From Leclercia sp. 29361 (lineage in GTDB: Bacteria; Pseudomonadota; Gammaproteobacteria; Enterobacterales; Enterobacteriaceae), in NCBI RefSeq assembly GCF_011290365.1, contig NZ_CP049786.1:558001-622000 (forward strand): 64,000 bases of DNA, given 5' to 3'. The notes beneath the pieces were generated by a model that made no database searches, was not told where the DNA came from, and saw only the letters and a list, made by a program, of their open reading frames with translations. Below are positions 1 through 64,000 of the stretch, in pieces (the first letter of the stretch is position 1; every line of letters begins with the position of its first letter). The position numbers and the translations under genes were made by a program.

Positions 1-731
1 GCGAGGCGGCCTTGTGGGCAGAAAACGTCGCCGCCCCGGTGCTGGATATCAAGCTGTGGCCGCGGGCGTTTGCGGTGGCGGAGCGGCTGTGGTCGGCGCA
101 GGAGGTGAACGATGTGGATAACATGTACACCCGCCTGCAGGCGATGGACAGCTGGTCGACGGTCTCGGTGGGGCTACAGCAGCATGCCCGCCAGCAGGTG
201 CAGTTCACCCGTCTGGGGAACACCACCGACACCATGGCGTTGAACATCCTCGCCCAGGCGCTGGAGCCTGCTCAGTATTACACCCGCAATCATCTCAAGT
301 TCCAGGCCGGGAACTACGATCTGTTTGAGCCGCTGAACCGCCTGGCGGATGCCCTGGCGCCGGAAAGCAACACCGTGCGGCAGATGAACCGCTGGGCCGA
401 GCGGCTGGTAAGCGATGCGGAAGAGAGTGAAAGCGCGGAGGCGCTGCGTCATCTGTTTACCCGCTGGCAGAGCAATACTCCGGACGCGCTGGCGCTGGCC
501 GAAAGCAGCTATCAGTTAAAAACGATGAAGCCGGTGATTCAGACGGTGGATAAACTGGCGGCAATTGGGCTGCGCTTAACCGATCTGGTGGCGCGTCAGG
601 GGACGCTGGATGATACCGAGATTGCGTCGATTCAAAGCGAGCTGGATAAGGCGGCGCAGATTCAGGATGAAGTGGTGATTGCAGCGGTTTACCCGCTGGA
701 GAAACTGCTGCGCGCGACGCGCAATCAGTAA
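1..731 (+). CDS. beta-N-acetylhexosaminidase (GH20), C-terminal part
   Basis: Open at the left edge: the reading frame enters the window as GEAALWAENV, a signature of the C-terminal part of the GH20 catalytic barrel (the Trp lines the GlcNAc site), and runs about 240 residues to a TAA stop. The rest is a helical tail. GH20 enzymes release terminal GlcNAc from chitin oligomers or glycoconjugates. The TTG at position 12 is internal, not the start. It converges on a GbpA-like chitin-active protein gene, which supports a chitin/GlcNAc theme. Whether it is periplasmic or lipoprotein cannot be judged without the N-terminus. Confidence 0.85.
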   Translation, partial: EAALWAENVAAPVLDIKLWPRAFAVAERLWSAQEVNDVDNMYTRLQAMDSWSTVSVGLQQHARQQVQFTRLGNTTDTMALNILAQALEPAQYYTRNHLKFQAGNYDLFEPLNRLADALAPESNTVRQMNRWAERLVSDAEESESAEALRHLFTRWQSNTPDALALAESSYQLKTMKPVIQTVDKLAAIGLRLTDLVARQGTLDDTEIASIQSELDKAAQIQDEVVIAAVYPLEKLLRATRNQ

Positions 732-734
732 AAA

Positions 735-846
735 ATGCCCGGTGGCGCTACGCTTACCGGGCCTACAAAATCCGTACGGTTCCGTTTGTCGGACAAACAA
801 ACCGCACCAACCCGTAGGCCGGGTAAGGCGAAGCCGCCACCCGGCA
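735..846. repeat. REP/BIME element pair
   Basis: Two inverted REP-like units: one starts TGCCCGGTGGCGCT and ends ACCGGGCCTAC, the other starts GTAGGCCGGGTAAG and ends CCACCCGGCA, with about 46 bases between them. They lie between convergent genes, the usual place for enterobacterial BIMEs. Very similar units recur at 36199, 36753 and 61266. Confidence 0.85.
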
Positions 847-886
847 AACAGACCGCACAAGCCTGTTTGCCGGACATCAGGACACC

Positions 887-2347
887 TTACTTCTTCAGGG
901 TCCACGCCATCTGCCAGTGGGAACCTACGCCCGGTTCGAACTGGTTAGCGCCGGCTGCGTACTGCACGCAGTAACCGTTGTATGGCGCCTGCTTACACTG
1001 GTACGTTTTGCCATTTTTTGGCTGCAGCACCACGGTACCCGCTTTGTAGGAAGCGATGTTCTGTGGGAAGGTGAACTCGTAGTTACCCGCTGCACCGTTG
1101 TCGGTGTTTGACGCTTCGCCTTCCAGCATCATGTCAATCACGTCCTGCGCGAACAGTACGCCATCTTTGTTGGTCGCGAAGTATTTCAGCATGTGGTGAC
1201 CTGGGGTCACGTCAGTCAGGGTCATGGTAACGTCCTGGTTGGCGTTATTCATGTCCTGCTTCACATAGCCTTTTTCAGCACCGGCGTGGTTCATCACACG
1301 CGCTTCCAGGTTTACATCACCCTGGGTGTTGACGTGGAAGGTTACGGTTGCTGCGCCATCTTTGATTTTGCTGAACTGCACGTTAGACACAGCGATATCT
1401 TCGCTGGCCTGAGTCTGCTGCTCTTCATAAGAGACCGCGACAGATTTCAGGGTGCTGCCGTCTTTCACGTAGACGTTGTTCGCGCCGTGAACCGGGTTAA
1501 CCACACCGCTTTCATCTTTCATACCGACGCGCACATCGCTGTGAGCCGCGTTGATCGCCTGTGCCAGGTCGAATGACCACTGGCTTGCCTGGCCCTGAGA
1601 CGCAGAGGAGACAGTCAGTTCGGTGCGCAGGGAAGTGACTTCGCCGTTCGCATCGAAGAAGCGAGCGATAACTTTGTCGCCTGCGTTGATGTTGTTACCA
1701 GAGATCTGGCCATCCAGCGTTTTGGTCCACTCGGAAACTACTGCGGGGGTTTCGTCTGGGGTGACGTTGCCGCCGTTACCGAAATCAACGTCGATCGCCT
1801 GGTAGAAGCTATTAGTGGTATCGGCAATTTCCCATACCGCGTAAATAACCTGGTAGCCAGTACGCTCTGGAACATTACAATTCATTTCCTGGCGAACAGC
1901 AGGTGCCTGGCCATTACCATTCACCGTACAGAATGGGGTGGATTCAAATTGATCGCGGGTCAGCGGTTTATTTGGATTCCAGTCTTGCTTAGTAATATAC
2001 CAGCGCCAGTTAGACGTTTTATGTGGCGCGGTGTGATACCAGGTAAAAGTATTTTTACCTGCGGTAATAGGTGTTTTAGTCCAGGCGTTCAGGCTCTGGC
2101 GATCCAGCTGAGAATACTGGGAAATACCGGCGCTGGCCAGCTGTCCATCCGGTGGCAGTGCGCCAGTCGGGAAGCCGGAGGTGCGTTCTACGCTCTGTGG
2201 TTCCCACTGTACGGAACCGCAATCAATATTTTTACCGAGCTTACACATATAAGCGCGGCTGGCTGGAGATTCTACATAACCATGAGCTAAAGCCGAGGAA
2301 GCAACCGTGAGTGTGGCAAGTGCCAGTGCAATTTTAGACAGTTTCAT
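887..2347 (-). CDS. gbpA: GbpA-type chitin-binding lytic polysaccharide monooxygenase
   Basis: 486 residues, close to Vibrio GbpA in length. A Sec signal peptide (1-21, ending SSALA) is followed directly by His22, which after cleavage becomes the N-terminal His of the AA10 copper histidine brace; the second brace His is probably His109 in TAPHKT. The AA10 domain spans about 22-205, followed by GbpA module-like domains and a C-terminal Cys-containing chitin-binding module (about 435-486, CBM73/5-like). Family role: secreted oxidative cleavage or binding of chitin/GlcNAc surfaces, in some species with host attachment. It converges with the GH20 gene. The upstream 180 bp holds its promoter region and the ridA terminator. 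Confidence 0.92.
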   Translation of the reverse strand: MKLSKIALALATLTVASSALAHGYVESPASRAYMCKLGKNIDCGSVQWEPQSVERTSGFPTGALPPDGQLASAGISQYSQLDRQSLNAWTKTPITAGKNTFTWYHTAPHKTSNWRWYITKQDWNPNKPLTRDQFESTPFCTVNGNGQAPAVRQEMNCNVPERTGYQVIYAVWEIADTTNSFYQAIDVDFGNGGNVTPDETPAVVSEWTKTLDGQISGNNINAGDKVIARFFDANGEVTSLRTELTVSSASQGQASQWSFDLAQAINAAHSDVRVGMKDESGVVNPVHGANNVYVKDGSTLKSVAVSYEEQQTQASEDIAVSNVQFSKIKDGAATVTFHVNTQGDVNLEARVMNHAGAEKGYVKQDMNNANQDVTMTLTDVTPGHHMLKYFATNKDGVLFAQDVIDMMLEGEASNTDNGAAGNYEFTFPQNIASYKAGTVVLQPKNGKTYQCKQAPYNGYCVQYAAGANQFEPGVGSHWQMAWTLKK

Positions 2348-2489
2348 TTTTTATTCCATTAAAAGGGATTAATGCTTTTTGGGCACGGCTAGTGTCGTCC
2401 GGAATAAAAAATTAGTCATTTCAAGCTGCGATGAAAAAGAATAATGAAAATGCTTGAAGGTTATTTCGCTCTGTGTATTCAGGAAATAA

Positions 2490-2513
2490 AAAAGGCAGCT
2501 CAGGCTGCCTTTT
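2490..2513 (-). terminator. rho-independent terminator after ridA
   Basis: AAAGGCAGC-TCAG-GCTGCCTTT hairpin with A/T runs on both sides, 19 bp past the ridA stop. Fits termination of ridA on the minus strand and insulates gbpA downstream. Confidence 0.8.
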
Positions 2514-2531
2514 GCATATCAAAATCAACTA

Positions 2532-2918
2532 TTAGCGACGCACGGCAATCGCTTCAATTTCGATTTTCACGTCTTTTGGCAGACGCGCCACTTCCACGCA
2601 GGAGCGCGCCGGGAAGCCCGCATTGTGCTCGGTGAAGAAAGCTTCGTAGGTGGCGTTAACGGTGGCGAAGTCGTTGAGATCTTTCACGAATACCGTTGTT
2701 TTAACGATATCGCCCACTTTCAGGCCAGCGGATTCGACGATCGCTTTGACGTTTTCCAGCGACTGACGCGCCTGCGCAGAGACGTCTTCCGGCACGTCAC
2801 CGGTTTTTGGGTTCACCGGGATCTGGCCGGAGGTGATGATCATGCTGCCAAGATCAACGCCCTGAACGTATGGGCCGATAGCTGCAGGTGCATTTTCCGT
2901 CGCGAGTACTTTGGTCAT
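2532..2918 (-). CDS. ridA: 2-iminobutanoate/2-iminopropanoate deaminase RidA
   Basis: 128 residues, the usual RidA/YjgF length. It contains the RidA active-site Arg in FPARSCVEV near residue 105 and the Gly-rich start (IGPYVQG, TSGQIP). It hydrolyses reactive enamine/imine intermediates released by PLP enzymes such as threonine dehydratase and so protects other PLP enzymes; cytosolic trimer. It follows pyrI by 72 bp on the same strand, the standard enterobacterial order pyrL-pyrB-pyrI-ridA. A strong terminator follows. Confidence 0.97.
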   Translation of the reverse strand: MTKVLATENAPAAIGPYVQGVDLGSMIITSGQIPVNPKTGDVPEDVSAQARQSLENVKAIVESAGLKVGDIVKTTVFVKDLNDFATVNATYEAFFTEHNAGFPARSCVEVARLPKDVKIEIEAIAVRR

Positions 2919-2990
2919 GATTTCTCCTGAATAACAGCGTTATGAATATGCCTGCCATTATAGAGAGGCAGGCATGCATTACCACTGCGA

Positions 2991-3452
2991 TTAGTTGGCC
3001 AGCACCACATTATGGGAAAACTCTTTTTCGCAGTATTTACATTTGAGTGCGATGTCATTGGCGCGTTTTTTCACTGCAAAACTGGAGTTTACCGGCTCAG
3101 CATGGCTGATACAGTTGCTGTTCGGGCACACCAGCACGCCGTTAATGCGGTCCGGCAGGCTCGGACGGGATTTACCCACCACTTCGTAGTCGTCGATGCG
3201 GTTCACGGTGGCGTCCGGCGCGTACAGGGAGAGCTGGTTAACCTGCTCGTCGGTCAGGAAGGTGTTCTCAATTTTGATCAGATCCTTGCGGCCCATCTCG
3301 CCGGAAGGCAGGTTCAGGCCGATGGTGATGCGCTGGTCGGTTTCGGTCAGTTTGAACAGGGTCAGCAGCTTAAAGCCCACCTGCGCAGGGATATGGTCAA
3401 TTACGGTGCCACGTTTGATGGCTTCGACCTGGAGTTTGTTATCGTGTGTCAT
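2991..3452 (-). CDS. pyrI: aspartate carbamoyltransferase regulatory chain
   Basis: Regulatory subunit of ATCase; binds CTP/ATP and a structural zinc. 153 residues when started at 3452 (MTHDNKLQ). An ATG two codons upstream (3458) is rejected because the AGGGG ribosome site is only 2 bases from it but 8 from 3452. The C-terminal zinc domain shows CPNSNC and CKYC pairs. The gene lies 12 bp after pyrB on the same transcript. Together PyrB and PyrI form the c6r6 holoenzyme. Confidence 0.97.
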
Positions 3453-3464
3453 GGTCATTTCCCC

Positions 3465-4397
3465 TTACAGAGCTAAGTCGCGATTCAGAACCAGTGCCAG
3501 TAACGCCTGGCGAGCGAAGATGCCGTTCCCGGCCTGCTGGAAGTACCAGGCGTGCGGGGTCTTATCTACATCGGTAGTGATCTCATCGATACGCGGCAGC
3601 GGGTGCAGCACCTTCATGTTGCTGCGCGCGCCTTCGAGGTCGCTGGCACGCAGAACGAACTGTGCCTTGACGTTGGCGTACTCCGAGGGATCCAGACGCT
3701 CCTTCTGCACGCGGGTCATATAGAGAATATCCACCTCGGCCATCATCTCTTCGATGCTGGCGTGCAGGCTCCACTGGATGCCTTTCTCATCGAGCATATC
3801 GAGGATGTACTGCGGCATCGCCAGCGCGTCCGGGGCGACAAAGTAGAAGCGGTTGCCGTTGAACTTCGCCAGCGCCTGGGTCAGGGAGTGGACGGTGCGG
3901 CCATATTTCAGGTCGCCGACCATGGCGATGTTCAGGTTCTCCAGGCGGCCCTGGGTCTCCTGAATGGTAAACAGATCCAGCAGGGTCTGGGTCGGGTGCT
4001 GGTTCGCTCCGTCCCCGGCGTTCAGCACGGGAATGCCGCCTGAGAACTCGGTCGCCAGACGCGCGGCGCCCTCCTGCGGGTGACGCATCACGATGGCGTC
4101 GACGTAGGTGCTGATCACCGAGATGGTGTCCGCCAGAGTCTCGCCTTTTTTGCCCAGCGAGGTGTTGCTGCTGTCGGAGAAGCCCACCACGCTGGCGCCC
4201 AGACGGTGGATGGAGGTCTCGAACGACAGGCGGGTACGGGTGGAGGCTTCAAAGAAGCAGCTGGCGATCACCTTGTGCTTCAGCAGCTCGGGTTGTGGAT
4301 TGGCCTTCAGTTTTGCCGCGGTTGCCAGAACCAGCTCCAGCTCTTCACGGCTGAGGTCGTTGATGGAAATGATGTGTTTTTGATAAAGCGGATTCAT
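3465..4397 (-). CDS. pyrB: aspartate carbamoyltransferase catalytic chain
   Basis: Forms N-carbamoyl-L-aspartate from carbamoyl phosphate and aspartate, the committed step of pyrimidine synthesis. 310 residues, essentially the E. coli length. The carbamoyl-phosphate loop STRTR lies near residue 53, HPTQ near 133 and HPLPR near 265. The start is preceded by CAGGAGATAAAA. The gene follows the pyrL attenuator by about 20 bp, so expression is expected to be controlled by UTP through attenuation. Confidence 0.98.
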
Positions 4398-4418
4398 TTT
4401 TATCTCCTGACGCCGGGC

Positions 4419-4446
4419 AAAAAAAAGCCCCTCAAATGAGGGGCTT
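4419..4446 (-). terminator. pyrBI attenuator
   Basis: On the minus strand AAGCCCCTC-ATTT-GAGGGGCTT followed by eight T, between the pyrL coding region and pyrB; the pyrL stop lies in the loop/stem. This is the intrinsic terminator that closes transcription when UTP is plentiful and the leader ribosome lags behind polymerase. Confidence 0.93.
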
Positions 4447-4536
4447 CTGGAATAGGGGGTGCAACGGGAAGAAAAACGGCAGGCCAGCGTCTGTTTTAAG
4501 ACGCGCTACGGCACTCTGTCGACCATGTTTGACCAT
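4432..4536 (-). CDS. pyrL: pyrBI operon leader peptide
   Basis: 34-codon ORF with a GGAGGAAGC ribosome site. It ends inside the attenuator stem. The peptide contains [10 protein letters not shown], encoded over a U-rich stretch (CCGTTTTTCTTCCCG) where RNA polymerase pauses at low UTP, letting the ribosome catch up and block the terminator. I recall the same LPFFFPL core in E. coli PyrL (44 residues); this one is shorter because its stop falls in the attenuator hairpin. Confidence 0.9.
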
Positions 4537-4548
4537 GCTTCCTCCTGG

Positions 4549-4589
4549 CAAATTGTGGGGCATTATACGCAGCCTGAATCGCGGATCAA
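4549..4589 (-). promoter_or_regulatory. pyrBI promoter with reiterative-initiation start
   Basis: Minus strand: -35 TTGATC (4589-4584), 16 bp spacer, -10 TATAAT (4567-4562), then CCCCACAATTTG. The AATTTG initial transcribed sequence matches the E. coli pyrBI start at which UTP-sensitive reiterative transcription (repeated U addition) occurs, so both UTP controls appear conserved. Confidence 0.8.
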
Positions 4590-4685
4590 GCGAATAATGC
4601 ACACTTTAAGCAACGTAAAGGTTTCCGCGTGCATGGTTATGCGCAAGAGCAAATCCCGGACAAAAAGGGGTGGTATGGCAGCTGA

Positions 4686-5192
<507 letters not shown>

Positions 5193-5198
5193 TACCTT

Positions 5199-5296
5199 CC
5201 CCCTCACCCTAACCCTCTCCCCGGAGGGGAGAGGGGACTGCACGGTGCGGTCTTTTCCCCCTCGCCCCTTTGGGGAGAGGGCCGGGGTGAGGGGAA
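5199..5296. repeat. two G/C-rich palindromic intergenic repeats (boxC-like)
   Basis: Two units of the CCCTCACCC...CTCTCCCC...GGGGAGAGGG...GGGGTGAGGG kind, about 5199-5237 and 5256-5296. A third unit lies at 59449-59487. This is a dispersed enterobacterial palindrome between genes, distinct from the REP units. The name boxC is from memory of E. coli intergenic repeats. Confidence 0.65.
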
Positions 5297-5395
5297 ATAA
5301 TTGTGATCCAGCTTAAATTTCCCGCACTCCCTGTTCTCCTCTCATTTACCTGCGCTTTTTCTGCGTCATAGTATGATCGTTAAATAAACGAACAC

Positions 5396-5414
5396 TGTTC
5401 TATAATGTAGAACA
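5396..5414. promoter_or_regulatory. palindromic operator overlapping the yagE -10 box
   Basis: TGTTCTA-TAATG-TAGAACA: a perfect 7-bp inverted repeat with a 5-bp spacer. The hexamer TATAAT (5401-5406) lies inside it, about 32 bp ahead of the yagE start. A repressor bound here would block RNA polymerase. The IclR-type regulator at 11459 is the obvious candidate. Confidence 0.7.
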
Positions 5415-5437
5415 AAATGAATCAGCAAGGAGATCGC

Positions 5438-6346
5438 ATGCCGCAGACTCAACAGTTCTCGGGGATTATTCCCCCCGTCTCCACTATCTTTAGCGCCGAC
5501 GGTGCCCTGGATAAAGCCGGTACCGCCGCGTTAATCGACAGCATGATCGACGCCGGCGTCAATGGCCTGTTCTTTCTCGGCAGCGGGGGCGAGTTTTCCC
5601 AGCTCAACACCGACGAGCGTAAAGCCATTGCCGAATTCGCGATTGCCCATGTGGATCGCCGCGTACCGGTGCTGATCGGCACCGGCGGCACCAACGCCCG
5701 GGAAACCATCGAGCTCAGCCAGCACGCCCAAAACGCGGGTGCGGACGGCATCGTGGTGATCAACCCCTACTACTGGAAAGTGTCGGAAGCGAACCTGATC
5801 CGCTACTTCGAACAGGTAGCCGACAGCGTCACCCTGCCGGTGATCCTCTATAACTTCCCGGCGCTGACCGGGCAGGATCTGACCGCGGCGCTGGTGAAAA
5901 CCCTGGTGGACTCCCGCCGCAATATCGTCGGGATTAAAGACACCATTGATTCCGTGGCCCATCTGCGCAGCATGATCCTCACCGTTAAAGCGGCGCACCC
6001 GCACTTTGTGGTGCTGTGCGGCTATGACGATCACCTGTTCAATACCCTGCTGCTGGGCGGCGACGGGGCGATCTCAGCCAGCGGTAACTTTGCCCCGCAG
6101 ATCTCCGTGAATCTGCTGCAGGCCTTCCGCGACGGCGACCTGGCGCAGGCGGCGCACTATCATCAGACCATGCTGCAAATCCCGCAGATGTATCAGCTGG
6201 ATGCCCCGTTTGTGAACGTGATTAAAGAGGCGATTGCGCTCTGCGTGCGTCCGGTCTCTACCCATGTGCTGCCGCCTGCCGGGCCGCTGGATGAACCGCG
6301 CAAGGCGCAGCTGAAAGCGCTGCTGCAACAGCTCAAGCTCTGCTGA
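5438..6346 (+). CDS. yagE: 2-keto-3-deoxy-sugar-acid aldolase, DHDPS family
   Basis: 302 residues from 5438, chosen because AAGGAG sits 5 bases upstream; an in-frame ATG at 5417 would add 7 residues and lacks a site. It belongs to the dihydrodipicolinate synthase/N-acetylneuraminate lyase family. The Schiff-base Lys is in GIKDT (about residue 167) and the catalytic Tyr in LYNFP. Near-identical in my recall to E. coli YagE, which cleaves 2-keto-3-deoxygluconate-type acids to pyruvate and an aldehyde. First gene of a yagEFGH operon; the dehydratase follows after 14 bp. Confidence 0.95.
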
Positions 6347-6360
6347 ACCGGAAGGTCACG

Positions 6361-8328
6361 ATGTCGATAGAAACGATTTTTACCCCGCAGGATGATGCCT
6401 TCTATTCGGTGATCACTCACGCCGCCGGGCCACAGGGGGCGCTGCCCCTGACCCCGCAGATGCTGATGGAATCCCCGAGCGGCAACCTGTTTGGTATGAC
6501 CCAGAACGCCGGGATGGGCTGGGATGCCAATAAGCTCACCGGCAAAGAGGTGCTGATTATCGGTACCCAGGGCGGGATCCGCGCGGGCGATGGCCGCCCG
6601 GTGGCGCTGGGCTATCACACCGGACACTGGGAGATTGGCCTGCAGATGCAGGCTGCGGCAAAAGAGATCACCCGTAACGGCGGGATCCCCTTTGCGGCGT
6701 TTGTCAGCGACCCGTGCGACGGCCGCTCCCAGGGCACGCACGGCATGTTTGACTCCCTGCCGTACCGCAACGATGCGGCCATCGTCTTTCGCCGTCTTAT
6801 CCGCTCCCTGCCCACGCGCCGGGCGGTGATTGGCGTCGCCACCTGCGACAAAGGCCTGCCCGCCACCATGATTGCGCTGGCAGCGATGCACAACCTGCCG
6901 ACCATTCTGGTGCCGGGCGGCGCCACGCTGCCGCCAACTTTCGGCGAGGATGCCGGGAAGGTCCAGACCATCGGGGCGCGTTACGCCAACCATGAACTCT
7001 CCTTGCAGGAGGCCGCCGAGCTGGGCTGCCGGGCCTGCGCCTCCCCAGGCGGTGGCTGCCAGTTCCTCGGCACCGCAGGCACTTCCCAGGTGGTGGCCGA
7101 AGCCTTAGGCCTGGCGCTGCCGCATTCCGCGCTGGCTCCGTCGGGGCAGGACGTATGGCTGGAGATTTCCCGCCAGTCCGCGCGGGCGGTCTTTGACCTG
7201 GATAACCGCGGCATTACCACCCGCGATATCCTCACCGACAAAGCCATTGAGAACGCGATGGTGATCCATGCCGCATTCGGCGGCTCCACCAATCTGCTGC
7301 TGCACATCCCGGCCATCGCCCATGCGGCGGGCTGCACTATCCCGGACGTCGAGCACTGGACGCGCATCAACCGCAAGGTGCCGCGGCTGGTGAGCGTATT
7401 GCCCAACGGGCCGGATTATCATCCAACGGTGCGGGCGTTCCTTGCGGGCGGCGTGCCGGAGGTGATGCTCCATCTGCGCGACCTCGGTCTGCTGCATCTG
7501 GATGCCATGACCGTTACCGGCCAGACGGTAGGGGAGAACCTCGACTGGTGGCAGGCCTCCGAGCGGCGGGAGCGCTTCCGCCAGTGCCTGCGGGAGCAGG
7601 ACGGCGTGGAGCCAGACGACGTGATCCTGCCCCCGGACCGCGCCAAAGCCCGCGGGCTCACCTCCACGGTGGCCTTCCCGGTGGGCAACATCGCCCCGGA
7701 AGGATCGGTGATCAAGGCCACGGCGATCGACCCGTCGGTAGTGGGTGAAGATGGCGTTTACCGCCATACCGGCCGGGCGAAGGTGTTTGTCTCGGAAGCC
7801 CGGGCGATCAAGGCGATTAAAAGCGGCGAGATCGAGCAGGGCGATATCATGGTGGTGATCGGCGGCGGGCCATCCGGCACCGGGATGGAAGAGACCTACC
7901 AGCTGACCTCGGCGCTCAAGCATGTCTCCTGGGGTAAAACCGTATCGCTGATCACCGATGCCCGCTTCTCGGGTGTCTCCACCGGGGCCTGTTTTGGCCA
8001 TGTCGCCCCCGAAGCGCTGGCGGGTGGGCCGATTGGTAAACTGCGTGATAACGACATCATCGAGATCGCGGTGGATCGCCTCTTCCTGACCGGCAGCGTC
8101 AACTTTATCGGCACACCACTGGCACCGCTCACCCCGGAAGCGGGGGCGATGGAGCTGGCGCGTCGTCAGCCACACCCGGAACTGCACGCCCATGACTTTT
8201 TACCCGACGATACCCGCCTGTGGGCAGCATTACAGTCGGTAAGCGGCGGGACCTGGAAAGGCTGTATTTACGATACCGATAAAATTATCGAGGTAATTAA
8301 CGCCGGTAAAAAAGCGCTCGGACTGTAA
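6361..8328 (+). CDS. yagF: D-xylonate (sugar acid) dehydratase, IlvD/Edd family
   Basis: 655 residues. It dehydrates a sugar acid (xylonate in E. coli YagF/YjhG) to the 2-keto-3-deoxy acid that YagE then cleaves. Fe-S ligand motifs of the family are visible: DPCDGRS near residue 120, ATCDKGLPA near 161 and a Cys-rich ASPGGGC stretch near 230. C-terminal [10 protein letters not shown] and [10 protein letters not shown] are typical IlvD/Edd substrate/Mg regions. GTCACG/GGAAGG precedes the ATG. Confidence 0.95.
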
Positions 8329-8347
8329 TTATATTTTTAACCGTTTT

Positions 8348-8378
8348 AGCCTGCGGGAAATATCCCGCGGGCTGTTTT
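8348..8378 (+). terminator. hairpin after yagF
   Basis: AGCCTGCGGGA-AATA-TCCCGCGGGCT followed by GTTTTCGTTTG, 20 bp past the yagF stop. It could terminate or attenuate transcription before yagG, which then probably has its own promoter in the AT-rich 170 bp before 8555. Confidence 0.65.
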
Positions 8379-8554
8379 CGTTTGTTTTTATTTATCATTT
8401 AAAACAATAGGTTGATATATATCGCGTGGCATCACAAAAGCAAAATTACATAATTCAGAAACAAGATATGACCATTGCTGGTTAATTGAACAGCTTATTA
8501 CACTCCATTAACACGATGTTGTAATTCAGCACACGAAATAAGGGTGTATATCTT

Positions 8555-9828
8555 ATGATGCAATTAACCATGAAAGATAAAATTGGCTACGGGCTGGGTG
8601 ACACCGCCTGCGGCTTTGTCTGGCAGGCGACCATGTTCCTGCTGGCCTATTTCTATACCGATGTGTTTGGCCTCTCCGCGGGCATCATGGGGACGCTGTT
8701 TTTAGTCTCCCGCGTGCTGGATGCGGTGACCGACCCGCTGATGGGGCTGCTGGTGGACCGCACCCGCACCCGTCACGGCCAGTTCCGCCCGTTCCTGCTG
8801 TGGGGGGCGATCCCGTTTGGCATCGTCTGTATGCTGACCTTCTACACCCCGGATTTCTCCGCCAACGGCAAAATTATCTACGCCTGCGTCACCTACATCC
8901 TGCTGACCCTGGTCTACACCTTCGTGAACGTGCCCTATTGCGCCATGCCAGGGGTGATCACCGCCGATCCGAAAGAGCGTCATGCCCTGCAGTCGTGGCG
9001 CTTCTTCCTCGCCGCGGCGTGGTGCTGCTGTACGTCTGCTTCTTCACCACCAAAGAGCGCTACACCTTTGAGGTGCAGCCGGGATCGTCGGTAGCAAAAG
9101 ATCTCAAACTGCTGCTCGGCAACAGCCAGTGGCGGATCATGTGCGCCTTCAAGATGATGGCCACCTGTTCCAACGTGGTGCGCGGCGGGGCGACGCTCTA
9201 CTTCGTGAAATATGTGATGGACCATCCGGAGATGGCGACCCAGTTCCTGCTGTACGGCAGCATCGCCACCATGTTTGGCTCGCTCTGCTCCTCCCGCCTG
9301 CTGGGGCGTTTCGACCGGGTGAAGGCCTTCAAGTGGATTATCGTTATCTACTCCCTGATCAGCCTGCTGATTTTCTTCACCCCGGCCGAACATATGGCCC
9401 TGATTTTTGCCCTCAACATTCTGTTCCTGTTTGTCTTTAACACCACCACGCCGCTGCAGTGGCTGATGGCCTCCGACGTGGTGGATTACGAAGAGAGCCG
9501 CAGCGGCCGCCGTCTCGACGGGCTGGTGTTCTCGACCTACCTGTTCAGCCTGAAGATTGGCCTGGCGATTGGTGGCGCGGTGGTGGGCTGGATCCTGGCG
9601 TACGTCAACTACTCCGCCGGTAACAGCGTCCAGCCGGTTGAGGTGTTAACCACCATCAAAATTCTGTTCTGCGTGGTGCCGGTGGTGCTCTACGTGGGCA
9701 TGTTTACCATGCTGTCGTTCTATAAGCTCTCGGATGCGCGAGTGGAGGCCATCAGCCAGCAGTTACTCAAGCATCGCGCGGCGCAGGGCGAGGCGATCCC
9801 CGACGCGGCGACGGCACCATCTCATTAA
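8555..9828 (+). pseudogene. yagG: sugar transporter YagG (GPH/MFS family), frameshifted by an internal deletion
   Basis: Two overlapping reading frames encode the two ends of one 12-TM glycoside-pentoside-hexuronide:cation symporter. The first frame matches YagG to ...SWRFFLAAA (about residue 154) and then reads out of frame to a stop at 9094. The second frame resumes at GVVLLYVCFFTT near 9016 and runs to 9828. By remembered comparison with E. coli YagG (460 aa), about 35 residues (roughly 109 bp, not a multiple of 3) are missing at GCCGCGG/CGTGGTG. The protein would lose one membrane segment and shift frame. It would have imported the xyloside or sugar acid for YagH/F/E. A sequencing or assembly error is less likely given the clean removal of a block. 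Confidence 0.85.
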
Positions 9829-9840
9829 GGAGGAGGCACT

Positions 9841-11454
9841 ATGTACACCATTACCAACCCGATTCTGACCGGCTTCAACCCGGACCCGTCGATGTGCCGT
9901 CAGGGCGAGGATTACTACATTGCCACCTCGACCTTTGAGTGGTTCCCGGGGGTGCGGATTTACCACTCCCGCGACCTGAAAAACTGGCGGCTGGTGAGCA
10001 CCCCGCTGGATCGCGTGTCGATGCTGGATATGAAGGGCAACCCCGATTCCGGCGGCATCTGGGCGCCATGCCTGAGCTACGCCGACGGGCAGTTCTGGCT
10101 GCTCTACACCGATGTGAAAATTGTCGATTCGCCGTGGAAAAACGGGCGTAACTTCCTGGTGACCGCCCCCTCCATCGAAGGCCCGTGGAGCGAGCCGATC
10201 CCGATGGGCAACGGCGGGTTCGATCCCTCCCTGTTCCACGACGACGATGGCCGCAAATACTACATCTACCGCCCGTGGGGGCCGCGTCATCACAGCAACC
10301 CGCATAACACCATCGTGATGCAGGAGTTTGATCCGCAGACCCGCACCCTGTCGCCTGAGCGTAAAACCCTCTTCACCGGCACGCCGCTGTGCTACACCGA
10401 AGGGGCGCATATTTACCGCAAGGACGGCTGGTACTATCTGCTGGTCGCCGAAGGGGGCACCAGCTACGAGCACGCGGTGGTGGTGCTGCGGGCAAAAACG
10501 CTGGACGGCCCGTACGAGCTGCACCCGGAGGTGACGATGATGACCAGCTGGCATCTGCCGGAGAACCCGCTGCAAAAAAGCGGGCACGGCTCGCTGCTCC
10601 AGACCCACACCGGGGAGTGGTATATGGCCTGGCTCACCAGCCGCCCGCAGCGTCTGCCGGGCATTCCGCTGCTGGCCTCCGGTGGGCGCGGATATTGCTC
10701 CCTGGGGCGTGAGACAGGGATCGCACGCATCGAGTGGCGCGACGGCTGGCCGTACGTGGAAGGGGGTAAACACGCCCAGCTGACGGTGCCGGGCCCGCAG
10801 ATGACCGAGAGTCCGGGCGCGGTGCAGCCCGACTGGCGGGATGATTTCGACGGCGAGCGCCTCGATCCGGAGTTACAGACCCTGCGCATTCCGTTCGACG
10901 ATAGCCTCGGCTCCCTGCGGGCGCGTAAAGGCTTTTTACGCCTGTACGGCAACGACTCCCTCAACTCGACCTTCACCCAGTCCACCGTGGCGCGCCGCTG
11001 GCAGCACTTTGCCTTCCGCGCGGAAACGCGGATGGAGTTCGCCCCGCGTCACTTCCAGCAGAGCGCGGGCCTGACCTGCTACTACAACAGCAAAAACTGG
11101 AGCTACTGCTTTGTCGATTTCGAGGAGGGGCAGGGCAGAACCATCAAGGTTATCCAGCTTGACCACAACGTGCCGTCGTGGCCGCTGCACGAGCAGCCTA
11201 TTCCGGTGCCGGAGAGCGCAAAGAGCATCTGGCTGCGCGTGGAAGTGGATAAACTGGTCTATCGCTACAGTTACTCCTTTGACGGGGAGCAGTGGCACAC
11301 CGTGCCCGTCACGTATGAGGCGTGGAAACTGTCGGATGATTATATCGGCGGGCGCGGCTTCTTCACCGGCGCCTTTGTGGGGCTGCACTGCGAGGACATC
11401 AGCGGTGACGGCTGCCACGCTGATTTTGATTACTTCACCTACGAGCCGGTATAA
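9841..11454 (+). CDS. yagH: beta-xylosidase, GH43 family
   Basis: 537 residues, close to E. coli YagH. N-terminal five-bladed propeller with the GH43 start NPILTGFNPDPSMC (catalytic base Asp near residue 14), IWAPCLSY near 73 and TEGAHIY near 187 (catalytic acid Glu); a C-terminal jelly-roll domain (about 325-537) as in xylan 1,4-beta-xylosidases. AAGGAGGAGG precedes the ATG by 5-6 bases. Last gene of the yagEFGH operon; with its transporter broken, its substrate may no longer enter by this route. Confidence 0.93.
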   Translation: MYTITNPILTGFNPDPSMCRQGEDYYIATSTFEWFPGVRIYHSRDLKNWRLVSTPLDRVSMLDMKGNPDSGGIWAPCLSYADGQFWLLYTDVKIVDSPWKNGRNFLVTAPSIEGPWSEPIPMGNGGFDPSLFHDDDGRKYYIYRPWGPRHHSNPHNTIVMQEFDPQTRTLSPERKTLFTGTPLCYTEGAHIYRKDGWYYLLVAEGGTSYEHAVVVLRAKTLDGPYELHPEVTMMTSWHLPENPLQKSGHGSLLQTHTGEWYMAWLTSRPQRLPGIPLLASGGRGYCSLGRETGIARIEWRDGWPYVEGGKHAQLTVPGPQMTESPGAVQPDWRDDFDGERLDPELQTLRIPFDDSLGSLRARKGFLRLYGNDSLNSTFTQSTVARRWQHFAFRAETRMEFAPRHFQQSAGLTCYYNSKNWSYCFVDFEEGQGRTIKVIQLDHNVPSWPLHEQPIPVPESAKSIWLRVEVDKLVYRYSYSFDGEQWHTVPVTYEAWKLSDDYIGGRGFFTGAFVGLHCEDISGDGCHADFDYFTYEPV

Positions 11455-11458
11455 CGGC

Positions 11459-12217
11459 TCAGGCCGGGTAGCCCAGGGCGCGTGAGAGCTGGCGCCCGGC
11501 CTCCTGCAACTGCTCGCGGAAGTGGGTCAGTTCAGCATCATCAACACGCGAGGTCAGGGTCGACAGGCTAAGGGCGGCGATCACCCGGGATTCGTGGTTG
11601 CGCACCGGGACCGACACGCAGCGCACCCCCTGCTCGTTCTCTTCGCTGTCGAGGGCATAACCCTGCTCGCGGGTTTGCGCCAGCGCGGCCAGCAGCGCCT
11701 CGCGTGAGGCCAGGGTCGCGGGAGTAAAGGTGGTGTACTGATAACCCTCCAGCAGGGTGTTCAGCTCGGCGTCGCTCAGCCAGGCGATCAACACCTTGCC
11801 GATGGCGGTGGCGTGCACCGGCAGGCGACGGCCTATGCGCGAGTAGGCGATGGCCGCCAGCTTGCCTTCAATCTTCTCGATATAGACCCCTTCGCGCCCG
11901 TCCAGAATGCCCAGATGGGTGGTCTGGCCGGTGCGCTCCGACAGCTCTGTCAGCCAGTGCTTCGCCTTCTGGCGAATATCCATGGTGCTCACCACAAAGT
12001 GACCGCGCTCGACCAGCTTCATGCCTGGGCGGTATTTGCCGTTCTCCGGATTCTGATCGATATAGCCGTGCAGCTGCAGGGTTTTGAGAAGCGAGTGGAT
12101 TGTGCTCTTGCTCAGGCCCATCTGTTTACTGATGTCGGTGATTTTGAGTTCCGTCGCCTGCTCGTTAAACAGATCGAGGATCTGCAAGGCACGTTCAACA
12201 GATTGAATAATAGGCAT
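11459..12217 (-). CDS. xynR: IclR-family regulator of the yag/xylonate genes
   Basis: 252 residues, same as E. coli XynR (YagI). Winged helix-turn-helix at about 1-65 (MGLSKSTIHSLLKTL) and an IclR effector domain at about 80-250 with HATAIGKVLIAWL and GVRCVSVPV. In E. coli XynR represses yagEF. It converges on yagH with a 4-bp gap. The likely operator is the palindrome at 5396-5414; no matching TGTTCTA palindrome was seen in front of xynR itself. Confidence 0.93.
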   Translation of the reverse strand: MPIIQSVERALQILDLFNEQATELKITDISKQMGLSKSTIHSLLKTLQLHGYIDQNPENGKYRPGMKLVERGHFVVSTMDIRQKAKHWLTELSERTGQTTHLGILDGREGVYIEKIEGKLAAIAYSRIGRRLPVHATAIGKVLIAWLSDAELNTLLEGYQYTTFTPATLASREALLAALAQTREQGYALDSEENEQGVRCVSVPVRNHESRVIAALSLSTLTSRVDDAELTHFREQLQEAGRQLSRALGYPA

Positions 12218-12484
12218 AAGATCGGCACATCCGCGCTGGAATTAAGGCCAAAACCTACCCTGTTTGCGCTGAAAAATCAATCGACCCGGCAGGCGCGGCC
12301 CCGGCTGATCGCAATAACGGCCCTGATGAGCATGGCTGTAAAATTTGACTTAAGTCATATCTGATGCTTATGGATTGCAATTAAAAAGATAGGCTGTGCC
12401 TATTACTCATAGGGTAATTGTTCTTTTACACTCATTAACCGTATGGCTTTCCGCATTTTGCATGGCTCGTTTAAAAGGTATTTT

Positions 12485-12847
12485 ATGACTGCTTCGAAAA
12501 CATGGATCTCTTTGGGTACAATTGCCAGTCCGGCTACTGGAACGTTATTTTCCAAAATTCTTACTCAGCACAATCATAAATATATTCTGTGGTATAACGG
12601 CGAGCAGCTATTTAAACCCGGCGACAAAATAGAGGTGTGTTACAACCGTCTATTCGTCAATGACGAGCTATGCGATATCAATATCTTGCAGATCGACAAA
12701 TACAGTCCCACCCTGTGGCGCGTGATGCACAACATGTCCAGCTGCCCCGGCCATCGCGAGCCTGACAGTACGACGTGCACTGCTACGGCAAAATGTATTT
12801 TTAAAAAGTGCCCCTACGGCAAGACGCGGGTCGCGGCAAATAATTAA
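12485..12847 (+). CDS. hypothetical protein with C-terminal cysteine cluster
   Basis: 120 residues from 12485 (AAAAGG six bases upstream); an upstream ATG at 12443 lacks a site. Not recognised. N-terminal half is beta-rich (WISLGTIASPATG, KYILWYNGEQLFKPGDKIEVCY); the C-terminal 30 residues hold four Cys and a His (CPGHREPDSTTC, CIFKKCPYG), suggesting a metal site or disulfides. No signal peptide or membrane segment. It converges on argI across a shared terminator. AT content is higher than its neighbours, hinting at separate acquisition. Confidence 0.65.
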   Translation: MTASKTWISLGTIASPATGTLFSKILTQHNHKYILWYNGEQLFKPGDKIEVCYNRLFVNDELCDINILQIDKYSPTLWRVMHNMSSCPGHREPDSTTCTATAKCIFKKCPYGKTRVAANN

Positions 12848-12872
12848 TATCCCGAGTGGATAATATAAATAT

Positions 12873-12899
12873 CAGGAGGGCGACAACCCTCCCGTGATT
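12873..12899. terminator. bidirectional terminator between the Cys-cluster ORF and argI
   Basis: AGGAGGG-CGACAA-CCCTCC hairpin flanked by AT-rich runs (TGATTTT on the plus side, ATATTTATATT on the minus side), between the stops of two convergent genes. Confidence 0.7.
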
Positions 12900-12912
12900 T
12901 TAAACGCAGAGA

Positions 12913-13917
12913 TTATTCACCCAGCGTGGCGACCATCACCGCTTTAATGGTGTGCATCCGGTTCTCAGCCTGATCAAATACAATACTCGCCGCCGACTCA
13001 AATACCTCGTCCGTCACTTCCATCCCGCCGTGCAGATCGAACTCCTTCGCCATCTGCTGACCCAGGGTGGTCTGGTCATCGTGGAACGCCGGCAGACAGT
13101 GCAGGAACTTCACGTCCGGGTTACCGGTAAGCGCCATCATCTGGCTGTTCACCTGGTAGCCGCGCAGCAGCGCAATCCGCTCCGCCCACTTCTCTTTGGC
13201 TTCGCCCATCGACACCCACACGTCGGTATAGATAAAGTCCGCGCCCTTCACCCCCGTGGCGACATCTTCGGTCAGGGTGATTTTGCCGCCGTTCTTCTCT
13301 GCCAGGGCGCTGCACTCCGCCACCAGGCTCTCTTCCGGCCAGCAGGCTTTCGGGGCCGCCAGACGCAGATCCAGCCCGGTGAGCGCCGCCGCTTCCAGCA
13401 TCGAGTTACCCATGTTGTTACGCGCGTCGCCGGTATAGACCAGCACCATCTCGTTAAACGCCTTACCCGGGAGATGCTCCTGCATGGTGAGCAGGTCGGC
13501 TAACAGCTGGGTCGGATGGAACTCGTTGGTCAGCCCGTTCCACACCGGCACGCCGGCAAATTCCGCCAGGGTTTCGACAACAATCTGGCCATGACCGCGA
13601 TACTGAATGCCGTCGTACATCCGCCCCAGCACGCGGGCGGTATCCTTAATTGATTCTTTATGCCCAATCTGGCTGCCGCTCGGCCCCAGATAAGTTACGC
13701 GTGCGCCCTGGTCAAATGCGGCAACTTCGAAAGAGCATCGGGTGCGGGTTGAGTCTTTTTCGAAGATGAGCGCGATATTTTTTCCAGTAAGCTTCTGTAC
13801 TTCAATCCCTTTTTTCTTATCGGACTTCAGCTGTGCCGACAGGGCAAGCAGGGAGTTGAGCTGTGCAGGGGTAAAATCGAGCAATTTCAGGAAGTGTTTT
13901 TTATACAGTTCAGACAT
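12913..13917 (-). CDS. argI: ornithine carbamoyltransferase
   Basis: 334 residues from 13917 (MSELYKKH), with GAGG 5 bases upstream; a longer frame from 13935 lacks a site. Makes citrulline from ornithine and carbamoyl phosphate in arginine synthesis. STRTR carbamoyl-phosphate loop near 56, [11 protein letters not shown] near 133 and HCLPAFHD near 273. Location (beside rraB, miaE and pyrBI) says argI, but the sequence resembles my recollection of E. coli K-12 ArgF ([29 protein letters not shown] end) more than K-12 ArgI. Tandem ARG boxes upstream indicate ArgR repression. Confidence 0.97.
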
Positions 13918-13946
13918 TTTATCCTCACATGGCAAAGGCCACTTTT

Positions 13947-13981
13947 TGAATTAAAATTCAATTTATATGTATCAATATGCA
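13947..13981. promoter_or_regulatory. tandem ARG boxes (ArgR operator)
   Basis: Box 1, TGAATTAAAATTCA (13947-13960), is a near-perfect ARG palindrome. Box 2, TGTATCAATATGCA (13968-13981), matches the consensus core at 11 of 14 positions. They are phased by 21 bp, i.e. two 18-bp boxes with a 3-bp gap, as required for an ArgR hexamer. They lie 30-64 bp ahead of argI. Confidence 0.93.
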
Positions 13982-14081
13982 GTTGCAACCCTGTTTCACA
14001 AATCTTTCTTACAAAGGTGGAGGCAAACACATCCGTGTGTGAAAATAGAAGTATCTGCCGCACTTTAAAGAGGAACGAGCC

Positions 14082-14504
14082 ATGGCAAACCCAGAACTGC
14101 TGGAAGAACAGCGCGAAGAGACGCGACTGATTATTGAAGAACTGCTGGAAGACGGCAGCGATCCGGATGCGCTGTACACCATCGAGCACCATTTCTCTGC
14201 GGATGATTTCGAAGCGCTGGAAAAGCTGGCGGTTGAAGCGTTCCGTCTGGGTTACGAAGTGACAGAGCCAGAAGAGCTGGAAGTGGAAGAGGGCGACACC
14301 GTCATCTGCTGCGACATCCTGAGCGAAGGCGCGCTGAAGGCAGAGCTGATCGACGCCCAGGTTGAACAGCTGATGGACCTGGCTGAACGTTTTGAAGTGG
14401 AATACGACGGCTGGGGCACCTACTTCGAAGATCCGAACGGCGAAGAGGGTGACGAAGAAGACGACGAAGATTTCGACGAAGACGATAACGGCGTGCGTCA
14501 CTAA
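14082..14504 (+). CDS. rraB: ribonuclease E inhibitor RraB
   Basis: 140 residues, very acidic, ending in a Glu/Asp run ([15 protein letters not shown]) before a short basic end. RraB binds the C-terminal scaffold of RNase E and changes degradosome composition and mRNA decay. Starts with [23 protein letters not shown] lies upstream of the ATG. Divergent from argI across the ARG boxes; miaE follows 45 bp downstream. Confidence 0.96.
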
Positions 14505-14513
14505 GTATGATTT

Positions 14514-14533
14514 GCGGCAGCTTCGGCTGCCGC
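14514..14533 (+). terminator. palindrome between rraB and miaE
   Basis: GCGGCAG-CTTCG-GCTGCCGC stem-loop with a UUCG-type loop, then CTACTTT. There is no long T run, so it may only partly terminate rraB transcripts or stabilise their 3' end. Confidence 0.5.
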
Positions 14534-14549
14534 TACTTTAAGGCAGAAA

Positions 14550-15308
14550 ATGGATTACCCGCAGATACTCGCCCCTGTTCTCAACTTCCTCCAGTGCCCG
14601 ACCCCGCAAGCATGGATTGATAAAGCCCGCGACCCGGCCAACCTGCCGCTGCTGCTCACCGACCATATGGTGTGCGAACTTAAAGCCGCCCAGACCGCGC
14701 TATTATTAGTGCGAAAATACGTTGCCGACGAGAGCGGTGCCGACGCCCTGCTCGAGTGGCTCAAGCCCTATGAAGCCTTTACCTTCCGTGAAGGCCCGGA
14801 ACCGGATTTTGTCGCCCTGCATAAGCAGATTGGCAAAAGCGTGATGCCGAAGACCAACGACCCCTGGGGCCAGGCGCTTATCGACAGCATGGTGCTGCTG
14901 ATTAAAGAGGAGCTGCACCACTTCTGGCAGGTGCGCGAGGCGATGCTCTCCCGCAACATCCCCTATGTCAAAATCACCGCCAGCCGCTACGCCAAAGGGA
15001 TGCTGTCCGCCGTGCGCACCCACGAGCCGCTGACGCTGATCGACAAGCTGATCTGCGGCGCCTACATCGAAGCGCGCTCCTGCGAACGCTTCGCCGCGCT
15101 GGCCCCGTTCCTCGACGAGGAGTTGCAGAAGTTTTATTTATCCTTACTGCGCTCCGAGGCGCGGCATTATCAGGACTATCTGACGCTTGCCCAACAGGTC
15201 AGCGATGACGATATCTCTCCCCGCATACAGCTTTTTGGCGAAATTGAAGCCACACTGATCTCATCACCGGACAATACGTTTCGCTTCCATAGCGGCGTGC
15301 CGGTGTAA
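14550..15308 (+). CDS. miaE: tRNA-(ms2io6A37) hydroxylase
   Basis: 252 residues. MiaE is a non-haem diiron monooxygenase that hydroxylates ms2i6A37 in tRNAs reading UNN codons. The helical bundle carries the metal-ligand motifs: Glu before LLTDHM near 30-37, EELHHF near 116, EARSCERF near 172 and SEARHYQDY near 205. AAGGCAGAAA precedes the ATG. Present in Salmonella and many enterobacteria between rraB and yjgM-like genes and, from memory, absent from E. coli. Confidence 0.95.
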   Translation: MDYPQILAPVLNFLQCPTPQAWIDKARDPANLPLLLTDHMVCELKAAQTALLLVRKYVADESGADALLEWLKPYEAFTFREGPEPDFVALHKQIGKSVMPKTNDPWGQALIDSMVLLIKEELHHFWQVREAMLSRNIPYVKITASRYAKGMLSAVRTHEPLTLIDKLICGAYIEARSCERFAALAPFLDEELQKFYLSLLRSEARHYQDYLTLAQQVSDDDISPRIQLFGEIEATLISSPDNTFRFHSGVPV

Positions 15309-15342
15309 ACCGGCATAGCTAAAGGAACAAGGATGCGTAACG

Positions 15343-16074
15343 ATGAGAAGAGCGTGGACTCGTATAGCAGTGGTAGCGGTTATCTCCGCAGCAGTGGCCT
15401 TCTGGGTTTATTACGACAAGCAGCGCCTGCAGAACACCCCCGAACATCGACTTGATACCGTTCTCAACGCCATGCCCTCCTGGCAGGTGCTGAAAGAGCA
15501 GGACCCCCGGTTTGTGACACGCATCCGTGAGCAGATCCTCACCATGCAGAAAGCGGGGGAGTCTGAGCAGGAGATCATCGACGTGGTCCAGCCGCAGATC
15601 CTCGCGCTGCAGATGTCTCGCCTGCAATATGCCCCCGACGCGAATGCGGTGGCCTGGATGACCATCAACATGGAGCAGACCGCCGCCATTCAGAAGGTGA
15701 GTGACGACGCCTGTTTCCGCTTCTTATTCCCGGCCGTGAAGGGGGGCGTCAACCCGATGCGTGTGCTGGATAAGCCGATGATGCAGCGCCGCCTGCAGGC
15801 CGACGCCGAGATGATGCGCGCGGGCTGGGGTAAAGATCGCCACACCGTTACCCCGGAGGAACATGCTGCCGCGGTGGATGATGTGCGGCCGATTATGCAG
15901 GAACTCGCCAGCCAGTACGGGGTGGCGATCCAGCTGCTGGTAATGCCGGAGAACGCAGTGGGCAAAGAGAAGCTCACCTGCGAGTTGGTGCAGGCGATGT
16001 GGGCCAAGGTGCTTGCGCTGCCGGAGCAGAAGGCGGCGAGGGTGATTCGGCTGGCGGTTACGGAACTGGATTGA
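15343..16074 (+). CDS. membrane-anchored hypothetical protein
   Basis: 243 residues. Short basic N-terminus MRRAWTR then one hydrophobic segment (about 8-24, IAVVAVISAAVAFWVYY) with no clear cleavage site, so probably an inner-membrane anchor with a periplasmic soluble domain. The rest is helical, with two Cys (CFRF near 130, CELV near 213). Family not recognised. Follows miaE by 34 bp and may share its transcript; leuX follows. Confidence 0.75.
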   Translation: MRRAWTRIAVVAVISAAVAFWVYYDKQRLQNTPEHRLDTVLNAMPSWQVLKEQDPRFVTRIREQILTMQKAGESEQEIIDVVQPQILALQMSRLQYAPDANAVAWMTINMEQTAAIQKVSDDACFRFLFPAVKGGVNPMRVLDKPMMQRRLQADAEMMRAGWGKDRHTVTPEEHAAAVDDVRPIMQELASQYGVAIQLLVMPENAVGKEKLTCELVQAMWAKVLALPEQKAARVIRLAVTELD

Positions 16075-16123
16075 TAGGGGCGCTGGTTTTTTGGGCACTT
16101 AGCGCGGTTTAGCGCGTCGCCGC

Positions 16124-16151
16124 TTGCATGGCGGCGCGCGACAGGTATAAT
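16124..16151 (+). promoter_or_regulatory. leuX promoter
   Basis: -35 TTGCAT (16124-16129), 16-bp spacer and perfect -10 TATAAT (16146-16151), 27 bp ahead of the mature tRNA end. Confidence 0.75.
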
Positions 16152-16178
16152 CCACAACGTTTCCGCATCCCCTTCAGT

Positions 16179-16263
16179 GCCGAAGTGGCGAAATCGGTAG
16201 ACGCAGTTGATTCAAAATCAACCGTAGAAATACGTGCCGGTTCGAGTCCGGCCTTCGGCACCA
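16179..16263 (+). tRNA. leuX: tRNA-Leu (anticodon CAA)
   Basis: 85 nt including encoded CCA. Acceptor stem GCCGAAG/CTTCGGC; class II variable arm CGTAGAAATACG; T loop GGTTCGAGTCC; anticodon loop TTCAAAA gives CAA, reading UUG. I recall an identical sequence for E. coli leuX. leuX 3' ends are classic integration sites for genomic islands, and an accessory region does follow here. Confidence 0.97.
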
Positions 16264-16278
16264 AAAGATGCAAAAATT

Positions 16279-16303
16279 AAGTCGCTTAAGGGCGGCTTTT
16301 TTT
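16279..16303 (+). terminator. leuX terminator
   Basis: AAGTCGC-TTAAG-GGCGGCTT stem-loop followed by a T run, 16 bp past the tRNA end. Confidence 0.75.
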
Positions 16304-16843
16304 GTGTCTGAGATGTGTTGTCATTAAGGTATCTTGCGCTTTTTCAGTCCACCTATTTCAGCTTATTCAATTTAAATTATTTGTTAATACTGATATATAA
16401 TATCTCCATAATTTTTTTAAATTGTTATTATAGTTGCCAGTTAATTATTTTTTATGCTCAAGAAATACATAAGCGCAATAGATTTATAACTTCTTATTAT
16501 AATAATTAACATTTAAAGGCATAATTAAGATATAATTTTCTGGGATTAAATGGTTTTTGCATAATTTTTTATGTGTATCTTGCAGAGAGTTTTCAGCCCT
16601 TTATGACTTACTTCTCAGTAAATGAATTAGTTAAATGTTATATTCGCAAAAGGTAGGTAAATGATTTTAATAGTTTAAGTTAGCTCTTTCATCTGTTGGA
16701 TTCATATTAAATAGTTTGCGGGCTGTGTAATGATGGATTTTATCAGCTAGTGTGATAATTTGGCGATATTTATATTTTATTATTTTTTTTCGTTTTAAAA
16801 TACATAATTGAAAATCTCAGACTGAGATGTAGAGGAAGGAAAA
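16304..16843. other. AT-rich gene-free stretch behind leuX
   Basis: About 540 bp, strikingly A+T-rich with T runs, and no credible ORF of more than 64 codons. No integrase gene and no repeat of the leuX 3' end were found by eye. It probably holds the promoter for the gene at 16844 and looks like xenogeneic, H-NS-type DNA. Confidence 0.6.
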
Positions 16844-17329
16844 ATGAAAAAATGGACTATCGAAGAAGACTGTAAATTACTCACTCTAACACGCCAACAT
16901 TTTTCATCATTGCTCAAGCATAAACGGTTGAATGCTACGATGCCATTTAGCCAGCTACTTTACACAGCATTTAACTCACCTGATCGTGATGCCGCAGCAT
17001 TGTTGTATCGACTCGAACAGGCAAAAATCCTGGCATTTGCTAGCCGTCCTGGAGGTGATCCCACTAAACAGCTGTTTCGCTGTCTGATAAACAATGATTT
17101 GGCGCTATACGATTACAGCCTCACCTTTCCCACTCTCAGAAAAGCATTGCATCCAGATACCGTTGCTGCAGCCCTAAACCACTTCACGATTAGCAATCCA
17201 CACGAACCTCTATCCAATACTATCAATGAAATTGCAAAAGCCTTGCATCTTGCTCCCATGCAAGTGGAAAAGATTCTGCTCGAAAGTGGACAAATAACCA
17301 TCAATAGTGACCTGCTCCCCGTTGATTAA
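16844..17329 (+). pseudogene. N-terminal fragment of an unknown island gene, cut by an IS element
   Basis: Reads 155 native residues and then enters the left end of the IS at 17308, adding SDLLPVD before a chance stop. The start is firm (GAGGAAGGAAAA before ATG). Helical, mostly polar; the first residues MKKWTIEEDCKLL recall a Myb/SANT-type opening, but no family was recognised. No signal peptide or membrane helix. Its true C-terminus is lost. It lies on the same strand as the helicase remnant on the other side of the IS, so the two probably belonged to one operon. Low GC compared with the argI side. Confidence 0.7.
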
Positions 17330-17378
17330 TACACCGCGATGTTAGTAATGTCTTCATAAGCCACATGAGGACATCCCC

Positions 17379-17642
17379 ATGAAGAAGCGTTTTTCCGACG
17401 AACAGATCATCAGTATTCTCCGCGAGGCTGAAGCCGGAGTTTCTGCCCGTGAACTCTGCCGTAAGCACGCCATTTCCGACGCCACGTTTTATACCTGGCG
17501 TAAGAAGTATGGCGGCATGGAGGTGCCTGAGGTTAAGCGCCTGAAGTCGCTTGAGGAAGAGAACGCCAGACTCAAGAAGCTGCTCGCCGAGGCCATGCTG
17601 GATAAGGAGGCGCTTCAGGTGGCTCTTGGGCGAAAGTACTGA
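17379..17642 (+). CDS. IS3-family transposase OrfA
   Basis: 87 residues. N-terminal HTH ([40 protein letters not shown]) and a C-terminal leucine-zipper-like coiled coil ([22 protein letters not shown]) for multimerisation. OrfA binds the IS ends. The end overlaps the -1 frame of orfB around GGGCGAAAGT (17628-17637), the expected site of programmed frameshifting to make the OrfAB transposase. Confidence 0.94.
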
Positions 17643-17665
17643 CGACAGACCAGAAGCGCGAAGTC

Positions 17666-18499
17666 GTGGTGTTGATGTGTGATGCGACCGGTCTGTCGCA
17701 ACGTCGTGCCTGCAGACTCACAGGTTTGTCCCTGTCGACCTGCCGCTATGACGCTCAGCGTCCGGCGGCTGATGCCCATTTATCAGGGCGCATTACTGAA
17801 CTGGCACTGGAGCGCAGGCGTTTTGGCTACCGCCGCATATGGCAGTTACTGCGCCGTGAAGGGCTTCTGGTTAATCACAAGCGCGTGTACCGCCTTTATC
17901 ATCTGAACGGGCTGGGCGTTAAACGCAGACGTCGTCGTAAAGGGCTGGCAACAGAACGTCTGCCGCTGCTCCGCCCGGAGGCGCCCAACCTGACCTGGTC
18001 GATGGATTTCGTCATGGATGCGCTGGCTACTGGTCGCAGGATCAAGTGCCTTACCTGCGTCGATGACTTCACAAAGGAATGCCTGACGGTCACTGTTGCC
18101 TTCGGGATTTCAGGCGTGCAGGTCACGCGTATTCTGGACAGCATTGCGCTGTTTCGCGGCTATCCGGCTACGATAAGAACCGATCAGGGCCCGGAGTTTA
18201 CCTGCCGCGCGCTCGATCAGTGGGCCTTTGAGCATGGAGTGGAGCTGCGACTTATCCAGCCCGGCAAGCCGACGCAGAACGGATTTATTGAGAGTTTTAA
18301 CGGACGCTTTCGCGATGAATGCCTGAATGAACACTGGTTCAGCGACGTCAATCATGCCAGGAAAACCATCAGCGAATGGCGTCAGGATTATAACGAATGT
18401 CGCCCGCACTCCACGCTGAATTATCAGACGCCGTCTGAATTTGCAGCGAGCTGGAGAAAGGGTAATTCTGAGAGTGAAGGATCCGACATTACTAACTGA
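17666..18499 (+). CDS. IS3-family transposase OrfB (DDE integrase core)
   Basis: 277 residues from the first possible start, but the frame is open from about 17633 and is probably reached by -1 frameshift from orfA. Contains an HTH_21 region ([15 protein letters not shown]) and the rve catalytic core: SMDFVMD (first Asp), RTDQGPEF (second Asp) and [16 protein letters not shown] (Glu). The C-terminal [12 protein letters not shown] is typical of the group. Full length and uninterrupted. Confidence 0.94.
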
Positions 18500-18528
18500 G
18501 CCTTGTATCTAATCCTGGGGGCAGGTCA

Positions 18529-20094
18529 CCAGGGGGGACCGGCTCACTCAAAGAATTGATGAGAACACCTGACAACCTGCTGAAATTACTTGAGCTGGCC
18601 TACAAGGCACTAGCGGAATGTAGCTGCAACCATGATACGCATAAAGATGGCTGCTACCGCTGTGTGTACGCTTACCGTGACCGTGGGCGTATGAAGTATG
18701 TGTCGAGAGATCAGGCGCGTCTTTTGCTTGCAAAAATCCTTAAGGCCAGCGCGTCGATACGGGCCATTGATTCCATCAAAAACATTTCACTAGATGCCAT
18801 GATGGGAAGCGAACTGGAAAAACGGTTTATTCACTGCCTGCAAGATAACAAAAACCTTCTCGTGAGCCGAAGTTATGCCCATCAGAATGCAGGCTGGATT
18901 ATTAATACCCGTACAGAACCAGCGATGAGCTGGCATCTCAAAGCACAGGTTGATTTAGGCGTTAAAGAAGGGATTGGTATCCTCAGCCGACCAGATTATG
19001 TGCTCTACCCCCTAATACAGTCAGAGAAGATAAAACCGGTAGCACTTTTCCTTGATGGTTTTGCATTCCATAAGGATAGCGTGTCGGATGATGTCCAAAA
19101 ACGGCAGGCAATTAAAGACAGCGGGAATTTTTGGGTATGGACAGTGACCTGGGCAGACCTTCAAGAACAAGGACTCAAACATGTTCAGGATGTCATGGGG
19201 CTTGGGCATAACCCGGATATGAAACAGCCTAAGTTTTATAACCTGTTCCATGATACAAACTTTGCTACGCTAGAGGGTTCATTCAGGGAGAGAAACAGTT
19301 TCGCACTGCTACTTGATTATCTCTCTGATCCCGGTAATCAAACTCTGCTATGGCAGAAAATGGCCGCTGCCTATACCTGGGTGTGGCTGGATCCTAAAAA
19401 GTCGCAGGACACCGGAATCAAACAAAAGTACGCCTATGAAATGCAGGAGAACGCTCCTGCTTATCGGTTGAATGCACTTTTGCCTGCTGAACCGTTTGTA
19501 TTTGGTGGTTTACTGGATAGCTGTAGTTCATCGCAACAGTTCATTGAGCTGGCAGCTGTTGTACCGCAACAAGCCATTAAGCAAAGCACAAGTATCGAAC
19601 AAATGAGAAATTGGCTAAGGTTGCATATTTGCTTTGACGATCGCTATTCCCAAGATAATGGCTTTGAAGCTGGATTCAACGGTTTCTGGCGGATGGTGAA
19701 TCTATTGCAGTTCTTGCCAGATATGACGTTTACCAGTCGTAAAGCGGTTAACTCGCCGCAAGAGTCTGGAACGGCAAAAATTGAGACGCCGGTAGTGGCA
19801 GAGATTCAGTCTGATGAGAGTTGGGCGGAGATAATTGAGTTTGATTTATTGAGTGCCGAAGAAATCGCTTTGCTTCAGTCATTATCACTACCTGCACCGA
19901 CAGTCGGATATGAATTACAGAATGACGATGGCGAAATTATTGCGGAAGCCGACCTCGCCTGGCCGTTACAAAAGCAAGCCATGATTATCGATAATCAGGA
20001 CTTTATTCCTTTATTCGAAAGTAAGGGTTGGCACGTTGCGTGCGGGCCTATTGACGAAAGTACATTGCAACATCTGTTCGGAGGTGACAAATGA
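18529..20094 (+). pseudogene. C-terminal remnant of a DUF1998-type helicase with a nuclease-like tail
   Basis: The native frame starts at the IS edge: codons before the first ATG (18559) read GGTGSLKEL, then MRTPDNLLKLLELAYKAL and a zinc cluster CSCNHDTHKDGCYRCVYAY (Cys-x-Cys ... Cys-x2-Cys). This is the end of the DUF1998 module of large DEAD/DEAH helicases found in several phage-defence systems (DISARM DrmB, Druantia DruE) and in MrfA-like proteins. After it comes a PD-(D/E)XK/Vsr-like region (about 145-225: RPDYVLYP, KPVALFLDG, KRQAIKDSGNFWVWTVTW) and an unassigned C-terminal half. The motor domains are gone. The stop overlaps the next start by 4 bp (ATGA), so the genes were cotranscribed. 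A protein from 18559 might still be made. Confidence 0.78.
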
Positions 20095-22208
20095 CGGTTC
20101 AAACGCCAATGGTGGCACTTTCTGATGGTTTTCTGGGGGCTTTTGCGCGGATTCCTAAAGCACAGCAAAAAAAGGTCCAGGAATTCATCTCCAAGTTCCG
20201 CCAGGATCCGACGAGTAATGGAATTAACTACGAAAAAATCCACGATGCGCGCAGCAATAACGTGCATTCCGTGCGTATTGATCAGACCTACCGGGGAATA
20301 GTCCTGAAACCCGAACAGGGGGATCTATATATGCTGATGTGGGTGGATAAGCACGACGAAGCTTATGACTGGGCACGGCGACATGATTGTGCAATTCACC
20401 CGGTTACTGGTGCGATTCAGGTGATTGATATCAGCTATATTAAACCCGCCTCCGAACCTGCTGTTGTTGATAAACCCAAACTCTTTACTGCTTACACGGC
20501 AGAACAGATCCTCGCGCTCGGTGTTCCTCCTGTGTTTATTGAGCAGGTAATGGCTCTTGTAGATACAGATGAGCTAAATCAGCTAGAAAGCGTGATGCCA
20601 GCAGAAGCCTGGGAACCCCTACACTGGCTGGCAGAAGGGCTGGAGTACCAGGAAGTGCTGGAAGAGTTTAACGATCATCATGATGAACCTGTTGATACCA
20701 ACGACTTTATTGAGGCGATTGAGCGAAGTAAACGTCGCTTCCATGTCGTTGAAAATGAACAGGAGTTACTGCAAATGCTCAATGCGCCACTGGAAAAATG
20801 GCGTGTATTCCTGCACCCGAGCCAGCGAAAACTGGTGGAGTCTCCGGCAAATGGTCCGGTACGTGTATTAGGTGGTGCAGGTACGGGAAAAACAGTCGTT
20901 GCGATGCATCGTGCTCGTTGGTTATCCCAACGCCTGGCCGATAAACCGGGTAAGAAAATTCTGTTCACGACCTTCACCCGCAACTTGGCGGCTGATATTC
21001 GCGCCAACCTCCAGCGTTTGTGTAGTCGTGATGAAATGGCGCGTATTGAAGTTGTTAACATTGATGCCTGGATGAGTGAGCAGCTGAAACGCCATGGATA
21101 TGATTTCCGCGTGGTGTATAACAACGATGAAGGGCGACGTAAATGCTGGAACTATGCCCTGCAGCAAGTCCCTACTGAAATGGGATTACCAGAGAACTTT
21201 TATTCAGAAGAGTGGCAACGTATTGTTCAGCCGAATGCTGTTTATAGCCGTGAAGAATATCTGAAGGTGAGCCGTATTGGTCGTGGCACAGCATTATCAC
21301 GTATTCAGCGTGCGAAAATCTGGCCTGTATTCGAAGAGTTCCGGGCACAAATGGCGCGTGCCAAACTGCGAGAAATGGGGGATGCCATGCATGAGGCTAT
21401 TATTCTGTTTAAAGAAAAACAGGTGCAATTGCCTTATAGCAGTATCGTAGTTGATGAGGCTCAGGATATAGGTGCACCGGCCTTTACCCTTCTTCGTAGC
21501 CTGGTCCCGGAGTCTCCTAACGATCTCTTTATCGTGGGTGATGGACATCAGCGTATTTACCGCAATAAAGTCGTGCTCGGTCAGTGTGGGATTAACGTTC
21601 GTGGGCGTCGTAGTAAGAAACTGAAGATTAACTACCGGACTACAGAAGAGACGCGACAGTTTGCTGTCGGGTTATTAACCGGAGTTAAGGTTGACAACCT
21701 GGATGGTGAAACTGATGCCAGCAACGATTATTTATCATTGCTTCACGGTGAAAAACCCATGATTACTCATGCTTCAGATTTTAAAGAAGAGGCTGAGACG
21801 CTTATCAAGCAAATTCAGGCACTGTTAGCCAATGATGTTCGTTCCCAGGATATCTGCATTACTTCCCGCACGAGGCATTCGAATGAGCGCTATGTATCAG
21901 CTCTGAATGAAGCGGGAATTGAAACTTTTAATTTAGGGAATGATAGTGGCGATAGTGATCAACGGGCTGGTGTTCGCATTGCAACGATGCACCGCATTAA
22001 AGGGCTAGAGTTCCAGTATGTGTTCCTTGCGGGTATCAACGATGGCGTTGTTCCGGAAGTAAAAGCAATAGCATCTGACGACCCTATTGAACAGCGCGAT
22101 GCATTATTTAATGAACGAGCGTTGCTCCACGTGGCTGCAACCCGCGCGGTAAAAGGGCTGTTTGTTTCTTCGTACGGTGTGCCAAGTACGTTATTAACGG
22201 TTAAGTAA
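20091..22208 (+). CDS. UvrD/Rep-like superfamily-I helicase with N-terminal RelE-like domain
   Basis: 705 residues. N-terminal about 95 residues resemble a RelE/ParE toxin fold (FARIPKAQQKKVQEFISKF, VHSVRIDQTYRGIVL, MLMWVDKHDEAYDWA), then a linker (100-245) and a UvrD-type motor: Walker A GGAGTGKT near 260, VDEAQD near 455, GDGHQRIYR near 483, INYRTTEETR near 512, MHRIKGLEF near 633 and AATRAVKGL near 684. Predicted 3'-5' DNA translocase. It overlaps the DUF1998-protein stop by 4 bp, so it was part of the same cassette, probably antiphage or DNA-restricting. Intact, but its partners are truncated. Confidence 0.85.
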   Translation: MTVQTPMVALSDGFLGAFARIPKAQQKKVQEFISKFRQDPTSNGINYEKIHDARSNNVHSVRIDQTYRGIVLKPEQGDLYMLMWVDKHDEAYDWARRHDCAIHPVTGAIQVIDISYIKPASEPAVVDKPKLFTAYTAEQILALGVPPVFIEQVMALVDTDELNQLESVMPAEAWEPLHWLAEGLEYQEVLEEFNDHHDEPVDTNDFIEAIERSKRRFHVVENEQELLQMLNAPLEKWRVFLHPSQRKLVESPANGPVRVLGGAGTGKTVVAMHRARWLSQRLADKPGKKILFTTFTRNLAADIRANLQRLCSRDEMARIEVVNIDAWMSEQLKRHGYDFRVVYNNDEGRRKCWNYALQQVPTEMGLPENFYSEEWQRIVQPNAVYSREEYLKVSRIGRGTALSRIQRAKIWPVFEEFRAQMARAKLREMGDAMHEAIILFKEKQVQLPYSSIVVDEAQDIGAPAFTLLRSLVPESPNDLFIVGDGHQRIYRNKVVLGQCGINVRGRRSKKLKINYRTTEETRQFAVGLLTGVKVDNLDGETDASNDYLSLLHGEKPMITHASDFKEEAETLIKQIQALLANDVRSQDICITSRTRHSNERYVSALNEAGIETFNLGNDSGDSDQRAGVRIATMHRIKGLEFQYVFLAGINDGVVPEVKAIASDDPIEQRDALFNERALLHVAATRAVKGLFVSSYGVPSTLLTVK

Positions 22209-22386
22209 TATTTTTTTGTAAGGGCCAGAAGGGCAAACTTTCCTGGCCTGCATATCAATAGTTTAAGTTAATTAGAACCTGCAGATATAGGTTCATAAAA
22301 ATTAGTGGATGAGAAGCGATGTGAGGGACTGAAAAACATCAGTTGTATGTTGCCAGCTCAATACCAGCAAGATTGATGACATTACA

Positions 22387-22977
22387 CTATCGTTGGGCTA
22401 AGCCCTTACTCAATATTGCATTCAACCAAATTTCATCCCTCTGCGGACGTTTATCCTGAGTCAGCCATAACTCAGCAATCTCAATCTTCTCTACCGCCCC
22501 CAATTGCACCCGCAACCCCTTCTCATCCATATCCGTAAACCACCGTCCATCAACCTCCCGCTCACCATCCCCATACTTAAACGACACGTACCATACCCCT
22601 CCAGGCTTAAGCGCATCCGCAAGTCTTCGCATCACCCCGGGCAACTCAACCGCCGGAACATGCAAAAGCGAAGCACAGCACCAAATCCCATCAAACTCTT
22701 CCTTCCAGTCCACATCCGCAAAGGTCATCAACTGAACCGGCAACCCAGTATGTTCCCGCGCCAGCTCAACCATCGCTGGCGACGCATCAAACGCCTCCAC
22801 CTGATACCCCATCCCCAAAAACGCCTTCGCATCACGCCCGGAACCGCACCCCGCATCCAGCACCCGCGCCCCCGGGGCAAGATGTTTGGTAAAGGTCTCG
22901 TACAGTGAGGACATATCAACATTCACCGTCCCGTCGAAGAAGGTCTGCGCATTGTCCTGATAGTATTTAAGCGTCAT
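22387..22977 (-). CDS. class I SAM-dependent methyltransferase
   Basis: 196 residues. Rossmann-fold methyltransferase with motif I VLDAGCGSGRDAK (about 40-52), VEAFDASPAMV acidic motif II, and GIWCCASLLHVP/LKPGGVWYVSFKYG further on (Methyltransf_11/25 type, TehB-like). Substrate not evident; it lacks the (N/D)PPY/F motif of a DNA N-methylase, so a small molecule, protein or other substrate is more likely. The start overlaps the stop of the upstream HNH gene by one base (TAATG), so the two are translationally coupled. Confidence 0.88.
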   Translation of the reverse strand: MTLKYYQDNAQTFFDGTVNVDMSSLYETFTKHLAPGARVLDAGCGSGRDAKAFLGMGYQVEAFDASPAMVELAREHTGLPVQLMTFADVDWKEEFDGIWCCASLLHVPAVELPGVMRRLADALKPGGVWYVSFKYGDGEREVDGRWFTDMDEKGLRVQLGAVEKIEIAELWLTQDKRPQRDEIWLNAILSKGLAQR

Positions 22978-23990
22978 TAAAATGTGGCCTCGCCTTCGGC
23001 TTTAGGTTCCCAGATATGGAACAGCCTCACTTTGGCAGCGTTCCAGTTATTTTCAAGAAAGTTTTTCCGCGCGGCAGGCTGGTTTCCGGTCTGCTGGACA
23101 ATGGTTTCATGCAGCGGAAGTTTGCTCTGTATAAAGTACTCGTTGCGGGCATTTAATCGTTGCAGGAGTGTGCGTCCAGGCAGGCGCGCGAACTTCCCTT
23201 CAGCACCACGATTACAGCACTGGCAGGCCAACACCAGATTCCACACGCCATTGATATTGGCAACCTCATCGCGGGCGGCCCATGGGATAAAGTGGTCAAC
23301 GTCGGCCAGGTCAGGATCGCCCGGGGTCAGGCTGATGGGTTTGAAGCAGTAGAAGCAACGTCCTTTCTGGTAGCCGTTTAAACTGTCGCGACAGCTGGTA
23401 ATATTCACCCGGCGCGCGTTCACATGGCTGAATAGCAACTGATTATCTTCGTCGAACTCAACGCCAACAAGGTTGCGGGACACGCCCATCGCCCAGGCCT
23501 GCTCGACCAGGTTCCAGCGTGCAGTGGTTTCATAAGCCAGGTTCTGATACTGCTGACGCTCGCCCAGATGAAAGAAGTTATCCGTCAGGCGGATGCCGTT
23601 ATTAGTTTTACGCTCATCGATGAAAAAGCGTTTCTCGATCTCACCGCCATTCACATTGTGAAAGGCATCAATCACGTTGGCAAAACCGCGCCGTACCGTA
23701 GTTTCAATCAGCTGGTTATGAGAAACCTCGTCGTTATTAAACTGCGCGCAGGTATCCAGAAACTGGCTGCGGCTCGAGGTGATCTGCTTCGGAGCATGTT
23801 TCAGGTGTTCGCAAAGATGGCGGCTGAACGGCACGGCGAGTTCGTCGAGGGTGATGATGTCGCTGCCCGTCTTATCAATCTCATACAGGGCATGGGCCAG
23901 TGCGAACTTGTAAGATGCGACGTTCTTTCCAAAAAGAATCACCCCGCGCCAGTAGTTCTCCAGCGTAGGGTCAGCCTGGTAAAATTCCAT
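22977..23990 (-). CDS. HNH endonuclease domain protein
   Basis: 337 residues from the ATG at 23990 (AGGA 8 bases upstream; a longer frame to 24050 has no site). N-terminal 200 residues are unassigned and mostly helical; the C-terminal part holds an HNH nuclease: GRCFYCFKPI, DVDHFIPWA, NGVWNLVLACQCCNRGAEGKF, with both Cys pairs of the zinc ribbon and the DH/N/H catalytic set present. Probably a DNase. One-base overlap with the methyltransferase gene suggests a two-gene unit. The large N-terminal domain may sense or bind a target. Confidence 0.85.
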   Translation of the reverse strand: MEFYQADPTLENYWRGVILFGKNVASYKFALAHALYEIDKTGSDIITLDELAVPFSRHLCEHLKHAPKQITSSRSQFLDTCAQFNNDEVSHNQLIETTVRRGFANVIDAFHNVNGGEIEKRFFIDERKTNNGIRLTDNFFHLGERQQYQNLAYETTARWNLVEQAWAMGVSRNLVGVEFDEDNQLLFSHVNARRVNITSCRDSLNGYQKGRCFYCFKPISLTPGDPDLADVDHFIPWAARDEVANINGVWNLVLACQCCNRGAEGKFARLPGRTLLQRLNARNEYFIQSKLPLHETIVQQTGNQPAARKNFLENNWNAAKVRLFHIWEPKAEGEATF

Positions 23991-24136
23991 CAATGAAATC
24001 CTGTTACGGTGAGGGAGGTAGCTAACTACCGAAACCTGTAACAGGATCACATAACAAATGAAGGGTGATGTAAACCGTGAATCTATCGAATTGATGAATT
24101 TGTGAGGTGGTTCAGTGGATGGTACGCGGGCAGGGG

Positions 24137-24391
24137 TTACGCCACTCTCTTCCTCATCAGTAACCGACGATCCACAAGCTCCCCATCCTTATAATACCGA
24201 CTCGGCCAGATCTCCTCCGGCGAAACGCCAATCGCCTCAGAGATAATGAGTTCCCCTTTAGGCCACGGCCTCTCAAGCGCGTTAGATAATGTTGAAGAAC
24301 TCAATCCCGCCTCCCTGGAGAGCGCAGCAAGGGAAGTCCCTTTCTTTCTTAACGATGCGATGATGTCAGCTTTATGCCAGTCCATTTTCAT
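24137..24391 (-). CDS. Ner/Nlp-like HTH DNA-binding protein
   Basis: 84 residues. Resembles Mu Ner/SfsB: MDWHKADIIASLRKKGTSLAALSREAGLSSSTLSNAL is the family's HTH, followed by EAIGVSPEEIWPSRY. AAGGAAAAGCAC precedes the ATG. Such proteins are small repressors/activators of prophage or island genes. Divergent from the XRE gene at 24592; four CTACG-N5-CGTAG palindromes lie between them. Confidence 0.88.
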   Translation of the reverse strand: MKMDWHKADIIASLRKKGTSLAALSREAGLSSSTLSNALERPWPKGELIISEAIGVSPEEIWPSRYYKDGELVDRRLLMRKRVA

Positions 24392-24428
24392 GTGCTTTTC
24401 CTTTTGTCAGCTATCTATAAAGAAAAGA

Positions 24429-24593
24429 CTACGTTATTCGTAGCGTAAGGTGAATACTGAAAACTACGTTTATCGTAACTCTGGAAAGAGGATCGAGTTT
24501 TTGTGAAATACCAATGTATGAAGGAGAGAAAATTCTAAAGCTACGTTTTGCGTAGTATCCGCTAAGTACAATAACTACGACTATCGTAGTTAT
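24429..24593. promoter_or_regulatory. four CTACG-N5-CGTAG operators between divergent HTH genes
   Basis: Palindromes at 24429-24443, 24464-24478 (last base differs), 24541-24555 and 24574-24588. The last extends to ATAACTACG-ACTAT-CGTAGTTAT and overlaps the ATG of the XRE gene at 24592. One of the two HTH proteins, probably the XRE one, should bind them and repress itself and the ner-like gene. Confidence 0.82.
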
Positions 24594-24900
24594 GAACGAA
24601 CTTACTACTCATAATCAAATCTTTAGTCGGCGTCTTAAAGAAGTGCGCCTGGCGAAGGGACTCTCTCAAAAACGTCTCGGTATCCTTGCGGGTATCGATG
24701 AGTTTGTCGCAAGCACGCGCATTAACCGGTATGAAAAGGGCGTCCATCAGGCAAACATCGAAGTTGTGCAGCAGCTTTCTGCCGTACTTGAAGTCCCCCT
24801 GGCGTATTTCTATACCGAAGATGACGACCTGGCATCGCTACTTATGAGCTGGATAAAAATGGATGCTGAAAAGAAAAAGCGCATTCTGGCGATGATGTGA
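24592..24900 (+). CDS. XRE-family transcriptional regulator
   Basis: 102 residues. Cro/C1-type HTH at about 8-68 (FSRRLKEVRLAKGLSQKRLGILAGI, RINRYEKGVHQANIEVVQQLSAVLEVPLAYFY) and a short C-terminal helix. No Shine-Dalgarno is visible; an operator palindrome runs into the ATG, so translation may be leaderless or weak and repression strong. Functions as a small autoregulated switch with the divergent Ner-like gene; no phage structural genes are nearby. Confidence 0.88.
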   Translation: MNELTTHNQIFSRRLKEVRLAKGLSQKRLGILAGIDEFVASTRINRYEKGVHQANIEVVQQLSAVLEVPLAYFYTEDDDLASLLMSWIKMDAEKKKRILAMM

Positions 24901-25105
24901 TCCCGTTCATTTTAAACCGCAGCGAGCGGCCAACGGCTTAACATAAAAGCGACCACCGACGCCTTACTTACTTATCTGATTGCTCAGCCTCTCGAAGCCT
25001 TCGCCGATATCACTCCAATACCTTTAATCAGGTGACCAAATTTACTCTGCCATTACCATCACCTATATTTTTAATGCACTGCAAGCCGCTCACAGGGAAG
25101 GGAAA

Positions 25106-26134
25106 ATGACGCAATACTGGTGGAAAGATTTATTGGATCGGAACAATTGCTGGCAGGGGCTGGAGCTGACGGTCCGGGCTGAGCAGCATCCCGGTCATGC
25201 CATGGAGATGCTCAGCGGCCACCATGGGCGCATGGCATTGCAGTTTCAGGGCGAGACGCTGTTCTGGGCCACAGTGTTGAAAGATCATTCCGGCGTCTGG
25301 CTGGTCTTTAATGCCGATCATCCCGGTCAGCAGGCGCTATTACCGTCAGTGACCTCGGCAGATGTGGAGTCGGTTAAAGCGCAGGGCGCGCAGGCATGGA
25401 CAGGCGAATGGTGTCGCTACTTTGCCCGGCGGCTGATGGATTCGCCAGTGCCATTGCTGACTGCGGGCCGTTGGCTGTTAAGGCCTATGGCACCGGTAAG
25501 TCACACCGCACAACCCTCTGTACCCATCGCAGACTGGCGATTTGATTCCCCCGCCAGCGCCGGAAATATGGGCTGCGACTGGGTGCTCTATGGCGAGGAC
25601 TTCCCTGATTTAGCGGATCCGCAAAAAGTCAGGTATGTAGATTGGTGGTGGGGCGGTAATTTGCTGCTGGGACGTTACCCGATAAACACCGATGCGGGGC
25701 GGCTGAAATGGTGGCGTAAAAAATGCCGTGAAGGCGCACTGCCGCCGGTGTTGGTCAGGCACATTGCCGGGCTGGCGTCTTTTGTGATCCTTGATGGTCA
25801 TTATCGTCTGCAGGCGGCCATTGCAGAGGGGATCCCACCGCAGTTTTTGGTGCTCAGTGAACTGCATGAGAGAGAGTTTCCCTCTGATCCGCAGCATCAG
25901 GAGCGTATTGTCCATGCGCTGGAGCTACAGCAACGTAAAAACCCCGCATGCAACGTTGAGGGGATAAATCAGACGCTGATTAATCTCTATGATACCCGCT
26001 ATCTCTATGCTTCAACTCATAGTCGTGCCCTGCTTGGCGACGGAGAAAACTGGGCGCGGGAAATTGAGGCTTATTTGCATAAACATCAGCTTGAGGAATA
26101 TCTGGGAAGGATCCTTGAGCGGGTGGAGGTTTAA
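25106..26134 (+). CDS. ParB/sulfiredoxin-fold domain protein, unknown role
   Basis: 342 residues. AGGGAAGGGAAA precedes the ATG. Around 200-255 a ParB-like segment is visible (LPPVLVRHIAGLASFVILDGHYRLQAAIAEGIPPQFLVLS), where DGHYRLQAA is the typical box-II-like stretch of ParB/Srx nucleotide-binding domains. N-terminal 150 residues are unassigned and Trp-rich (YWWKD, VDWWWGG). No membrane segment. Stand-alone on the plus strand with 205 bp upstream and 289 bp downstream free of genes. Function unknown. Confidence 0.7.
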   Translation: MTQYWWKDLLDRNNCWQGLELTVRAEQHPGHAMEMLSGHHGRMALQFQGETLFWATVLKDHSGVWLVFNADHPGQQALLPSVTSADVESVKAQGAQAWTGEWCRYFARRLMDSPVPLLTAGRWLLRPMAPVSHTAQPSVPIADWRFDSPASAGNMGCDWVLYGEDFPDLADPQKVRYVDWWWGGNLLLGRYPINTDAGRLKWWRKKCREGALPPVLVRHIAGLASFVILDGHYRLQAAIAEGIPPQFLVLSELHEREFPSDPQHQERIVHALELQQRKNPACNVEGINQTLINLYDTRYLYASTHSRALLGDGENWAREIEAYLHKHQLEEYLGRILERVEV

Positions 26135-26429
26135 ATCGAAAATGCGCTGAGGCTAAGAGCGCTGGCTCCGGCTTCAGTCGATCAGCAACCTTTAAAAAAT
26201 TGAGGTTATGAGTTTTTTTAGGCCTTTCAGGCGTGGGATGACATTTAATAAAAATGAATTAATTATTGGCTTTACGCGAGGCGTTAATTCAGTTCGATTT
26301 CCACTCATTTCGTTTTATATATGCACGATGCGTCATGCTTAATGCCCCCAACTCCGTTTATTAGTAGTTGCCTGACGTAGGCAAAGCCATATCATTCTGC
26401 CGAAACAAATCTCAATTTAGGGAATGAAG
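26135..26429. other. gene-free stretch
   Basis: About 295 bp between two plus-strand genes. AT-rich, including TTTAAAAAATTGAGGTTATGAG and a run of weak -10-like hexamers. It presumably holds the promoter of the following gene; no repeat, RNA or terminator was recognised. Confidence 0.4.
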
Positions 26430-28097
26430 ATGAAAGACGCGTGGCTGGATACGTGCTCTACCACCATCCAAAACTTCGTGGAACGCTCTACGAGGCTACA
26501 GCCAGATAATCTTGAACTGGACCTGGTCGAAAAAATCGATTTTGACTACCAGATTAACTTAAGTCTCGATTTTCGTATTAAGGCTACAGAATATACTCAG
26601 GTGGGGAGAGTCAGCCCCGGGAGCGGCACGCGGATTTTTACGGGTAATTTCCAGTACAACGAGGCTCTCCAGGCGGAAACCAGCGCGGTCTTGTCCCGGG
26701 CAGAAACACTGCGTGAAGCTCACGCGCTGGTCCTTTCCCAGCCTTACGGGGCTCTTGAAAAAGAGCAAGAGATCTATTCCCATCCAACACGCCTCTGTTT
26801 AATTGAAAACTGCACTAGCTGCAATGGACGCGGACAGGTCAACTGCTCCTGGTGCTATGGTTCTGGTCGCGTGAGCTGCACCACCTGTGGAGGAAGTGGG
26901 CAGGTACTGGAACAGCGAAGCCATTTCGATCACTACACCAATCAGTATCGCACGGAGAGCCACTACCGGATGTGCTACACCTGCACAGGCGGTAAGGTGA
27001 ACTGCGGCCACTGTAGCGGCTCGGGAAACCAGCGCTGTTCCCCCTGCGACGGAACAGGCGAAACAACCCGCATTACCCGGCTTGCCAGCGTTGCCGTGCC
27101 TCGTTACCAGTTGATCTACCATCGTGAAGATGTGCCGACGTTCATTAAAGATGGCCTCTACAAAGCGGGCATCCCGGAACTGGCAAGTTATGGCGCCGTT
27201 GAGCTGGCGGATTCCAGTATTGATGAGGGGTTTCGTAACGTTAATTTTATCTACAACGCCAGCGTACCCTTTGCCCGATTTACGAGCCAGTTACGTCAGG
27301 CTCAGCTTGCTGAACAACCTGTTAACTGGGTCGTTTACGGTCGTCATCCGCAAATACTGGATGCGGGACATGTCGTTGAGTTGATGCTGAAAAACGATCT
27401 CAATGAGCTTGTCTATCGAAGCACAAAAGGGAAGTTGCTGAACCCGCTTGTTGCGGCGGTTAGCCGTAAAACGGTGGCCACCTTTATGGAATCGGAAGCT
27501 CACCAGGATATGCTGGATGCGAACCGCGCGGGTAAATCCGGGGAGATGCTCCGCGAAGCGATGAATCGAGGAGTTACCACAACCTATATTGATGAAGCCC
27601 TGACCAGCCTGAAAGCCATTACCCAGGCGGTCCAGAACTGGTCGGTGGTGAAGTGGGCAATCTTCAGCGCGGTCGTAATCTATCTGTTTATGCCCCTGTA
27701 CACGGCCTATGGCGACTTCTGGTTCAACGACATGACAGGACGGGTCTATCTTACCCCGCTCCTGCGCTGGGATAACCAGCATAATTTACTCACTTCCCTG
27801 GAAATACTGGCGCGTTACTGTGGCTTATTTATCGCCATCGTTGCCATTGCGATCGCTTTCCTGGGTTATTTATGGCGCAGGGGATGGGTCCGCTGGCGAA
27901 TGGGTCAGCATCTGGCTAAGTGGGCGGTTAACAGGAAGATTTTACGTAGCGGCTGGTTCATGAGCTTTATTTTGACAAGCCTGCTCACAACGTCCCTGTT
28001 ACTGTTTTTCCCGATCTGGGTGACAAATGAGGGTGAACTGTTTGGGCAGTATTCCATAATTGAATTCATTCGCTGGAGTGTTCAGTTTATAAAATAA
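26430..28097 (+). CDS. membrane protein with DnaJ-type cysteine-rich zinc fingers
   Basis: 555 residues from 26430 (the ATG at 26424 is too close to AGGG). An unassigned N-terminal domain (1-125) is followed by repeated CxxCxGxG motifs between about 127 and 212 (CTSCNGRG, CSWCYGSG, CTTCGGSG, CYTCTGGK, CGHCSGSG, CSPCDGTG), as in the DnaJ zinc-finger domain but without a J domain. A soluble region follows (to about 400), then three hydrophobic segments near 407-430, 462-482 and 508-530. Likely inner-membrane with cytosolic zinc fingers. Function unknown; it may act in protein folding, assembly or secretion. Confidence 0.8.
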   Translation: MKDAWLDTCSTTIQNFVERSTRLQPDNLELDLVEKIDFDYQINLSLDFRIKATEYTQVGRVSPGSGTRIFTGNFQYNEALQAETSAVLSRAETLREAHALVLSQPYGALEKEQEIYSHPTRLCLIENCTSCNGRGQVNCSWCYGSGRVSCTTCGGSGQVLEQRSHFDHYTNQYRTESHYRMCYTCTGGKVNCGHCSGSGNQRCSPCDGTGETTRITRLASVAVPRYQLIYHREDVPTFIKDGLYKAGIPELASYGAVELADSSIDEGFRNVNFIYNASVPFARFTSQLRQAQLAEQPVNWVVYGRHPQILDAGHVVELMLKNDLNELVYRSTKGKLLNPLVAAVSRKTVATFMESEAHQDMLDANRAGKSGEMLREAMNRGVTTTYIDEALTSLKAITQAVQNWSVVKWAIFSAVVIYLFMPLYTAYGDFWFNDMTGRVYLTPLLRWDNQHNLLTSLEILARYCGLFIAIVAIAIAFLGYLWRRGWVRWRMGQHLAKWAVNRKILRSGWFMSFILTSLLTTSLLLFFPIWVTNEGELFGQYSIIEFIRWSVQFIK

Positions 28098-28106
28098 TAT
28101 GACCCG

Positions 28107-28141
28107 GGCTTCCGGTATGTTTTCAGGAAGCCTCGCTTTTT
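28107..28141 (+). terminator. terminator after the zinc-finger membrane protein
   Basis: GGCTTCC-GGTATGTTTTCA-GGAAGCC then TCGCTTTTT, about 10 bp past the stop. Confidence 0.75.
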
Positions 28142-28170
28142 ACCCATCAGCCCGTTTTCTACAAACATGA

Positions 28171-28190
28171 AAGGCGCCCACCGGCGCCTT
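28171..28190 (-). terminator. terminator after symE
   Basis: AAGGCGCC-CACC-GGCGCCTT perfect hairpin 15 bp past the symE stop; short T run on the minus strand. Confidence 0.65.
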
Positions 28191-28204
28191 ACTCATTCCA
28201 TCGT

Positions 28205-28540
28205 TTAGTCTGCCTTTCGAAGCTTCCCGGAGATCACCCCAACAAAGTCCATCACCTGCTGTTGCTTCTGGTCCGACAGTTGGCTCACCTCACGCATCAG
28301 CGTCTCTATCTCCGGCTCTCCCTGCCGGGACGTCAGGATCATGCAGCCCTTCATTACCTTCACGTCCACCTTCGTTCCGGTGCTAAACCCGGCTTCATTG
28401 AGCCACAGGCCTTTCATGATAAACGCTGGGATGCGGGTGTAATCTCCATACCGCGTCGCATAACTCACGGTAAATACGCGGTCGTCAGCTTCAAATACTT
28501 CTGGTTGCAGTGATTCTGCAATACAATCGATATCAGTCAT
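28205..28540 (-). CDS. symE: SymE family toxin
   Basis: 111 residues from 28540 (AAGGA about 10 bases upstream); a longer frame from 28597 is not supported. Core VSYATRYGDYTRIPAFIMKGLWLNEAGFSTG...VDVKVMKGCMILTSR is the SymE AbrB-like fold. In E. coli SymE is an SOS-induced protein, toxic when overproduced, that condenses nucleoids or affects RNA, held down by the antisense RNA SymR and by Lon. Here the antisense region and a LexA-like box upstream are also present. Confidence 0.9.
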   Translation of the reverse strand: MTDIDCIAESLQPEVFEADDRVFTVSYATRYGDYTRIPAFIMKGLWLNEAGFSTGTKVDVKVMKGCMILTSRQGEPEIETLMREVSQLSDQKQQQVMDFVGVISGKLRKAD

Positions 28541-28612
28541 AATTACTATTCCTTCTAAATAGTGATTGTGATGAGCAATACGGGCATGTTGGCGCATGCC
28601 CGTATTGCGTTA
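28536..28612 (+). ncRNA. symR: SymR-like antisense RNA
   Basis: Opposite the symE ribosome site and start. The plus strand reads AGTCATAATTACTATTCC..., then TAGTGATTGTGATGAGC and a strong stem-loop CAATACGGGCATG-TTGGCG-CATGCCCGTATTG (28576-28607). I recall E. coli SymR (77 nt) with the same arrangement and similar TAGTGATTGTGAT and stem segments. Ends are approximate; the promoter would lie inside the symE 5' coding region. Confidence 0.65.
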
Positions 28613-28620
28613 AATAACAC

Positions 28621-28636
28621 CTGTAAATTTACCCAG
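28621..28636. promoter_or_regulatory. LexA-box-like site upstream of symE
   Basis: CTGTAAATTTACCCAG fits CTGT-N8-ACAG with one mismatch. It lies about 80 bp before the symE start, consistent with SOS control as in E. coli. Confidence 0.5.
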
Positions 28637-28742
28637 TAAATAAAAATATGTCCAGAGTAATATAAAACGTAATAAGCGCGATTAGACGGCTTTTAGCTAT
28701 TAATATAATGAATGGCTTAATGCTGTATTAGTGATAATAAAT

Positions 28743-29120
28743 TTATATACGTTCAATCCTGTTTTGCTCTCTAACAGCTTCAACTATTACACGATGCAAT
28801 TTACCTACTGTGACATCCCGAATAACCGGCTTCGGTATGCCGCGTAGCCAGTCAACAAACCGGCAGATGCCAAAAAGATCAAGTCCTTCACCGGTAAACA
28901 GGTACTCATCCTCGGCGAGCGAGAACCTGTTACGGAAGCTATTATCCTCAGTATCAAATGAAATAGTAAAGGCTTGTTCACAGGCCTCTAAAAGGTCTAT
29001 GCCATCGTCGCCACAGATATGCAGGTCCTCTTCAACGCGTGAATTCCCGTCGATAGGTTTGCGATAAGGCCCGAAGTTTTCCTGAATGATCTCAATAACC
29101 TGCTCAAGTGTTGGTTCCAT
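28743..29120 (-). CDS. DUF1493 family (acyl-carrier-like) protein
   Basis: 125 residues. N-terminal LEQVIEIIQENFGPYR followed by RVEEDLHICGDDGIDLLEACEQAF is the DUF1493 pattern, distantly like acyl carrier proteins but with DGID in place of the phosphopantetheine DSL serine. AAGGGAGATTG precedes the ATG. Cytosolic, acidic. Function of the family unknown; it often occurs in enterobacterial islands. Confidence 0.8.
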   Translation of the reverse strand: MEPTLEQVIEIIQENFGPYRKPIDGNSRVEEDLHICGDDGIDLLEACEQAFTISFDTEDNSFRNRFSLAEDEYLFTGEGLDLFGICRFVDWLRGIPKPVIRDVTVGKLHRVIVEAVREQNRIERI

Positions 29121-29248
29121 AAAGACAATCTCCCTTTAATCAATCATCCTGGTACTGAAATAAGAATCTATCCAGACGGTTAATATGGAGTGATTAATAT
29201 AAACCTTTTACCATAGCGTGCATATTATTCAGGCGCATCAGGTGGAGC

Positions 29249-29776
29249 ATGTTTTTACAGGGAATATGGACATCAATCAGGATCGTACTTTTCTTTATCG
29301 TCATGCTAGCTGTCGCATGGGGGATGCCCTATGAAGATCTCGTGGATACCTTCATCTACACGCACATAAGTTACTCTGAAGCAGAGAAAATTACGAAACA
29401 GATATTAGGCGAACCCTATCCTGAACCCTATGATTCAATCAGCGATTACATAAGCCTTATCATCAACACGCTAATCAGCGTTCCTTTAATGGGTGTGATT
29501 ATTAGCGCTTATAACGCTATTACCCGTAAAACGAAGTCTGCTGAGCTTCCAAAAGAGTGGGCGTTATCCATATTAAGGCGATTCGGGAAAATAGCTCTTT
29601 TTACCTTTCTGTTTTGGGCGCTGCTCCGTTTGCTGCCCTATGATATGATTTTTCCTGCCGGTGAGACACACTCCAACTTTGTTATGACAGTTGCCTTTGG
29701 CTTTCATCTGCTGTCTGCCGTTTTTGGCTACAGATTCATTACGAAAATAATTAAAAGCGCTTCTAAAACGCCATAA
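29249..29776 (+). CDS. small integral membrane protein, unknown
   Basis: 175 residues with about four hydrophobic segments: 5-25 (IWTSIRIVLFFIVMLAVAWGM), 66-87 (ISLIINTLISVPLMGVIISAY), 112-128 (IALFTFLFWALLRLL) and 145-165 (VMTVAFGFHLLSAVFGYRF). GGTGGAGC precedes the ATG. No family recognised. It runs 65 bp ahead of the DUF1176 gene on the same strand and may be cotranscribed. Confidence 0.7.
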   Translation: MFLQGIWTSIRIVLFFIVMLAVAWGMPYEDLVDTFIYTHISYSEAEKITKQILGEPYPEPYDSISDYISLIINTLISVPLMGVIISAYNAITRKTKSAELPKEWALSILRRFGKIALFTFLFWALLRLLPYDMIFPAGETHSNFVMTVAFGFHLLSAVFGYRFITKIIKSASKTP

Positions 29777-29841
29777 TATTTGGATTATTCGCAGGCGCAT
29801 TAGGGTCAAACTACAGGTATTACCCATTACGGAGAGATGAC

Positions 29842-30894
29842 ATGAAAAACGGATTTCGGACAGGATTATTGGCTCTGGCGATACTGAGCGCCCCAGGAAT
29901 AGCGCAACAAAGCGGCGTATCCTTCAGCCATAAGGACTGGGAAGTCGTGTGCGATAACACGCTGACCTGCCGGGCTGCAGGGTACACTTCTGAAGACGGA
30001 ATCGGTGGGTCGGTATTGTTCACCCGTCAGGCTGGAGCAAATACTGCTGTCTCGGGAGAAGTAATGTTGGCGGAAATGAGTGAAAGCGATGTTATGCCTG
30101 AAAAACTGACGCTCTGGATCAATGACCAGCCAGCAGGAGAAGTGAAGTCTGAAAAAGAGGGCTGGACACTGTCGGCCATACAGACCCAGGGCATTATTAC
30201 GGCGGTCAAAGGCAGCGGGAAAGTGGAGTTTAAAGGTGGACCCGATCCGTTCGTGCTTTCGGGTGATGGGGCCTATGCCGTCCTGCTGAAAATGGATGAT
30301 GTTCAGGGGCGGCTCGGAACGCCAGGCGCGCTGACCAAAAAAGGCGATAAACCGGAAAGCAACGTCCGGGTTGCCGTTCCTGCTCCGGTTATTCACCCGG
30401 TTAAGCCTGAGAAATCGCAAGAAAGACCCCTCACTGCGCCTGAGCTGGCAGTATTGAAGCCAAAACTTCTGGCAACGCTTAATGAGGATGGCGACTGCGA
30501 TCGCATCCAGCCTACCGAGGATGAAGAGGCAGAAAAGATCAGCCTGACACCACTGGATGATGCGCACTCCCTGATTTCTGCGCTCTGTTGGCGGGCGGCG
30601 TATAACGAAGGTAAAGGTTACTGGGTGGTTGATAGCAAGCTTGAGGGAAAACCAGAACTGATCACGGTTTCCGGCTCTGATCATGATGTGGGTAAGATTT
30701 ACATGAGTCAGAAAGGGCGCGGCCTCGGAGATTGCTGGGGCATGGCAAGCTGGATTTGGGATGGTGAGACATTCCGCAAAAGCCGCGAAGCCACGACCGG
30801 GATGTGCCGTAATTTGCACCTCGGGGGCACCTGGGATTTACCTACCTGGGTGGCGGATGTTAAGCCCGCAGGTAAGGGAAATAGCGCCCCTTAG
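29842..30894 (+). CDS. DUF1176 periplasmic protein
   Basis: 350 residues. Signal peptide 1-22 (LLALAILSAPGIAQQ). The mature protein starts with VSFSHKDWEVVCDNTLTCRAAGYT and ends with DCWGMASWIWDGETFRKSREATTGMCRNLHLGGTWDLPTWV, both hallmarks of DUF1176. Two or three disulfides likely. GGAGAGATGAC precedes the ATG. Often predicted to bind or counter envelope stress, but the role is not established. Confidence 0.88.
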   Translation: MKNGFRTGLLALAILSAPGIAQQSGVSFSHKDWEVVCDNTLTCRAAGYTSEDGIGGSVLFTRQAGANTAVSGEVMLAEMSESDVMPEKLTLWINDQPAGEVKSEKEGWTLSAIQTQGIITAVKGSGKVEFKGGPDPFVLSGDGAYAVLLKMDDVQGRLGTPGALTKKGDKPESNVRVAVPAPVIHPVKPEKSQERPLTAPELAVLKPKLLATLNEDGDCDRIQPTEDEEAEKISLTPLDDAHSLISALCWRAAYNEGKGYWVVDSKLEGKPELITVSGSDHDVGKIYMSQKGRGLGDCWGMASWIWDGETFRKSREATTGMCRNLHLGGTWDLPTWVADVKPAGKGNSAP

Positions 30895-31024
30895 TCATTA
30901 TTCCTGACGTTCTGATACGGCCTTCCGATTATCTTGTGGGAAGGTTGTGCTTAAAGGCAGATTGCTTTCACTGGCGGACCAGCCATAATGGGTATGTACC
31001 GCAATACGTATAAAGGTAAATATC

Positions 31025-31258
31025 ATGATTCGTACAGAACCAAAAAGAGCCGTTACCCTGACCGTGGACCCGGCCCTCTATGATGAAGTGAAGCAATCTG
31101 GGGCGAACATATCCGCTCTCCTTAATAAAGCATTGCTCGACGAACAGAAACGGCTGCAGGCCGCTCGCTGGACAGAAGAGAACAGGGAAGGGCTGGAAGA
31201 GATGCGCCGCTTCTTTGAAACCCACGGCCGTTTTTCTGACGAACTAGGGAAGCTGTGA
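31025..31258 (+). CDS. ccdA: antitoxin CcdA
   Basis: 77 residues. N-terminal ribbon-helix-helix (RAVTLTVDPALYDEVKQSGANISALLNKAL) for DNA binding and a C-terminal toxin-binding tail ARWTEENREGLEEMRRFFETHGRFSDE, closely paralleling F-plasmid CcdA. AAAGG lies 8 bases upstream. The stop overlaps the ccdB start (TGATG). Autorepression with CcdB is expected at GTATGTACCGCAATACGTAT just upstream. A chromosomal copy, possibly stabilising the island. Confidence 0.94.
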   Translation: MIRTEPKRAVTLTVDPALYDEVKQSGANISALLNKALLDEQKRLQAARWTEENREGLEEMRRFFETHGRFSDELGKL

Positions 31259-31569
31259 TGCAATTCTGCGTTTACCGCAATAAAGGAAAGAACAAGGCCT
31301 ATCCGTACCTGCTGGAGGTGCAGTCCCCACTGGCGGATGATTATCTGGGGGCGAAGCTGGTGATCCCGCTCGCGAAAAGTGATTTTTTCTCCAGCAAAAT
31401 ACCTGAGCGGATGTTCCCGCTGGTAGTCATCAACGGGCAGCAATACCGCCTTATTACGGCCGATATTGTGGCCGCGCCAAATGAACTTTTTGGGGATAAG
31501 GTGGCGGACCTGCGCCACCAGAGCGACCTGATTAAAGGCGCGATTGACTTTATGTTTTACGGGTTCTGA
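31258..31569 (+). CDS. ccdB: toxin CcdB
   Basis: 103 residues. QFCVYRNKGKNKAYPYLLEVQSPLADDYLGAKLVIPL... and KVADLRHQSDLIKGAIDFMF match CcdB, a DNA gyrase poison. The C-terminus, which in F-plasmid CcdB is Trp99-Gly100-Ile101 and needed for gyrase poisoning, reads Tyr-Gly-Phe here, so the toxin may be weakened or retargeted. Coupled to ccdA by a one-base overlap; csiR converges 100 bp downstream. Confidence 0.92.
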   Translation: MQFCVYRNKGKNKAYPYLLEVQSPLADDYLGAKLVIPLAKSDFFSSKIPERMFPLVVINGQQYRLITADIVAAPNELFGDKVADLRHQSDLIKGAIDFMFYGF

Positions 31570-31668
31570 CGGGGCGCGGCGCATCTGCATCCGCCAGTGC
31601 CGCATCGCTTTCAGGCCCACAAACACGCATCCACTTCAAAGTGCCTGTTTTAAGGTGCATTTCCCTCT

Positions 31669-32352
31669 TCAGGTCGCCAGACCCACCCCCATCGCCCCCC
31701 TAATTATCGGAATCGGCGTCAGCAAATGCTGATACATCAGCTCCCCCGCCTTATCCGCATCCCGCGCCAGCACCGCATCCATCAGCTTCTGATGCTCCAC
31801 GTGCTTCTCCTCCAGCATCGCCACCGACAGCACAGTCTTCCTTAGCCACACATACCGATACCGCGCCGCCAGATCAAACAGCCGCTCCCGCATCTGCATC
31901 AGATACTGCGACCCACATCCCACCACCATCGCCGTATGAAATGCCTGATGGCGCTGGTCCCACTCGTCCAGCATGGTCTCGCTGGCGTCGCGGGATTCCA
32001 GCTTGTTCAGCAGATGCATCCGGGCGAGGAGGTCGGCTTCCCACTCTTCACCGCCGCGCTCGATGGCGAGGCGCACCAGCATCGCCTCCATATTGGCGCG
32101 GGCATCAAAGATATCGAGCAGCTCCTGTTCGGACATGGGGGCCACCCGGTAGCCTTTCTGGTTAATGACCGTGACCAGCCCCTCGGCAACCAGCTGCGAC
32201 AGCGCTTCGCGCAGCGGGCCGACGCCCAGTTCATACCGGGAGGTCAGCAGGCTCATCCGCAGCTTCTCATCCGGGTGATACACCCCGCGGATAATGTCGT
32301 TCTTCAGCCAGCGGTAGCCGTCGATGGCCGTTGCCTGAGAAATGATGGTCAT
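31669..32352 (-). CDS. csiR: GntR/FCD transcriptional regulator CsiR
   Basis: 227 residues. N-terminal winged helix (DGYRWLKNDIIRGVYHPDEKLRMSLLTSRYELGVGPLREALSQLVAEGLV) and an FCD effector domain (about 85-220) with metal-binding His residues. In E. coli CsiR (GlaR) represses the glutarate/GABA operon csiD-lhgO-gabDTP and senses glutarate. Here it follows gabT by 45 bp; gabP, which sits between in E. coli, is missing, and so are csiD and most of lhgO. Confidence 0.92.
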   Translation of the reverse strand: MTIISQATAIDGYRWLKNDIIRGVYHPDEKLRMSLLTSRYELGVGPLREALSQLVAEGLVTVINQKGYRVAPMSEQELLDIFDARANMEAMLVRLAIERGGEEWEADLLARMHLLNKLESRDASETMLDEWDQRHQAFHTAMVVGCGSQYLMQMRERLFDLAARYRYVWLRKTVLSVAMLEEKHVEHQKLMDAVLARDADKAGELMYQHLLTPIPIIRGAMGVGLAT

Positions 32353-32397
32353 GGTCGTGCTCCTTGAATACGGCCCGGCCTGCGCCGGGCGTAAAGA

Positions 32398-33681
32398 TTA
32401 ACCCTGCTTCGCCTCGTCAAAACACGCGGCGATAATCGCCAGCCCCTGTTGGAGCTGCGCCTCTTCCACGGTCAGCGGCACCAGGATGCGCAGCACGTTA
32501 TGGTACGGGCCACAGGAGAGCAGGATCAGCCCTTTGTCCCGCGCCCGGGTCACAATCTGCGCCGTCAGGGCGGCGTCCGGCTTATGGTGGTCGCCCTCTT
32601 CAAACAGCTCGATGGCGATCATCGCCCCCAGACCGCGAACGTCGCCGATCTCAGGGTGTTTTTCAGCGATAGCCAGCAGCCCTTCGCGCAGGGTGTTACC
32701 CAGCTTGTTGGCTTTGCCCAGTAGATCTTCTTGCTCGAAGACCTTGATTACCGCCAGCGCGGCGGCACAGGCGATCGGGCTCCCGGCGTAGGTGCCGCCC
32801 AGCCCGCCCGGGGCGATGGCATCCATTACTTCGGCACGGCCGGTGACGCCCGCCAGCGGGAAGCCGCCGGCAATGGATTTGGCGAAGGTGGTGATATCCG
32901 CCGCCACGCCCATCTGCTCCATGGCGAAGAAGGTCCCGGTACGGCCCGCGCCGCTCTGTACTTCATCGGCGATCAGCATGATGCCGTGCTCGTCGCACAG
33001 GTCGCGCAGGCGCTGCATAAAGGTAGGGGAGGTGGCATAGAATCCGCCTTCACCCTGCACGGGTTCGATCACGATGGCGGCGATATCTTCCGGCGCGGCA
33101 TCGTTCTTGAAGATGCGATGGATACTGGCGATGGCGTCGTCATCGCTGATGCCGTGCAGGGCGCAGGGATAGAGCGCGCGATAGACGTGGCCCGGCATCA
33201 GTCCCATGCCCGCCGAGTAAGGGTTCACTTTCCCGGTCAGCGACAGGGTGTAGTGGGTGCGGCCATGGTAGGCCCCGGTAAAGGCGATGGTGCCGTTGCG
33301 CTTAGTCGCCGCGCGGGCAATCTTCACCGCGTTCTCGACCGCTTCGGAGCCGGTGGTCACCAGCAGGGTCTTTTTAGGAAAATCCCCCGGCACTTTCTGG
33401 TTCAGGGTTTCACAAAGCTCCAGATAGGGTTCATAGGCCAGCACCTGGAAGCAGGTGTGCGACAGCTTTTTCAGCTGCTCTTCCACGGCGCTGACCACCT
33501 CCGGGTGCAGATGCCCGGTGTTCAGCACCGCAATGCCTCCGGCGAAATCAAGATACTCACGGCCTTCGACGTCCCACACCCGGCAGTTCTCGGCCCGGGC
33601 GGCAAAAATCGGGTGGATCTGACCCACGCCGCGGGGCACGGCATTGCTACGACGCTGCATTAACTCTTTGTTGGTGCTCAT
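32398..33681 (-). CDS. gabT: 4-aminobutyrate aminotransferase
   Basis: 427 residues from 33681 (MSTNKELMQRR), AGGAGCATCC just upstream; the longer frame to 33711 is rejected. Class-III PLP aminotransferase converting GABA and 2-oxoglutarate to succinate semialdehyde and glutamate. GAYHGRTHYT, ADEVQSGAGRTG and the PLP Lys in TTFAKSIAGGFPL are visible. Follows gabD by 14 bp; the pair takes GABA (and 5-aminovalerate) to succinate (glutarate). Confidence 0.97.
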   Translation of the reverse strand: MSTNKELMQRRSNAVPRGVGQIHPIFAARAENCRVWDVEGREYLDFAGGIAVLNTGHLHPEVVSAVEEQLKKLSHTCFQVLAYEPYLELCETLNQKVPGDFPKKTLLVTTGSEAVENAVKIARAATKRNGTIAFTGAYHGRTHYTLSLTGKVNPYSAGMGLMPGHVYRALYPCALHGISDDDAIASIHRIFKNDAAPEDIAAIVIEPVQGEGGFYATSPTFMQRLRDLCDEHGIMLIADEVQSGAGRTGTFFAMEQMGVAADITTFAKSIAGGFPLAGVTGRAEVMDAIAPGGLGGTYAGSPIACAAALAVIKVFEQEDLLGKANKLGNTLREGLLAIAEKHPEIGDVRGLGAMIAIELFEEGDHHKPDAALTAQIVTRARDKGLILLSCGPYHNVLRILVPLTVEEAQLQQGLAIIAACFDEAKQG

Positions 33682-33695
33682 TGGATGCTCCTGAA

Positions 33696-35144
33696 TTAAA
33701 GGCCGATGCACATATATTTGATTTCTAAGTAATCTTCGATGCCGTATTTAGAACCTTCCCGACCCAGGCCGGAGGCTTTAATGCCGCCGAACGGGGCGAC
33801 TTCGTTGGAGATAATCCCGGTGTTGATCCCGACGATGCCGTACTCCAGCGCCTCGCCGACGCGAAACACGCGGCTCAAATCGCGGGCATAGAAGTAGGCG
33901 GCGAGGCCGAACTCGGTGTCGTTAGCCATATGGATCACGTCGGCTTCATCTTTAAAGCGGAACAGCGGCGCCAGCGGGCCGAAGGTCTCCTCTTTGGCCA
34001 CTTTCGCATCACCGGGTACATCTACCAGAATAGTCGGTTGGAAGAAGTTGCCGCCGAGTTTATGCAGCGATCCGCCGGTAATAATCCGCGCGCCTTTCTC
34101 CACCGCGTCGGCAATGTGTTCTTCGACCTTATCCACCGCCTTGCTGTCGATCAGCGGCCCGATGGTCACGCCCTGGGTCAGGCCGTCGCCGATCTGCATT
34201 TTATCCACCGCCTGCTGGAGTTTTTCGGCAAAGCGGTCGTAGACGCCGTCCTGCACGTACAGGCGGTTGGCGCAGACGCAGGTCTGCCCGGCGTTGCGGA
34301 ACTTCGAAGCCAGCGCCCCTTCCACGGCTTTATCGAGGTCGGCATCGTCAAAGACAATAAAGGGCGCGTTGCCCCCCAGTTCCAGCGAGACCTTTTTGAT
34401 GTCCTTCGCGCACTGGGCCATCAGCTGACGGCCAATCTCGGTCGAGCCGGTAAAGGAGAGCTTGCGCACCAGCGGGTTGCCGGTCAGCTCGTTGCCGATA
34501 TCGGACGCCGAACCGGTCACCACATTGAACACGCCTGCCGGGATCCCGGCGCGGTGGGCCAGTTCGGCCAGTGCCAGCGCGGAGAACGGCGTCTGGCTGG
34601 CGGGTTTGAGCACCATGGTGCAGCCGGCTGCCAGGGCCGGGCCGGCCTTACGGGTGATCATCGCCGCCGGGAAGTTCCACGGGGTGATGGCCGCCGTCAC
34701 GCCAATCGGCTGTTTAATCACGATCAACCGCTTGTCCGCCTGATGGCCCGGAATGGTATCCCCGTAGACGCGTTTTCCCTCTTCGGCGAACCACTCTATA
34801 AAGGAGGCGGCATAGCCGATCTCACCTTTGGCTTCCGCCAGCGGTTTGCCCTGCTCGAGGGTCATCAGCCGGGCCAGATCGTCCTGGTTGGCCATCATCA
34901 AATCGAACCAGCGGCGCAGGATAGTGGCGCGCTCTTTGGCAGTGAGCGCTCGCCAGGCGGGCAGGGCGCGGTTCGCGGCCTCAATCGCCTCGCGGGTCTC
35001 GTCGGCGCCCATTTTCGGCACGCTGCCCAGGGTCTCGCCGTTCGCCGGGTTGGTCACGGCGATCGTCTCCTGACGGGTGGCGTCGCACCACTCTCCTTCT
35101 ATATAAGCCTGCTGGCGGAATAAGCTGGGATCGTTGAGTTGCAT
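33696..35144 (-). CDS. gabD: succinate semialdehyde dehydrogenase (NADP+)
   Basis: 482 residues, as in E. coli GabD. Aldehyde dehydrogenase fold with TPWNFPAAM, GSTEIGRQL, catalytic Glu in SLELGGNAPF and catalytic Cys in NAGQTCVCANR. Oxidises succinate semialdehyde from GabT to succinate, and glutarate semialdehyde to glutarate. Start MQLNDPSLFRQQ with GGAAGCCATC upstream. The upstream gene lhgO survives only as a fragment, so the old operon promoter is gone. Confidence 0.97.
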   Translation of the reverse strand: MQLNDPSLFRQQAYIEGEWCDATRQETIAVTNPANGETLGSVPKMGADETREAIEAANRALPAWRALTAKERATILRRWFDLMMANQDDLARLMTLEQGKPLAEAKGEIGYAASFIEWFAEEGKRVYGDTIPGHQADKRLIVIKQPIGVTAAITPWNFPAAMITRKAGPALAAGCTMVLKPASQTPFSALALAELAHRAGIPAGVFNVVTGSASDIGNELTGNPLVRKLSFTGSTEIGRQLMAQCAKDIKKVSLELGGNAPFIVFDDADLDKAVEGALASKFRNAGQTCVCANRLYVQDGVYDRFAEKLQQAVDKMQIGDGLTQGVTIGPLIDSKAVDKVEEHIADAVEKGARIITGGSLHKLGGNFFQPTILVDVPGDAKVAKEETFGPLAPLFRFKDEADVIHMANDTEFGLAAYFYARDLSRVFRVGEALEYGIVGINTGIISNEVAPFGGIKASGLGREGSKYGIEDYLEIKYMCIGL

Positions 35145-35167
35145 GATGGCTTCCTGTCTCAGAATGA

Positions 35168-35425
35168 TTAACGGGTAAACGCGGCATGTAAGGTCTCCAC
35201 ACTCCCGGCTGCCCGCAGCGAACGCCCGGGGTTGTGCTGACTGGCGAGCAGGGTCTGAACCTTGCTCACAATATGGGCACCAATCGGGATCGCCGAGGTC
35301 GCCGCCGGAGAGGGGGCATTACAGGTATGGATGGTGCGCGGCGTGGTGACAAATAAAAAGTCGTCGATCAGCTTACCTTCTGGCGAAACTGCCTGCGCCC
35401 TCACACCCGCAGGCCAGGGCAAGGG
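35168..35425 (-). pseudogene. lhgO: lhgO C-terminal fragment (L-2-hydroxyglutarate dehydrogenase)
   Basis: About 85 codons read PAGVRAQAVSPEGKLIDDFLF, VTTPRTIHTCNAPSPAATSA and IPIGAHIVSKVQTLLASQ, which I recognise as the end of LhgO, the FAD enzyme normally ahead of gabD. The family is about 420 residues; the first 80 percent is missing. Upstream of about 35425 the sequence changes to the promoter region of the divergent toxin-antitoxin pair. The fragment keeps its stop and the normal 23-bp spacing to gabD. Confidence 0.85.
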
Positions 35426-35460
35426 GATATACATTCTATATGGATCATTTTTTCGCCTCT

Positions 35461-35479
35461 CTATATACTTTGCATATAG
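35461..35479. promoter_or_regulatory. palindromic operator before the toxin-antitoxin pair
   Basis: CTATAT-ACTTTGC-ATATAG, an exact 6-bp inverted repeat with a 7-bp gap, 22 bp ahead of the antitoxin ATG. Position and symmetry fit autorepression by the antitoxin. Confidence 0.6.
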
Positions 35480-35501
35480 CTGTAAAGAAGAGAGGATAAT
35501 C

Positions 35502-35786
35502 ATGCCCACCCCAACCCGTACCGCGCCGAAAAAATTCCTGTTTCAGCTCCGTTCCGTTGATAACGAATTTGGCGTCAGCGAGGACACCTTTGCTCGTCTG
35601 ATGGCTGAGCTTTCCCTGAACCAGACCGAGTTGGTCCATAAGGCGTTACGCAACCTCGCCAAAGAGGTGCTGCCCGCCTACCAACAGGACGATGGCCCGC
35701 TGACCGATGCACAACATGCCGCCGTCAAGAAACTGTCAGGACTCGATATTGCCGAGGACGATCTGGACTCTCCATTATTTAAATAA
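35502..35786 (+). CDS. putative antitoxin of a MazF-like pair
   Basis: 94 residues from 35502 (AAGAGAGGATAATC upstream). Basic N-terminus MPTPTRTAPKKFLFQLRSVD, then a helical region (EDTFARLMAELSLNQTELVHKALRNLAKEVLP) that looks like a ribbon-helix-helix or HTH antitoxin, and an acidic tail (DIAEDDLDSPLF) likely to wrap the toxin. 11 bp ahead of the MazF-like gene. Family not securely named. Confidence 0.7.
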   Translation: MPTPTRTAPKKFLFQLRSVDNEFGVSEDTFARLMAELSLNQTELVHKALRNLAKEVLPAYQQDDGPLTDAQHAAVKKLSGLDIAEDDLDSPLFK

Positions 35787-35797
35787 GCAGGATGCTT

Positions 35798-36193
35798 ATG
35801 ATTAATAATTACAACCCGTTACCGGCAATCGGTGACATTATCTGGTGTAAGTTTCCTCAACATGAGGATCTGGGGCATCCGGGGCCAAAAGCGCGCCCCG
35901 GTCTGATTTTAAATGTCTTCCCGGATCTCCATGCCGTCCTGATCGTCTACGGCACATCCCGAACGGAACCTGTCTATAAAGGCGAGTTTGTGATCGATAC
36001 CCAGCTTGAAACGGCAGGGCTGAGCTGGCCGACGAAGTTTGATCTTAATCGGCTGCAAAAGCTGCCTTTCAATACGGAGTGGTTTGCAGTTGCGCCGGGC
36101 GTGGAGATCGCTACGCCGTTGCCCAAAATGGGCGTCATCCCGCCAGTGTTTATTCCGGTTATGCGTGCCGCCTGGGCTAAAAGAGGGCAGTAG
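35798..36193 (+). CDS. PemK/MazF-like toxin
   Basis: 131 residues from 35798 (AAGCAGG upstream); an ATG at 35792 is too near the site. GDIIWCKFPQHEDLGHPGPKARPGLILNVF followed by VLIVYGTSRTE has the SH3-like MazF start (GDI-W--F, RP-LIL). MazF toxins cut mRNA at short motifs. Overlong C-terminal part (80-131, Pro-rich) differs from classical MazF, so target and activity are uncertain. The pair replaces lhgO/csiD at the gab locus. Confidence 0.72.
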   Translation: MINNYNPLPAIGDIIWCKFPQHEDLGHPGPKARPGLILNVFPDLHAVLIVYGTSRTEPVYKGEFVIDTQLETAGLSWPTKFDLNRLQKLPFNTEWFAVAPGVEIATPLPKMGVIPPVFIPVMRAAWAKRGQ

Positions 36194-36198
36194 GCATT

Positions 36199-36266
36199 GC
36201 CCGGCGGCGCTTCGCTTGCACGGGCCTACGAGTTTTGTAGGCCGGATCGCTACGCGCCACCCGGCG
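36199..36266. repeat. REP/BIME element
   Basis: TGCCCGGCGGCGCTTCGC...GGGCCTAC and its inverse GTAGGCCGGAT...CCACCCGGCG with a short loop. Same family as at 735, 36753 and 61266. Follows the MazF-like gene. Confidence 0.85.
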
Positions 36267-36332
36267 TTTCTATTTATACGTCGATAAACATGCTAAAGAA
36301 GTGACATTAACCCTTATCCAGGACTAGCCCCC

Positions 36333-36752
36333 ATGCTCCACGCCCTCAACCATGTGACCCTCGCCGTCAGCAATCTGCCGGCCAGCATCGCTTTCTGGCG
36401 CGATCTTCTCGGTCTGCGCCAGCACGCCGAATGGCACACCGGGGCGTATCTCACCTGCGGCGATCTCTGGCTCTGCCTGTCATATGATGAAACCCGAAAA
36501 TTCGTCCCGCCGCAGAGCAGCGACTACACCCACTACGCCTTCTCCATCGCGCCAGAACACTTCGAAAGCTTCACGCAAAAGCTCAGGGACGCTGGCGTCA
36601 CCGTCTGGAAAGAGAACAAAAGCGAAGGGGAGTCGTTCTACTTTCTTGACCCGGACGGGCATAAGCTGGAACTGCACGTGGGGGATCTCGCCGCGCGGCT
36701 GGCGGCGTGTCGGCAGAAGCCTTATGCGGGAATGGTCTTTACGTCAGCCTGA
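36333..36752 (+). CDS. fosA: fosfomycin resistance glutathione transferase FosA
   Basis: 139 residues. Vicinal-oxygen-chelate dimer that opens the fosfomycin epoxide with glutathione. The Mn ligands His7 (LNHVTL), His67 (YTHYAF) and Glu113 (LELHVG) are all present, as is the substrate region [15 protein letters not shown]. Chromosomal FosA is intrinsic in Enterobacter, Klebsiella, Leclercia and relatives, so this marks the host group rather than recent acquisition. No insertion sequences adjoin it; REP elements lie on both sides. Confidence 0.95.
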
Positions 36753-36823
36753 TGCCCGGCGGCGCTGCGCTTGCACGGGCCTACAAACGGAAGTAGGCCG
36801 GGTAAGCGTAGCGCCACCCGGCG
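36753..36823. repeat. REP/BIME element
   Basis: TGCCCGGCGGCGCTGCGC...GGGCCTAC and GTAGGCCGGGTAAGC...CCACCCGGCG, between the convergent fosA and alpha/beta-hydrolase genes. Confidence 0.85.
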
Positions 36824-36836
36824 TTAAGCGCTGAAC

Positions 36837-37658
36837 TTACAGCGATTTCACAAACGTCAGCAGATCTTCGTTCAGCTGGTCCTGATGGGTCAGCGCAAAG
36901 CCGTGCGGTGCGTTGTCATACACCTTCAGTTCCGCCTTGCTAATCAGCTCCGCCGCCACTTTGCCGGTGGTTTCGAACGGTACGATCTGGTCGTTGCTGC
37001 CGTGGATCACCAGCGTCGGCACGTCGACTTTCGCCATATCCGGGCGGAAGTCGGTTTCGGCGAAAGCGGTTACGCAGTCGAGGGTGCCTTTCAGCGACGC
37101 CAGCAGGGCGATGTTCAGGGTCTGGGTCAGGCCGCCTTCAGAGACGTTCTGCCCGGCGTTGAGGCCGTAGAACGGGGTGGCGAAATCGCTGATAAACTGG
37201 GCGCGATCTTTCAGCAGTCCGTCACGAATACCGGCGAAAACAGACTGATCCACACCCTGCGGGTAAGAGTCGGATTTGCCAAAGATCGGCGTTACCGCAC
37301 CCAGCAGCGCCAGGCCCGCCACGCGTTCTGTGCCGTAAGTGCCGATATAACGGCTCACGTCGCCGCCGCCCATTGAGAAGCCCACCAGCGTCACGTCGCG
37401 CAGATCCAGCGTGGTGATCAGGTCATTAATGTCGGACGCAAAAGTGTCATAGTCGTAACCGTTCCACGGCTGATCCGAACGGCCAAAGCCGCGGCGGTCG
37501 AAGGCGATGGCACGGAAACCGCGCTCAGCCAGATAGTTAAGCTGGCTGTCCCACATGTCGGCATCCAGCGGCCAGCCGTGGCTGAACAGAACCGGTTTAC
37601 CTGCACCCCAGTCTTTGTAGTAAATCTGAGTACCATCTTTCGCTTTAATCGTCGCCAT
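36837..37658 (-). CDS. alpha/beta hydrolase, non-haem chloroperoxidase type
   Basis: 273 residues. HGWPLDADMW oxyanion region, nucleophile elbow GFSMGGGD (Ser near 95), acid in HGSNDQIVP (Asp near 225) and His in APHGFAL (near 252): a complete triad. This group acts as esterases or perhydrolases/haloperoxidases; the natural substrate is unknown. Last gene of the minus-strand operon that starts with the amidohydrolase at 41583; 30 bp follow the MFS gene. AGGAAGAGAC precedes the ATG. Confidence 0.9.
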   Translation of the reverse strand: MATIKAKDGTQIYYKDWGAGKPVLFSHGWPLDADMWDSQLNYLAERGFRAIAFDRRGFGRSDQPWNGYDYDTFASDINDLITTLDLRDVTLVGFSMGGGDVSRYIGTYGTERVAGLALLGAVTPIFGKSDSYPQGVDQSVFAGIRDGLLKDRAQFISDFATPFYGLNAGQNVSEGGLTQTLNIALLASLKGTLDCVTAFAETDFRPDMAKVDVPTLVIHGSNDQIVPFETTGKVAAELISKAELKVYDNAPHGFALTHQDQLNEDLLTFVKSL

Positions 37659-37688
37659 AGTCTCTTCCTCAAAAAGTTATTTTAGGTT

Positions 37689-39299
37689 TTAAACCGGCGC
37701 CACCATGTAACGGGTCGCCGGGGGTGCATCGCCCTGATGAAAAGCCAGCACGCGGCTTTGCAGCAGGTGGTCATTCATGGTGTGACGCTCCTGCAGGCGC
37801 AGGTGTTCCACCCAGGATCCCATCAGGAAGGTCTCGATATAGAGACCCGGCTGGTCGATATCTTCATACACCGCCCAGCTGATGGCGCCCGCGCGGCGGC
37901 GCACCCGGCGCAGCTCGTGGACGGCCTGCAGGAAATCGCTTACCGCTTCAGGATCAATCAGATACTCACAGGAGACCAGCACCGGGCCGCGCTCGTTGGG
38001 GATGCTCTCCCGCGCGTCGTCGGCAATCAGGCCGCTGGTATCGAGGTTCAGGTTGGGATCTTTCTCCAGCTTCCAGCGCAGCGCCGTGGCGCTGGCCAGC
38101 AGCATCCCGATCGTCGCCACACAGAGTGACGTGGCGGTGTTAACGTGCGAGGCAATCTGTCCCCATATGGCGCTGCCTGCGGTCATCGAGCCGAAAAAGA
38201 CCGTCAGATAGACCGCCAGCGCGCGGGCTTTTACCCAGCGTGCGGCGCTGCGCTGCGCCCCCAGGTTGAGGGTGGAGAGCACCGCAATCCACGCAAAGCC
38301 GGTGAAGAACTCAAACAGGTTCAGCAGCCAGAAGTGGCGCACAAAGGCCAGAGCCAGCATGGTGAGGGCGAAGACCAGGCTTGCCGCCACCATCAGCTGG
38401 TCGGCGTTCAGACGCTGGCGCAGACGCGGCAGCAGCACCGCCCCGGCAATCGCCCCCAGCCCGATGCAGGCCAGCATAATGCCGTACCCCGCCGGACCGA
38501 GGCCCAGCTCGCGACGCGCCACCAGCGGCAGCAACGCCCAGCCCGCGCTGGCGAAGACGAAGAACGCCACGGTGCGGATCAAGACGTTACGCAGCACCGG
38601 AGCAGCGTGGACGTAGCGCACCCCGGCGCGCACCGCCGAGAAGAAGTGCTCCGGCGGCAGGCGCTGCACGGATGCCGCAGGCTTCCAGCGCCACAGCACC
38701 CAGGCCACGCCCAACACCGACAGGGCGTTGAGCATAAACACCATCCACGGCCCGGCCAGCGAGAGCAAAAAGCCCCCCAGCGCCGGGCCGATGGCGCGAC
38801 TGATGTTCACCCCGAGCGAGTTCAGCGCTACCGCCGGGCCCAGCTCCGCCTTGCTCACCAGATCCGGCACCACTGCCTGGAACGGCGGCGAGCTCATGGC
38901 GCTGCCGACGCTCAGCAGAAACGCCGCGGCCAGCAGCACCGTCGGCGTGACCTGCCCGGTAAAGCTCAGAACCGCCAGCCCCGCGGCGGCAATAAACATC
39001 CACAGCTGGGAGAAGAGCAGATATTTACGCCGGTCGACGATGTCCGCCATCACCCCGGAAGGCAGGGCGAAGAGGAACATCGGCAGGCTGCTCGCCGCCT
39101 GCACCAGGGCGATATCCAGCGGATCGGCGCTCAGCGTCAACATGCTCCAGTTGACCCCCACGTCGCTCATCCAGGAGCCAACGTTGGAGACCACCGTGGC
39201 GATCCACAGCATGCGGAATACCCGCTGGTGCAGCGGCTGCCAGGTGGACATCGTCGGGGCAGGCGGATGCTCCACGTGCGCGTCGGTAATCTGGGTCAT
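37689..39299 (-). CDS. MFS transporter (EntS-like) with C-terminal monooxygenase-like domain
   Basis: 536 residues from 39299 (GGAG 8 bases upstream). Twelve hydrophobic segments between about 30 and 410 (MFS_3 type; WMSDVGVNWSML, LPSGVMADIVDRRKYL). After the last helix an extra domain of about 110 residues (VLVSCEYLIDPEAVSDFLQAV, GAISWAVYEDIDQPGLYIETF, HTMNDHLLQSRVLAFHQ) resembles the antibiotic-biosynthesis-monooxygenase (ABM) ferredoxin-like fold. Probable efflux pump for the compound handled by the operon. The ATG overlaps the DoxX stop by 4 bp. Confidence 0.88.
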   Translation of the reverse strand: MTQITDAHVEHPPAPTMSTWQPLHQRVFRMLWIATVVSNVGSWMSDVGVNWSMLTLSADPLDIALVQAASSLPMFLFALPSGVMADIVDRRKYLLFSQLWMFIAAAGLAVLSFTGQVTPTVLLAAAFLLSVGSAMSSPPFQAVVPDLVSKAELGPAVALNSLGVNISRAIGPALGGFLLSLAGPWMVFMLNALSVLGVAWVLWRWKPAASVQRLPPEHFFSAVRAGVRYVHAAPVLRNVLIRTVAFFVFASAGWALLPLVARRELGLGPAGYGIMLACIGLGAIAGAVLLPRLRQRLNADQLMVAASLVFALTMLALAFVRHFWLLNLFEFFTGFAWIAVLSTLNLGAQRSAARWVKARALAVYLTVFFGSMTAGSAIWGQIASHVNTATSLCVATIGMLLASATALRWKLEKDPNLNLDTSGLIADDARESIPNERGPVLVSCEYLIDPEAVSDFLQAVHELRRVRRRAGAISWAVYEDIDQPGLYIETFLMGSWVEHLRLQERHTMNDHLLQSRVLAFHQGDAPPATRYMVAPV

Positions 39300-39709
39300 G
39301 CGAATCTCTCCGTAACACGCGAGCGTACCCGCCACGCGCCGGGGCCGGTGATCGCCAGCGTCGTAAAGATGATCAGCAGCAGCCAGCCAAACTGGCCTTC
39401 AGCAATCGACCAGCCCGGATGCACCACCAGCATCGCCACCAGCAGCACGGCGATGATCGGTACGCAGGCCAGCCGGGTCGCCACGCCGAACAGGATCAGG
39501 ATCGGGCAGATCACTTCGGCGACGATCGCCGGGATCAGGCTGAAATACGGCCCGAAGCCAAAGGGATCTTCGATCCGCGTCAGTTCTTCGCTGAAATGCA
39601 GCACCTTCGGCAGGCCATGCACGTAGAGCAGCAGCAGGCTACCGGTGATGCGCAGGAAGAACAGCCCCAGGTCAATCCGGGGCAGGGTCTGTGTGTGTGA
39701 GTTCATCAT
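39296..39709 (-). CDS. DoxX family membrane protein
   Basis: 137 residues with four membrane segments (about 15-35, 55-78, 82-97, 107-122) and the DoxX opening LGLFFLRITGSLLLLYVHGLPK. DoxX-like proteins relate to quinone/thiosulfate oxidoreductase subunits and membrane redox or detoxification complexes. It begins 2 bp after the amidohydrolase stop and overlaps the MFS start by 4 bp, so tight coupling. Specific role unknown. Confidence 0.88.
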   Translation of the reverse strand: MMNSHTQTLPRIDLGLFFLRITGSLLLLYVHGLPKVLHFSEELTRIEDPFGFGPYFSLIPAIVAEVICPILILFGVATRLACVPIIAVLLVAMLVVHPGWSIAEGQFGWLLLIIFTTLAITGPGAWRVRSRVTERFA

Positions 39710-39711
39710 GA

Positions 39712-41583
39712 TTAAAACGCGAAGCAGCTGCAGCCCAGCGCTCCCCAGAAGGCGTTATCGTCGGACACCGGCATCTCTGCGCTGCGGGCGAAATCATGCC
39801 CGTGGTTATGCACCCCGCACGGGCCGCTGCAGTGGTGCACAGCCTGCATTCCCACGCGGGTGGCCTGCGGTGGCGCGCTGCGGTAGTGGCCTGGTACCTT
39901 GACCACCGGCGACCACTCCGGCAATACCGGGATGGATGGCGGGGCCAGCGGGCCGAAGCTGCCTGCGGCGTAGACGATGTTGCCATCCACCACGGTCAGC
40001 ACCGACTCGATGCCTTTGATCTCCTCTTCCGGCACGCGGAAGAAGTCTTTGCTCAGCACCGCGAGATCCGCGAGCTGGCCTTTTTTGATCTGGCCTTTCT
40101 GGCTCTGCTCGTTGGAGAACCACGCGCTGCCCTGGGTCCAGAGCATCAGGGCGGTGTCGCGATCCAGACGGGCGCTATGATCGTACATCTGCATCCCGCC
40201 TACGGTGCGGCCGGAGACCAGCCAGTAGAGCGCGGTCCACGGGTTGTAGCTCGCCACGCGGGTAGCGTCGGTGCCCAGACCTACCGGCACGCCGGTCTCC
40301 AGCATCCGGGTGACCGGTGGCGTGTGGCGCACCGCTTCCATCCCGTAACGCTCGGCGAAGTACTCGCCCTGGAAAGCCATGCGGTGCTGCACGGCGATGC
40401 CGCCGCCGAGGGCCTTGATGCGGTCGATGTTGCGCTGGGTGACGGTCTCGGCGTGGTCGAAGAACCAGTGCAGGCCGTCGAACGGGATCTCGCGGTTAAC
40501 TTTCTCGAAGACGTCCAGCATGCGGCTGATGGACTCATCGTAGGTGGCGTGCAGGCGGAACGGCCAGCGGTGCTCCACCAGATGGCGCACCACGCGCTCC
40601 AGCTCGTCCTCCATGCCAGGGGCCAGATCCGGGCGCGGCTCGAGGAAATCTTCGAAGTCGGCAGCGGAGAAGACCAGCATTTCGCCCGCGCCGTTATGGC
40701 GGAAGAAGTCGGTGCCCTGGCCCGGCTTGAGCATATCGGTCCACTTCTCGAAATCTTCCAGCTCGTGGCCAGGACGCTGGGTAAACAGGTTGTAGGCGAT
40801 GCGGATCGTCATCTGCTTTTTCTCGTGCAGCTCGGCGATCACCTCGTAGTCTTCCGGGTAGTTCTGGAAACCGCCGCCCGCATCAATGGCGCTGGTCAAG
40901 CCCAGACGGTTCAGCTCGCGCATAAACTGGCGGGTGGAGTTCACCTGCTGTTCCAGCGGCAGTTTTGGCCCTTTGGCGAGGGTAGCGTAGAGGATCATGG
41001 CGTTCGGACGGGCGATCAGCATCCCGGTCGGGTTGCCGTTGGCGTCGCGCTGGATCTCACCACCCGGTGGGTTCGGCGTATCTTTGGTATAACCCACCAC
41101 CTTCAGCGCCGCGCGGTTGAGCAGGGCGCGATCGTACAGGTGCAGGATAAAGACCGGGGTATCTGGCGCGGCGGCGTTGATCTCGTCCAGGGTCGGCATC
41201 CGGCGCTCGGCAAACTGAAACTCGTTCCAGCCGCCCACCACGCGGACCCACTGCGGAGACGGGGTGCGCAGGGCCTGCTCTTTCAGCATCCGCAGGGCGT
41301 CAGCCAGCGACGGCACGCCTTCCCAGCGCAGTTCGAGGTTGTAGTTCAGCCCGCCGCGGATCAGGTGCAGGTGCGAGTCGTTCAGACCGGGAATAGCGGT
41401 GTGGCCTTTCAGATCCACCACTTTGGTAGCGTCGTCGTGGTACTGCATCACCTCGGCAACGGTGCCCACTTCAAGGAATTTGCCGTCGCGCACGGCCACG
41501 GCTTCGGCAAGCGGGTTTTCACGATCGACGGTATGAAACTGGCCATTCACCAGAATCAAATCTGCTTTAGCAGAGGAAGTCAT
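39712..41583 (-). CDS. YtcJ-like metal-dependent amidohydrolase
   Basis: 623 residues. Amidohydrolase superfamily, YtcJ group: DSHLHLIRGG metal site near 71, AIDAGGG near 240, HATYDES near 350, FDHAETV near 380 and GTDATRVASYNPW near 450. After the family core (about 545) comes a tail with many Cys and His (HHCSGPCGVHNHGHDFA, ALGCSCF). No signal peptide. First gene of a four-gene minus-strand operon (amidohydrolase, DoxX, MFS, hydrolase). Start set by CAGGAGCAGTT. Substrate unknown. The operator array lies just upstream. Confidence 0.9.
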   Translation of the reverse strand: MTSSAKADLILVNGQFHTVDRENPLAEAVAVRDGKFLEVGTVAEVMQYHDDATKVVDLKGHTAIPGLNDSHLHLIRGGLNYNLELRWEGVPSLADALRMLKEQALRTPSPQWVRVVGGWNEFQFAERRMPTLDEINAAAPDTPVFILHLYDRALLNRAALKVVGYTKDTPNPPGGEIQRDANGNPTGMLIARPNAMILYATLAKGPKLPLEQQVNSTRQFMRELNRLGLTSAIDAGGGFQNYPEDYEVIAELHEKKQMTIRIAYNLFTQRPGHELEDFEKWTDMLKPGQGTDFFRHNGAGEMLVFSAADFEDFLEPRPDLAPGMEDELERVVRHLVEHRWPFRLHATYDESISRMLDVFEKVNREIPFDGLHWFFDHAETVTQRNIDRIKALGGGIAVQHRMAFQGEYFAERYGMEAVRHTPPVTRMLETGVPVGLGTDATRVASYNPWTALYWLVSGRTVGGMQMYDHSARLDRDTALMLWTQGSAWFSNEQSQKGQIKKGQLADLAVLSKDFFRVPEEEIKGIESVLTVVDGNIVYAAGSFGPLAPPSIPVLPEWSPVVKVPGHYRSAPPQATRVGMQAVHHCSGPCGVHNHGHDFARSAEMPVSDDNAFWGALGCSCFAF

Positions 41584-41645
41584 AACTGCTCCTGACTGAG
41601 AGGGGAAATGTCAGGATTATTGGAACCGGTTACCGGAAAAAACCA

Positions 41646-41700
41646 GTTATACGCAGGTATAGCTATACCAAAGTATAACTATACCTGCGTATAACTATAC
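41646..41700. promoter_or_regulatory. dense palindromic operator array between divergent operons
   Basis: Perfect palindrome GGTATAGCTATACC (41656-41669), then GTATAACTATAC twice (41673-41684 and 41689-41700). A larger exact inverted repeat of 17 bp, GTTATACGCAGGTATAG (41646-41662) against CTATACCTGCGTATAAC (41679-41695), spans them. It lies 63 bp before the amidohydrolase and 120 bp before the isochorismatase. Most likely the shared regulator-binding region of both operons. Confidence 0.8.
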
Positions 41701-41820
41701 GAAAGGTTAATTATACAAAGAGATAATTACGCCAGCGCGGAGAGTCATCCAGGATACAGGTATCGCATCGTCGCCGCGTCGTGCGACGGATTTCACTTGT
41801 TCACCTCACTGGATACCATT

Positions 41821-42513
41821 ATGTCTAACTCAAAACTCGAAGTGTTAACCCCGGATAACTGTCAGATGATCTTCATCGACCAGCAGCCGCAGATGGCGTT
41901 TGGCGTGCAGTCTATCGACCGTCAGGTGCTGAAAAACAACGTGGTAGGGCTGGCGAAAGCGGCCAACGTGTTCAACATCCCAACCATCATCACCACCGTT
42001 GAAACCCAGAGCTTCTCCGGCAACACCTTCCCGGAACTGCTGGACGTCTTCCCGGGGAAAGACATTCTTGAGCGTACCTCCATGAACTCCTGGGATGACC
42101 AGAAAGTGCGTGACGCCCTGAAAGCTAACGGCAAGAAGAAAGTGGTGGTCTCCGGCCTGTGGACTGAAGTGTGCAACAACACCTTCGCCCTGTGCGCAAT
42201 GCTGGAAGGCGACTACGAGATCTACATGGTGGCGGATGCGTCCGGCGGCACCTCGAAAGAAGCCCATGACTTCGCGATGCAGCGCATGATCCAGGCTGGC
42301 GTGATCCCGGTTACCTGGCAGCAGGTATTGCTGGAGTGGCAGCGTGACTGGGCACACAAAGAGACCTACAACGCGGTGATGGATATCGTGCGTGAGCACT
42401 CCGGCGCCTACGGCATGGGCGTGGATTACGCCTACACCATGGTGCACAAAGCCCCATCTCGCCAGAAGAGCGAGCACGAAACCCTGGCGCCAGTTCCGGC
42501 TCCGGTTCGCTAA
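41821..42513 (+). CDS. isochorismatase-family hydrolase (YcaC-like)
   Basis: 230 residues from the ATG at 41821; upstream TTG codons are not convincing. Cysteine-hydrolase fold: FIDQQPQMAFG (catalytic Asp), Lys in the KKVVVSGLWTEVCNN stretch and nucleophile Cys in TEVCNN near 118. YcaC-type enzymes have unknown physiological substrates. Heads the plus-strand operon continuing into two XapX genes, a receiver and a giant kinase; divergent from the amidohydrolase. Confidence 0.9.
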   Translation: MSNSKLEVLTPDNCQMIFIDQQPQMAFGVQSIDRQVLKNNVVGLAKAANVFNIPTIITTVETQSFSGNTFPELLDVFPGKDILERTSMNSWDDQKVRDALKANGKKKVVVSGLWTEVCNNTFALCAMLEGDYEIYMVADASGGTSKEAHDFAMQRMIQAGVIPVTWQQVLLEWQRDWAHKETYNAVMDIVREHSGAYGMGVDYAYTMVHKAPSRQKSEHETLAPVPAPVR

Positions 42514-42572
42514 GTTTTCAGCGGCAGGCTGGGCCCTCATCCGGCCTGCCGTTGACCTCTCTGGAGTCCACC

Positions 42573-42782
42573 ATGAGTACTGGGTTAATTTCCCTTGCGG
42601 CAGGCGTGTTAATCGGCCTGCTGTACGCGCTGCTGAAAGTCCGTTCCCCCGCACCGCCCGCGCTGGCGCTGATTGGCCTGCTGGGGATGCTGGCAGGCGA
42701 ACAGGCCACCCGCCATTTTCTGCATGCTGATGACACCGCGCAAAAAGCGCCCGTCACCCTCTCCACAGGAGCCTCGTCATGA
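42573..42782 (+). CDS. XapX domain membrane protein 1
   Basis: 69 residues from 42573 (GGAG 7 bases upstream). Two hydrophobic segments (5-22, 30-45) around VRSPAPPALALIGLLGMLAGEQ, the DUF1427/XapX signature. Function of the family unknown. Stop overlaps the start of a second XapX gene by 4 bp (ATGA). Confidence 0.88.
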   Translation: MSTGLISLAAGVLIGLLYALLKVRSPAPPALALIGLLGMLAGEQATRHFLHADDTAQKAPVTLSTGASS

Positions 42783-43036
42783 AAGCCTGGGTTGTTTCGC
42801 TGAGCTGTGGAATTCTGGCAGGGGTGATTTATGCCGCAATTGATGTACACTCGCCCGCGCCACCCGTTGTCGCCCTGTTAGGGCTGTTTGGCATGCTGGT
42901 GGGGGAACAGCTGATCCCGATTGGCCGCCGCCTGTTCAGCCGTCAGCTGACGATGAGCTGGTTTCGCCATGAATGCGTCCCCAAAATCAGCGGCACTGCG
43001 CCTCCACCCCGTCCCGGTGACGGTAGCGAGGGTTAA
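42779..43036 (+). CDS. XapX domain membrane protein 2
   Basis: 85 residues. Same layout as its neighbour: GILAGVIYAAIDVHSPAPPVVALLGLFGMLVGEQ, then a hydrophilic C-terminal tail of about 35 residues. Tandem XapX genes with overlapping stop/start suggest a heteromeric membrane pair, as in small multidrug-resistance-type pairs, but that is inference from arrangement only. Confidence 0.87.
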   Translation: MKAWVVSLSCGILAGVIYAAIDVHSPAPPVVALLGLFGMLVGEQLIPIGRRLFSRQLTMSWFRHECVPKISGTAPPPRPGDGSEG

Positions 43037-43062
43037 TCACGTTTCGTTTGAGGAAAGAGAGC

Positions 43063-43431
43063 ATGCCGCAGCGCATAGCCATCATTGATGATGAACGGTC
43101 TGTTCGCAGCGGGTTAAGCAACCTGCTGCAGTCGGAGGGGTACGCAACGGAAGCCTTCGACTCGGCGGAGTGTTTTCTCAGCCACCCCACCGCGCTGACA
43201 GACGCGGCGCTGGTGATTGTCGACATCCGCCTGCGAGGGATGACCGGGCTCGAGATGCTCGACAAACTGCGCCTTATCGCCACCTCGCCGCCCCCGCTTA
43301 TTTTTATCTCCGGTCATGCGGATGACAATATCCAGCGCTACGCTGTTGATCACGGCGCCGTTGCTTTTTTGCGCAAGCCGATTAATGTCGATGTGCTGCT
43401 GGCGCACATTCAGCGCGCGCTCACCACCTGA
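43063..43431 (+). CDS. single-domain response regulator (receiver)
   Basis: 122 residues from 43063 (GAGGAAAGAGAGC upstream). CheY-like receiver with IIDDE acidic pocket, phospho-acceptor Asp in VIVDIRLRGMTG near 54, and Lys in FLRKPIN near 104. No output domain. It lies 56 bp ahead of the giant kinase, so probably its phosphorylation partner or a phosphate sink that competes with the FixJ-type regulator at 49101. Confidence 0.9.
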   Translation: MPQRIAIIDDERSVRSGLSNLLQSEGYATEAFDSAECFLSHPTALTDAALVIVDIRLRGMTGLEMLDKLRLIATSPPPLIFISGHADDNIQRYAVDHGAVAFLRKPINVDVLLAHIQRALTT

Positions 43432-43487
43432 CAACACCTGCAAACATCCCCACGAGAACCATTAATGAAGAAAAATAAGGAACGTGG

Positions 43488-46400
43488 ATGAACAATACAT
43501 CGCTGCCTGCACTCTGGCCCGCCCCCGGAAATTTATCCGAAGGGCGGGCTTTTGTGCTTAAAGAAGACGTCATTTTTACCCCGCTGGGGCAGGAGGGGAG
43601 CCTCTGCTGGCTGAATGCCCGCCTGCCCAGTTCCGGCGGGTCGTTTATCATCGCCACCGGGGTGAGCGATGAAGAAGAGGCCAGCGCAACGCGCCTGCTG
43701 CGCAACGAGTTTGCCCTGCGGGAGTACCTGAGTGACGACTGGGCTATCCGCCCGGTGGCCAGCACGCAGTACCACGGGCGCTTTGCACTGGTTTATGCCC
43801 CCTTTTCATTTGTGCTGCTAACCAGGATCGTCGGTGCGCCGATAGCCTGTATCCAGAGCTTTCTCGATCTGGCGATCCGCATCAGCCTGCCTTTACGCCT
43901 GATGCACCTGCGCAACCTGGTGCACGGGGATATCAAGCCCGGCAATATCTTTATTCACGATGACAACAGCTGTCGGCTGGGAGGCTTTGGCCTGTCGTCC
44001 GGCACCTCAGAAGAGCTACAGCAGGCGCGGCTGACAACCATCGGCGGCACGCCCGCCTACATGTCGCCGGAGCACACCACCCGCACCCATCGGGCGGTGG
44101 ACAGCCGCAGCGATCTCTACAGCCTGGGGGTGGTGTTCTACGAACTGCTCACCGGCAGCCTGCCGTTTGAACTGAGCGGCGAGGATCAGGGCAAGTGGGC
44201 GCACTATCACATCGCCTCCGAACCGCGCTCTCCCGACGCGGTGTACCCCGGCGTGCCCGCCATGCTGTCGGCTATCGTCCTCAAACTGCTGGCAAAAAAA
44301 CCGGAGAATCGCTACCAGACCGTCGATGGCCTGATTGCCGACCTGCGCCGCTGCCAGGCCACCCTCAGCGACGACGGGGAGATTGCCGCCTTTACCCCTG
44401 GCCTGCAGGATCGCTCTCCGGCCTTTCATCTCACCGACACCCTTTACACCGCCCATCCCCAGGCGGCGGATCTGATCCACGCCTTTGACCGGGTGAGCCG
44501 CGATAAGCTCGCCGGATTTGTGGCCATCAGCGGCCCGTCGGGGATCGGCAAATCTTCGCTGATCGCCTCCGGGCTGAAAGCGTTGCAGCACCGCAGCGTG
44601 CTGCTGGCGGTGGGCAAGGTGGATCAGTTTTCCCCCACGCTGCCCTACGCGGCGCTGACCTCGGCGTTTCGTACCCTGGTGCTGCATCTGCTGGGGCTGT
44701 CGGCGGAGGAGGTGGTCCAGTGGAAGGTCCGCCTGTCGCGCGAGCTGGAGGGCTACGAAGCCTTAGCCGTCAGCCTGGTGCCAGAGCTGCGGCTGCTGCT
44801 GGAGAGCAAACCGCGCTTCTCCAGCGACACCTTCTCCATCGATGCCCGGGCGCGCTTCAGCCACATGGTGCTGGCCCTGGTCAACACCTTCGCCAGCGCG
44901 GGCAGCCCGCTGGTGCTGCTGCTGGACGATATCCACTGGATCGACCCCGCCAGCCTGCAAATTCTCGAGTATCTGCTGACCCACGGCGGCAGCGTGCCGC
45001 TGCTGATGGTGGTGGCGCACCGGGATGCCTGCTCGCTGCCGGACAATGTCCTGCACAATCAACTGGCCAGCCTGCACCGGGCCTCGCGCAATACCACCGA
45101 GCTGCGCCCGGAGCCGCTGTCGGTGAAGGCGGTCTCGCGCTGGCTGGCGAGCATCTTCCATACCCGCTCGGCGAACACCGCCGATCTGGCCGGGCTGATC
45201 CACGAAAAAACCGGCGGCAACCCGCTGTTTGTGCATGAGTTCTTTCGCCGCATCGTTGATGACGGGCTGGTGACGCACAATAAATATCAGGATAAGTGGC
45301 ACTACGATCTGCACGCCATCCGCATCCGGCACTACACCGAAAACGTGGTCACCCTGGTGCTGCAGCAGCTGGAGGAGATGCCGGAAGAGACCCGGCGGCT
45401 GTTGGGCAGCATCGCCTGTCTCGGCGGCAGCGGCGAGCTGGAGATGGTCTGCCGCGTGGTGGCAATGTCGGTGCCGGAGATCCGCTATGCCCTGCACCCG
45501 GCGGTGACGGCGCAGTTGCTGACCCTCAGCGACGGCAGCTATGCCTTTACCCACGACCGGGTCCAGGAGGCGGCCTTCGCCCTGCTGGATAACGCCGAGC
45601 GCAGCCGTCTGCACCTTACCACCGCCAGCCTGCTGGCGGAGTCGGCCCGTCAGGCGGCGGGCAACGAGATCCTGTTCCGCGCCGTGCATCACGTCACGGC
45701 AGCGCTGGACTGCATTCAGCCTGCGCCCCAGCGGGAGATGTTCCGCGAGCTGAGCCTGCTGGCGGCCCGCCGCGCCCGGCGTTCGGGGGATTACCTGTCG
45801 GCCCTGAGCTATATCCAGACCGCCCGCGCGCTGGGCAACGCCGGTGCGCTGCCGGAGAGCGCCAGCGATTTCACCCTCGACAGCGAGGAGGCCGGGTGCC
45901 AGTTCGCGCTGGGCAATCTCGACAGCACCCGCCAGCTGTGCGACCGCATTCTCAACTCCCCCGGCGGGCTGGCGGAAAAAGCGCGGGCGGCCAACCTGCT
46001 GGCGGAAGTTTATATGCGCCAGTCCGACAACCGGCTGGCGCTGGAGGCGGCCCTGAGCTGGCTGGCGGTGTTTGGCATTCACGTCAGCCGCTACCCGGAA
46101 GCCGCCGAGTGCGATGAGGCCTGGCACAGCCTGTGCAACCGCGTCGGCGATAACCCGCAGGGCCACTTTGCCGGGCTGCCGCTGATGAACGACGGCGACA
46201 CCGAAGCGGTGATGAACCTGCTCAACAGCGCCTGCGTGTTCGCCAGCTTTACCCGCTCGCGCCTGCATTTCGTTCTGCTGTGCCGGATGATGCACCTGAC
46301 CCTCGATCACGGCATTACCGGCGCCTCCGCCCCGGCGATCGCCTGGTTCGGGGTGCTGATTGGTCACCGTTACGCCGAGTATCGTCTCGGGTTCCAGTAC

Positions 46401-49091
46401 GGCATCCTGGCGCGGGATCTGGTCAACCGCCACGGCTTCGACGCCTTTGAGGCCAAAACCCTGCTGCCGCTGGATCAGCTCAGCGTCTGGACCCAGCCGC
46501 TCTCCTGGGCCATCGAGTGCGCCAAAGCCTGCTTCACCTCCGCCGTGACCCATGGGGACATGACGATGGCCTGCTTTGCCGCCTGCCACCAGGTGATCAA
46601 TTTCCTCACCCGGGGCGATCATCTCGACGGGGTGCTGACCAGCATCGAGCGCGGGCTGGCCTTTGTGCGCAAAACCCATTTCCAGGACGTGGAGGCGATC
46701 CTGATGATCCAGCGCCACTACGTGGAGCACCTGCGCACCCCGGCGAGCGGCCACTGGACCGCCATCGATGTACTGCCGCAAACCCTGCTGCCTGCCGCGC
46801 CAGAGCAGGCCACGGAGCAGACCTCCACCATGCTGTTCTGGTTCTGGCTCTACCGCGGGATGGCCCATTTCGCCTGCGGCGAGTTCCCGCAGGCGGCGGA
46901 TAACCTCGCCCAGGCCGGGCGATTTGCCTGGTCCGCGCCGGGCCATATTCATCTCCTGGATTACCATCTTTACAGCGCCCTGACGCTCTCGCAGCAGCTG
47001 ACGCCGGAGACCTTTTCCGCCGATCTGCGCCGTCAGATCCACCTTCATTACGATAAAATCGTTCTCTGGGCGCGGATCAATCCCGGCACCTTTGCTGATA
47101 AAGAGGCGCTGATCTACGCCGAGATCGTGCGGCTCGACGGCATGAACAGCATCGCCCTTGAGCAGTACGAGAAGGCGGTGCGCCTGTCGCGCGAGGGGGG
47201 CTTTAACGCGTTCAATGCTCTGGCCCACGAGCTGGCGGGACGCTTCGCCCACGCCTGCGGCTATACCACCGCCGCCGATGCCCATTTCCGCGGGGCGATA
47301 ACCGCCTGGGGCCGGGCCGGGGCGCAGTCTAAAGTGCGCCAGCTGGAGCGGGATTTCCCCTACCTGCTGACCCCCGGCCAGGCCAACGCCTGGGACACGG
47401 TGACCTTTGCCCGCAACGAGGAGATCCGCGATCTGCAGAGCGTGATCAAGGCCTCGCGCGCCCTGTCGGAGGAGATCAACCTCGAGCGGCTGATCGAAAC
47501 TCTGATGACCATCCTGCTGGAGCGGGCCGGGGCCCAGCGCGGCTTTTTGATCCGGGTGAATGACAACAACATCCCGGAGATCGAGGCCAGCGCCAGCACC
47601 ACCACCGACGGGGTGCGGGTGCAGATCCGCAAACAGGTGCCGCTGGCCACCGACATGCCGCTGACGGTACTGGCGGCGGTGATCCGCACCGGGCAGGAGA
47701 TCCACACCGGCAAACCGGAGGAGTTCCATCCTTTCAGTCAGGACCCGTATCTGGTGACCTCCGGCGCGGCGGTGATGTGCGTCCCGATGTTCAAGCAGGC
47801 GCGGCTGGTGGGGGTGCTCTATCTGGAGAACCGCCTGATGCCGGAAGTCTTTACCGTGGAACACTCCCGGGTGGTGAGCCTGCTGGGGGCACACGCCGCC
47901 ATCTCGCTGGAGACCGCCCGGCTGTATGCCGAGCTGCTGGAAGAGAACCTCCAGCGCCGTCGGGTTGAGAAAGAGCTACGGGCCAGCCAGACCTCGCTGA
48001 TGCTCGGGGAGCAGATCAGCCACACCGGCAGCTGGCGCTGGGAGCTGCAGCAGGATCTGATGTTTATGTCGGAAGAGTACGCCCGTATTCTTGGCCTGCC
48101 CGAACAGCAGAAGATGATCTCGATGGCCGAGTTCCTGACGTTTGTGCATCAGGATGACTACCCGCGCATCAGCACCCTGGTGACCGAGAGCGTGCGCGAT
48201 GGCCTGACCATGCGCGCCGAGTTCCGCATCATCCGCGCCGACGGCGCCACCCGCACCATTCTGGGGATTGGCGATCCGGTGGGGGTGGGCAGCGAAGTGA
48301 ACGAGTATTACGGCATCATCACCGACATTACCACCCAGCGGACGGCGGAAGACGCCATGCGGGTGGCGCAGGCGGAGCTGGCCCGCGTCTCGCGCGCCAC
48401 CACCGTCGGGCAACTCACCTCGTCGATTGCCCATGAGATCAACCAGCCGCTGATGTCGATTGTCTCCAACGCCGGGGCCAGCCTGCGCTGGCTCAACCGC
48501 GATCCAGCCCGACTGGATAAGGCCCGCATCGGGCTGGAGGAGATCGTCTCCGAGGGCGAGCGGGCAGGGGAGATCATTCGTAGCCTGCAATCTCTCACCC
48601 GCAAGCAGGACCCGGCTTTCGCCCGCATCGATCTGCACCATCTGGTGCGGCACATTATCACCCTGTCGCGCAGCGAGCTGGAGCAGCGACGCATCAGCGT
48701 CAACTATGCCCTGGCGGCGGCGGACAGCTTTATCGTGGGGGACAGCGTGCAGATCCAGCAGGTGCTGCTGAACCTGGTGATGAACGCGGTGGAGGCGATG
48801 GCCGAGATCAAGGATCGTCCCGGCACCCTGCTGCTGTCGACCTCGAACCCGGAGGGCGGGGGGATTACCTTTGAAATCGCCGACAGCGGTACCGGCATCG
48901 GACCGGGGCTGAGCGAGCGCATCTTTGACTCGTTCTACTCCACCAAAGCCCAGGGGATGGGGGTGGGACTGACCATCAGCTACAGCATTATCGAGCGGCA
49001 CCGGGGCAAGCTGACGGCCCGCAATCGCGAGCCGCACGGCTGTATCTTCGCCTTTACCCTGCCGCTGGCAGCGAGCGAGGAATCACTCTGA
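43488..49091 (+). CDS. giant Ser/Thr-kinase-like / AAA ATPase / GAF / PAS / histidine kinase
   Basis: 1867 residues, cytosolic. Order: protein-kinase-like domain (about 10-275; HGDIKPGNIF near 146 keeps the catalytic Asp, but the DFG position reads GGFG near 165); AAA/STAND-type ATPase (Walker A GPSGIGKSS near 350, Walker B LLLLDDIHWID near 478); a long helical-repeat region (700-1300); GAF (1330-1480); PAS (1515-1620); HisKA with phospho-His in SIAHEINQPL near 1649; HATPase with NLVMNAVEA, DSGTGIG and GMGVGLTIS. Same design as the trifunctional kinases of proteobacteria. Likely integrates a signal and phosphorylates the receiver at 43063 and/or the FixJ-type regulator at 49101. Ligand unknown. 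Confidence 0.93.
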   Translation: MNNTSLPALWPAPGNLSEGRAFVLKEDVIFTPLGQEGSLCWLNARLPSSGGSFIIATGVSDEEEASATRLLRNEFALREYLSDDWAIRPVASTQYHGRFALVYAPFSFVLLTRIVGAPIACIQSFLDLAIRISLPLRLMHLRNLVHGDIKPGNIFIHDDNSCRLGGFGLSSGTSEELQQARLTTIGGTPAYMSPEHTTRTHRAVDSRSDLYSLGVVFYELLTGSLPFELSGEDQGKWAHYHIASEPRSPDAVYPGVPAMLSAIVLKLLAKKPENRYQTVDGLIADLRRCQATLSDDGEIAAFTPGLQDRSPAFHLTDTLYTAHPQAADLIHAFDRVSRDKLAGFVAISGPSGIGKSSLIASGLKALQHRSVLLAVGKVDQFSPTLPYAALTSAFRTLVLHLLGLSAEEVVQWKVRLSRELEGYEALAVSLVPELRLLLESKPRFSSDTFSIDARARFSHMVLALVNTFASAGSPLVLLLDDIHWIDPASLQILEYLLTHGGSVPLLMVVAHRDACSLPDNVLHNQLASLHRASRNTTELRPEPLSVKAVSRWLASIFHTRSANTADLAGLIHEKTGGNPLFVHEFFRRIVDDGLVTHNKYQDKWHYDLHAIRIRHYTENVVTLVLQQLEEMPEETRRLLGSIACLGGSGELEMVCRVVAMSVPEIRYALHPAVTAQLLTLSDGSYAFTHDRVQEAAFALLDNAERSRLHLTTASLLAESARQAAGNEILFRAVHHVTAALDCIQPAPQREMFRELSLLAARRARRSGDYLSALSYIQTARALGNAGALPESASDFTLDSEEAGCQFALGNLDSTRQLCDRILNSPGGLAEKARAANLLAEVYMRQSDNRLALEAALSWLAVFGIHVSRYPEAAECDEAWHSLCNRVGDNPQGHFAGLPLMNDGDTEAVMNLLNSACVFASFTRSRLHFVLLCRMMHLTLDHGITGASAPAIAWFGVLIGHRYAEYRLGFQYGILARDLVNRHGFDAFEAKTLLPLDQLSVWTQPLSWAIECAKACFTSAVTHGDMTMACFAACHQVINFLTRGDHLDGVLTSIERGLAFVRKTHFQDVEAILMIQRHYVEHLRTPASGHWTAIDVLPQTLLPAAPEQATEQTSTMLFWFWLYRGMAHFACGEFPQAADNLAQAGRFAWSAPGHIHLLDYHLYSALTLSQQLTPETFSADLRRQIHLHYDKIVLWARINPGTFADKEALIYAEIVRLDGMNSIALEQYEKAVRLSREGGFNAFNALAHELAGRFAHACGYTTAADAHFRGAITAWGRAGAQSKVRQLERDFPYLLTPGQANAWDTVTFARNEEIRDLQSVIKASRALSEEINLERLIETLMTILLERAGAQRGFLIRVNDNNIPEIEASASTTTDGVRVQIRKQVPLATDMPLTVLAAVIRTGQEIHTGKPEEFHPFSQDPYLVTSGAAVMCVPMFKQARLVGVLYLENRLMPEVFTVEHSRVVSLLGAHAAISLETARLYAELLEENLQRRRVEKELRASQTSLMLGEQISHTGSWRWELQQDLMFMSEEYARILGLPEQQKMISMAEFLTFVHQDDYPRISTLVTESVRDGLTMRAEFRIIRADGATRTILGIGDPVGVGSEVNEYYGIITDITTQRTAEDAMRVAQAELARVSRATTVGQLTSSIAHEINQPLMSIVSNAGASLRWLNRDPARLDKARIGLEEIVSEGERAGEIIRSLQSLTRKQDPAFARIDLHHLVRHIITLSRSELEQRRISVNYALAAADSFIVGDSVQIQQVLLNLVMNAVEAMAEIKDRPGTLLLSTSNPEGGGITFEIADSGTGIGPGLSERIFDSFYSTKAQGMGVGLTISYSIIERHRGKLTARNREPHGCIFAFTLPLAASEESL

Positions 49092-49100
49092 CGGCAGGCT

Positions 49101-49700
49101 TCAGGTCAGGCGCTCGGCGGCCCTGACCAGATCCGCCAGCGAGCGGGCCTGCATCTTGTCCATCACCCGGCGGCGATGGACTTTGACGGTGATTTCACTC
49201 ACCCCCAGCTCGGCGGCAATCTGCTTGTTCAGCAGGCCGCTGATCGCCAGCTGTAACACCTGCTGCTCGCGCGGGGTGAGGGAGAGATGGCGCTGCTTGA
49301 GGGAGTACTGCTCCCGCAGGTGCGAGGCGTTATCTTCCGCCAGCTTCAGCGCCGCACCAATGGAGTCGATCAGATCGTTCGACGCCACCGGTTTGGTAAG
49401 AAACTCGTACGCGCCGCCCTTCATCGCCTTCACCGACATGGGAATGGTCCCGTGGCCGGTGAGGTAGATAATCGGGATTTCGCGCCCGCCGGCCTTCAGG
49501 GCATCCGCCACCTCAAACCCGCTGATGGTCGGCATCTGCATATCGAGGATCACGCAGGAGGGCACATCTTCAAAGGTGTGTTGCAGAAAAGATTCTGCCG
49601 AAGAAAAGTCGAGGGCGTTCAGCCCGGCAGACTCCAGCAGCCCGACCACGGACCGCCTGACAGCGTGATCATCATCAACGACGTAAACAATGTGTTCCAT
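49101..49700 (-). CDS. FixJ/NarL-type response regulator
   Basis: 199 residues from 49700 (GGGG upstream; a frame to 49712 is not needed). Receiver (1-120; VVDDDHAVRRS, acceptor Asp in VILDMQMP near 54, TKPVAS Lys) joined to a LuxR HTH (about 138-199: LTPREQQVLQLAISGLLNKQIAAELGVSEITVKVHRRRVMDKM). Converges on the giant kinase with a 9-bp gap, so it is the expected DNA-binding output of the system; the palindromes at 41646-41700 are candidate targets. Confidence 0.93.
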   Translation of the reverse strand: MEHIVYVVDDDHAVRRSVVGLLESAGLNALDFSSAESFLQHTFEDVPSCVILDMQMPTISGFEVADALKAGGREIPIIYLTGHGTIPMSVKAMKGGAYEFLTKPVASNDLIDSIGAALKLAEDNASHLREQYSLKQRHLSLTPREQQVLQLAISGLLNKQIAAELGVSEITVKVHRRRVMDKMQARSLADLVRAAERLT

Positions 49701-49712
49701 TAATAGCCCCAA

Positions 49713-49988
49713 TGATTCAGCCTGACAGAGATGAGAGGATTTTCGCTCAGCGTGAAAACCACCCCCTGATGTTCAAGCGATTATGGTGGCAGCCTTCGAA
49801 CGCAACTACTCTAACACATTAATTCTCATTATCATTTAACAATATGATAACTATATGAAAGCAATATGTGGTTTTTCAAAACCGCTTTTCACATTGAGTA
49901 AGCGTAGGCCAGAAATGGTTAAATTGTCGGCAATTGAGAAGCGGTGAGTGATAAACGCAGTGGGTTCAGGCGCATGCCGGAGAGAGGG
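49713..49988. other. promoter region of the FixJ-type regulator; Fur-box-like sequence
   Basis: 276 bp without a gene. It contains AATTCTCATTATCATTT (49821-49837), whose reverse strand AAATGATAATGAGAATT resembles a Fur box, and AT-rich runs with several -10-like hexamers. The link to iron is only suggestive. Confidence 0.35.
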
Positions 49989-50564
49989 CTAAATCATTAC
50001 TCTATATTTTTCCAGCTCAGTCACTGTTTTCGGCAAGCCCAGCTGTAGCAGGCCTTGCAAAAATTGGTCTGGGGTGAGGGGCGGATGACGCAGATGCGAA
50101 CGCTGCATTCTCACCGCCTCGAGAACCAGCGCATGGTTCAGGTCAAAAAGGTCTGATAAGAACTCATCAGGGTGAAGCGCTTCGACATCAAATTCAGCGA
50201 GGTTTCCGCCAGGAAAATCGACAAGGTTGTAGGTCACAATCACTTCGGAATCCGAACGAATAGCCGCGGCGAGCACATGCCTGTCATCCTGATCCGGCAG
50301 GTTAAGGCCATCAATAATGCTCTCATACCCTGATACGCAGGCGTCACCGAAGGTTTTATTCATTAGCATTTCGGTGCGCTTCAGCTGGTCTGGGGTTATA
50401 TCAGGGCGGTTGATAAGCAGATTTCGCTGCCATTCATCGTGTATCTGGGTAGTCCATTTGGGCTGATATAAGCCAGTCTTCCCTATGTGCATGAGAAGAT
50501 CCCGCAGCATTGATGGGTATAGCACGCAGGCATCAAGAACGACGGGATAGGGTGAGTGTGTCAT
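49989..50564 (-). CDS. PIN-domain toxin
   Basis: 191 residues. PIN nuclease: VVLDACVLYP (first Asp), Glu in WTTQIHDEWQRNL, DQDDRHVLAAAIRSDSEVIVTYNLVDFPG (further acidic cluster). VapC-like RNase expected. The start overlaps the stop of the upstream HTH gene by one base (TGATG), the normal antitoxin-toxin order. Longer than typical VapC (about 130) owing to a C-terminal helical extension. Confidence 0.87.
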   Translation of the reverse strand: MTHSPYPVVLDACVLYPSMLRDLLMHIGKTGLYQPKWTTQIHDEWQRNLLINRPDITPDQLKRTEMLMNKTFGDACVSGYESIIDGLNLPDQDDRHVLAAAIRSDSEVIVTYNLVDFPGGNLAEFDVEALHPDEFLSDLFDLNHALVLEAVRMQRSHLRHPPLTPDQFLQGLLQLGLPKTVTELEKYRVMI

Positions 50565-51025
50565 CAGTAAAAGCCAAGCTCCTGACTTTGTTCCGCCAGC
50601 TCGCGAAGTGCTTGTATGCTTTCTGCATCACGCTGATCTTTGTACTTCATCAGGTCTGCAAAAAGAATACGGCGATGACGGCCAGTTTTATGGAACGGTA
50701 GCTTGCCTTCCTCGAGAAGTTTCACCATATGTGGGCGAGAAACGTTCAGGATGTTGGCAGCTTCCTGCGTCGTTAATTCAGCATGCACAGGCACAACCTG
50801 GACGGCGTTGCCCGCAGCAAGTTCACCGAGAATACTCATCAGAAGCGTCAGTGAAGATGTGGGTAGCTCTATTTGATGGGTCACATCCTGTGCATCCTGA
50901 ATCGTAATTTTCTGCGTTTCCTGTTTTGTAGACAGGAACGTAGCAAGCTCCCTTTGTCCGCGTACAGCTGCCTCAATCTCCTTTGGAGCCGGTAACGTAA
51001 GGCTGTTCAGAAGTGAGTTTGTCAT
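50564..51025 (-). CDS. excisionase-type HTH antitoxin
   Basis: 153 residues. A MerR/excisionase-like helix-turn-helix near 84-130 (LTTQEAANILNVSRPHMVKLLEEGKLPFHKTGRHRRILFADLMKY) after an N-terminal region (1-75) that probably binds or oligomerises; acidic C-terminus. Coupled to the PIN gene by a one-base overlap. Expected to neutralise the PIN protein and repress the pair. Confidence 0.85.
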   Translation of the reverse strand: MTNSLLNSLTLPAPKEIEAAVRGQRELATFLSTKQETQKITIQDAQDVTHQIELPTSSLTLLMSILGELAAGNAVQVVPVHAELTTQEAANILNVSRPHMVKLLEEGKLPFHKTGRHRRILFADLMKYKDQRDAESIQALRELAEQSQELGFY

Positions 51026-51130
51026 TTCAGTATTCCACTAGTGTCGAGTTTCATGTTTACGGTGAGTAAAAGTACACCATAGAGAACTGTAATCGAAACA
51101 AACGAAAAGCACAACAAACGAAATAAACGA

Positions 51131-51155
51131 AAAAGCCCCGCATTGCGGGGCTTTT
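51131..51155. terminator. terminator between the VOC gene and the HTH antitoxin gene
   Basis: AAAAGCCCCG-CATTG-CGGGGCTTTT, perfect stem with A and T runs; 26 bp past the VOC stop on the minus strand. Confidence 0.85.
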
Positions 51156-51180
51156 ACTTTAGATAGTATTCAGTGGGTAC

Positions 51181-51567
51181 TCACTCCCCCACCAGCTCAA
51201 TACGGTTCCCATCCGGATCCGCAATCACCGCCTCATAATAGCCATCTCCGGTCATTCGTGGGGCGCTCAGCAGCGTGTTGTTTAACCGCGCCTGTTCCGC
51301 CATGCGATCCACATCCGCTTTGCTACCGACGTTCAGGGCGATATGCGCCCAGCCGATAAACTCCGGGTGGGCGGGGGCATCGGGCAAATCCGGGACGGTC
51401 ATCAGCTCGATGGTCGGCCCGTCGCTGAGGGTCATAAAGTGCGATGCAAACCCCGGGCGGTTTTTACTCAGGTAGCGTTCGTTGCGGCGTGCGCCAAACA
51501 CCGTTTCCCAGAAGTGAACCTGGGCGTCCAGGTTGCGGGTCCAGAGTGCGACATGTGCAATATTCAT
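51181..51567 (-). CDS. VOC (glyoxalase/bleomycin-resistance) family protein
   Basis: 128 residues. Two beta-alpha-beta-beta-beta modules; starts MNIAHVALWTRNLDAQVHFWETVFG and ends YYEAVIADPDGNRIELVGE, with His5, His76 (GWAHIALN) and Glu near 125 as likely metal ligands. Substrate unknown. It starts 1 bp after the MFS stop, so the two form one transcript with the 52-codon ORF upstream. Confidence 0.9.
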   Translation of the reverse strand: MNIAHVALWTRNLDAQVHFWETVFGARRNERYLSKNRPGFASHFMTLSDGPTIELMTVPDLPDAPAHPEFIGWAHIALNVGSKADVDRMAEQARLNNTLLSAPRMTGDGYYEAVIADPDGNRIELVGE

Positions 51568-51568
51568 C

Positions 51569-52726
51569 TTATCCCTCGCTGCGGGCGGGTTGGTTGGCGG
51601 TGACGGTCACAGACAGCGCGGCGACGACCAGCATCAGCACCATAATGACCATAAACGCCTGGGTTAACGAGGTGGCATGCGCCACGTAGCCGATAATCGC
51701 CGGCCCGGCGAGCACGCCGAGATAGCCCAGCGTGGTGATGGCCGGGACGGCAACCGCCTGCGGCATGCGGGTCTGACGGCCAACGGCGGAGAACATCACC
51801 GGCACGATATTGGCGCAGCCGGCACCCACCAGCACGTAACCGACCAGCGACAGCTGCCACTGCGGGACAAAGGTCACCAGAGCAAAACCGACGGCAGCTA
51901 CCAGCGCGCCGCCGACCACCGCGCGCAGGGCGCCGGTACGGGCAATCAGTTTGTCGCCGGTTAAGCGGAAAAGGGTCATCGCCACCGCAAAGCAGGTGAA
52001 GCCCAGCCCGCCCAACGACTCCGGTACGCCCCGCACTTCGGTCAGGAACACCGCGCTCCAGTCCAGCACCGTCCCTTCGGCGAGAAACACCGCAAAGCAG
52101 ATGGCACCAATCAGCAGCACCACGCCGCGCGGTACGGCGAAGGCCGGGCCGGAGGCAGGATTGGCCCACGGCAGCAGCCCTTTCAGGCTGGCGGCCAGCA
52201 TCAGAATGACGCTCAGGATAATGATCAGACAGGCGGCAAAGGCGCTGGCTCCGAGGGTCAGCAGCAGGGTCATCGCCCCCGCGCCCGCAATCCCGCCGAC
52301 GCTGTACATACCGTGAAAACCGGACATCACCGGCGTGGGCGAGTCGCGCTCGACGATGATCGCCTGAATGTTCATGGCGCAGTCCGTCACCCCTACGCCC
52401 ACGCCGAACAGCAGCAATGCGGCGGCCAGCAGGCGCGGATCCGGAATGATCGCCAGCAGAGGCGTGGTGAGCATCACGATCGCCAGCGCGGTGACAATCA
52501 CCCGACGGCAGCCGTAGCGGCTGGTCAGCATCCCGGTGAGGGGCATCGCAATCAGCGCCCCCATTCCCAGGCACAGCAGCAGCGAGCCGAGCGTGGCCTC
52601 GTTGACACCAGTATTGGCCTTCGCGTAGGGCACCAGCACCGCCCAGGTGGCGGTGACGTAGCCGGCAATAAAAAAGACGATCCGGGTGGCAAGCCGCTGA
52701 ACGGCGCCGGTGGTCTGCTGGGTCAT
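51569..52726 (-). CDS. MFS transporter
   Basis: 385 residues with 12 hydrophobic segments and the MFS loop GMLTSRYGCRRV near 65. Resembles YbjJ/FucP-like small MFS proteins of enterobacteria. Substrate unknown; cotranscribed with the VOC protein. Its start overlaps the stop of a 52-codon ORF by 4 bp (ATGA). Divergent DeoR-type regulator at 52980 may control it. Confidence 0.9.
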   Translation of the reverse strand: MTQQTTGAVQRLATRIVFFIAGYVTATWAVLVPYAKANTGVNEATLGSLLLCLGMGALIAMPLTGMLTSRYGCRRVIVTALAIVMLTTPLLAIIPDPRLLAAALLLFGVGVGVTDCAMNIQAIIVERDSPTPVMSGFHGMYSVGGIAGAGAMTLLLTLGASAFAACLIIILSVILMLAASLKGLLPWANPASGPAFAVPRGVVLLIGAICFAVFLAEGTVLDWSAVFLTEVRGVPESLGGLGFTCFAVAMTLFRLTGDKLIARTGALRAVVGGALVAAVGFALVTFVPQWQLSLVGYVLVGAGCANIVPVMFSAVGRQTRMPQAVAVPAITTLGYLGVLAGPAIIGYVAHATSLTQAFMVIMVLMLVVAALSVTVTANQPARSEG

Positions 52727-52881
52727 TTCACATCCTTATAAGGTTTCAGTCCCGGGGAGGCCGGTGTTTTATGCTGCTCCTTCTCCCCGGCACGCGCATT
52801 GGCGGTTACAGGCTCAAACAGGAAGCCGTCATGGGGCCTGGTGGCGGGCACCTGCTGGCGGTAATTATCATCGTATTTCAT
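52723..52881 (-). CDS. small ORF coupled to the MFS gene
   Basis: 52 codons, ATG at 52881, stop overlapping the MFS ATG by 4 bp. The peptide is hydrophilic, Pro- and Lys-rich (MKYDDNYRQQVPATRPHDGF...SPGLKPYKDVK), no membrane segment. CCGGAGCGTCACG supplies a ribosome site. Tight overlap suggests real translation and coupling. No family recognised. Confidence 0.6.
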   Translation of the reverse strand: MKYDDNYRQQVPATRPHDGFLFEPVTANARAGEKEQHKTPASPGLKPYKDVK

Positions 52882-52979
52882 CGTGACGCTCCGGTTTCGG
52901 GCCTGGTGGATTGACAGAGTGCGCCGTCATGCAACATTATGCGCATTGTTGCTCGATTCAAATCCAGAGAAGATAATTT

Positions 52980-53750
52980 ATGCTCGATTATGCAGCTTTC
53001 CCGGAACAACGACAAGATCTGATCCGCCAGATCCTGCAGGAAAATGGCAGGGTAGTGTGCGCCGAGCTGGCGACCCGAATGCAGGTCTCGGAACACACTA
53101 TTCGCCGGGATTTACATGAGCTTAGCAAAGAGGGTTTCTGTAAGAAGGTCTACGGCGGGGCGGTGCTGCAGCTGGCGGATGCCGGGAACTTCTTTAGCCG
53201 CGAGCAAAAAAATTACGCAAAAAAGGTCACGATCGTGCAGAAAGCGGCAACCCTCATCAAACCAGGCAGCTCTATTTTTATTGATACCGGCACCACTAAC
53301 CTCGCGCTGGCGAAGGCCCTGCCGCCGGATCTGGCGATCACCGTGGTGACCAACTCTCCGGCGATTGCCGCGGAGCTGCTGCGTCATCCCCTCTGCGAGG
53401 TGATTATTACCGGCGGCCAGATCCAGCGCAGCTCCGGCGGCGCGGTGGGGGCCACGGCGGCGAGCCAGATCCAGGGGATTATTTTCGATCAGGCGTTTAT
53501 CGGCGGCTGCGCGATGGATCCGGGGATGGGGTTAACCGGGTTCGACTTTGCCGATTGTGAGTTCAAGAAAGCGGTGATCGCCCAGAGCAGCCAGACCATT
53601 GTGGCGCTCACCACCGATAAAATCCCCGGCGTGGCGCGCTTTGTGGTGGCGAAAAGCCGCGACATCGACGTGCTGGTGGTAGAGGCGAACCTGGATCAGG
53701 AGGCGATCGCGGCCTTTGCGGCGCAGGATGTGCGGGTGATCATCGCCTAA
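52980..53750 (+). CDS. DeoR-family transcriptional regulator
   Basis: 256 residues. DeoR HTH at about 8-62 (EQRQDLIRQILQENGRVVCAELATRMQVSEHTIRRDLHELSKEG) and a DeoRC sugar-phosphate-binding domain (about 80-235: DTGTTNLALAKALPP, VVTNSPAIAAEL, IITGGQIQRSSGGAVG). Divergent from the small ORF-MFS-VOC operon, which it probably controls in response to a phosphorylated sugar. AGAGAAGATAATTT precedes the ATG. Confidence 0.92.
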   Translation: MLDYAAFPEQRQDLIRQILQENGRVVCAELATRMQVSEHTIRRDLHELSKEGFCKKVYGGAVLQLADAGNFFSREQKNYAKKVTIVQKAATLIKPGSSIFIDTGTTNLALAKALPPDLAITVVTNSPAIAAELLRHPLCEVIITGGQIQRSSGGAVGATAASQIQGIIFDQAFIGGCAMDPGMGLTGFDFADCEFKKAVIAQSSQTIVALTTDKIPGVARFVVAKSRDIDVLVVEANLDQEAIAAFAAQDVRVIIA

Positions 53751-54043
53751 CGCACCTCAAACACCACCGCCGTCCATTTGACTCTGGTATATGGCGGAAA
53801 CGCGGGGCAAGGCTCAATCCGGGTACAGGCACCCGACCAGATAAACGTCTCCTCATCAATCCGGTACCAGTGCGGATTGCCCTGCACCGCATCGCCCACC
53901 ACTGTCGCCTGCACGCTGATACGGCTCCCCGCAGGCAGCTCGTCGGCCACAGGTGCGAAAACGGATGGGTTCTGTTTTCGCGTATAGACCCCCATCAGGG
54001 TCTTCACACTGGCGGAAACGGGCAATTCGATAAATGGGCTCAT
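53747..54043 (-). CDS. SH3-like domain hypothetical protein
   Basis: 98 residues from 54043, where GAGG lies 6 bases upstream; longer starts (54055, 54109) have no site. VKTLMGVYTRKQNPSVFAPVADELPAGSRISVQATVVGDAVQGNPHWYRIDEETFIWSGA has the pattern of a bacterial SH3 (SH3_3) domain. No signal peptide. The end overlaps the DeoR stop by 4 bp on the opposite strand. Function unknown. Confidence 0.7.
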   Translation of the reverse strand: MSPFIELPVSASVKTLMGVYTRKQNPSVFAPVADELPAGSRISVQATVVGDAVQGNPHWYRIDEETFIWSGACTRIEPCPAFPPYTRVKWTAVVFEVR

Positions 54044-54249
54044 GGCAGGCCTCATAGCAATACACTCTTTGTCATTAACGATATAAGTCGCTCTGTAACT
54101 CGCGCTCACGATAAAGCGTGAAACTGTCAGGCTGTGTCATGCGAATGGCTGAATGCAGCAGATTTCATCCCCGCTTGACCCACGACAAAGCAGCCTGGCC
54201 CGGCCTCTTTCTATAATCAGGCCCGTTTGTCTTTTCACTGGTGCTAACC

Positions 54250-55371
54250 ATGGCGTATCAACTCAACCTCAACTGGCCGGAATTTTTAGAAAAATACTGG
54301 CAAAAGAAACCTGTCGTATTAAAAAACGCCCTGCCCAATTTTATCGATCCTATCAGCCCGGATGAGCTGGCAGGGCTGGCGATGGAGCCGGAAGTGGACA
54401 GTCGCCTGGTCAGCCATAAAGAAGGTAAATGGCAGGCCAGCAACGGTCCGTTCGAGCACTTCGACGGTCTGGGCGAAACCGGCTGGTCGCTGCTGGCGCA
54501 GGCGGTCAACCACTGGCACGCCCCGGCTGCCGAGCTGGTACGTCCGTTCCGCGTGCTGCCGGACTGGCGTCTGGACGACCTGATGATCTCCTTCTCCGTC
54601 CCGGGCGGCGGCGTGGGTCCGCATATCGACCAGTACGATGTGTTTATCATCCAGGGAATGGGCAGTCGTCGCTGGCGCGTGGGGGACAAACTGCCGATGC
54701 GCCAGTTCTGCCCGCATCCGGCGCTGCTGCATGTCGATCCTTTTGAGCCGATCATCGACGAAGATCTGGCCCCGGGCGATATCCTCTACATTCCACCTGG
54801 ATTCCCGCACGACGGTTTCACCCATGAGACGGCCCTTAACTACTCGGTGGGCTTCCGTGGTCCGAACGGCCGCGATCTGATCAGCAGCTTTGCCGATTAC
54901 GCGCTGGAAAACGATCTGGGCGGCGAGCACTACAGCGATCCGGATCTGACCTGTCGCGAACACCCGGGTCGGGTAGAGGAGTACGAACTCGAACGCCTGC
55001 GCAAGATGATGATCGAGATGATCAGCCAGCCGGACGACTTTAAACAGTGGTTTGGCAGCTTCATCTCCACCCCGCGTCACGAGCTGGATATCGCTCCTGC
55101 CGAGCCGGAATATACGTCTGAAGAGGTGCTCGACGCGCTGCTCGGCGGTGAAATCCTGACGCGCCTGAGCGGGCTGCGGGTGCTGAATATCGGCGGTAGC
55201 GTCTTTATCAACAGCGAACAGCTGGAAACGGTGGACGCGACGGCGGCGGATGCCCTGTGCCGCTACACCGAGCTGGGCCAGGCGGAGCTGGGCGCTGCGC
55301 TGCAAAATCCGGCATTTGTAAAAGAGCTGACCGGTCTGATTAACCAGGGGTACTGGTTCTTCGACGAGTGA
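54250..55371 (+). CDS. roxA: ribosomal protein uL16 arginine 3-hydroxylase RoxA
   Basis: 373 residues from 54250 (MAYQLNLNWPEF), the E. coli length. JmjC 2-oxoglutarate/Fe(II) oxygenase that hydroxylates Arg81 of uL16. Fe ligands His and Asp in VGPHIDQYDVF near 125 and His in PPGFPHDGFT near 187; 2-OG Arg in RRWRVGDK region. C-terminal dimerisation and winged-helix parts follow. Formerly ycfD. Confidence 0.96.
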   Translation: MAYQLNLNWPEFLEKYWQKKPVVLKNALPNFIDPISPDELAGLAMEPEVDSRLVSHKEGKWQASNGPFEHFDGLGETGWSLLAQAVNHWHAPAAELVRPFRVLPDWRLDDLMISFSVPGGGVGPHIDQYDVFIIQGMGSRRWRVGDKLPMRQFCPHPALLHVDPFEPIIDEDLAPGDILYIPPGFPHDGFTHETALNYSVGFRGPNGRDLISSFADYALENDLGGEHYSDPDLTCREHPGRVEEYELERLRKMMIEMISQPDDFKQWFGSFISTPRHELDIAPAEPEYTSEEVLDALLGGEILTRLSGLRVLNIGGSVFINSEQLETVDATAADALCRYTELGQAELGAALQNPAFVKELTGLINQGYWFFDE

Positions 55372-55412
55372 TCGTACCGGCGGCGCAGGGCGCAGGCCCC
55401 ACGCCGCCAACG

Positions 55413-55598
55413 TTAAGCCGCGAGGATATGACAGGCTCTCCAGTAATCCAGAAGACGCTCGTCATCGCTTTCTCGCTCGGCTTTGCTTTTCATGGCCCGG
55501 GCAAGATTTTCTCTCGACACCTCCTGGCCTTTTTGCACAACCTCTAAAACCGCTTCACCAAGAGCCAGGGATATTTCGATGTGATTTGCTTCTACCAT
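55413..55598 (-). CDS. small protein, possibly YmgB/AriR-like
   Basis: 61 residues with a strong site (CGGAGGCATAT). Helical: ISLALGEAVLEVVQKGQEVSRENLARAMKSKAERESDDERLLDYWRACHIL. The LG-AV...G..V...N spacing resembles the YmgB/AriR biofilm and acid-resistance regulators; the match is by eye and modest. Confidence 0.6.
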   Translation of the reverse strand: MVEANHIEISLALGEAVLEVVQKGQEVSRENLARAMKSKAERESDDERLLDYWRACHILAA

Positions 55599-55809
55599 AT
55601 ATGCCTCCGTGTTGAGTGCGTGATATTAATTATGTCGCACAGTAACGGGTGTAGAATATTTCTCGGCACATTCTTATATATTTAATATAACCTCCAGGCC
55701 GTTGCATAAATAATGTTTCGAAATGCTAATGAAGCGGTAAATAATGGATTTATGGTCTACAGTTAGTTTCGTATCACAACGCGCAAACACATGATGAGGA
55801 GAATTAACC

Positions 55810-56043
55810 ATGGTAAACAAGAGTGAAATCAAGGAACATGCTCCGGTTGTTGCAAGCTGCGGTCACCATGTCGGCACGGTTGACCATCTTGACGGCGAGC
55901 GTATTAAGCTGGCAAAAAACGATTCCGAATCCGGCGGCAAACACCATTATATCCCGCTGGAATGGGTCGATAAAATTGACGGCAATAAAGTGGTGCTGAA
56001 TAAAAATCATGAAGAGACGTTTGCGAGCTGGCAAGAGGCGTAA
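55810..56043 (+). CDS. DUF2171 family protein
   Basis: 77 residues after GAGGAGAATTAACC. VNKSEIKEHAPVVASCGHHVGTVDHLDGERIKLAKND...KHHYIPLEWVDKIDGNKVVLNK is the DUF2171/PRC-barrel-like pattern (HxG.VD..dg..ikl). Small, soluble, often stress-induced in enterobacteria. The 210 bp upstream is AT-rich and holds the promoters of this gene and its divergent neighbour. Confidence 0.88.
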   Translation: MVNKSEIKEHAPVVASCGHHVGTVDHLDGERIKLAKNDSESGGKHHYIPLEWVDKIDGNKVVLNKNHEETFASWQEA

Positions 56044-56073
56044 TTCTCTGACGATCCACTTTATTAATATTTG

Positions 56074-56094
56074 GCTCTGGCGTTTCGCCGGAGC
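56074..56094 (+). terminator. hairpin after the DUF2171 gene
   Basis: GCTCTGGCG-TTT-CGCCGGAGC stem 30 bp past the stop; only a weak T run follows. Confidence 0.45.
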
Positions 56095-56190
56095 TTAATA
56101 TTGCTGCAAAGGCGGCAATTTTACCTGCATTGCCGCCGCGCTAAAGGAGTGATACTGTTTTATTTTTAATAGCTTCCTCCAGGCGCAGGC

Positions 56191-57171
56191 ATGTCCAACA
56201 CAAGGCTCCATAATCCGACCGCTGCAACGAAAAAAACCTTTTCCGTGGCAGACTTTAAGGTATTTGGCGAGCGCTACGGCATTGACTACCGCTTTCCCCT
56301 GCTGACCGATTCCTGTGCCAACACCAGCCCCGTGCTGCACGGTGATGTCGAAGAGATGACCCTCTCGTCCGGCATTTCGTTAACCCATTCCGATGTACGC
56401 GTGCTGCAACCCTATGAAACCACCTCCCGCCACAGCAGCCCCTTGTACGTGCTGGTGGTGCTGGAAGGTTGCGTGACCCTGACCCTCAGCGGCGAAGTTT
56501 ACTCGGTCCGGCCCGGCATGGCGTTCAGCGCCAGGCTGAGCGAACAGCAGGCGATGTCTGCCCGTCACGATGCGGATATTGCCCTGAAAACCCTCTCCTT
56601 TGGCGTCTACCCTGATGATGCCCGCCGTGAAAGCCTGCTCGCCTCTCTGCTGACGCAGTGGGAGAAACTTAACGCGCCCACCTTTGTCTGGCAGGTACCC
56701 GATTTTGTGCTGGCCGGCATTCAGCATGCCCGACAGCGCGAGCGGAGCAGCCTCTCGCGCCAGCTATTGCTTGAAGGGGTGATGTACCAACTGCTGGGCC
56801 ACGGCCTGCACCTGCGGGAGCAGCAGGGTACGGCGCTGGCAGCGGCGTCCAGCGGGGAGCACGCCCGGCTGGAGCAGATCCGTCACCTGCTCGAACAGGC
56901 CCCGGAGCAGGATTACACCCTCGCCCAGTTGGCGGCCCGGGCGGCGATGAGCCCCAGCAGCCTGCGCAGCAAATTCCGTCACGCCTACGGCTGCACGGTG
57001 TTCGACTACCTGCGCGACTGTCGTCTGGCGCAGGCGCGGCGCTATCTGCTGGAAGGCCACAGCGTGCAGCAGGCGGCGTGGATGTCGGGCTATCAGCACG
57101 CCACCAACTTTGCCACCGCCTTTCGTCGTCGCTACGGCGTCTGTCCCGGCACGATCCGCAGCAGCCGTTAA
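56191..57171 (+). CDS. AraC-family regulator (PchR-like)
   Basis: 326 residues. N-terminal sensing domain (about 60-200; VLEGCVTLTLSGEVYSVRPGMAFSA) and C-terminal double HTH (about 235-322: YTLAQLAARAAMSPSSLRSKFRHAYGCTVFDYLRDCRLAQARRYLLEG, SGYQHATNFATAFRRRYGVCPG). Same group as PchR-type siderophore regulators; placed directly before the TonB receptor gene, so likely its activator in the presence of the ferric siderophore. Confidence 0.9.
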   Translation: MSNTRLHNPTAATKKTFSVADFKVFGERYGIDYRFPLLTDSCANTSPVLHGDVEEMTLSSGISLTHSDVRVLQPYETTSRHSSPLYVLVVLEGCVTLTLSGEVYSVRPGMAFSARLSEQQAMSARHDADIALKTLSFGVYPDDARRESLLASLLTQWEKLNAPTFVWQVPDFVLAGIQHARQRERSSLSRQLLLEGVMYQLLGHGLHLREQQGTALAAASSGEHARLEQIRHLLEQAPEQDYTLAQLAARAAMSPSSLRSKFRHAYGCTVFDYLRDCRLAQARRYLLEGHSVQQAAWMSGYQHATNFATAFRRRYGVCPGTIRSSR

Positions 57172-57266
57172 CCCGCTTTTCCCCGATCGCCAACGCTATT
57201 GATGCGGTTTGGCATTACGCATACGTACTCTGGCGGCGCGCATAGCTATCTTCCAAATGAAAAAGG

Positions 57267-57281
57267 TAATAATTCTTATTA
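57267..57281. promoter_or_regulatory. Fur-box-like palindrome before the siderophore receptor
   Basis: TAATAA-TTC-TTATTA within GGTAATAATTCTTATTAACAATT, about 30 bp before the receptor start. It matches the AT-rich inverted repeat of Fur boxes loosely; iron repression of an outer-membrane siderophore receptor is expected. Confidence 0.5.
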
Positions 57282-57309
57282 ACAATTAGAAATGGTTTTG
57301 GAGATTTTC

Positions 57310-59400
57310 ATGTTCGCTAAATCGCGGCTGGCACTGGTAGTGGGATGGGTTACCGGGAGCGTTGCACTCCCCCTGATGGCGCAGGAGACGCCGAAAACCG
57401 AAACCGTGGTGGTGACCTCGCAAATGCAGAGCGGCGCCACCAAGCTGGCGACCCCGGATATCGAGACCCCGCAGGCGGTGTCGATCGTTACCCGCGAGCA
57501 GTTCGAAGAGCAGGGTGCTACCAGCGTACGTCAGGCGGTGAGCTACACCCCGGGCGTCTACAGCAACCAGATCGGCGCCTCAAACCGCTTCGACTACATC
57601 GTGCTGCGCGGCTTCTCCGACGGCAGCCTGGACAACGTCTACCTCGACGGTCTGAAGATGATGGGCGACACCAACTCCCACAGCTCGCTGGTGGTCGATC
57701 CCTGGTTCCTGGAAAATATTGAAGTGGTGCGCGGCCCGGCTTCGGTGCTGTATGGCCGCTCCTCTCCGGGCGGGATCGTGGCGCTCACCTCGCGCAAACC
57801 CTCGTTCGATCCGGGCGGCGAGATCAAGCTGTTCGCCGGGAATAACGATCAGCGCGGGGCGATGTTTGACGTCACCGGCGCGCTGGACGACAACGACCGC
57901 GTGGCAGCCCGTCTTAGCGGCATGACCCGCTATGCCGACTCCCAGTTCGATCCCCTGAAGGAAGAGCGTTACGCCCTGATGCCAAGCCTGACCTGGCGCA
58001 TCACCGATAACACCCGTCTGGATCTGATGGCCTATCTGCACCGCGACCCTGAGGGCGGGAGCCACTCCGGCCTGCCGTACGACGGCACCGTGGTGCCGCA
58101 TAACGGGAAGATGATCTCCAACACCTTCTTCGAAGGCGAGGATGATTATGACAAGTACGATCGCCGCGAGGAGATGGTCGGCTACAACATTGAGCATATG
58201 TTTGACAGCGGCTGGTCGGTGCGCCAGAAGCTGCGCTATCTGCATACCAAAGTGGAGCTGAATCAGGTCTACGCCGCCGGCTGGCTGAACGAAACCGAGC
58301 TTAACCGCGGATATTCCGGCTCGGACGAGAAGATGGATGCCATCACCCTCGATAACCAGATCGACGGCAGCTTCGATACCTGGGCGGTGAACCACCGGGT
58401 GCTGATTGGCCTCGACTATCAGGATCGCAGCAACAATACCACCAGCTACTACGGCGGTTTCCCGCCGATCAACGCCTTTAACCCGGTGTACGGTGCGAAG
58501 CCTGACTACATCACCATGTACAGTCAGGAGAAGCACAAGCTGCGCCAGACCGGCTACTACCTACAGGATCAGCTCTCGCTGGACCGCTGGCGTCTGACCC
58601 TGGGCGGGCGCTACGACCAGGTGAGCGTGTCGAATATCGACAAGCTCAACGATACCCGTAGCGATCTGGATAAGAACAACTTCAGCAGCCGTGCGGCGCT
58701 GCTGTACCTGTTTGATAACGGTATCGCGCCGTACATCAGCTACTCCACCGCCTTTACGCCGACCAGCTTTGCCGACGCCAACGGCGATCTGCTGGATCCG
58801 ATGGAAGGCAAGCAGTGGGAAGCGGGGGTGAAGTTTGAGCCGGAAGGGATGAACAGCCAGTTCAGCGCCTCGGTGTTCCGCATCAACCAGAAGAACATCG
58901 CCACCAAAGAGGAGCCGACCGATCCGTACCGCTCTATCGGCGAGATCGAATCCGAAGGGGTGGAGCTGGAGGCGGTAGGGCAGCTGACCGACAACCTGCG
59001 TCTGCAGGCGGCCTATACCTACACTGACATCCGCTACAAGAAGAGCAGCCCGGAGGAAGAGGGCAAGCGTGCGGTCTATGCACCGCGCAATATGGCCAGC
59101 GGCTGGCTCAGCTATGACGTCAAAACCGGACCTCTCGATGGCCTGACGGTGGGCTCCGGCGTGCGGTATGTGAACGGTGTGACCAGCGATCGCATGAACA
59201 CCCATACGCTGCCGTCGTACACGCTGGTGGATCTGGCGGTGGGCTATGACCTGTCGAAGGTCGGGCTGACGGGAGTGAGTGCCCAGCTGAACGTTAACAA
59301 CCTGACGGACGAAAGCTACGTGGCGGCGTGTAACTCGTTGTCATACTGCTACTTTGGTGCCGAGCGCAGCATCGTTGGCAGCGTGTCGTGGAAGTTCTGA
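57310..59400 (+). CDS. TonB-dependent siderophore receptor (ferrioxamine/ferrichrome type)
   Basis: 696 residues from 57310 (GGAG upstream). Signal peptide 1-24 (VALPLMAQE), TonB box-like TETVVVTS, plug domain (about 45-150: TPQAVSIVTREQFEEQGATSVRQAVSYTPGVYS, VLRGFSDG, VVRGPASVLYGRSSPGGIV) and a 22-strand barrel ending in GSVSWKF with the terminal aromatic. The C-terminal ACNSLSYCYFGAERSI is like FoxA/FhuA. Probably imports a hydroxamate ferric siderophore; exact ligand uncertain. Preceded by its AraC regulator. Confidence 0.9.
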   Translation: MFAKSRLALVVGWVTGSVALPLMAQETPKTETVVVTSQMQSGATKLATPDIETPQAVSIVTREQFEEQGATSVRQAVSYTPGVYSNQIGASNRFDYIVLRGFSDGSLDNVYLDGLKMMGDTNSHSSLVVDPWFLENIEVVRGPASVLYGRSSPGGIVALTSRKPSFDPGGEIKLFAGNNDQRGAMFDVTGALDDNDRVAARLSGMTRYADSQFDPLKEERYALMPSLTWRITDNTRLDLMAYLHRDPEGGSHSGLPYDGTVVPHNGKMISNTFFEGEDDYDKYDRREEMVGYNIEHMFDSGWSVRQKLRYLHTKVELNQVYAAGWLNETELNRGYSGSDEKMDAITLDNQIDGSFDTWAVNHRVLIGLDYQDRSNNTTSYYGGFPPINAFNPVYGAKPDYITMYSQEKHKLRQTGYYLQDQLSLDRWRLTLGGRYDQVSVSNIDKLNDTRSDLDKNNFSSRAALLYLFDNGIAPYISYSTAFTPTSFADANGDLLDPMEGKQWEAGVKFEPEGMNSQFSASVFRINQKNIATKEEPTDPYRSIGEIESEGVELEAVGQLTDNLRLQAAYTYTDIRYKKSSPEEEGKRAVYAPRNMASGWLSYDVKTGPLDGLTVGSGVRYVNGVTSDRMNTHTLPSYTLVDLAVGYDLSKVGLTGVSAQLNVNNLTDESYVAACNSLSYCYFGAERSIVGSVSWKF

Positions 59401-59415
59401 TGTGGAGGTAAAAGC

Positions 59416-59442
59416 AAAACGGCAACCTCGTTGCCGTTTTTT
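59416..59442 (+). terminator. terminator after the siderophore receptor
   Basis: AAAACGGCAAC-CTCG-GTTGCCGTTTTTT-type hairpin (ACGGCAA/TTGCCGT) with T run, about 20 bp past the stop. Confidence 0.88.
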
Positions 59443-59448
59443 GTGTTT

Positions 59449-59487
59449 GCTCCCTCTCCCCGTGGGAGAGGGCCGGGGTGAGGGCAA
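59449..59487. repeat. G/C-rich palindromic repeat (boxC-like)
   Basis: CTCCCTCTCCCC-GT-GGGAGAGGGCCGGGGTGAGGG; same repeat class as at 5199-5296. Between convergent genes. Confidence 0.65.
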
Positions 59488-59507
59488 ACAGGCCGCACTA
59501 TGCCGCA

Positions 59508-60923
59508 CTACTCCTCCATCGCAATATGAATCGCCTCACCCATCTTTTTCAACGCCTCGCGGTTTTTCTCATTCGGCGGTAACGCCACGTTGATCCGCAA
59601 GCAGTTGCGATACTTACCCGACGCCGAAAACAGCGATCCCGCCGCGGCCTGGATCTTCAGGCGACTCAGCTGCTTGCTGACGCACACCATATCCACCTGT
59701 TCCGGCAGCTCAACCCACAGCAGGAAACTGCCCTGCGGGCGCGTGACGCAAATCTCCGCCGGGAAATACTGCCGCACCCAGCAGGTGTAACGCTCCATAT
59801 TCTGCTGATAAATCTGGCGCATACGGCGCACGTGACGATGGTAATGCCCGTCGCGGATAAACGCCGCCACCGCCATCTGCGTGCCCGGCACGTTAAACCC
59901 GCCCGCGGCATATTTCATGTGCATCACCCGGTCGTAATACCGCCCCGGCACAATCCAGCCGACGCGCAGCCCGGGGGCCACGGTTTTGGTAAAGGAGCTG
60001 CAGAGCAGCACGCGGCCGTCGATATCTAACGAGTGAATGGTGCGCGGGCGCGGGTACTCCGCCGCCAGCTCGCCGTAAATATCATCCTCCACAATGACAA
60101 TATCGTGGCGCTGGGCGAGGGCCAGCACCTGACGTTTGCGCGCCTCCGGCATGATAAACCCGAGCGGGTTATTGCAGTTGGGCACCAGGATCACCGCTTT
60201 GATCGGCCACTGCTCCAGGGCCAGCTCCAGGGCTTCAATGCTGATCCCGGTTTGTGGATCGGTAGGGATCTCAATCGCCTTGATGTTAAACCCGCGCAGC
60301 ATCTGCATGGTGCCGTGGAACGACGGCGACTCCACCGCCACGATATCCCCCGGCTGGCATACCGACAGCAGGGCCAGCGACAGCGCCCCGTGACAGCCGT
60401 TGGTGATCACAATCTCATCTGCCGCCACCGTCGAGCCGCCGTCCAGCATCAGACGGGCGATCTGCTCGCGCAGCTCCTGCCGCCCCTCCAGCACGTCGTA
60501 GCTCAGCATTTCCCCGGGATTATGCTGGGCGATGCGGCTCATCTCGCGCCACAGCGGCTTCAGGCTCGGCTGGTTCAGATCCGGCGAGCCGCCGCCAAAG
60601 GAGATCATCTCCTTATCGGCGCGGGCATCGAGGAGCATCATCACCTCATCCCACTGGGTCACCTCTACCGGGCGCTGCACCGGGCGGGTCATCGCCGGAA
60701 CCGGCGGCTGCGCTTTGCGTGAGGAGACGAAGTAGCCTGAGCGCGGCTGGGGGGTGATCAGCTGTAAATTTTCGAGGATGTGATAGGCCTGCTGTATGGT
60801 GCTGATGCTGACCCCATGCTCCTGGCTCAGCGTGCGCACCGAGGGTAAACGCTCCCCGCTGCGATACAGCCCTTGTTCAATGCGTTGGGCCAGCAGATTG
60901 GCCAGATGTTGGTAGCGCGTCAT
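59508..60923 (-). CDS. yjiR: MocR-type regulator / PLP aminotransferase-like protein YjiR
   Basis: 471 residues from 60923 (AGGATACAGC upstream; a longer frame to 60998 has no site). N-terminal GntR winged helix (1-70: YQHLANLLAQRIEQGLYRSGERLPSVRTLSQEHGVSISTIQQAYHILENL) and a fold-type-I aminotransferase domain (about 115-465) with NCHGALSL, PNCNNPLG, VEDDIYGEL and PLP Lys in SSFTKTVAPGLRVGW. Matches E. coli YjiR in size and in its divergence from yjiS. Targets unknown; likely autoregulated through repeats at 60945-61045. Confidence 0.9.
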   Translation of the reverse strand: MTRYQHLANLLAQRIEQGLYRSGERLPSVRTLSQEHGVSISTIQQAYHILENLQLITPQPRSGYFVSSRKAQPPVPAMTRPVQRPVEVTQWDEVMMLLDARADKEMISFGGGSPDLNQPSLKPLWREMSRIAQHNPGEMLSYDVLEGRQELREQIARLMLDGGSTVAADEIVITNGCHGALSLALLSVCQPGDIVAVESPSFHGTMQMLRGFNIKAIEIPTDPQTGISIEALELALEQWPIKAVILVPNCNNPLGFIMPEARKRQVLALAQRHDIVIVEDDIYGELAAEYPRPRTIHSLDIDGRVLLCSSFTKTVAPGLRVGWIVPGRYYDRVMHMKYAAGGFNVPGTQMAVAAFIRDGHYHRHVRRMRQIYQQNMERYTCWVRQYFPAEICVTRPQGSFLLWVELPEQVDMVCVSKQLSRLKIQAAAGSLFSASGKYRNCLRINVALPPNEKNREALKKMGEAIHIAMEE

Positions 60924-60944
60924 GCTGTATCCTTTGTTTTCACC

Positions 60945-61045
60945 ATACAGATGTAAAGACCAGTACAGATTGCGGCAATAAATGCCATTCAGAGGCATTA
61001 TTAGCGGATCTGTATGTTAAACAAAAGTTGTTTTTGAATCTGTAT
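60945..61045. promoter_or_regulatory. four ATACAGAT-type repeats between yjiR and yjiS
   Basis: ATACAGAT (60945-60952) and GTACAGAT (60963-60970) in one orientation, then ATCTGTAT at 61008-61015 and 61038-61045 in the other. MocR regulators usually bind direct repeats, so each divergent promoter may have its own pair. Confidence 0.6.
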
Positions 61046-61099
61046 TGCCGCTCCCGATTTCCGTGATGATAAGCCTACTGACACGATGAGGAGCGCATC

Positions 61100-61261
61100 A
61101 TGGAATTTTACGAAAACCGGGCCAAACGGCCGTTTGCGGTGTTTATCTGGATCGGGCGGGCGGTGAAAAAGTGGTATCGCATTAACCGCACGCGCCGGAT
61201 TCTGCACGGCATGAGCGATGAGCAGTTAAAGGATGTCGGGCTGTCGCGATTTGATGTGTAG
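61100..61261 (+). CDS. yjiS: DUF1127 small protein YjiS
   Basis: 53 residues, too short for usual ORF cutoffs; GATGAGGAGCGCATC precedes the ATG. MEFYENRAKRPF opening and RRILHGMSDEQLKDVGLSRFDV end are the DUF1127 pattern (MSD..L.DIG..R.D). Very basic N-terminal half. Small DUF1127 proteins in other bacteria affect phosphate/carbon metabolism or RNA; role here unknown. Divergent from yjiR. Confidence 0.9.
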   Translation: MEFYENRAKRPFAVFIWIGRAVKKWYRINRTRRILHGMSDEQLKDVGLSRFDV

Positions 61262-61265
61262 TGTA

Positions 61266-61345
61266 TTGCCCGGTGGCGCTGCGCTTACCGGGCCTACAAA
61301 CACATCCGAATCGTAGGCCGGGTAAGGCGCAGCCGCCACCCGGCA
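61266..61345. repeat. REP/BIME element
   Basis: TTGCCCGGTGGCGCTGCGCTTACCGGGCCTAC and the inverse GTAGGCCGGGTAAGG...CCACCCGGCA, between the convergent yjiS and DUF4282 genes. Confidence 0.87.
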
Positions 61346-61354
61346 TAAAAGGCA

Positions 61355-61609
61355 TCACTCGACGCCAGGTTTTCCGGTGTTTTCCGCAATACGGCGCAGA
61401 TATTCGTTATTTTTAAATGCCACCATGATCAACTCGAACATCACGCGGGTACCGATCAGGCTGAACAGCATCCCGAAAAAGCCCGCGATCAGATGTTCGG
61501 TAAACATGGAGTAAATCCCGCCGATGAGGATAAACAGCATGGCGATCCAGTAGAAGAAGACCAGCACGCGCGGCGTTAACAGATAATCGAATCCCAGAAG
61601 TGATTTCAT
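61355..61609 (-). CDS. DUF4282 membrane protein
   Basis: 84 residues from 61609 (MKSLLGFDYLLTPRVL), GGGACAAG upstream; the longer frame into the neighbouring gene is rejected. Two hydrophobic segments (about 12-35 and 42-62) with LLTPRVLVFFYWIAMLFILIGGIYSM typical of DUF4282. Inner-membrane; function unknown. Acidic/basic tail KNNEYLRRIAENTGK on the cytosolic side. Confidence 0.88.
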   Translation of the reverse strand: MKSLLGFDYLLTPRVLVFFYWIAMLFILIGGIYSMFTEHLIAGFFGMLFSLIGTRVMFELIMVAFKNNEYLRRIAENTGKPGVE

Positions 61610-61724
61610 TTTTCTTGTCCCTGTAGGTGTTAAATTTGCGCGTTGATTATAAAGGCCGTCGCGGTAATTCATACCTTTATCATTATCTGAATCCAGCCTT
61701 TTATGGTGCAAAATCAGGGGGTTG

Positions 61725-63116
61725 CTATTTAAGAAGATCGCAGGTTTGGATCTTCGGTCGCGTGAGTAGGGCAACGGCCTCGTCATAGCTGCGCACGTTG
61801 TTGTACCCCATCACCAGCCCGTAGCGCTTGTCCGACCCGCTGTACCACGCCGACAGGGCATTGACCTGCAGCTGCTGCTGTTGCCAGCAGCGGGCGATCT
61901 CCAGGTCGCAGCTGCCTGTGGTTAAAAACGCCACGATATGCATCCCACCGTCGTTCTGCTCGGTGAAGAACCGATCCCCATAGACCTCGTGCAGGGCGGC
62001 AATCATCCAGTCGCGCCGCTGCTGATAGAGGGCGCGCATCTTTTTCAGATGGCGGAAGAAGTGGCCGTCGTTGAGGAAGGCGGTGAGGATCTTCTGCGTC
62101 AGCACCGGCTGGCCGCTGGCGAGCAGATCGGCGCAGTCGTTAAAGGCCGATACCGTGCTGGCGGGCATCACCACGTAGCCGAGGCGCAGGGACGGCATCA
62201 CCGTTTTGCTGAAGGTACCCATGTAGATCACCCGATCCTGACGATCGAGGCTTTTCAGCGACGGCAGCACCTTGCGGGTGTAGTGAAACTCGCCGTCGTA
62301 GTCGTCCTCGATGATCCAGGCCTCGTTCTGCCCGGCCCAGTCGAGTAGCTGCTGCCTGCGTGGCAGCGACAGCGTCACCGCCAGCGGGCTCTGGTGCGAC
62401 GGAGTGACAATGGCAAAGCGGGCGTCGGCGTGCTGGCGCAGCAGATAGTCGGTGTCCATCCCGGAACGATCCACCGGCACGGTGTGCAGGCGCGGCACGA
62501 TCCGCCGGAGCAGCTGCTGGCCCATAAAATAGCCCGGATCTTCAAACACCACCTTGTCGCTGCGGCTGGCGAGGGTGTCGAGGATCAGCCGCAGGCTGCC
62601 GCTGTAGCCGCTGGTGATCAGCACCTGGTCCGGCGTGCAGGACAAGCCACGGGAGATATTCAGGTAGCTGGCGATCGCCTGGCGCAGGGGCCCCCAGCCC
62701 ATCACCGGCGGGTTGAGCATCTCCTCCTGACGCATGGCGCGCACCGCCTGTCCGGCCAGCAGCAGCCACTTTTTATACGGGAAACTGTCCAGCGCCGGGA
62801 TGCCGGGGCGCAAAAAGCCCGCCCGTTCCCGCTGGCTGACCAGCGATTCCGGCAGTTTGCCCGTCAGCGGGTCATCGGGCGGTGGAGGCATGGCGGGAAG
62901 GGTTAAGTCCGGGTTGACCCGTGTGCCGCGCGCCCCCTGGCTCACCAGATAGCCCTCGCCGATCAGAATGGCATAGGCGGTTTCAACCGTTTTGCGCGCC
63001 ACCTTCAGCTCTTCCGCCATCACGCGGATGGCGGGCACCTTGTCGCCGGGTTTGAGGACGCCGCGGGTGATGTTGTCCCGGTAGCGGGTGTAGATGTCGT
63101 GATAGCCCGGCTTCAT
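61725..63116 (-). CDS. MocR/GntR-family PLP-dependent regulator
   Basis: 463 residues. GntR HTH (1-68: YHDIYTRYRDNITRGVLKPGDKVPAIRVMAEELKVARKTVETAYAILIGEGYL) and an aminotransferase-I domain (about 100-455): SGYSGSLRL, EDPGYFMG, PSHQSPLAV, IEDDYDGEFHY and PLP Lys in MGTFSKTVMPSLRLGY. PdxR-like architecture. Divergent from the AhpD-like gene at 63218, which it probably regulates. TAGGACATG start. Confidence 0.9.
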   Translation of the reverse strand: MKPGYHDIYTRYRDNITRGVLKPGDKVPAIRVMAEELKVARKTVETAYAILIGEGYLVSQGARGTRVNPDLTLPAMPPPPDDPLTGKLPESLVSQRERAGFLRPGIPALDSFPYKKWLLLAGQAVRAMRQEEMLNPPVMGWGPLRQAIASYLNISRGLSCTPDQVLITSGYSGSLRLILDTLASRSDKVVFEDPGYFMGQQLLRRIVPRLHTVPVDRSGMDTDYLLRQHADARFAIVTPSHQSPLAVTLSLPRRQQLLDWAGQNEAWIIEDDYDGEFHYTRKVLPSLKSLDRQDRVIYMGTFSKTVMPSLRLGYVVMPASTVSAFNDCADLLASGQPVLTQKILTAFLNDGHFFRHLKKMRALYQQRRDWMIAALHEVYGDRFFTEQNDGGMHIVAFLTTGSCDLEIARCWQQQQLQVNALSAWYSGSDKRYGLVMGYNNVRSYDEAVALLTRPKIQTCDLLK

Positions 63117-63217
63117 GTCCTACCTCATTTCGCGCTTTTTGTATCTTTTTACTATGTCATGAACGGCGTAGATTTGCCCCATTGCATTTCATATGCCGCA
63201 CATCAAGAGGAAAGACA

Positions 63218-63697
63218 ATGAGCACTCGCGTTAACCACCATAAAGCCACACCTGCCCTCGCTAAAGCGCTCTCCGACCTGAGCATGGCGGTGAGCCAGAC
63301 CTCCATCGACCCGGCGCTGAAGCACCTGATCGACATCCGCGTCTCCCAGCTCAACGGCTGCACCTTCTGTCTGGATATGCATGCGAAAGAGGCCAAAATT
63401 GCCGGCGAGCGCGAGCTGCGCCTCTACCACCTGACCGCATGGCGCGAGTCACCGCTGTTCAGCGCCCGTGAAAAAGCGGCGCTGGCCTTCACCGAAGCCC
63501 TGACCCAGATCGGCCCGCACGGCGTCAGCGACGTGCTGTACCGCAGCGTGGCGGAACACTATTCGGAAATTGAGATCTCCGAGCTGAACTTTGCGATCGT
63601 GGCGATCAACGCCTGGAACCGCTTAGGGATCACCTCCCGGATGGAACCCGGCGCGCTGGATGGCGCCTACGGCCTGAACAAAGCTAACCTCGAGTAA
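63218..63697 (+). CDS. carboxymuconolactone decarboxylase / AhpD-like protein
   Basis: 159 residues from 63218 (AAGAGGAAAGACA upstream; a frame from 63182 is not supported). CMD/AhpD core VSQLNGCTFCLDMHAKEAKIAGE carries the redox CxxC and following His of the alkylhydroperoxidase-like family. Likely a peroxide- or thiol-handling enzyme. Divergent from the MocR gene. Its 3' end overlaps the convergent LysR gene by 14 bp. Confidence 0.92.
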   Translation: MSTRVNHHKATPALAKALSDLSMAVSQTSIDPALKHLIDIRVSQLNGCTFCLDMHAKEAKIAGERELRLYHLTAWRESPLFSAREKAALAFTEALTQIGPHGVSDVLYRSVAEHYSEIEISELNFAIVAINAWNRLGITSRMEPGALDGAYGLNKANLE

Positions 63698-64000
63698 GAC
63701 CGCGCTCGCGGATCATCGCCACCAGCGCCCGCAGCCCGGGCGGGACGTGGCGATGCCCGGGGTAGTAGAGACGCAGCCCGGCAAAGGGCTGGGACCACTC
63801 CTCCAGCACGCTCACCAGCTCCCCGCTTTCCAGCTCCTGCTGAATATAGAGTTCCGGTAAAAATCCCACCCCCAGACCCGCTTTTACTGCCCGGATCGAA
63901 GCAAACAGATCCGAGGTGGCAAAACGCGGCGGCACCGCCAGGGCGATCTGTTCCCCGCGCCGCGCCAGCTCCCAGCGATAGATCCCCCCGTGGGCCATCC
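63684..64000 (-). CDS. LysR-type regulator, C-terminal part (open at the window edge)
   Basis: About 105 residues of the effector domain: AVPPRFATSDLFASIRAVKAGLGVGFLPELYIQQELESGELVSVLEEW...GLRLYYPGHRHVPPGLRALVAMIRERGL, the standard end of LysR-type regulators. The DNA-binding N-terminus lies beyond 64000. Converges on the AhpD-like gene with a 14-bp overlap. Confidence 0.88.
   Translation of the reverse strand, partial: MAHGGIYRWELARRGEQIALAVPPRFATSDLFASIRAVKAGLGVGFLPELYIQQELESGELVSVLEEWSQPFAGLRLYYPGHRHVPPGLRALVAMIRERGLTRG

What the first reader, a model, noticed from the sequence alone, without database searches (positions are those of the whole stretch)
16844..22208. IS-gutted helicase cassette behind leuX, a probable antiphage system
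A 155-residue N-terminal gene fragment, an IS, the last 510 residues of a DUF1998 helicase fused to a nuclease-like domain, and an overlapping SF1 helicase, all on one strand in a classic island site. DUF1998 helicases are core parts of DISARM and Druantia; pairing with a RelE-UvrD protein and this first gene fits no system I can name. Intact versions elsewhere may be an undescribed defence system; here the motor of the large helicase is deleted.
Basis: partly seen in the sequence, partly recalled or inferred. Interest (0 to 1): 0.72.

Follow-up and report, generated by a model that had tools for sequence, protein, structure and literature searches.

The report
IS-gutted relic of two defence systems
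This is the dead remains of two bacterial defence systems that are both already named, one against plasmids (ApsAB) and one against phages (ARMADA type II), fused when a jumping gene and a 19-kb deletion removed their middle; intact relatives show the two travelling side by side on one mobile element.

Summary
The genes are really there, but they are not one unknown antiphage cassette. Against an intact relative at the same leuX site (Enterobacter wuhouensis), the window holds residues 1-155 of ApsA, a 1221-bp ISSen4-like IS, the last 520 residues of ArmC, and a full-length ArmD. About 19.3 kb is missing: most of apsA, apsB, armA, armB and the motor of armC. ApsAB is a published antiplasmid Argonaute/helicase-nuclease pair (Nat Commun 2024). 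ArmABCD is ARMADA type II, an antiphage system in a 2025 preprint. The motif and mutated residues of those papers that I checked sit at the same numbers in the relatives (ArmD shifted by one in E. wuhouensis and the window). What I did not find in print is the intact array leuX-integrase-apsAB-armABCD, seen in Enterobacter, Mangrovibacter and Citrobacter, with apsAB where E. coli and another Enterobacter carry Druantia III. That suggests a swappable slot in front of ARMADA II and antiplasmid plus antiphage immunity on one element. Interest is modest.

The parts
16179..16263 (+). leuX, tRNA-Leu(CAA): attachment site of the island
   Evidence: ARAGORN; window 16000-16377 matches the leuX region of E. 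wuhouensis at 85.6%. No second copy of the tRNA 3' end in the window
16264..16843 (.). 580 bp A+T-rich stretch; in three intact relatives this interval is about 2.6 kb and holds a 433-aa phage-type integrase, absent here
   Evidence: Pfam integrase domains in L010:5028-6329:-; that integrase hits L018 and L019 at 95-97% but not the window
16844..17307 (+). apsA', first 155 codons of ApsA (antiplasmid helicase-nuclease), cut by the IS; the ORF runs on into the IS to 17329
   Evidence: tblastn 89% over residues 2-155 to the intact 1569-aa gene; profile of diverse homologues hits positions 2-154, E=2.8e-69
17308..18528 (+). ISSen4-like IS3-family element, 1221 bp, inverted ends TGACCTGC.../...GCAGGTCA; orfA 17379-17642, orfB 17666-18499; flanks ATAG | CCAG, no target-site duplication
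18529..20094 (+). armC', last 520 of 2113 residues of ArmC (YprA/DUF1998 helicase of ARMADA II): end of the Zn-binding domain plus the C-terminal region that the ARMADA preprint describes as a Vsr-type nuclease, often followed by inactive nuclease domains
20091..22208 (+). armD, full-length 705 aa (RelE-like N-terminus by the preprint, GajB/UvrD-like helicase); overlaps armC' by 4 nt
   Evidence: 95.4% to E. wuhouensis ArmD, 91.5% to E. coli ArmD; motif residues present

Best explanation
The region is a dead fusion of two neighbouring defence systems left at leuX. The ancestor carried an integrated element with the order leuX - integrase - apsA - apsB - armA - armB - armC - armD, as still seen in E. 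wuhouensis, Mangrovibacter and Citrobacter. Intact, ApsB (an Argonaute-like protein with a guide 5'-end pocket) would find plasmid DNA and ApsA (SF2 helicase plus PD-(D/E)xK nuclease) would destroy it; ArmA-D (Snf2 helicase, PglX-like methylase, YprA helicase-nuclease, RelE-UvrD helicase) would block phages without killing the cell. In this strain an ISSen4-like element now sits exactly between codon 155 of apsA and codon 1594 of armC; 19.3 kb between these points is gone, by recombination between two like-oriented copies or by an IS-adjacent deletion. The integrase is gone and no far attachment repeat was found, so the remnant probably can neither move nor defend. Shown here: gene identities, order in relatives, exact junctions, lack of a duplication, motif positions. 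From papers: activities. Inferred: ancestor order, path of the deletion, loss of function.
For: Homology at both IS ends runs to the base into the intact E. wuhouensis operon: window ...CATCAATAG|IS|CCAGGGGGGAC... against reference positions 10581 and 29870 of one contig. Same tRNA-Leu(CAA) beside the intact array in L010/L016, L018, L019; 17.4 kb collinear at 96.5% between Mangrovibacter and E. wuhouensis, 16.9 kb at 95.5% plus a shorter piece at 88% for Citrobacter; full-length ArmC and, directly behind it, full-length ArmD in both of those genomes. Residues mutated or marked in the papers fall on the same numbers: ArmA K136/D236, ArmB G605/N971, ArmC K110/D234; ApsA K221, E533, D1420, D1433, K1435; ApsB Y409, K413, Q431, K489, N743; ArmD K266/D454 in E. 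coli O157, 267/455 in E. wuhouensis and the window. In this genome no other copy of apsA, of the armC tail, no apsB and no armB (an empty answer without a positive control in that call) was found; armA gave only partial matches of about 30% to general helicases. Deleting any one of the four ARMADA genes abolished protection, and both apsAB genes are needed.
Against: The proteins were not compared letter by letter with the deposited ST38 ApsA/ApsB or NCTC 12900 ARMADA records; identity rests on motif numbering, lengths, gene order and, for ARMADA, on E. coli ATCC 8739 named in the preprint. The ancestor's order is inferred from other genera: in Yersinia proxima apsAB is followed only by a 149-residue armA fragment, and several genomes carry apsAB or ARMADA alone. 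Only 2 of 5 other IS copies have a 4-bp duplication, 3 lack one, so its absence at the window copy is weak evidence. Branch counts do not show clear relaxed selection: armC' 6 silent/4 replacing changes on the window branch against 10/2 on the E. wuhouensis branch; armD 18/5 against 14/2.
Confidence: 0.93

Rival explanations
1. One reading: one undescribed antiphage cassette made of the 16844 gene, the DUF1998 helicase and the RelE-UvrD protein.
For: All on one strand and adjacent in the window; in three other genomes the same genes lie in one array.
Against: apsAB occurs without ARMADA: of the E. coli copies (apsA in 147, apsB in 146 of 5426 genomes) I opened four chromosomal islands and one record of the plasmid collection, and none of the five stretches holds an arm gene. 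ARMADA occurs without apsAB in the opened stretches of E. coli O157, ATCC 8739 and Enterobacter G015. Each system has been shown to work without the other in print.
Confidence: 0.03
2. The leftover armD (with or without armC') still works here, for example as a lone RelE-type RNase/helicase or as a partner of another system.
For: armD is full length, motif residues kept, 95% identical to the intact relative, and replacing changes on its branch are few (5 against 18 silent).
Against: ArmA, B and C are each needed for protection in the tested ARMADA; no second armC tail, no armB and no close armA was found in this genome. Promoters were not examined.
Confidence: 0.1
3. The two fragments came from two separate islands and were brought together here by recombination between IS copies, so an apsAB-ARMADA array never stood in this lineage.
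For: Both systems also occur apart; five identical IS copies exist in this genome, which makes joins possible; the integrase found between leuX and apsA in the relatives is missing.
Against: Both fragments keep the order, strand and leuX site of the intact array in three genera, and no second remnant of apsA or of the armC tail was found.
Confidence: 0.12

Closest known systems
ARMADA type II (ArmABCD), Bell et al. 2025 bioRxiv preprint, PMC12458937 (abstract, sections 5, 7-11, 26 and find passages read)
   Same: Gene order Snf2 helicase - PglX-like methylase - YprA/DUF1998 helicase with C-terminal nuclease - RelE/GajB-UvrD helicase; tRNA-Leu island; all eight mutated residues at the same numbers in E. 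coli O157, and in E. wuhouensis with ArmD off by one
   Different: In the window only the last 520 residues of ArmC and ArmD remain; in three intact relatives apsAB, not Druantia III, stands upstream
ApsAB antiplasmid system, Zongo et al. 2024 Nat Commun, PMC11096173 (abstract, sections 9, 11, 12, 25, 36 and find passages read)
   Same: 1569-aa SF2 helicase + PD-(D/E)xK protein followed by a 743-aa Argonaute-like protein, frames overlapping; checked motif residues at identical numbers; tRNA-Leu island; the paper notes many partly deleted copies
   Different: In the window only 155 residues of ApsA remain and ApsB is gone; in three other genomes it is joined to ARMADA II, which the paper's text does not mention
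DdmDE of Vibrio cholerae (solved structures)
   Same: Helicase-nuclease plus Argonaute-like pair; the six best Z-scores for the ApsB model are DdmE entries (Z 8.2-7.6); the ApsAB paper links ApsA to DdmD by PSI-BLAST
   Different: No match of either protein to DdmD or DdmE among PDB sequences; the ApsAB paper reports no DdmE-ApsB sequence similarity and no MID motif in DdmE
Druantia type III / Zorya type II array of E. coli
   Same: Occupies the place upstream of ARMADA II in E. coli and in Enterobacter G015
   Different: In the 19 apsAB loci compared no DruH, DruE or Zorya match was seen beside apsAB; in Yersinia proxima a 2116-aa frame with DruE-like partial similarity to ArmC lies some 36 kb away, apparently on the same contig

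Membership tests
ARMADA type II | Strict order ArmA (BrxHII/Snf2) - ArmB (PglX-like) - ArmC (YprA-like) - ArmD (RelE-GajB/UvrD) | tested here: met
   Met in the intact relative E. wuhouensis and in E. coli; in the window only armC' and armD, in that order
ARMADA type II | Functional residues of the tested system (ArmA K136 D236, ArmB G605 N971, ArmC K110 D234, ArmD K266 D454) | tested here: met
   All at the same numbers in E. coli O157; in E. wuhouensis too, with ArmD shifted to 267/455, as in the window; the six ArmA-C residues are deleted in the window
ARMADA type II | Complete four-gene operon in the window | tested here: not met
   ArmA, ArmB and residues 1-1593 of ArmC missing: the window holds a remnant, not a member able to work
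ApsAB | ApsA motifs GFGKS 218-222, DELH 532-535, SAT 823-825, QAVGRVER 1140-1147, D1420, DVK 1433-1435 | tested here: met
   Met at identical numbers in the intact homologue; all lie beyond codon 155, so absent from the window
ApsAB | ApsB directly downstream with Y409, K413, Q431, K489, N743 | tested here: met
   Residues met in E. wuhouensis; ApsB adjacent in all 19 distinct loci with ApsA that I compared, counting L031 with ApsA in three pieces and L043 with only its last part near the contig end; absent from the window
ApsAB | Antiplasmid activity | not testable with these tools
   Published for E. coli homologues
DdmDE | Sequence similarity to DdmD/DdmE | tested here: inconclusive
   phmmer and profile searches of PDB sequences listed no DdmD or DdmE at E <= 10; the ApsAB paper reports a PSI-BLAST chain from ApsA to DdmD, not repeated here
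DdmDE | DdmE-like fold of the Argonaute partner | tested here: inconclusive
   ApsB model (pLDDT 63, residues 580-743 mostly below 50): DdmE rows lead at Z 8.2-7.6, other Argonautes 7.0-5.8, but unrelated lumazine synthase rows reach 6.4
pPIWI-RE three-gene systems | Pfam pPIWI-RE domains in the E. wuhouensis ApsA/ApsB | tested here: not met
   No Pfam family at E <= 0.1 for either protein

The most novel reading that the evidence does not exclude
The stretch in front of ARMADA II is a swappable slot: E. coli and one Enterobacter fill it with Druantia III, while another Enterobacter, Mangrovibacter and Citrobacter fill it with the antiplasmid ApsAB system. The leuX-integrase-apsAB-armABCD element is then one mobile package giving both plasmid and phage immunity, perhaps with synergy between the two (as reported for Druantia III and ARMADA II), and the window shows such a package destroyed by its host's own IS.
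Probability: 0.4. Interest if true: 0.55.

Novelty: new member of a known kind. Interest (0 to 1): 0.32.

Why it matters
As a locus it is a degraded copy of known systems. It matters in two small ways. It ties an antiplasmid Argonaute system to an antiphage array on one integrating element in several genera, a combination that I did not find in the texts and listings searched, so cooperation between plasmid and phage immunity becomes testable. And it is a base-exact case of IS-linked loss of ApsAB, which the ApsAB authors suggest may be favoured when resistance plasmids are under selection; here the same event also removed the phage defence.

Tried and rejected
Family libraries: the E. wuhouensis ApsA and ApsB gave no useful hit in Pfam (0 families each, E <= 0.1), PADLOC-DB 2023 (0 each), NCBIfam (0, and one weak hit to an unrelated family) and PHROGs (0 each), so these copies of the libraries miss them; that is why the pair first looked undescribed to me. 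The 161-codon fragment alone gave two weak NCBIfam hits far below their cut-offs (HigA antitoxin, excisionase), which I take as HTH noise. Before finding the ApsAB paper I considered a pPIWI-RE-like system (PMC3702460, passages read); a sample search for PF13032 found 0 of 150 genomes and rang in none of 14 controls, so it says nothing. The DefensePredictor paper (PMC13092281, term search only, 0 passages) holds none of five terms tried.

Viral contigs: by the pattern method no relatives of ApsA or ApsB were confirmed in IMG/VR (64 and 69 pattern matches, none confirmed). Phage records: none for the ArmC tail or ApsA. Plasmid records: 27 for the ArmC tail, one for ApsA, on a 1-Mb replicon. ApsB profile: 3 of 398 genomes of a phylum sample and 5 of 394 of an order sample. 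ApsA profile: 1 of 369 genomes of a class sample, the window's own, although the ApsAB paper reports relatives outside Enterobacterales, so that sample or the fast first look misses distant ones.

The ApsA core model was too poor (pLDDT 45.7) and was not used for a fold search. The nuclease domain alone gave no sensible PDB sequence match. A direct repeat of the tRNA end was not found elsewhere in the window. Branch counts of silent and replacing changes were too few to decide whether armC' and armD are under relaxed selection.
Full report
What is there. The window comes from a 4.94-Mb single-contig genome. The closest intact relative of this locus that I found is Enterobacter wuhouensis (G026 is 'same genus', and its contig length of 547,377 equals that of NZ_SJOO01000004.1). 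Behind tRNA-Leu(CAA) at 16179-16263 lie, on one strand, an ORF of 161 codons, an IS, an open frame of 521 codons and a complete 705-codon gene.

The last two genes. The 18529 frame equals residues 1594-2113 of a 2113-aa helicase, 92% identical to E. wuhouensis and 83% to E. coli. The 20091 gene is 95% and 91% identical to its intact counterparts. In E. coli the same two genes end a four-gene operon: Snf2-type helicase, DNA methylase, DUF1998 helicase, UvrD helicase. Of 5426 complete E. coli genomes 525 match the 18529-22208 stretch, 518 of them over 80% or more of it. In O157:H7 and ATCC 8739 the operon follows Zorya II genes and a pair of large genes; the preprint by Bell et al. (PMC12458937; abstract, sections 5, 7-11, 26 and search passages read) names the ATCC 8739 array Zorya II - Druantia III - ARMADA II. 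[quoted passage not shown] All eight residues mutated there fall on the expected letters in E. coli O157; in E. wuhouensis the six of ArmA-C do too, and the two of ArmD are shifted by one. Pfam and PADLOC hits fit: MZB and DruE-type matches for ArmC, DrmD/BrxHII for ArmA, type IIG enzymes and DrmMI for ArmB, GajB for ArmD.

The first gene. It does not belong to ARMADA. Its residues 2-155 are 89% identical to the N-terminus of a 1569-aa protein that in E. wuhouensis is followed, with overlapping frames, by a 743-aa protein and then by armABCD. Neither protein hit Pfam, PADLOC or PHROGs, nor anything useful in NCBIfam. In seven aligned homologues down to about a third identity the motifs DGTGFGKS, DELH, LSATSG, QAxGRxERxD and a C-terminal GE...D...DVK are kept: an SF2 helicase with a PD-(D/E)xK-type nuclease. 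The partner's predicted model is of middling quality (pLDDT 63). Its 47 Foldseek matches with E <= 0.001 carry Argonaute, PIWI or DdmDE titles, apart from four rows with only generic protein-DNA titles; a DdmE chain is first at 1.9e-11. On Z-scores six DdmE rows lead at 8.2-7.6 and other Argonautes follow at 7.0-5.8, but two lumazine synthase rows reach 6.4 and 6.2. The differences are small and middling Z is common, so I read this as 'Argonaute-like', with DdmE only slightly ahead.

The pair has a name. Zongo et al. 2024 (PMC11096173; abstract, sections 9, 11, 12, 25, 36 and search passages read) found ApsAB in a tRNA-Leu island of E. coli ST38: it removes plasmids, both genes are needed, it showed no activity against eight phages, and ApsA carries GFGKS218-222, DELH532-535, SAT823-825, QAVGRVER1140-1147, D1420 and DVK1433-1435, ApsB Y409, K413, Q431, K489 and N743. 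The E. wuhouensis proteins have these at the same numbers. In E. coli apsA is in 147 and apsB in 146 of 5426 genomes, annotated as hypothetical protein in nearly all rows shown. In all 19 distinct loci that I compared the two are neighbours; in one of these apsA is in three pieces (L031) and in one only its last part is present near the contig end (L043). That paper reports no DdmE-ApsB sequence similarity and no MID motif in DdmE, but a PSI-BLAST link from ApsA to DdmD; my fold result, if it holds, would add a link through the Argonaute partner.

How the fusion arose. Against the E. wuhouensis contig the window matches up to 17307 (reference 10581) and again from 18529 (reference 29870); 19,288 bp lie between. 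Exactly between them sits a 1221-bp ISSen4-like element (91.5% to an element annotated as ISSen4). The genome has five identical copies, this one included, and one at 91%. Two of the five other copies have 4-bp duplications; the window copy does not, nor do the other three. The join therefore looks like recombination between two like-oriented copies or a deletion next to one copy; I cannot tell which. The integrase of the relatives is missing and no second attachment repeat was found in the window. Elsewhere in this genome I found no other apsA, armC tail, apsB or armB, and for armA only partial matches of about 30% to general helicases.

What is new. In E. wuhouensis, Mangrovibacter plantisponsor and Citrobacter sp. 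FP75 the order tRNA-Leu - 433-aa integrase - apsAB - armA - armB is collinear at 95.5-96.5% over about 17 kb, and full-length armC and armD follow in the latter two genomes, overlapping by the same small step. In Enterobacter G015 and E. coli the place before armA is taken by Zorya, DruH and DruE homologues; Enterobacter G020 has apsAB and no ArmC or full ArmD; Yersinia proxima has apsAB followed by a 149-residue armA fragment, and a full ArmC-ArmD pair apparently elsewhere on the same contig. Of 99 relatives searched, 4 hold the ArmC tail, the window's genome among them; of 60 genomes of the genus, 3 hold apsA, the window's remnant among them. So the array rests on three genomes, found with a search that favours close relatives. 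The ARMADA preprint's main text has no mention of ApsA, DdmD, Argonaute or antiplasmid and the ApsAB paper's none of DISARM, Druantia, Zorya or methyltransferase. A paper search asking for at least three of ApsAB, ARMADA, plasmid and defense matched 32 papers; none of the 15 listed, which rank papers with more of the terms first, holds both ApsAB and ARMADA. A second search listed 15 of 16 papers without a further ApsAB-ARMADA link that I could see in the listing. Supplementary files and subscription-only papers were not read.

Verdict. The locus is a dead remnant of two named systems. The array in the relatives is a modest new variant worth a survey and a simple laboratory-strain test.

Noticed in passing
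window 22387-24050 (-): Next to the remnant, on the other strand: a small SAM methyltransferase (PADLOC mad2 match 3.5e-19 over 32-185) abutting an HNH nuclease gene (357 aa, weak PtuB/PDC-M01B HNH matches); could be another small defence pair.
   Followed up: no
window 24592-28097 (+): An HTH protein matching restriction-control regulators (PADLOC Control_protein 4e-24), a 342-aa protein with no Pfam family and a 557-aa protein with DnaJ-like CxxCxGxG zinc repeats (below Pfam's cut-off) follow in the same island.
   Followed up: no
L021 (Yersinia proxima) 10001-17641: apsAB followed by only the first 149 residues of armA, with a complete ArmC-ArmD pair apparently elsewhere on the same contig: another scar of apsAB joined to ARMADA.
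   Followed up: partly
L012 9068-15010 (Enterobacter G015): Downstream of an intact ARMADA II lie three further large open frames on the same strand (462, 641, 901 aa), unexamined.
   Followed up: no
L036 and L043 (Enterobacterales G075, G535): Distant ApsAB-like pairs (ApsA 32%, ApsB 28-29% identity by tblastn) that keep the paired layout, in L043 with only the last part of ApsA; useful for defining key residues.
   Followed up: partly
window 18529-20094, residues 427-504 of the frame: The last part of ArmC resembles the C-terminal part of ZorE of Zorya II (PADLOC 8.2e-10; 35% over 75 residues to E. coli ZorE), a shared end domain between two systems that can sit in one island.
   Followed up: no
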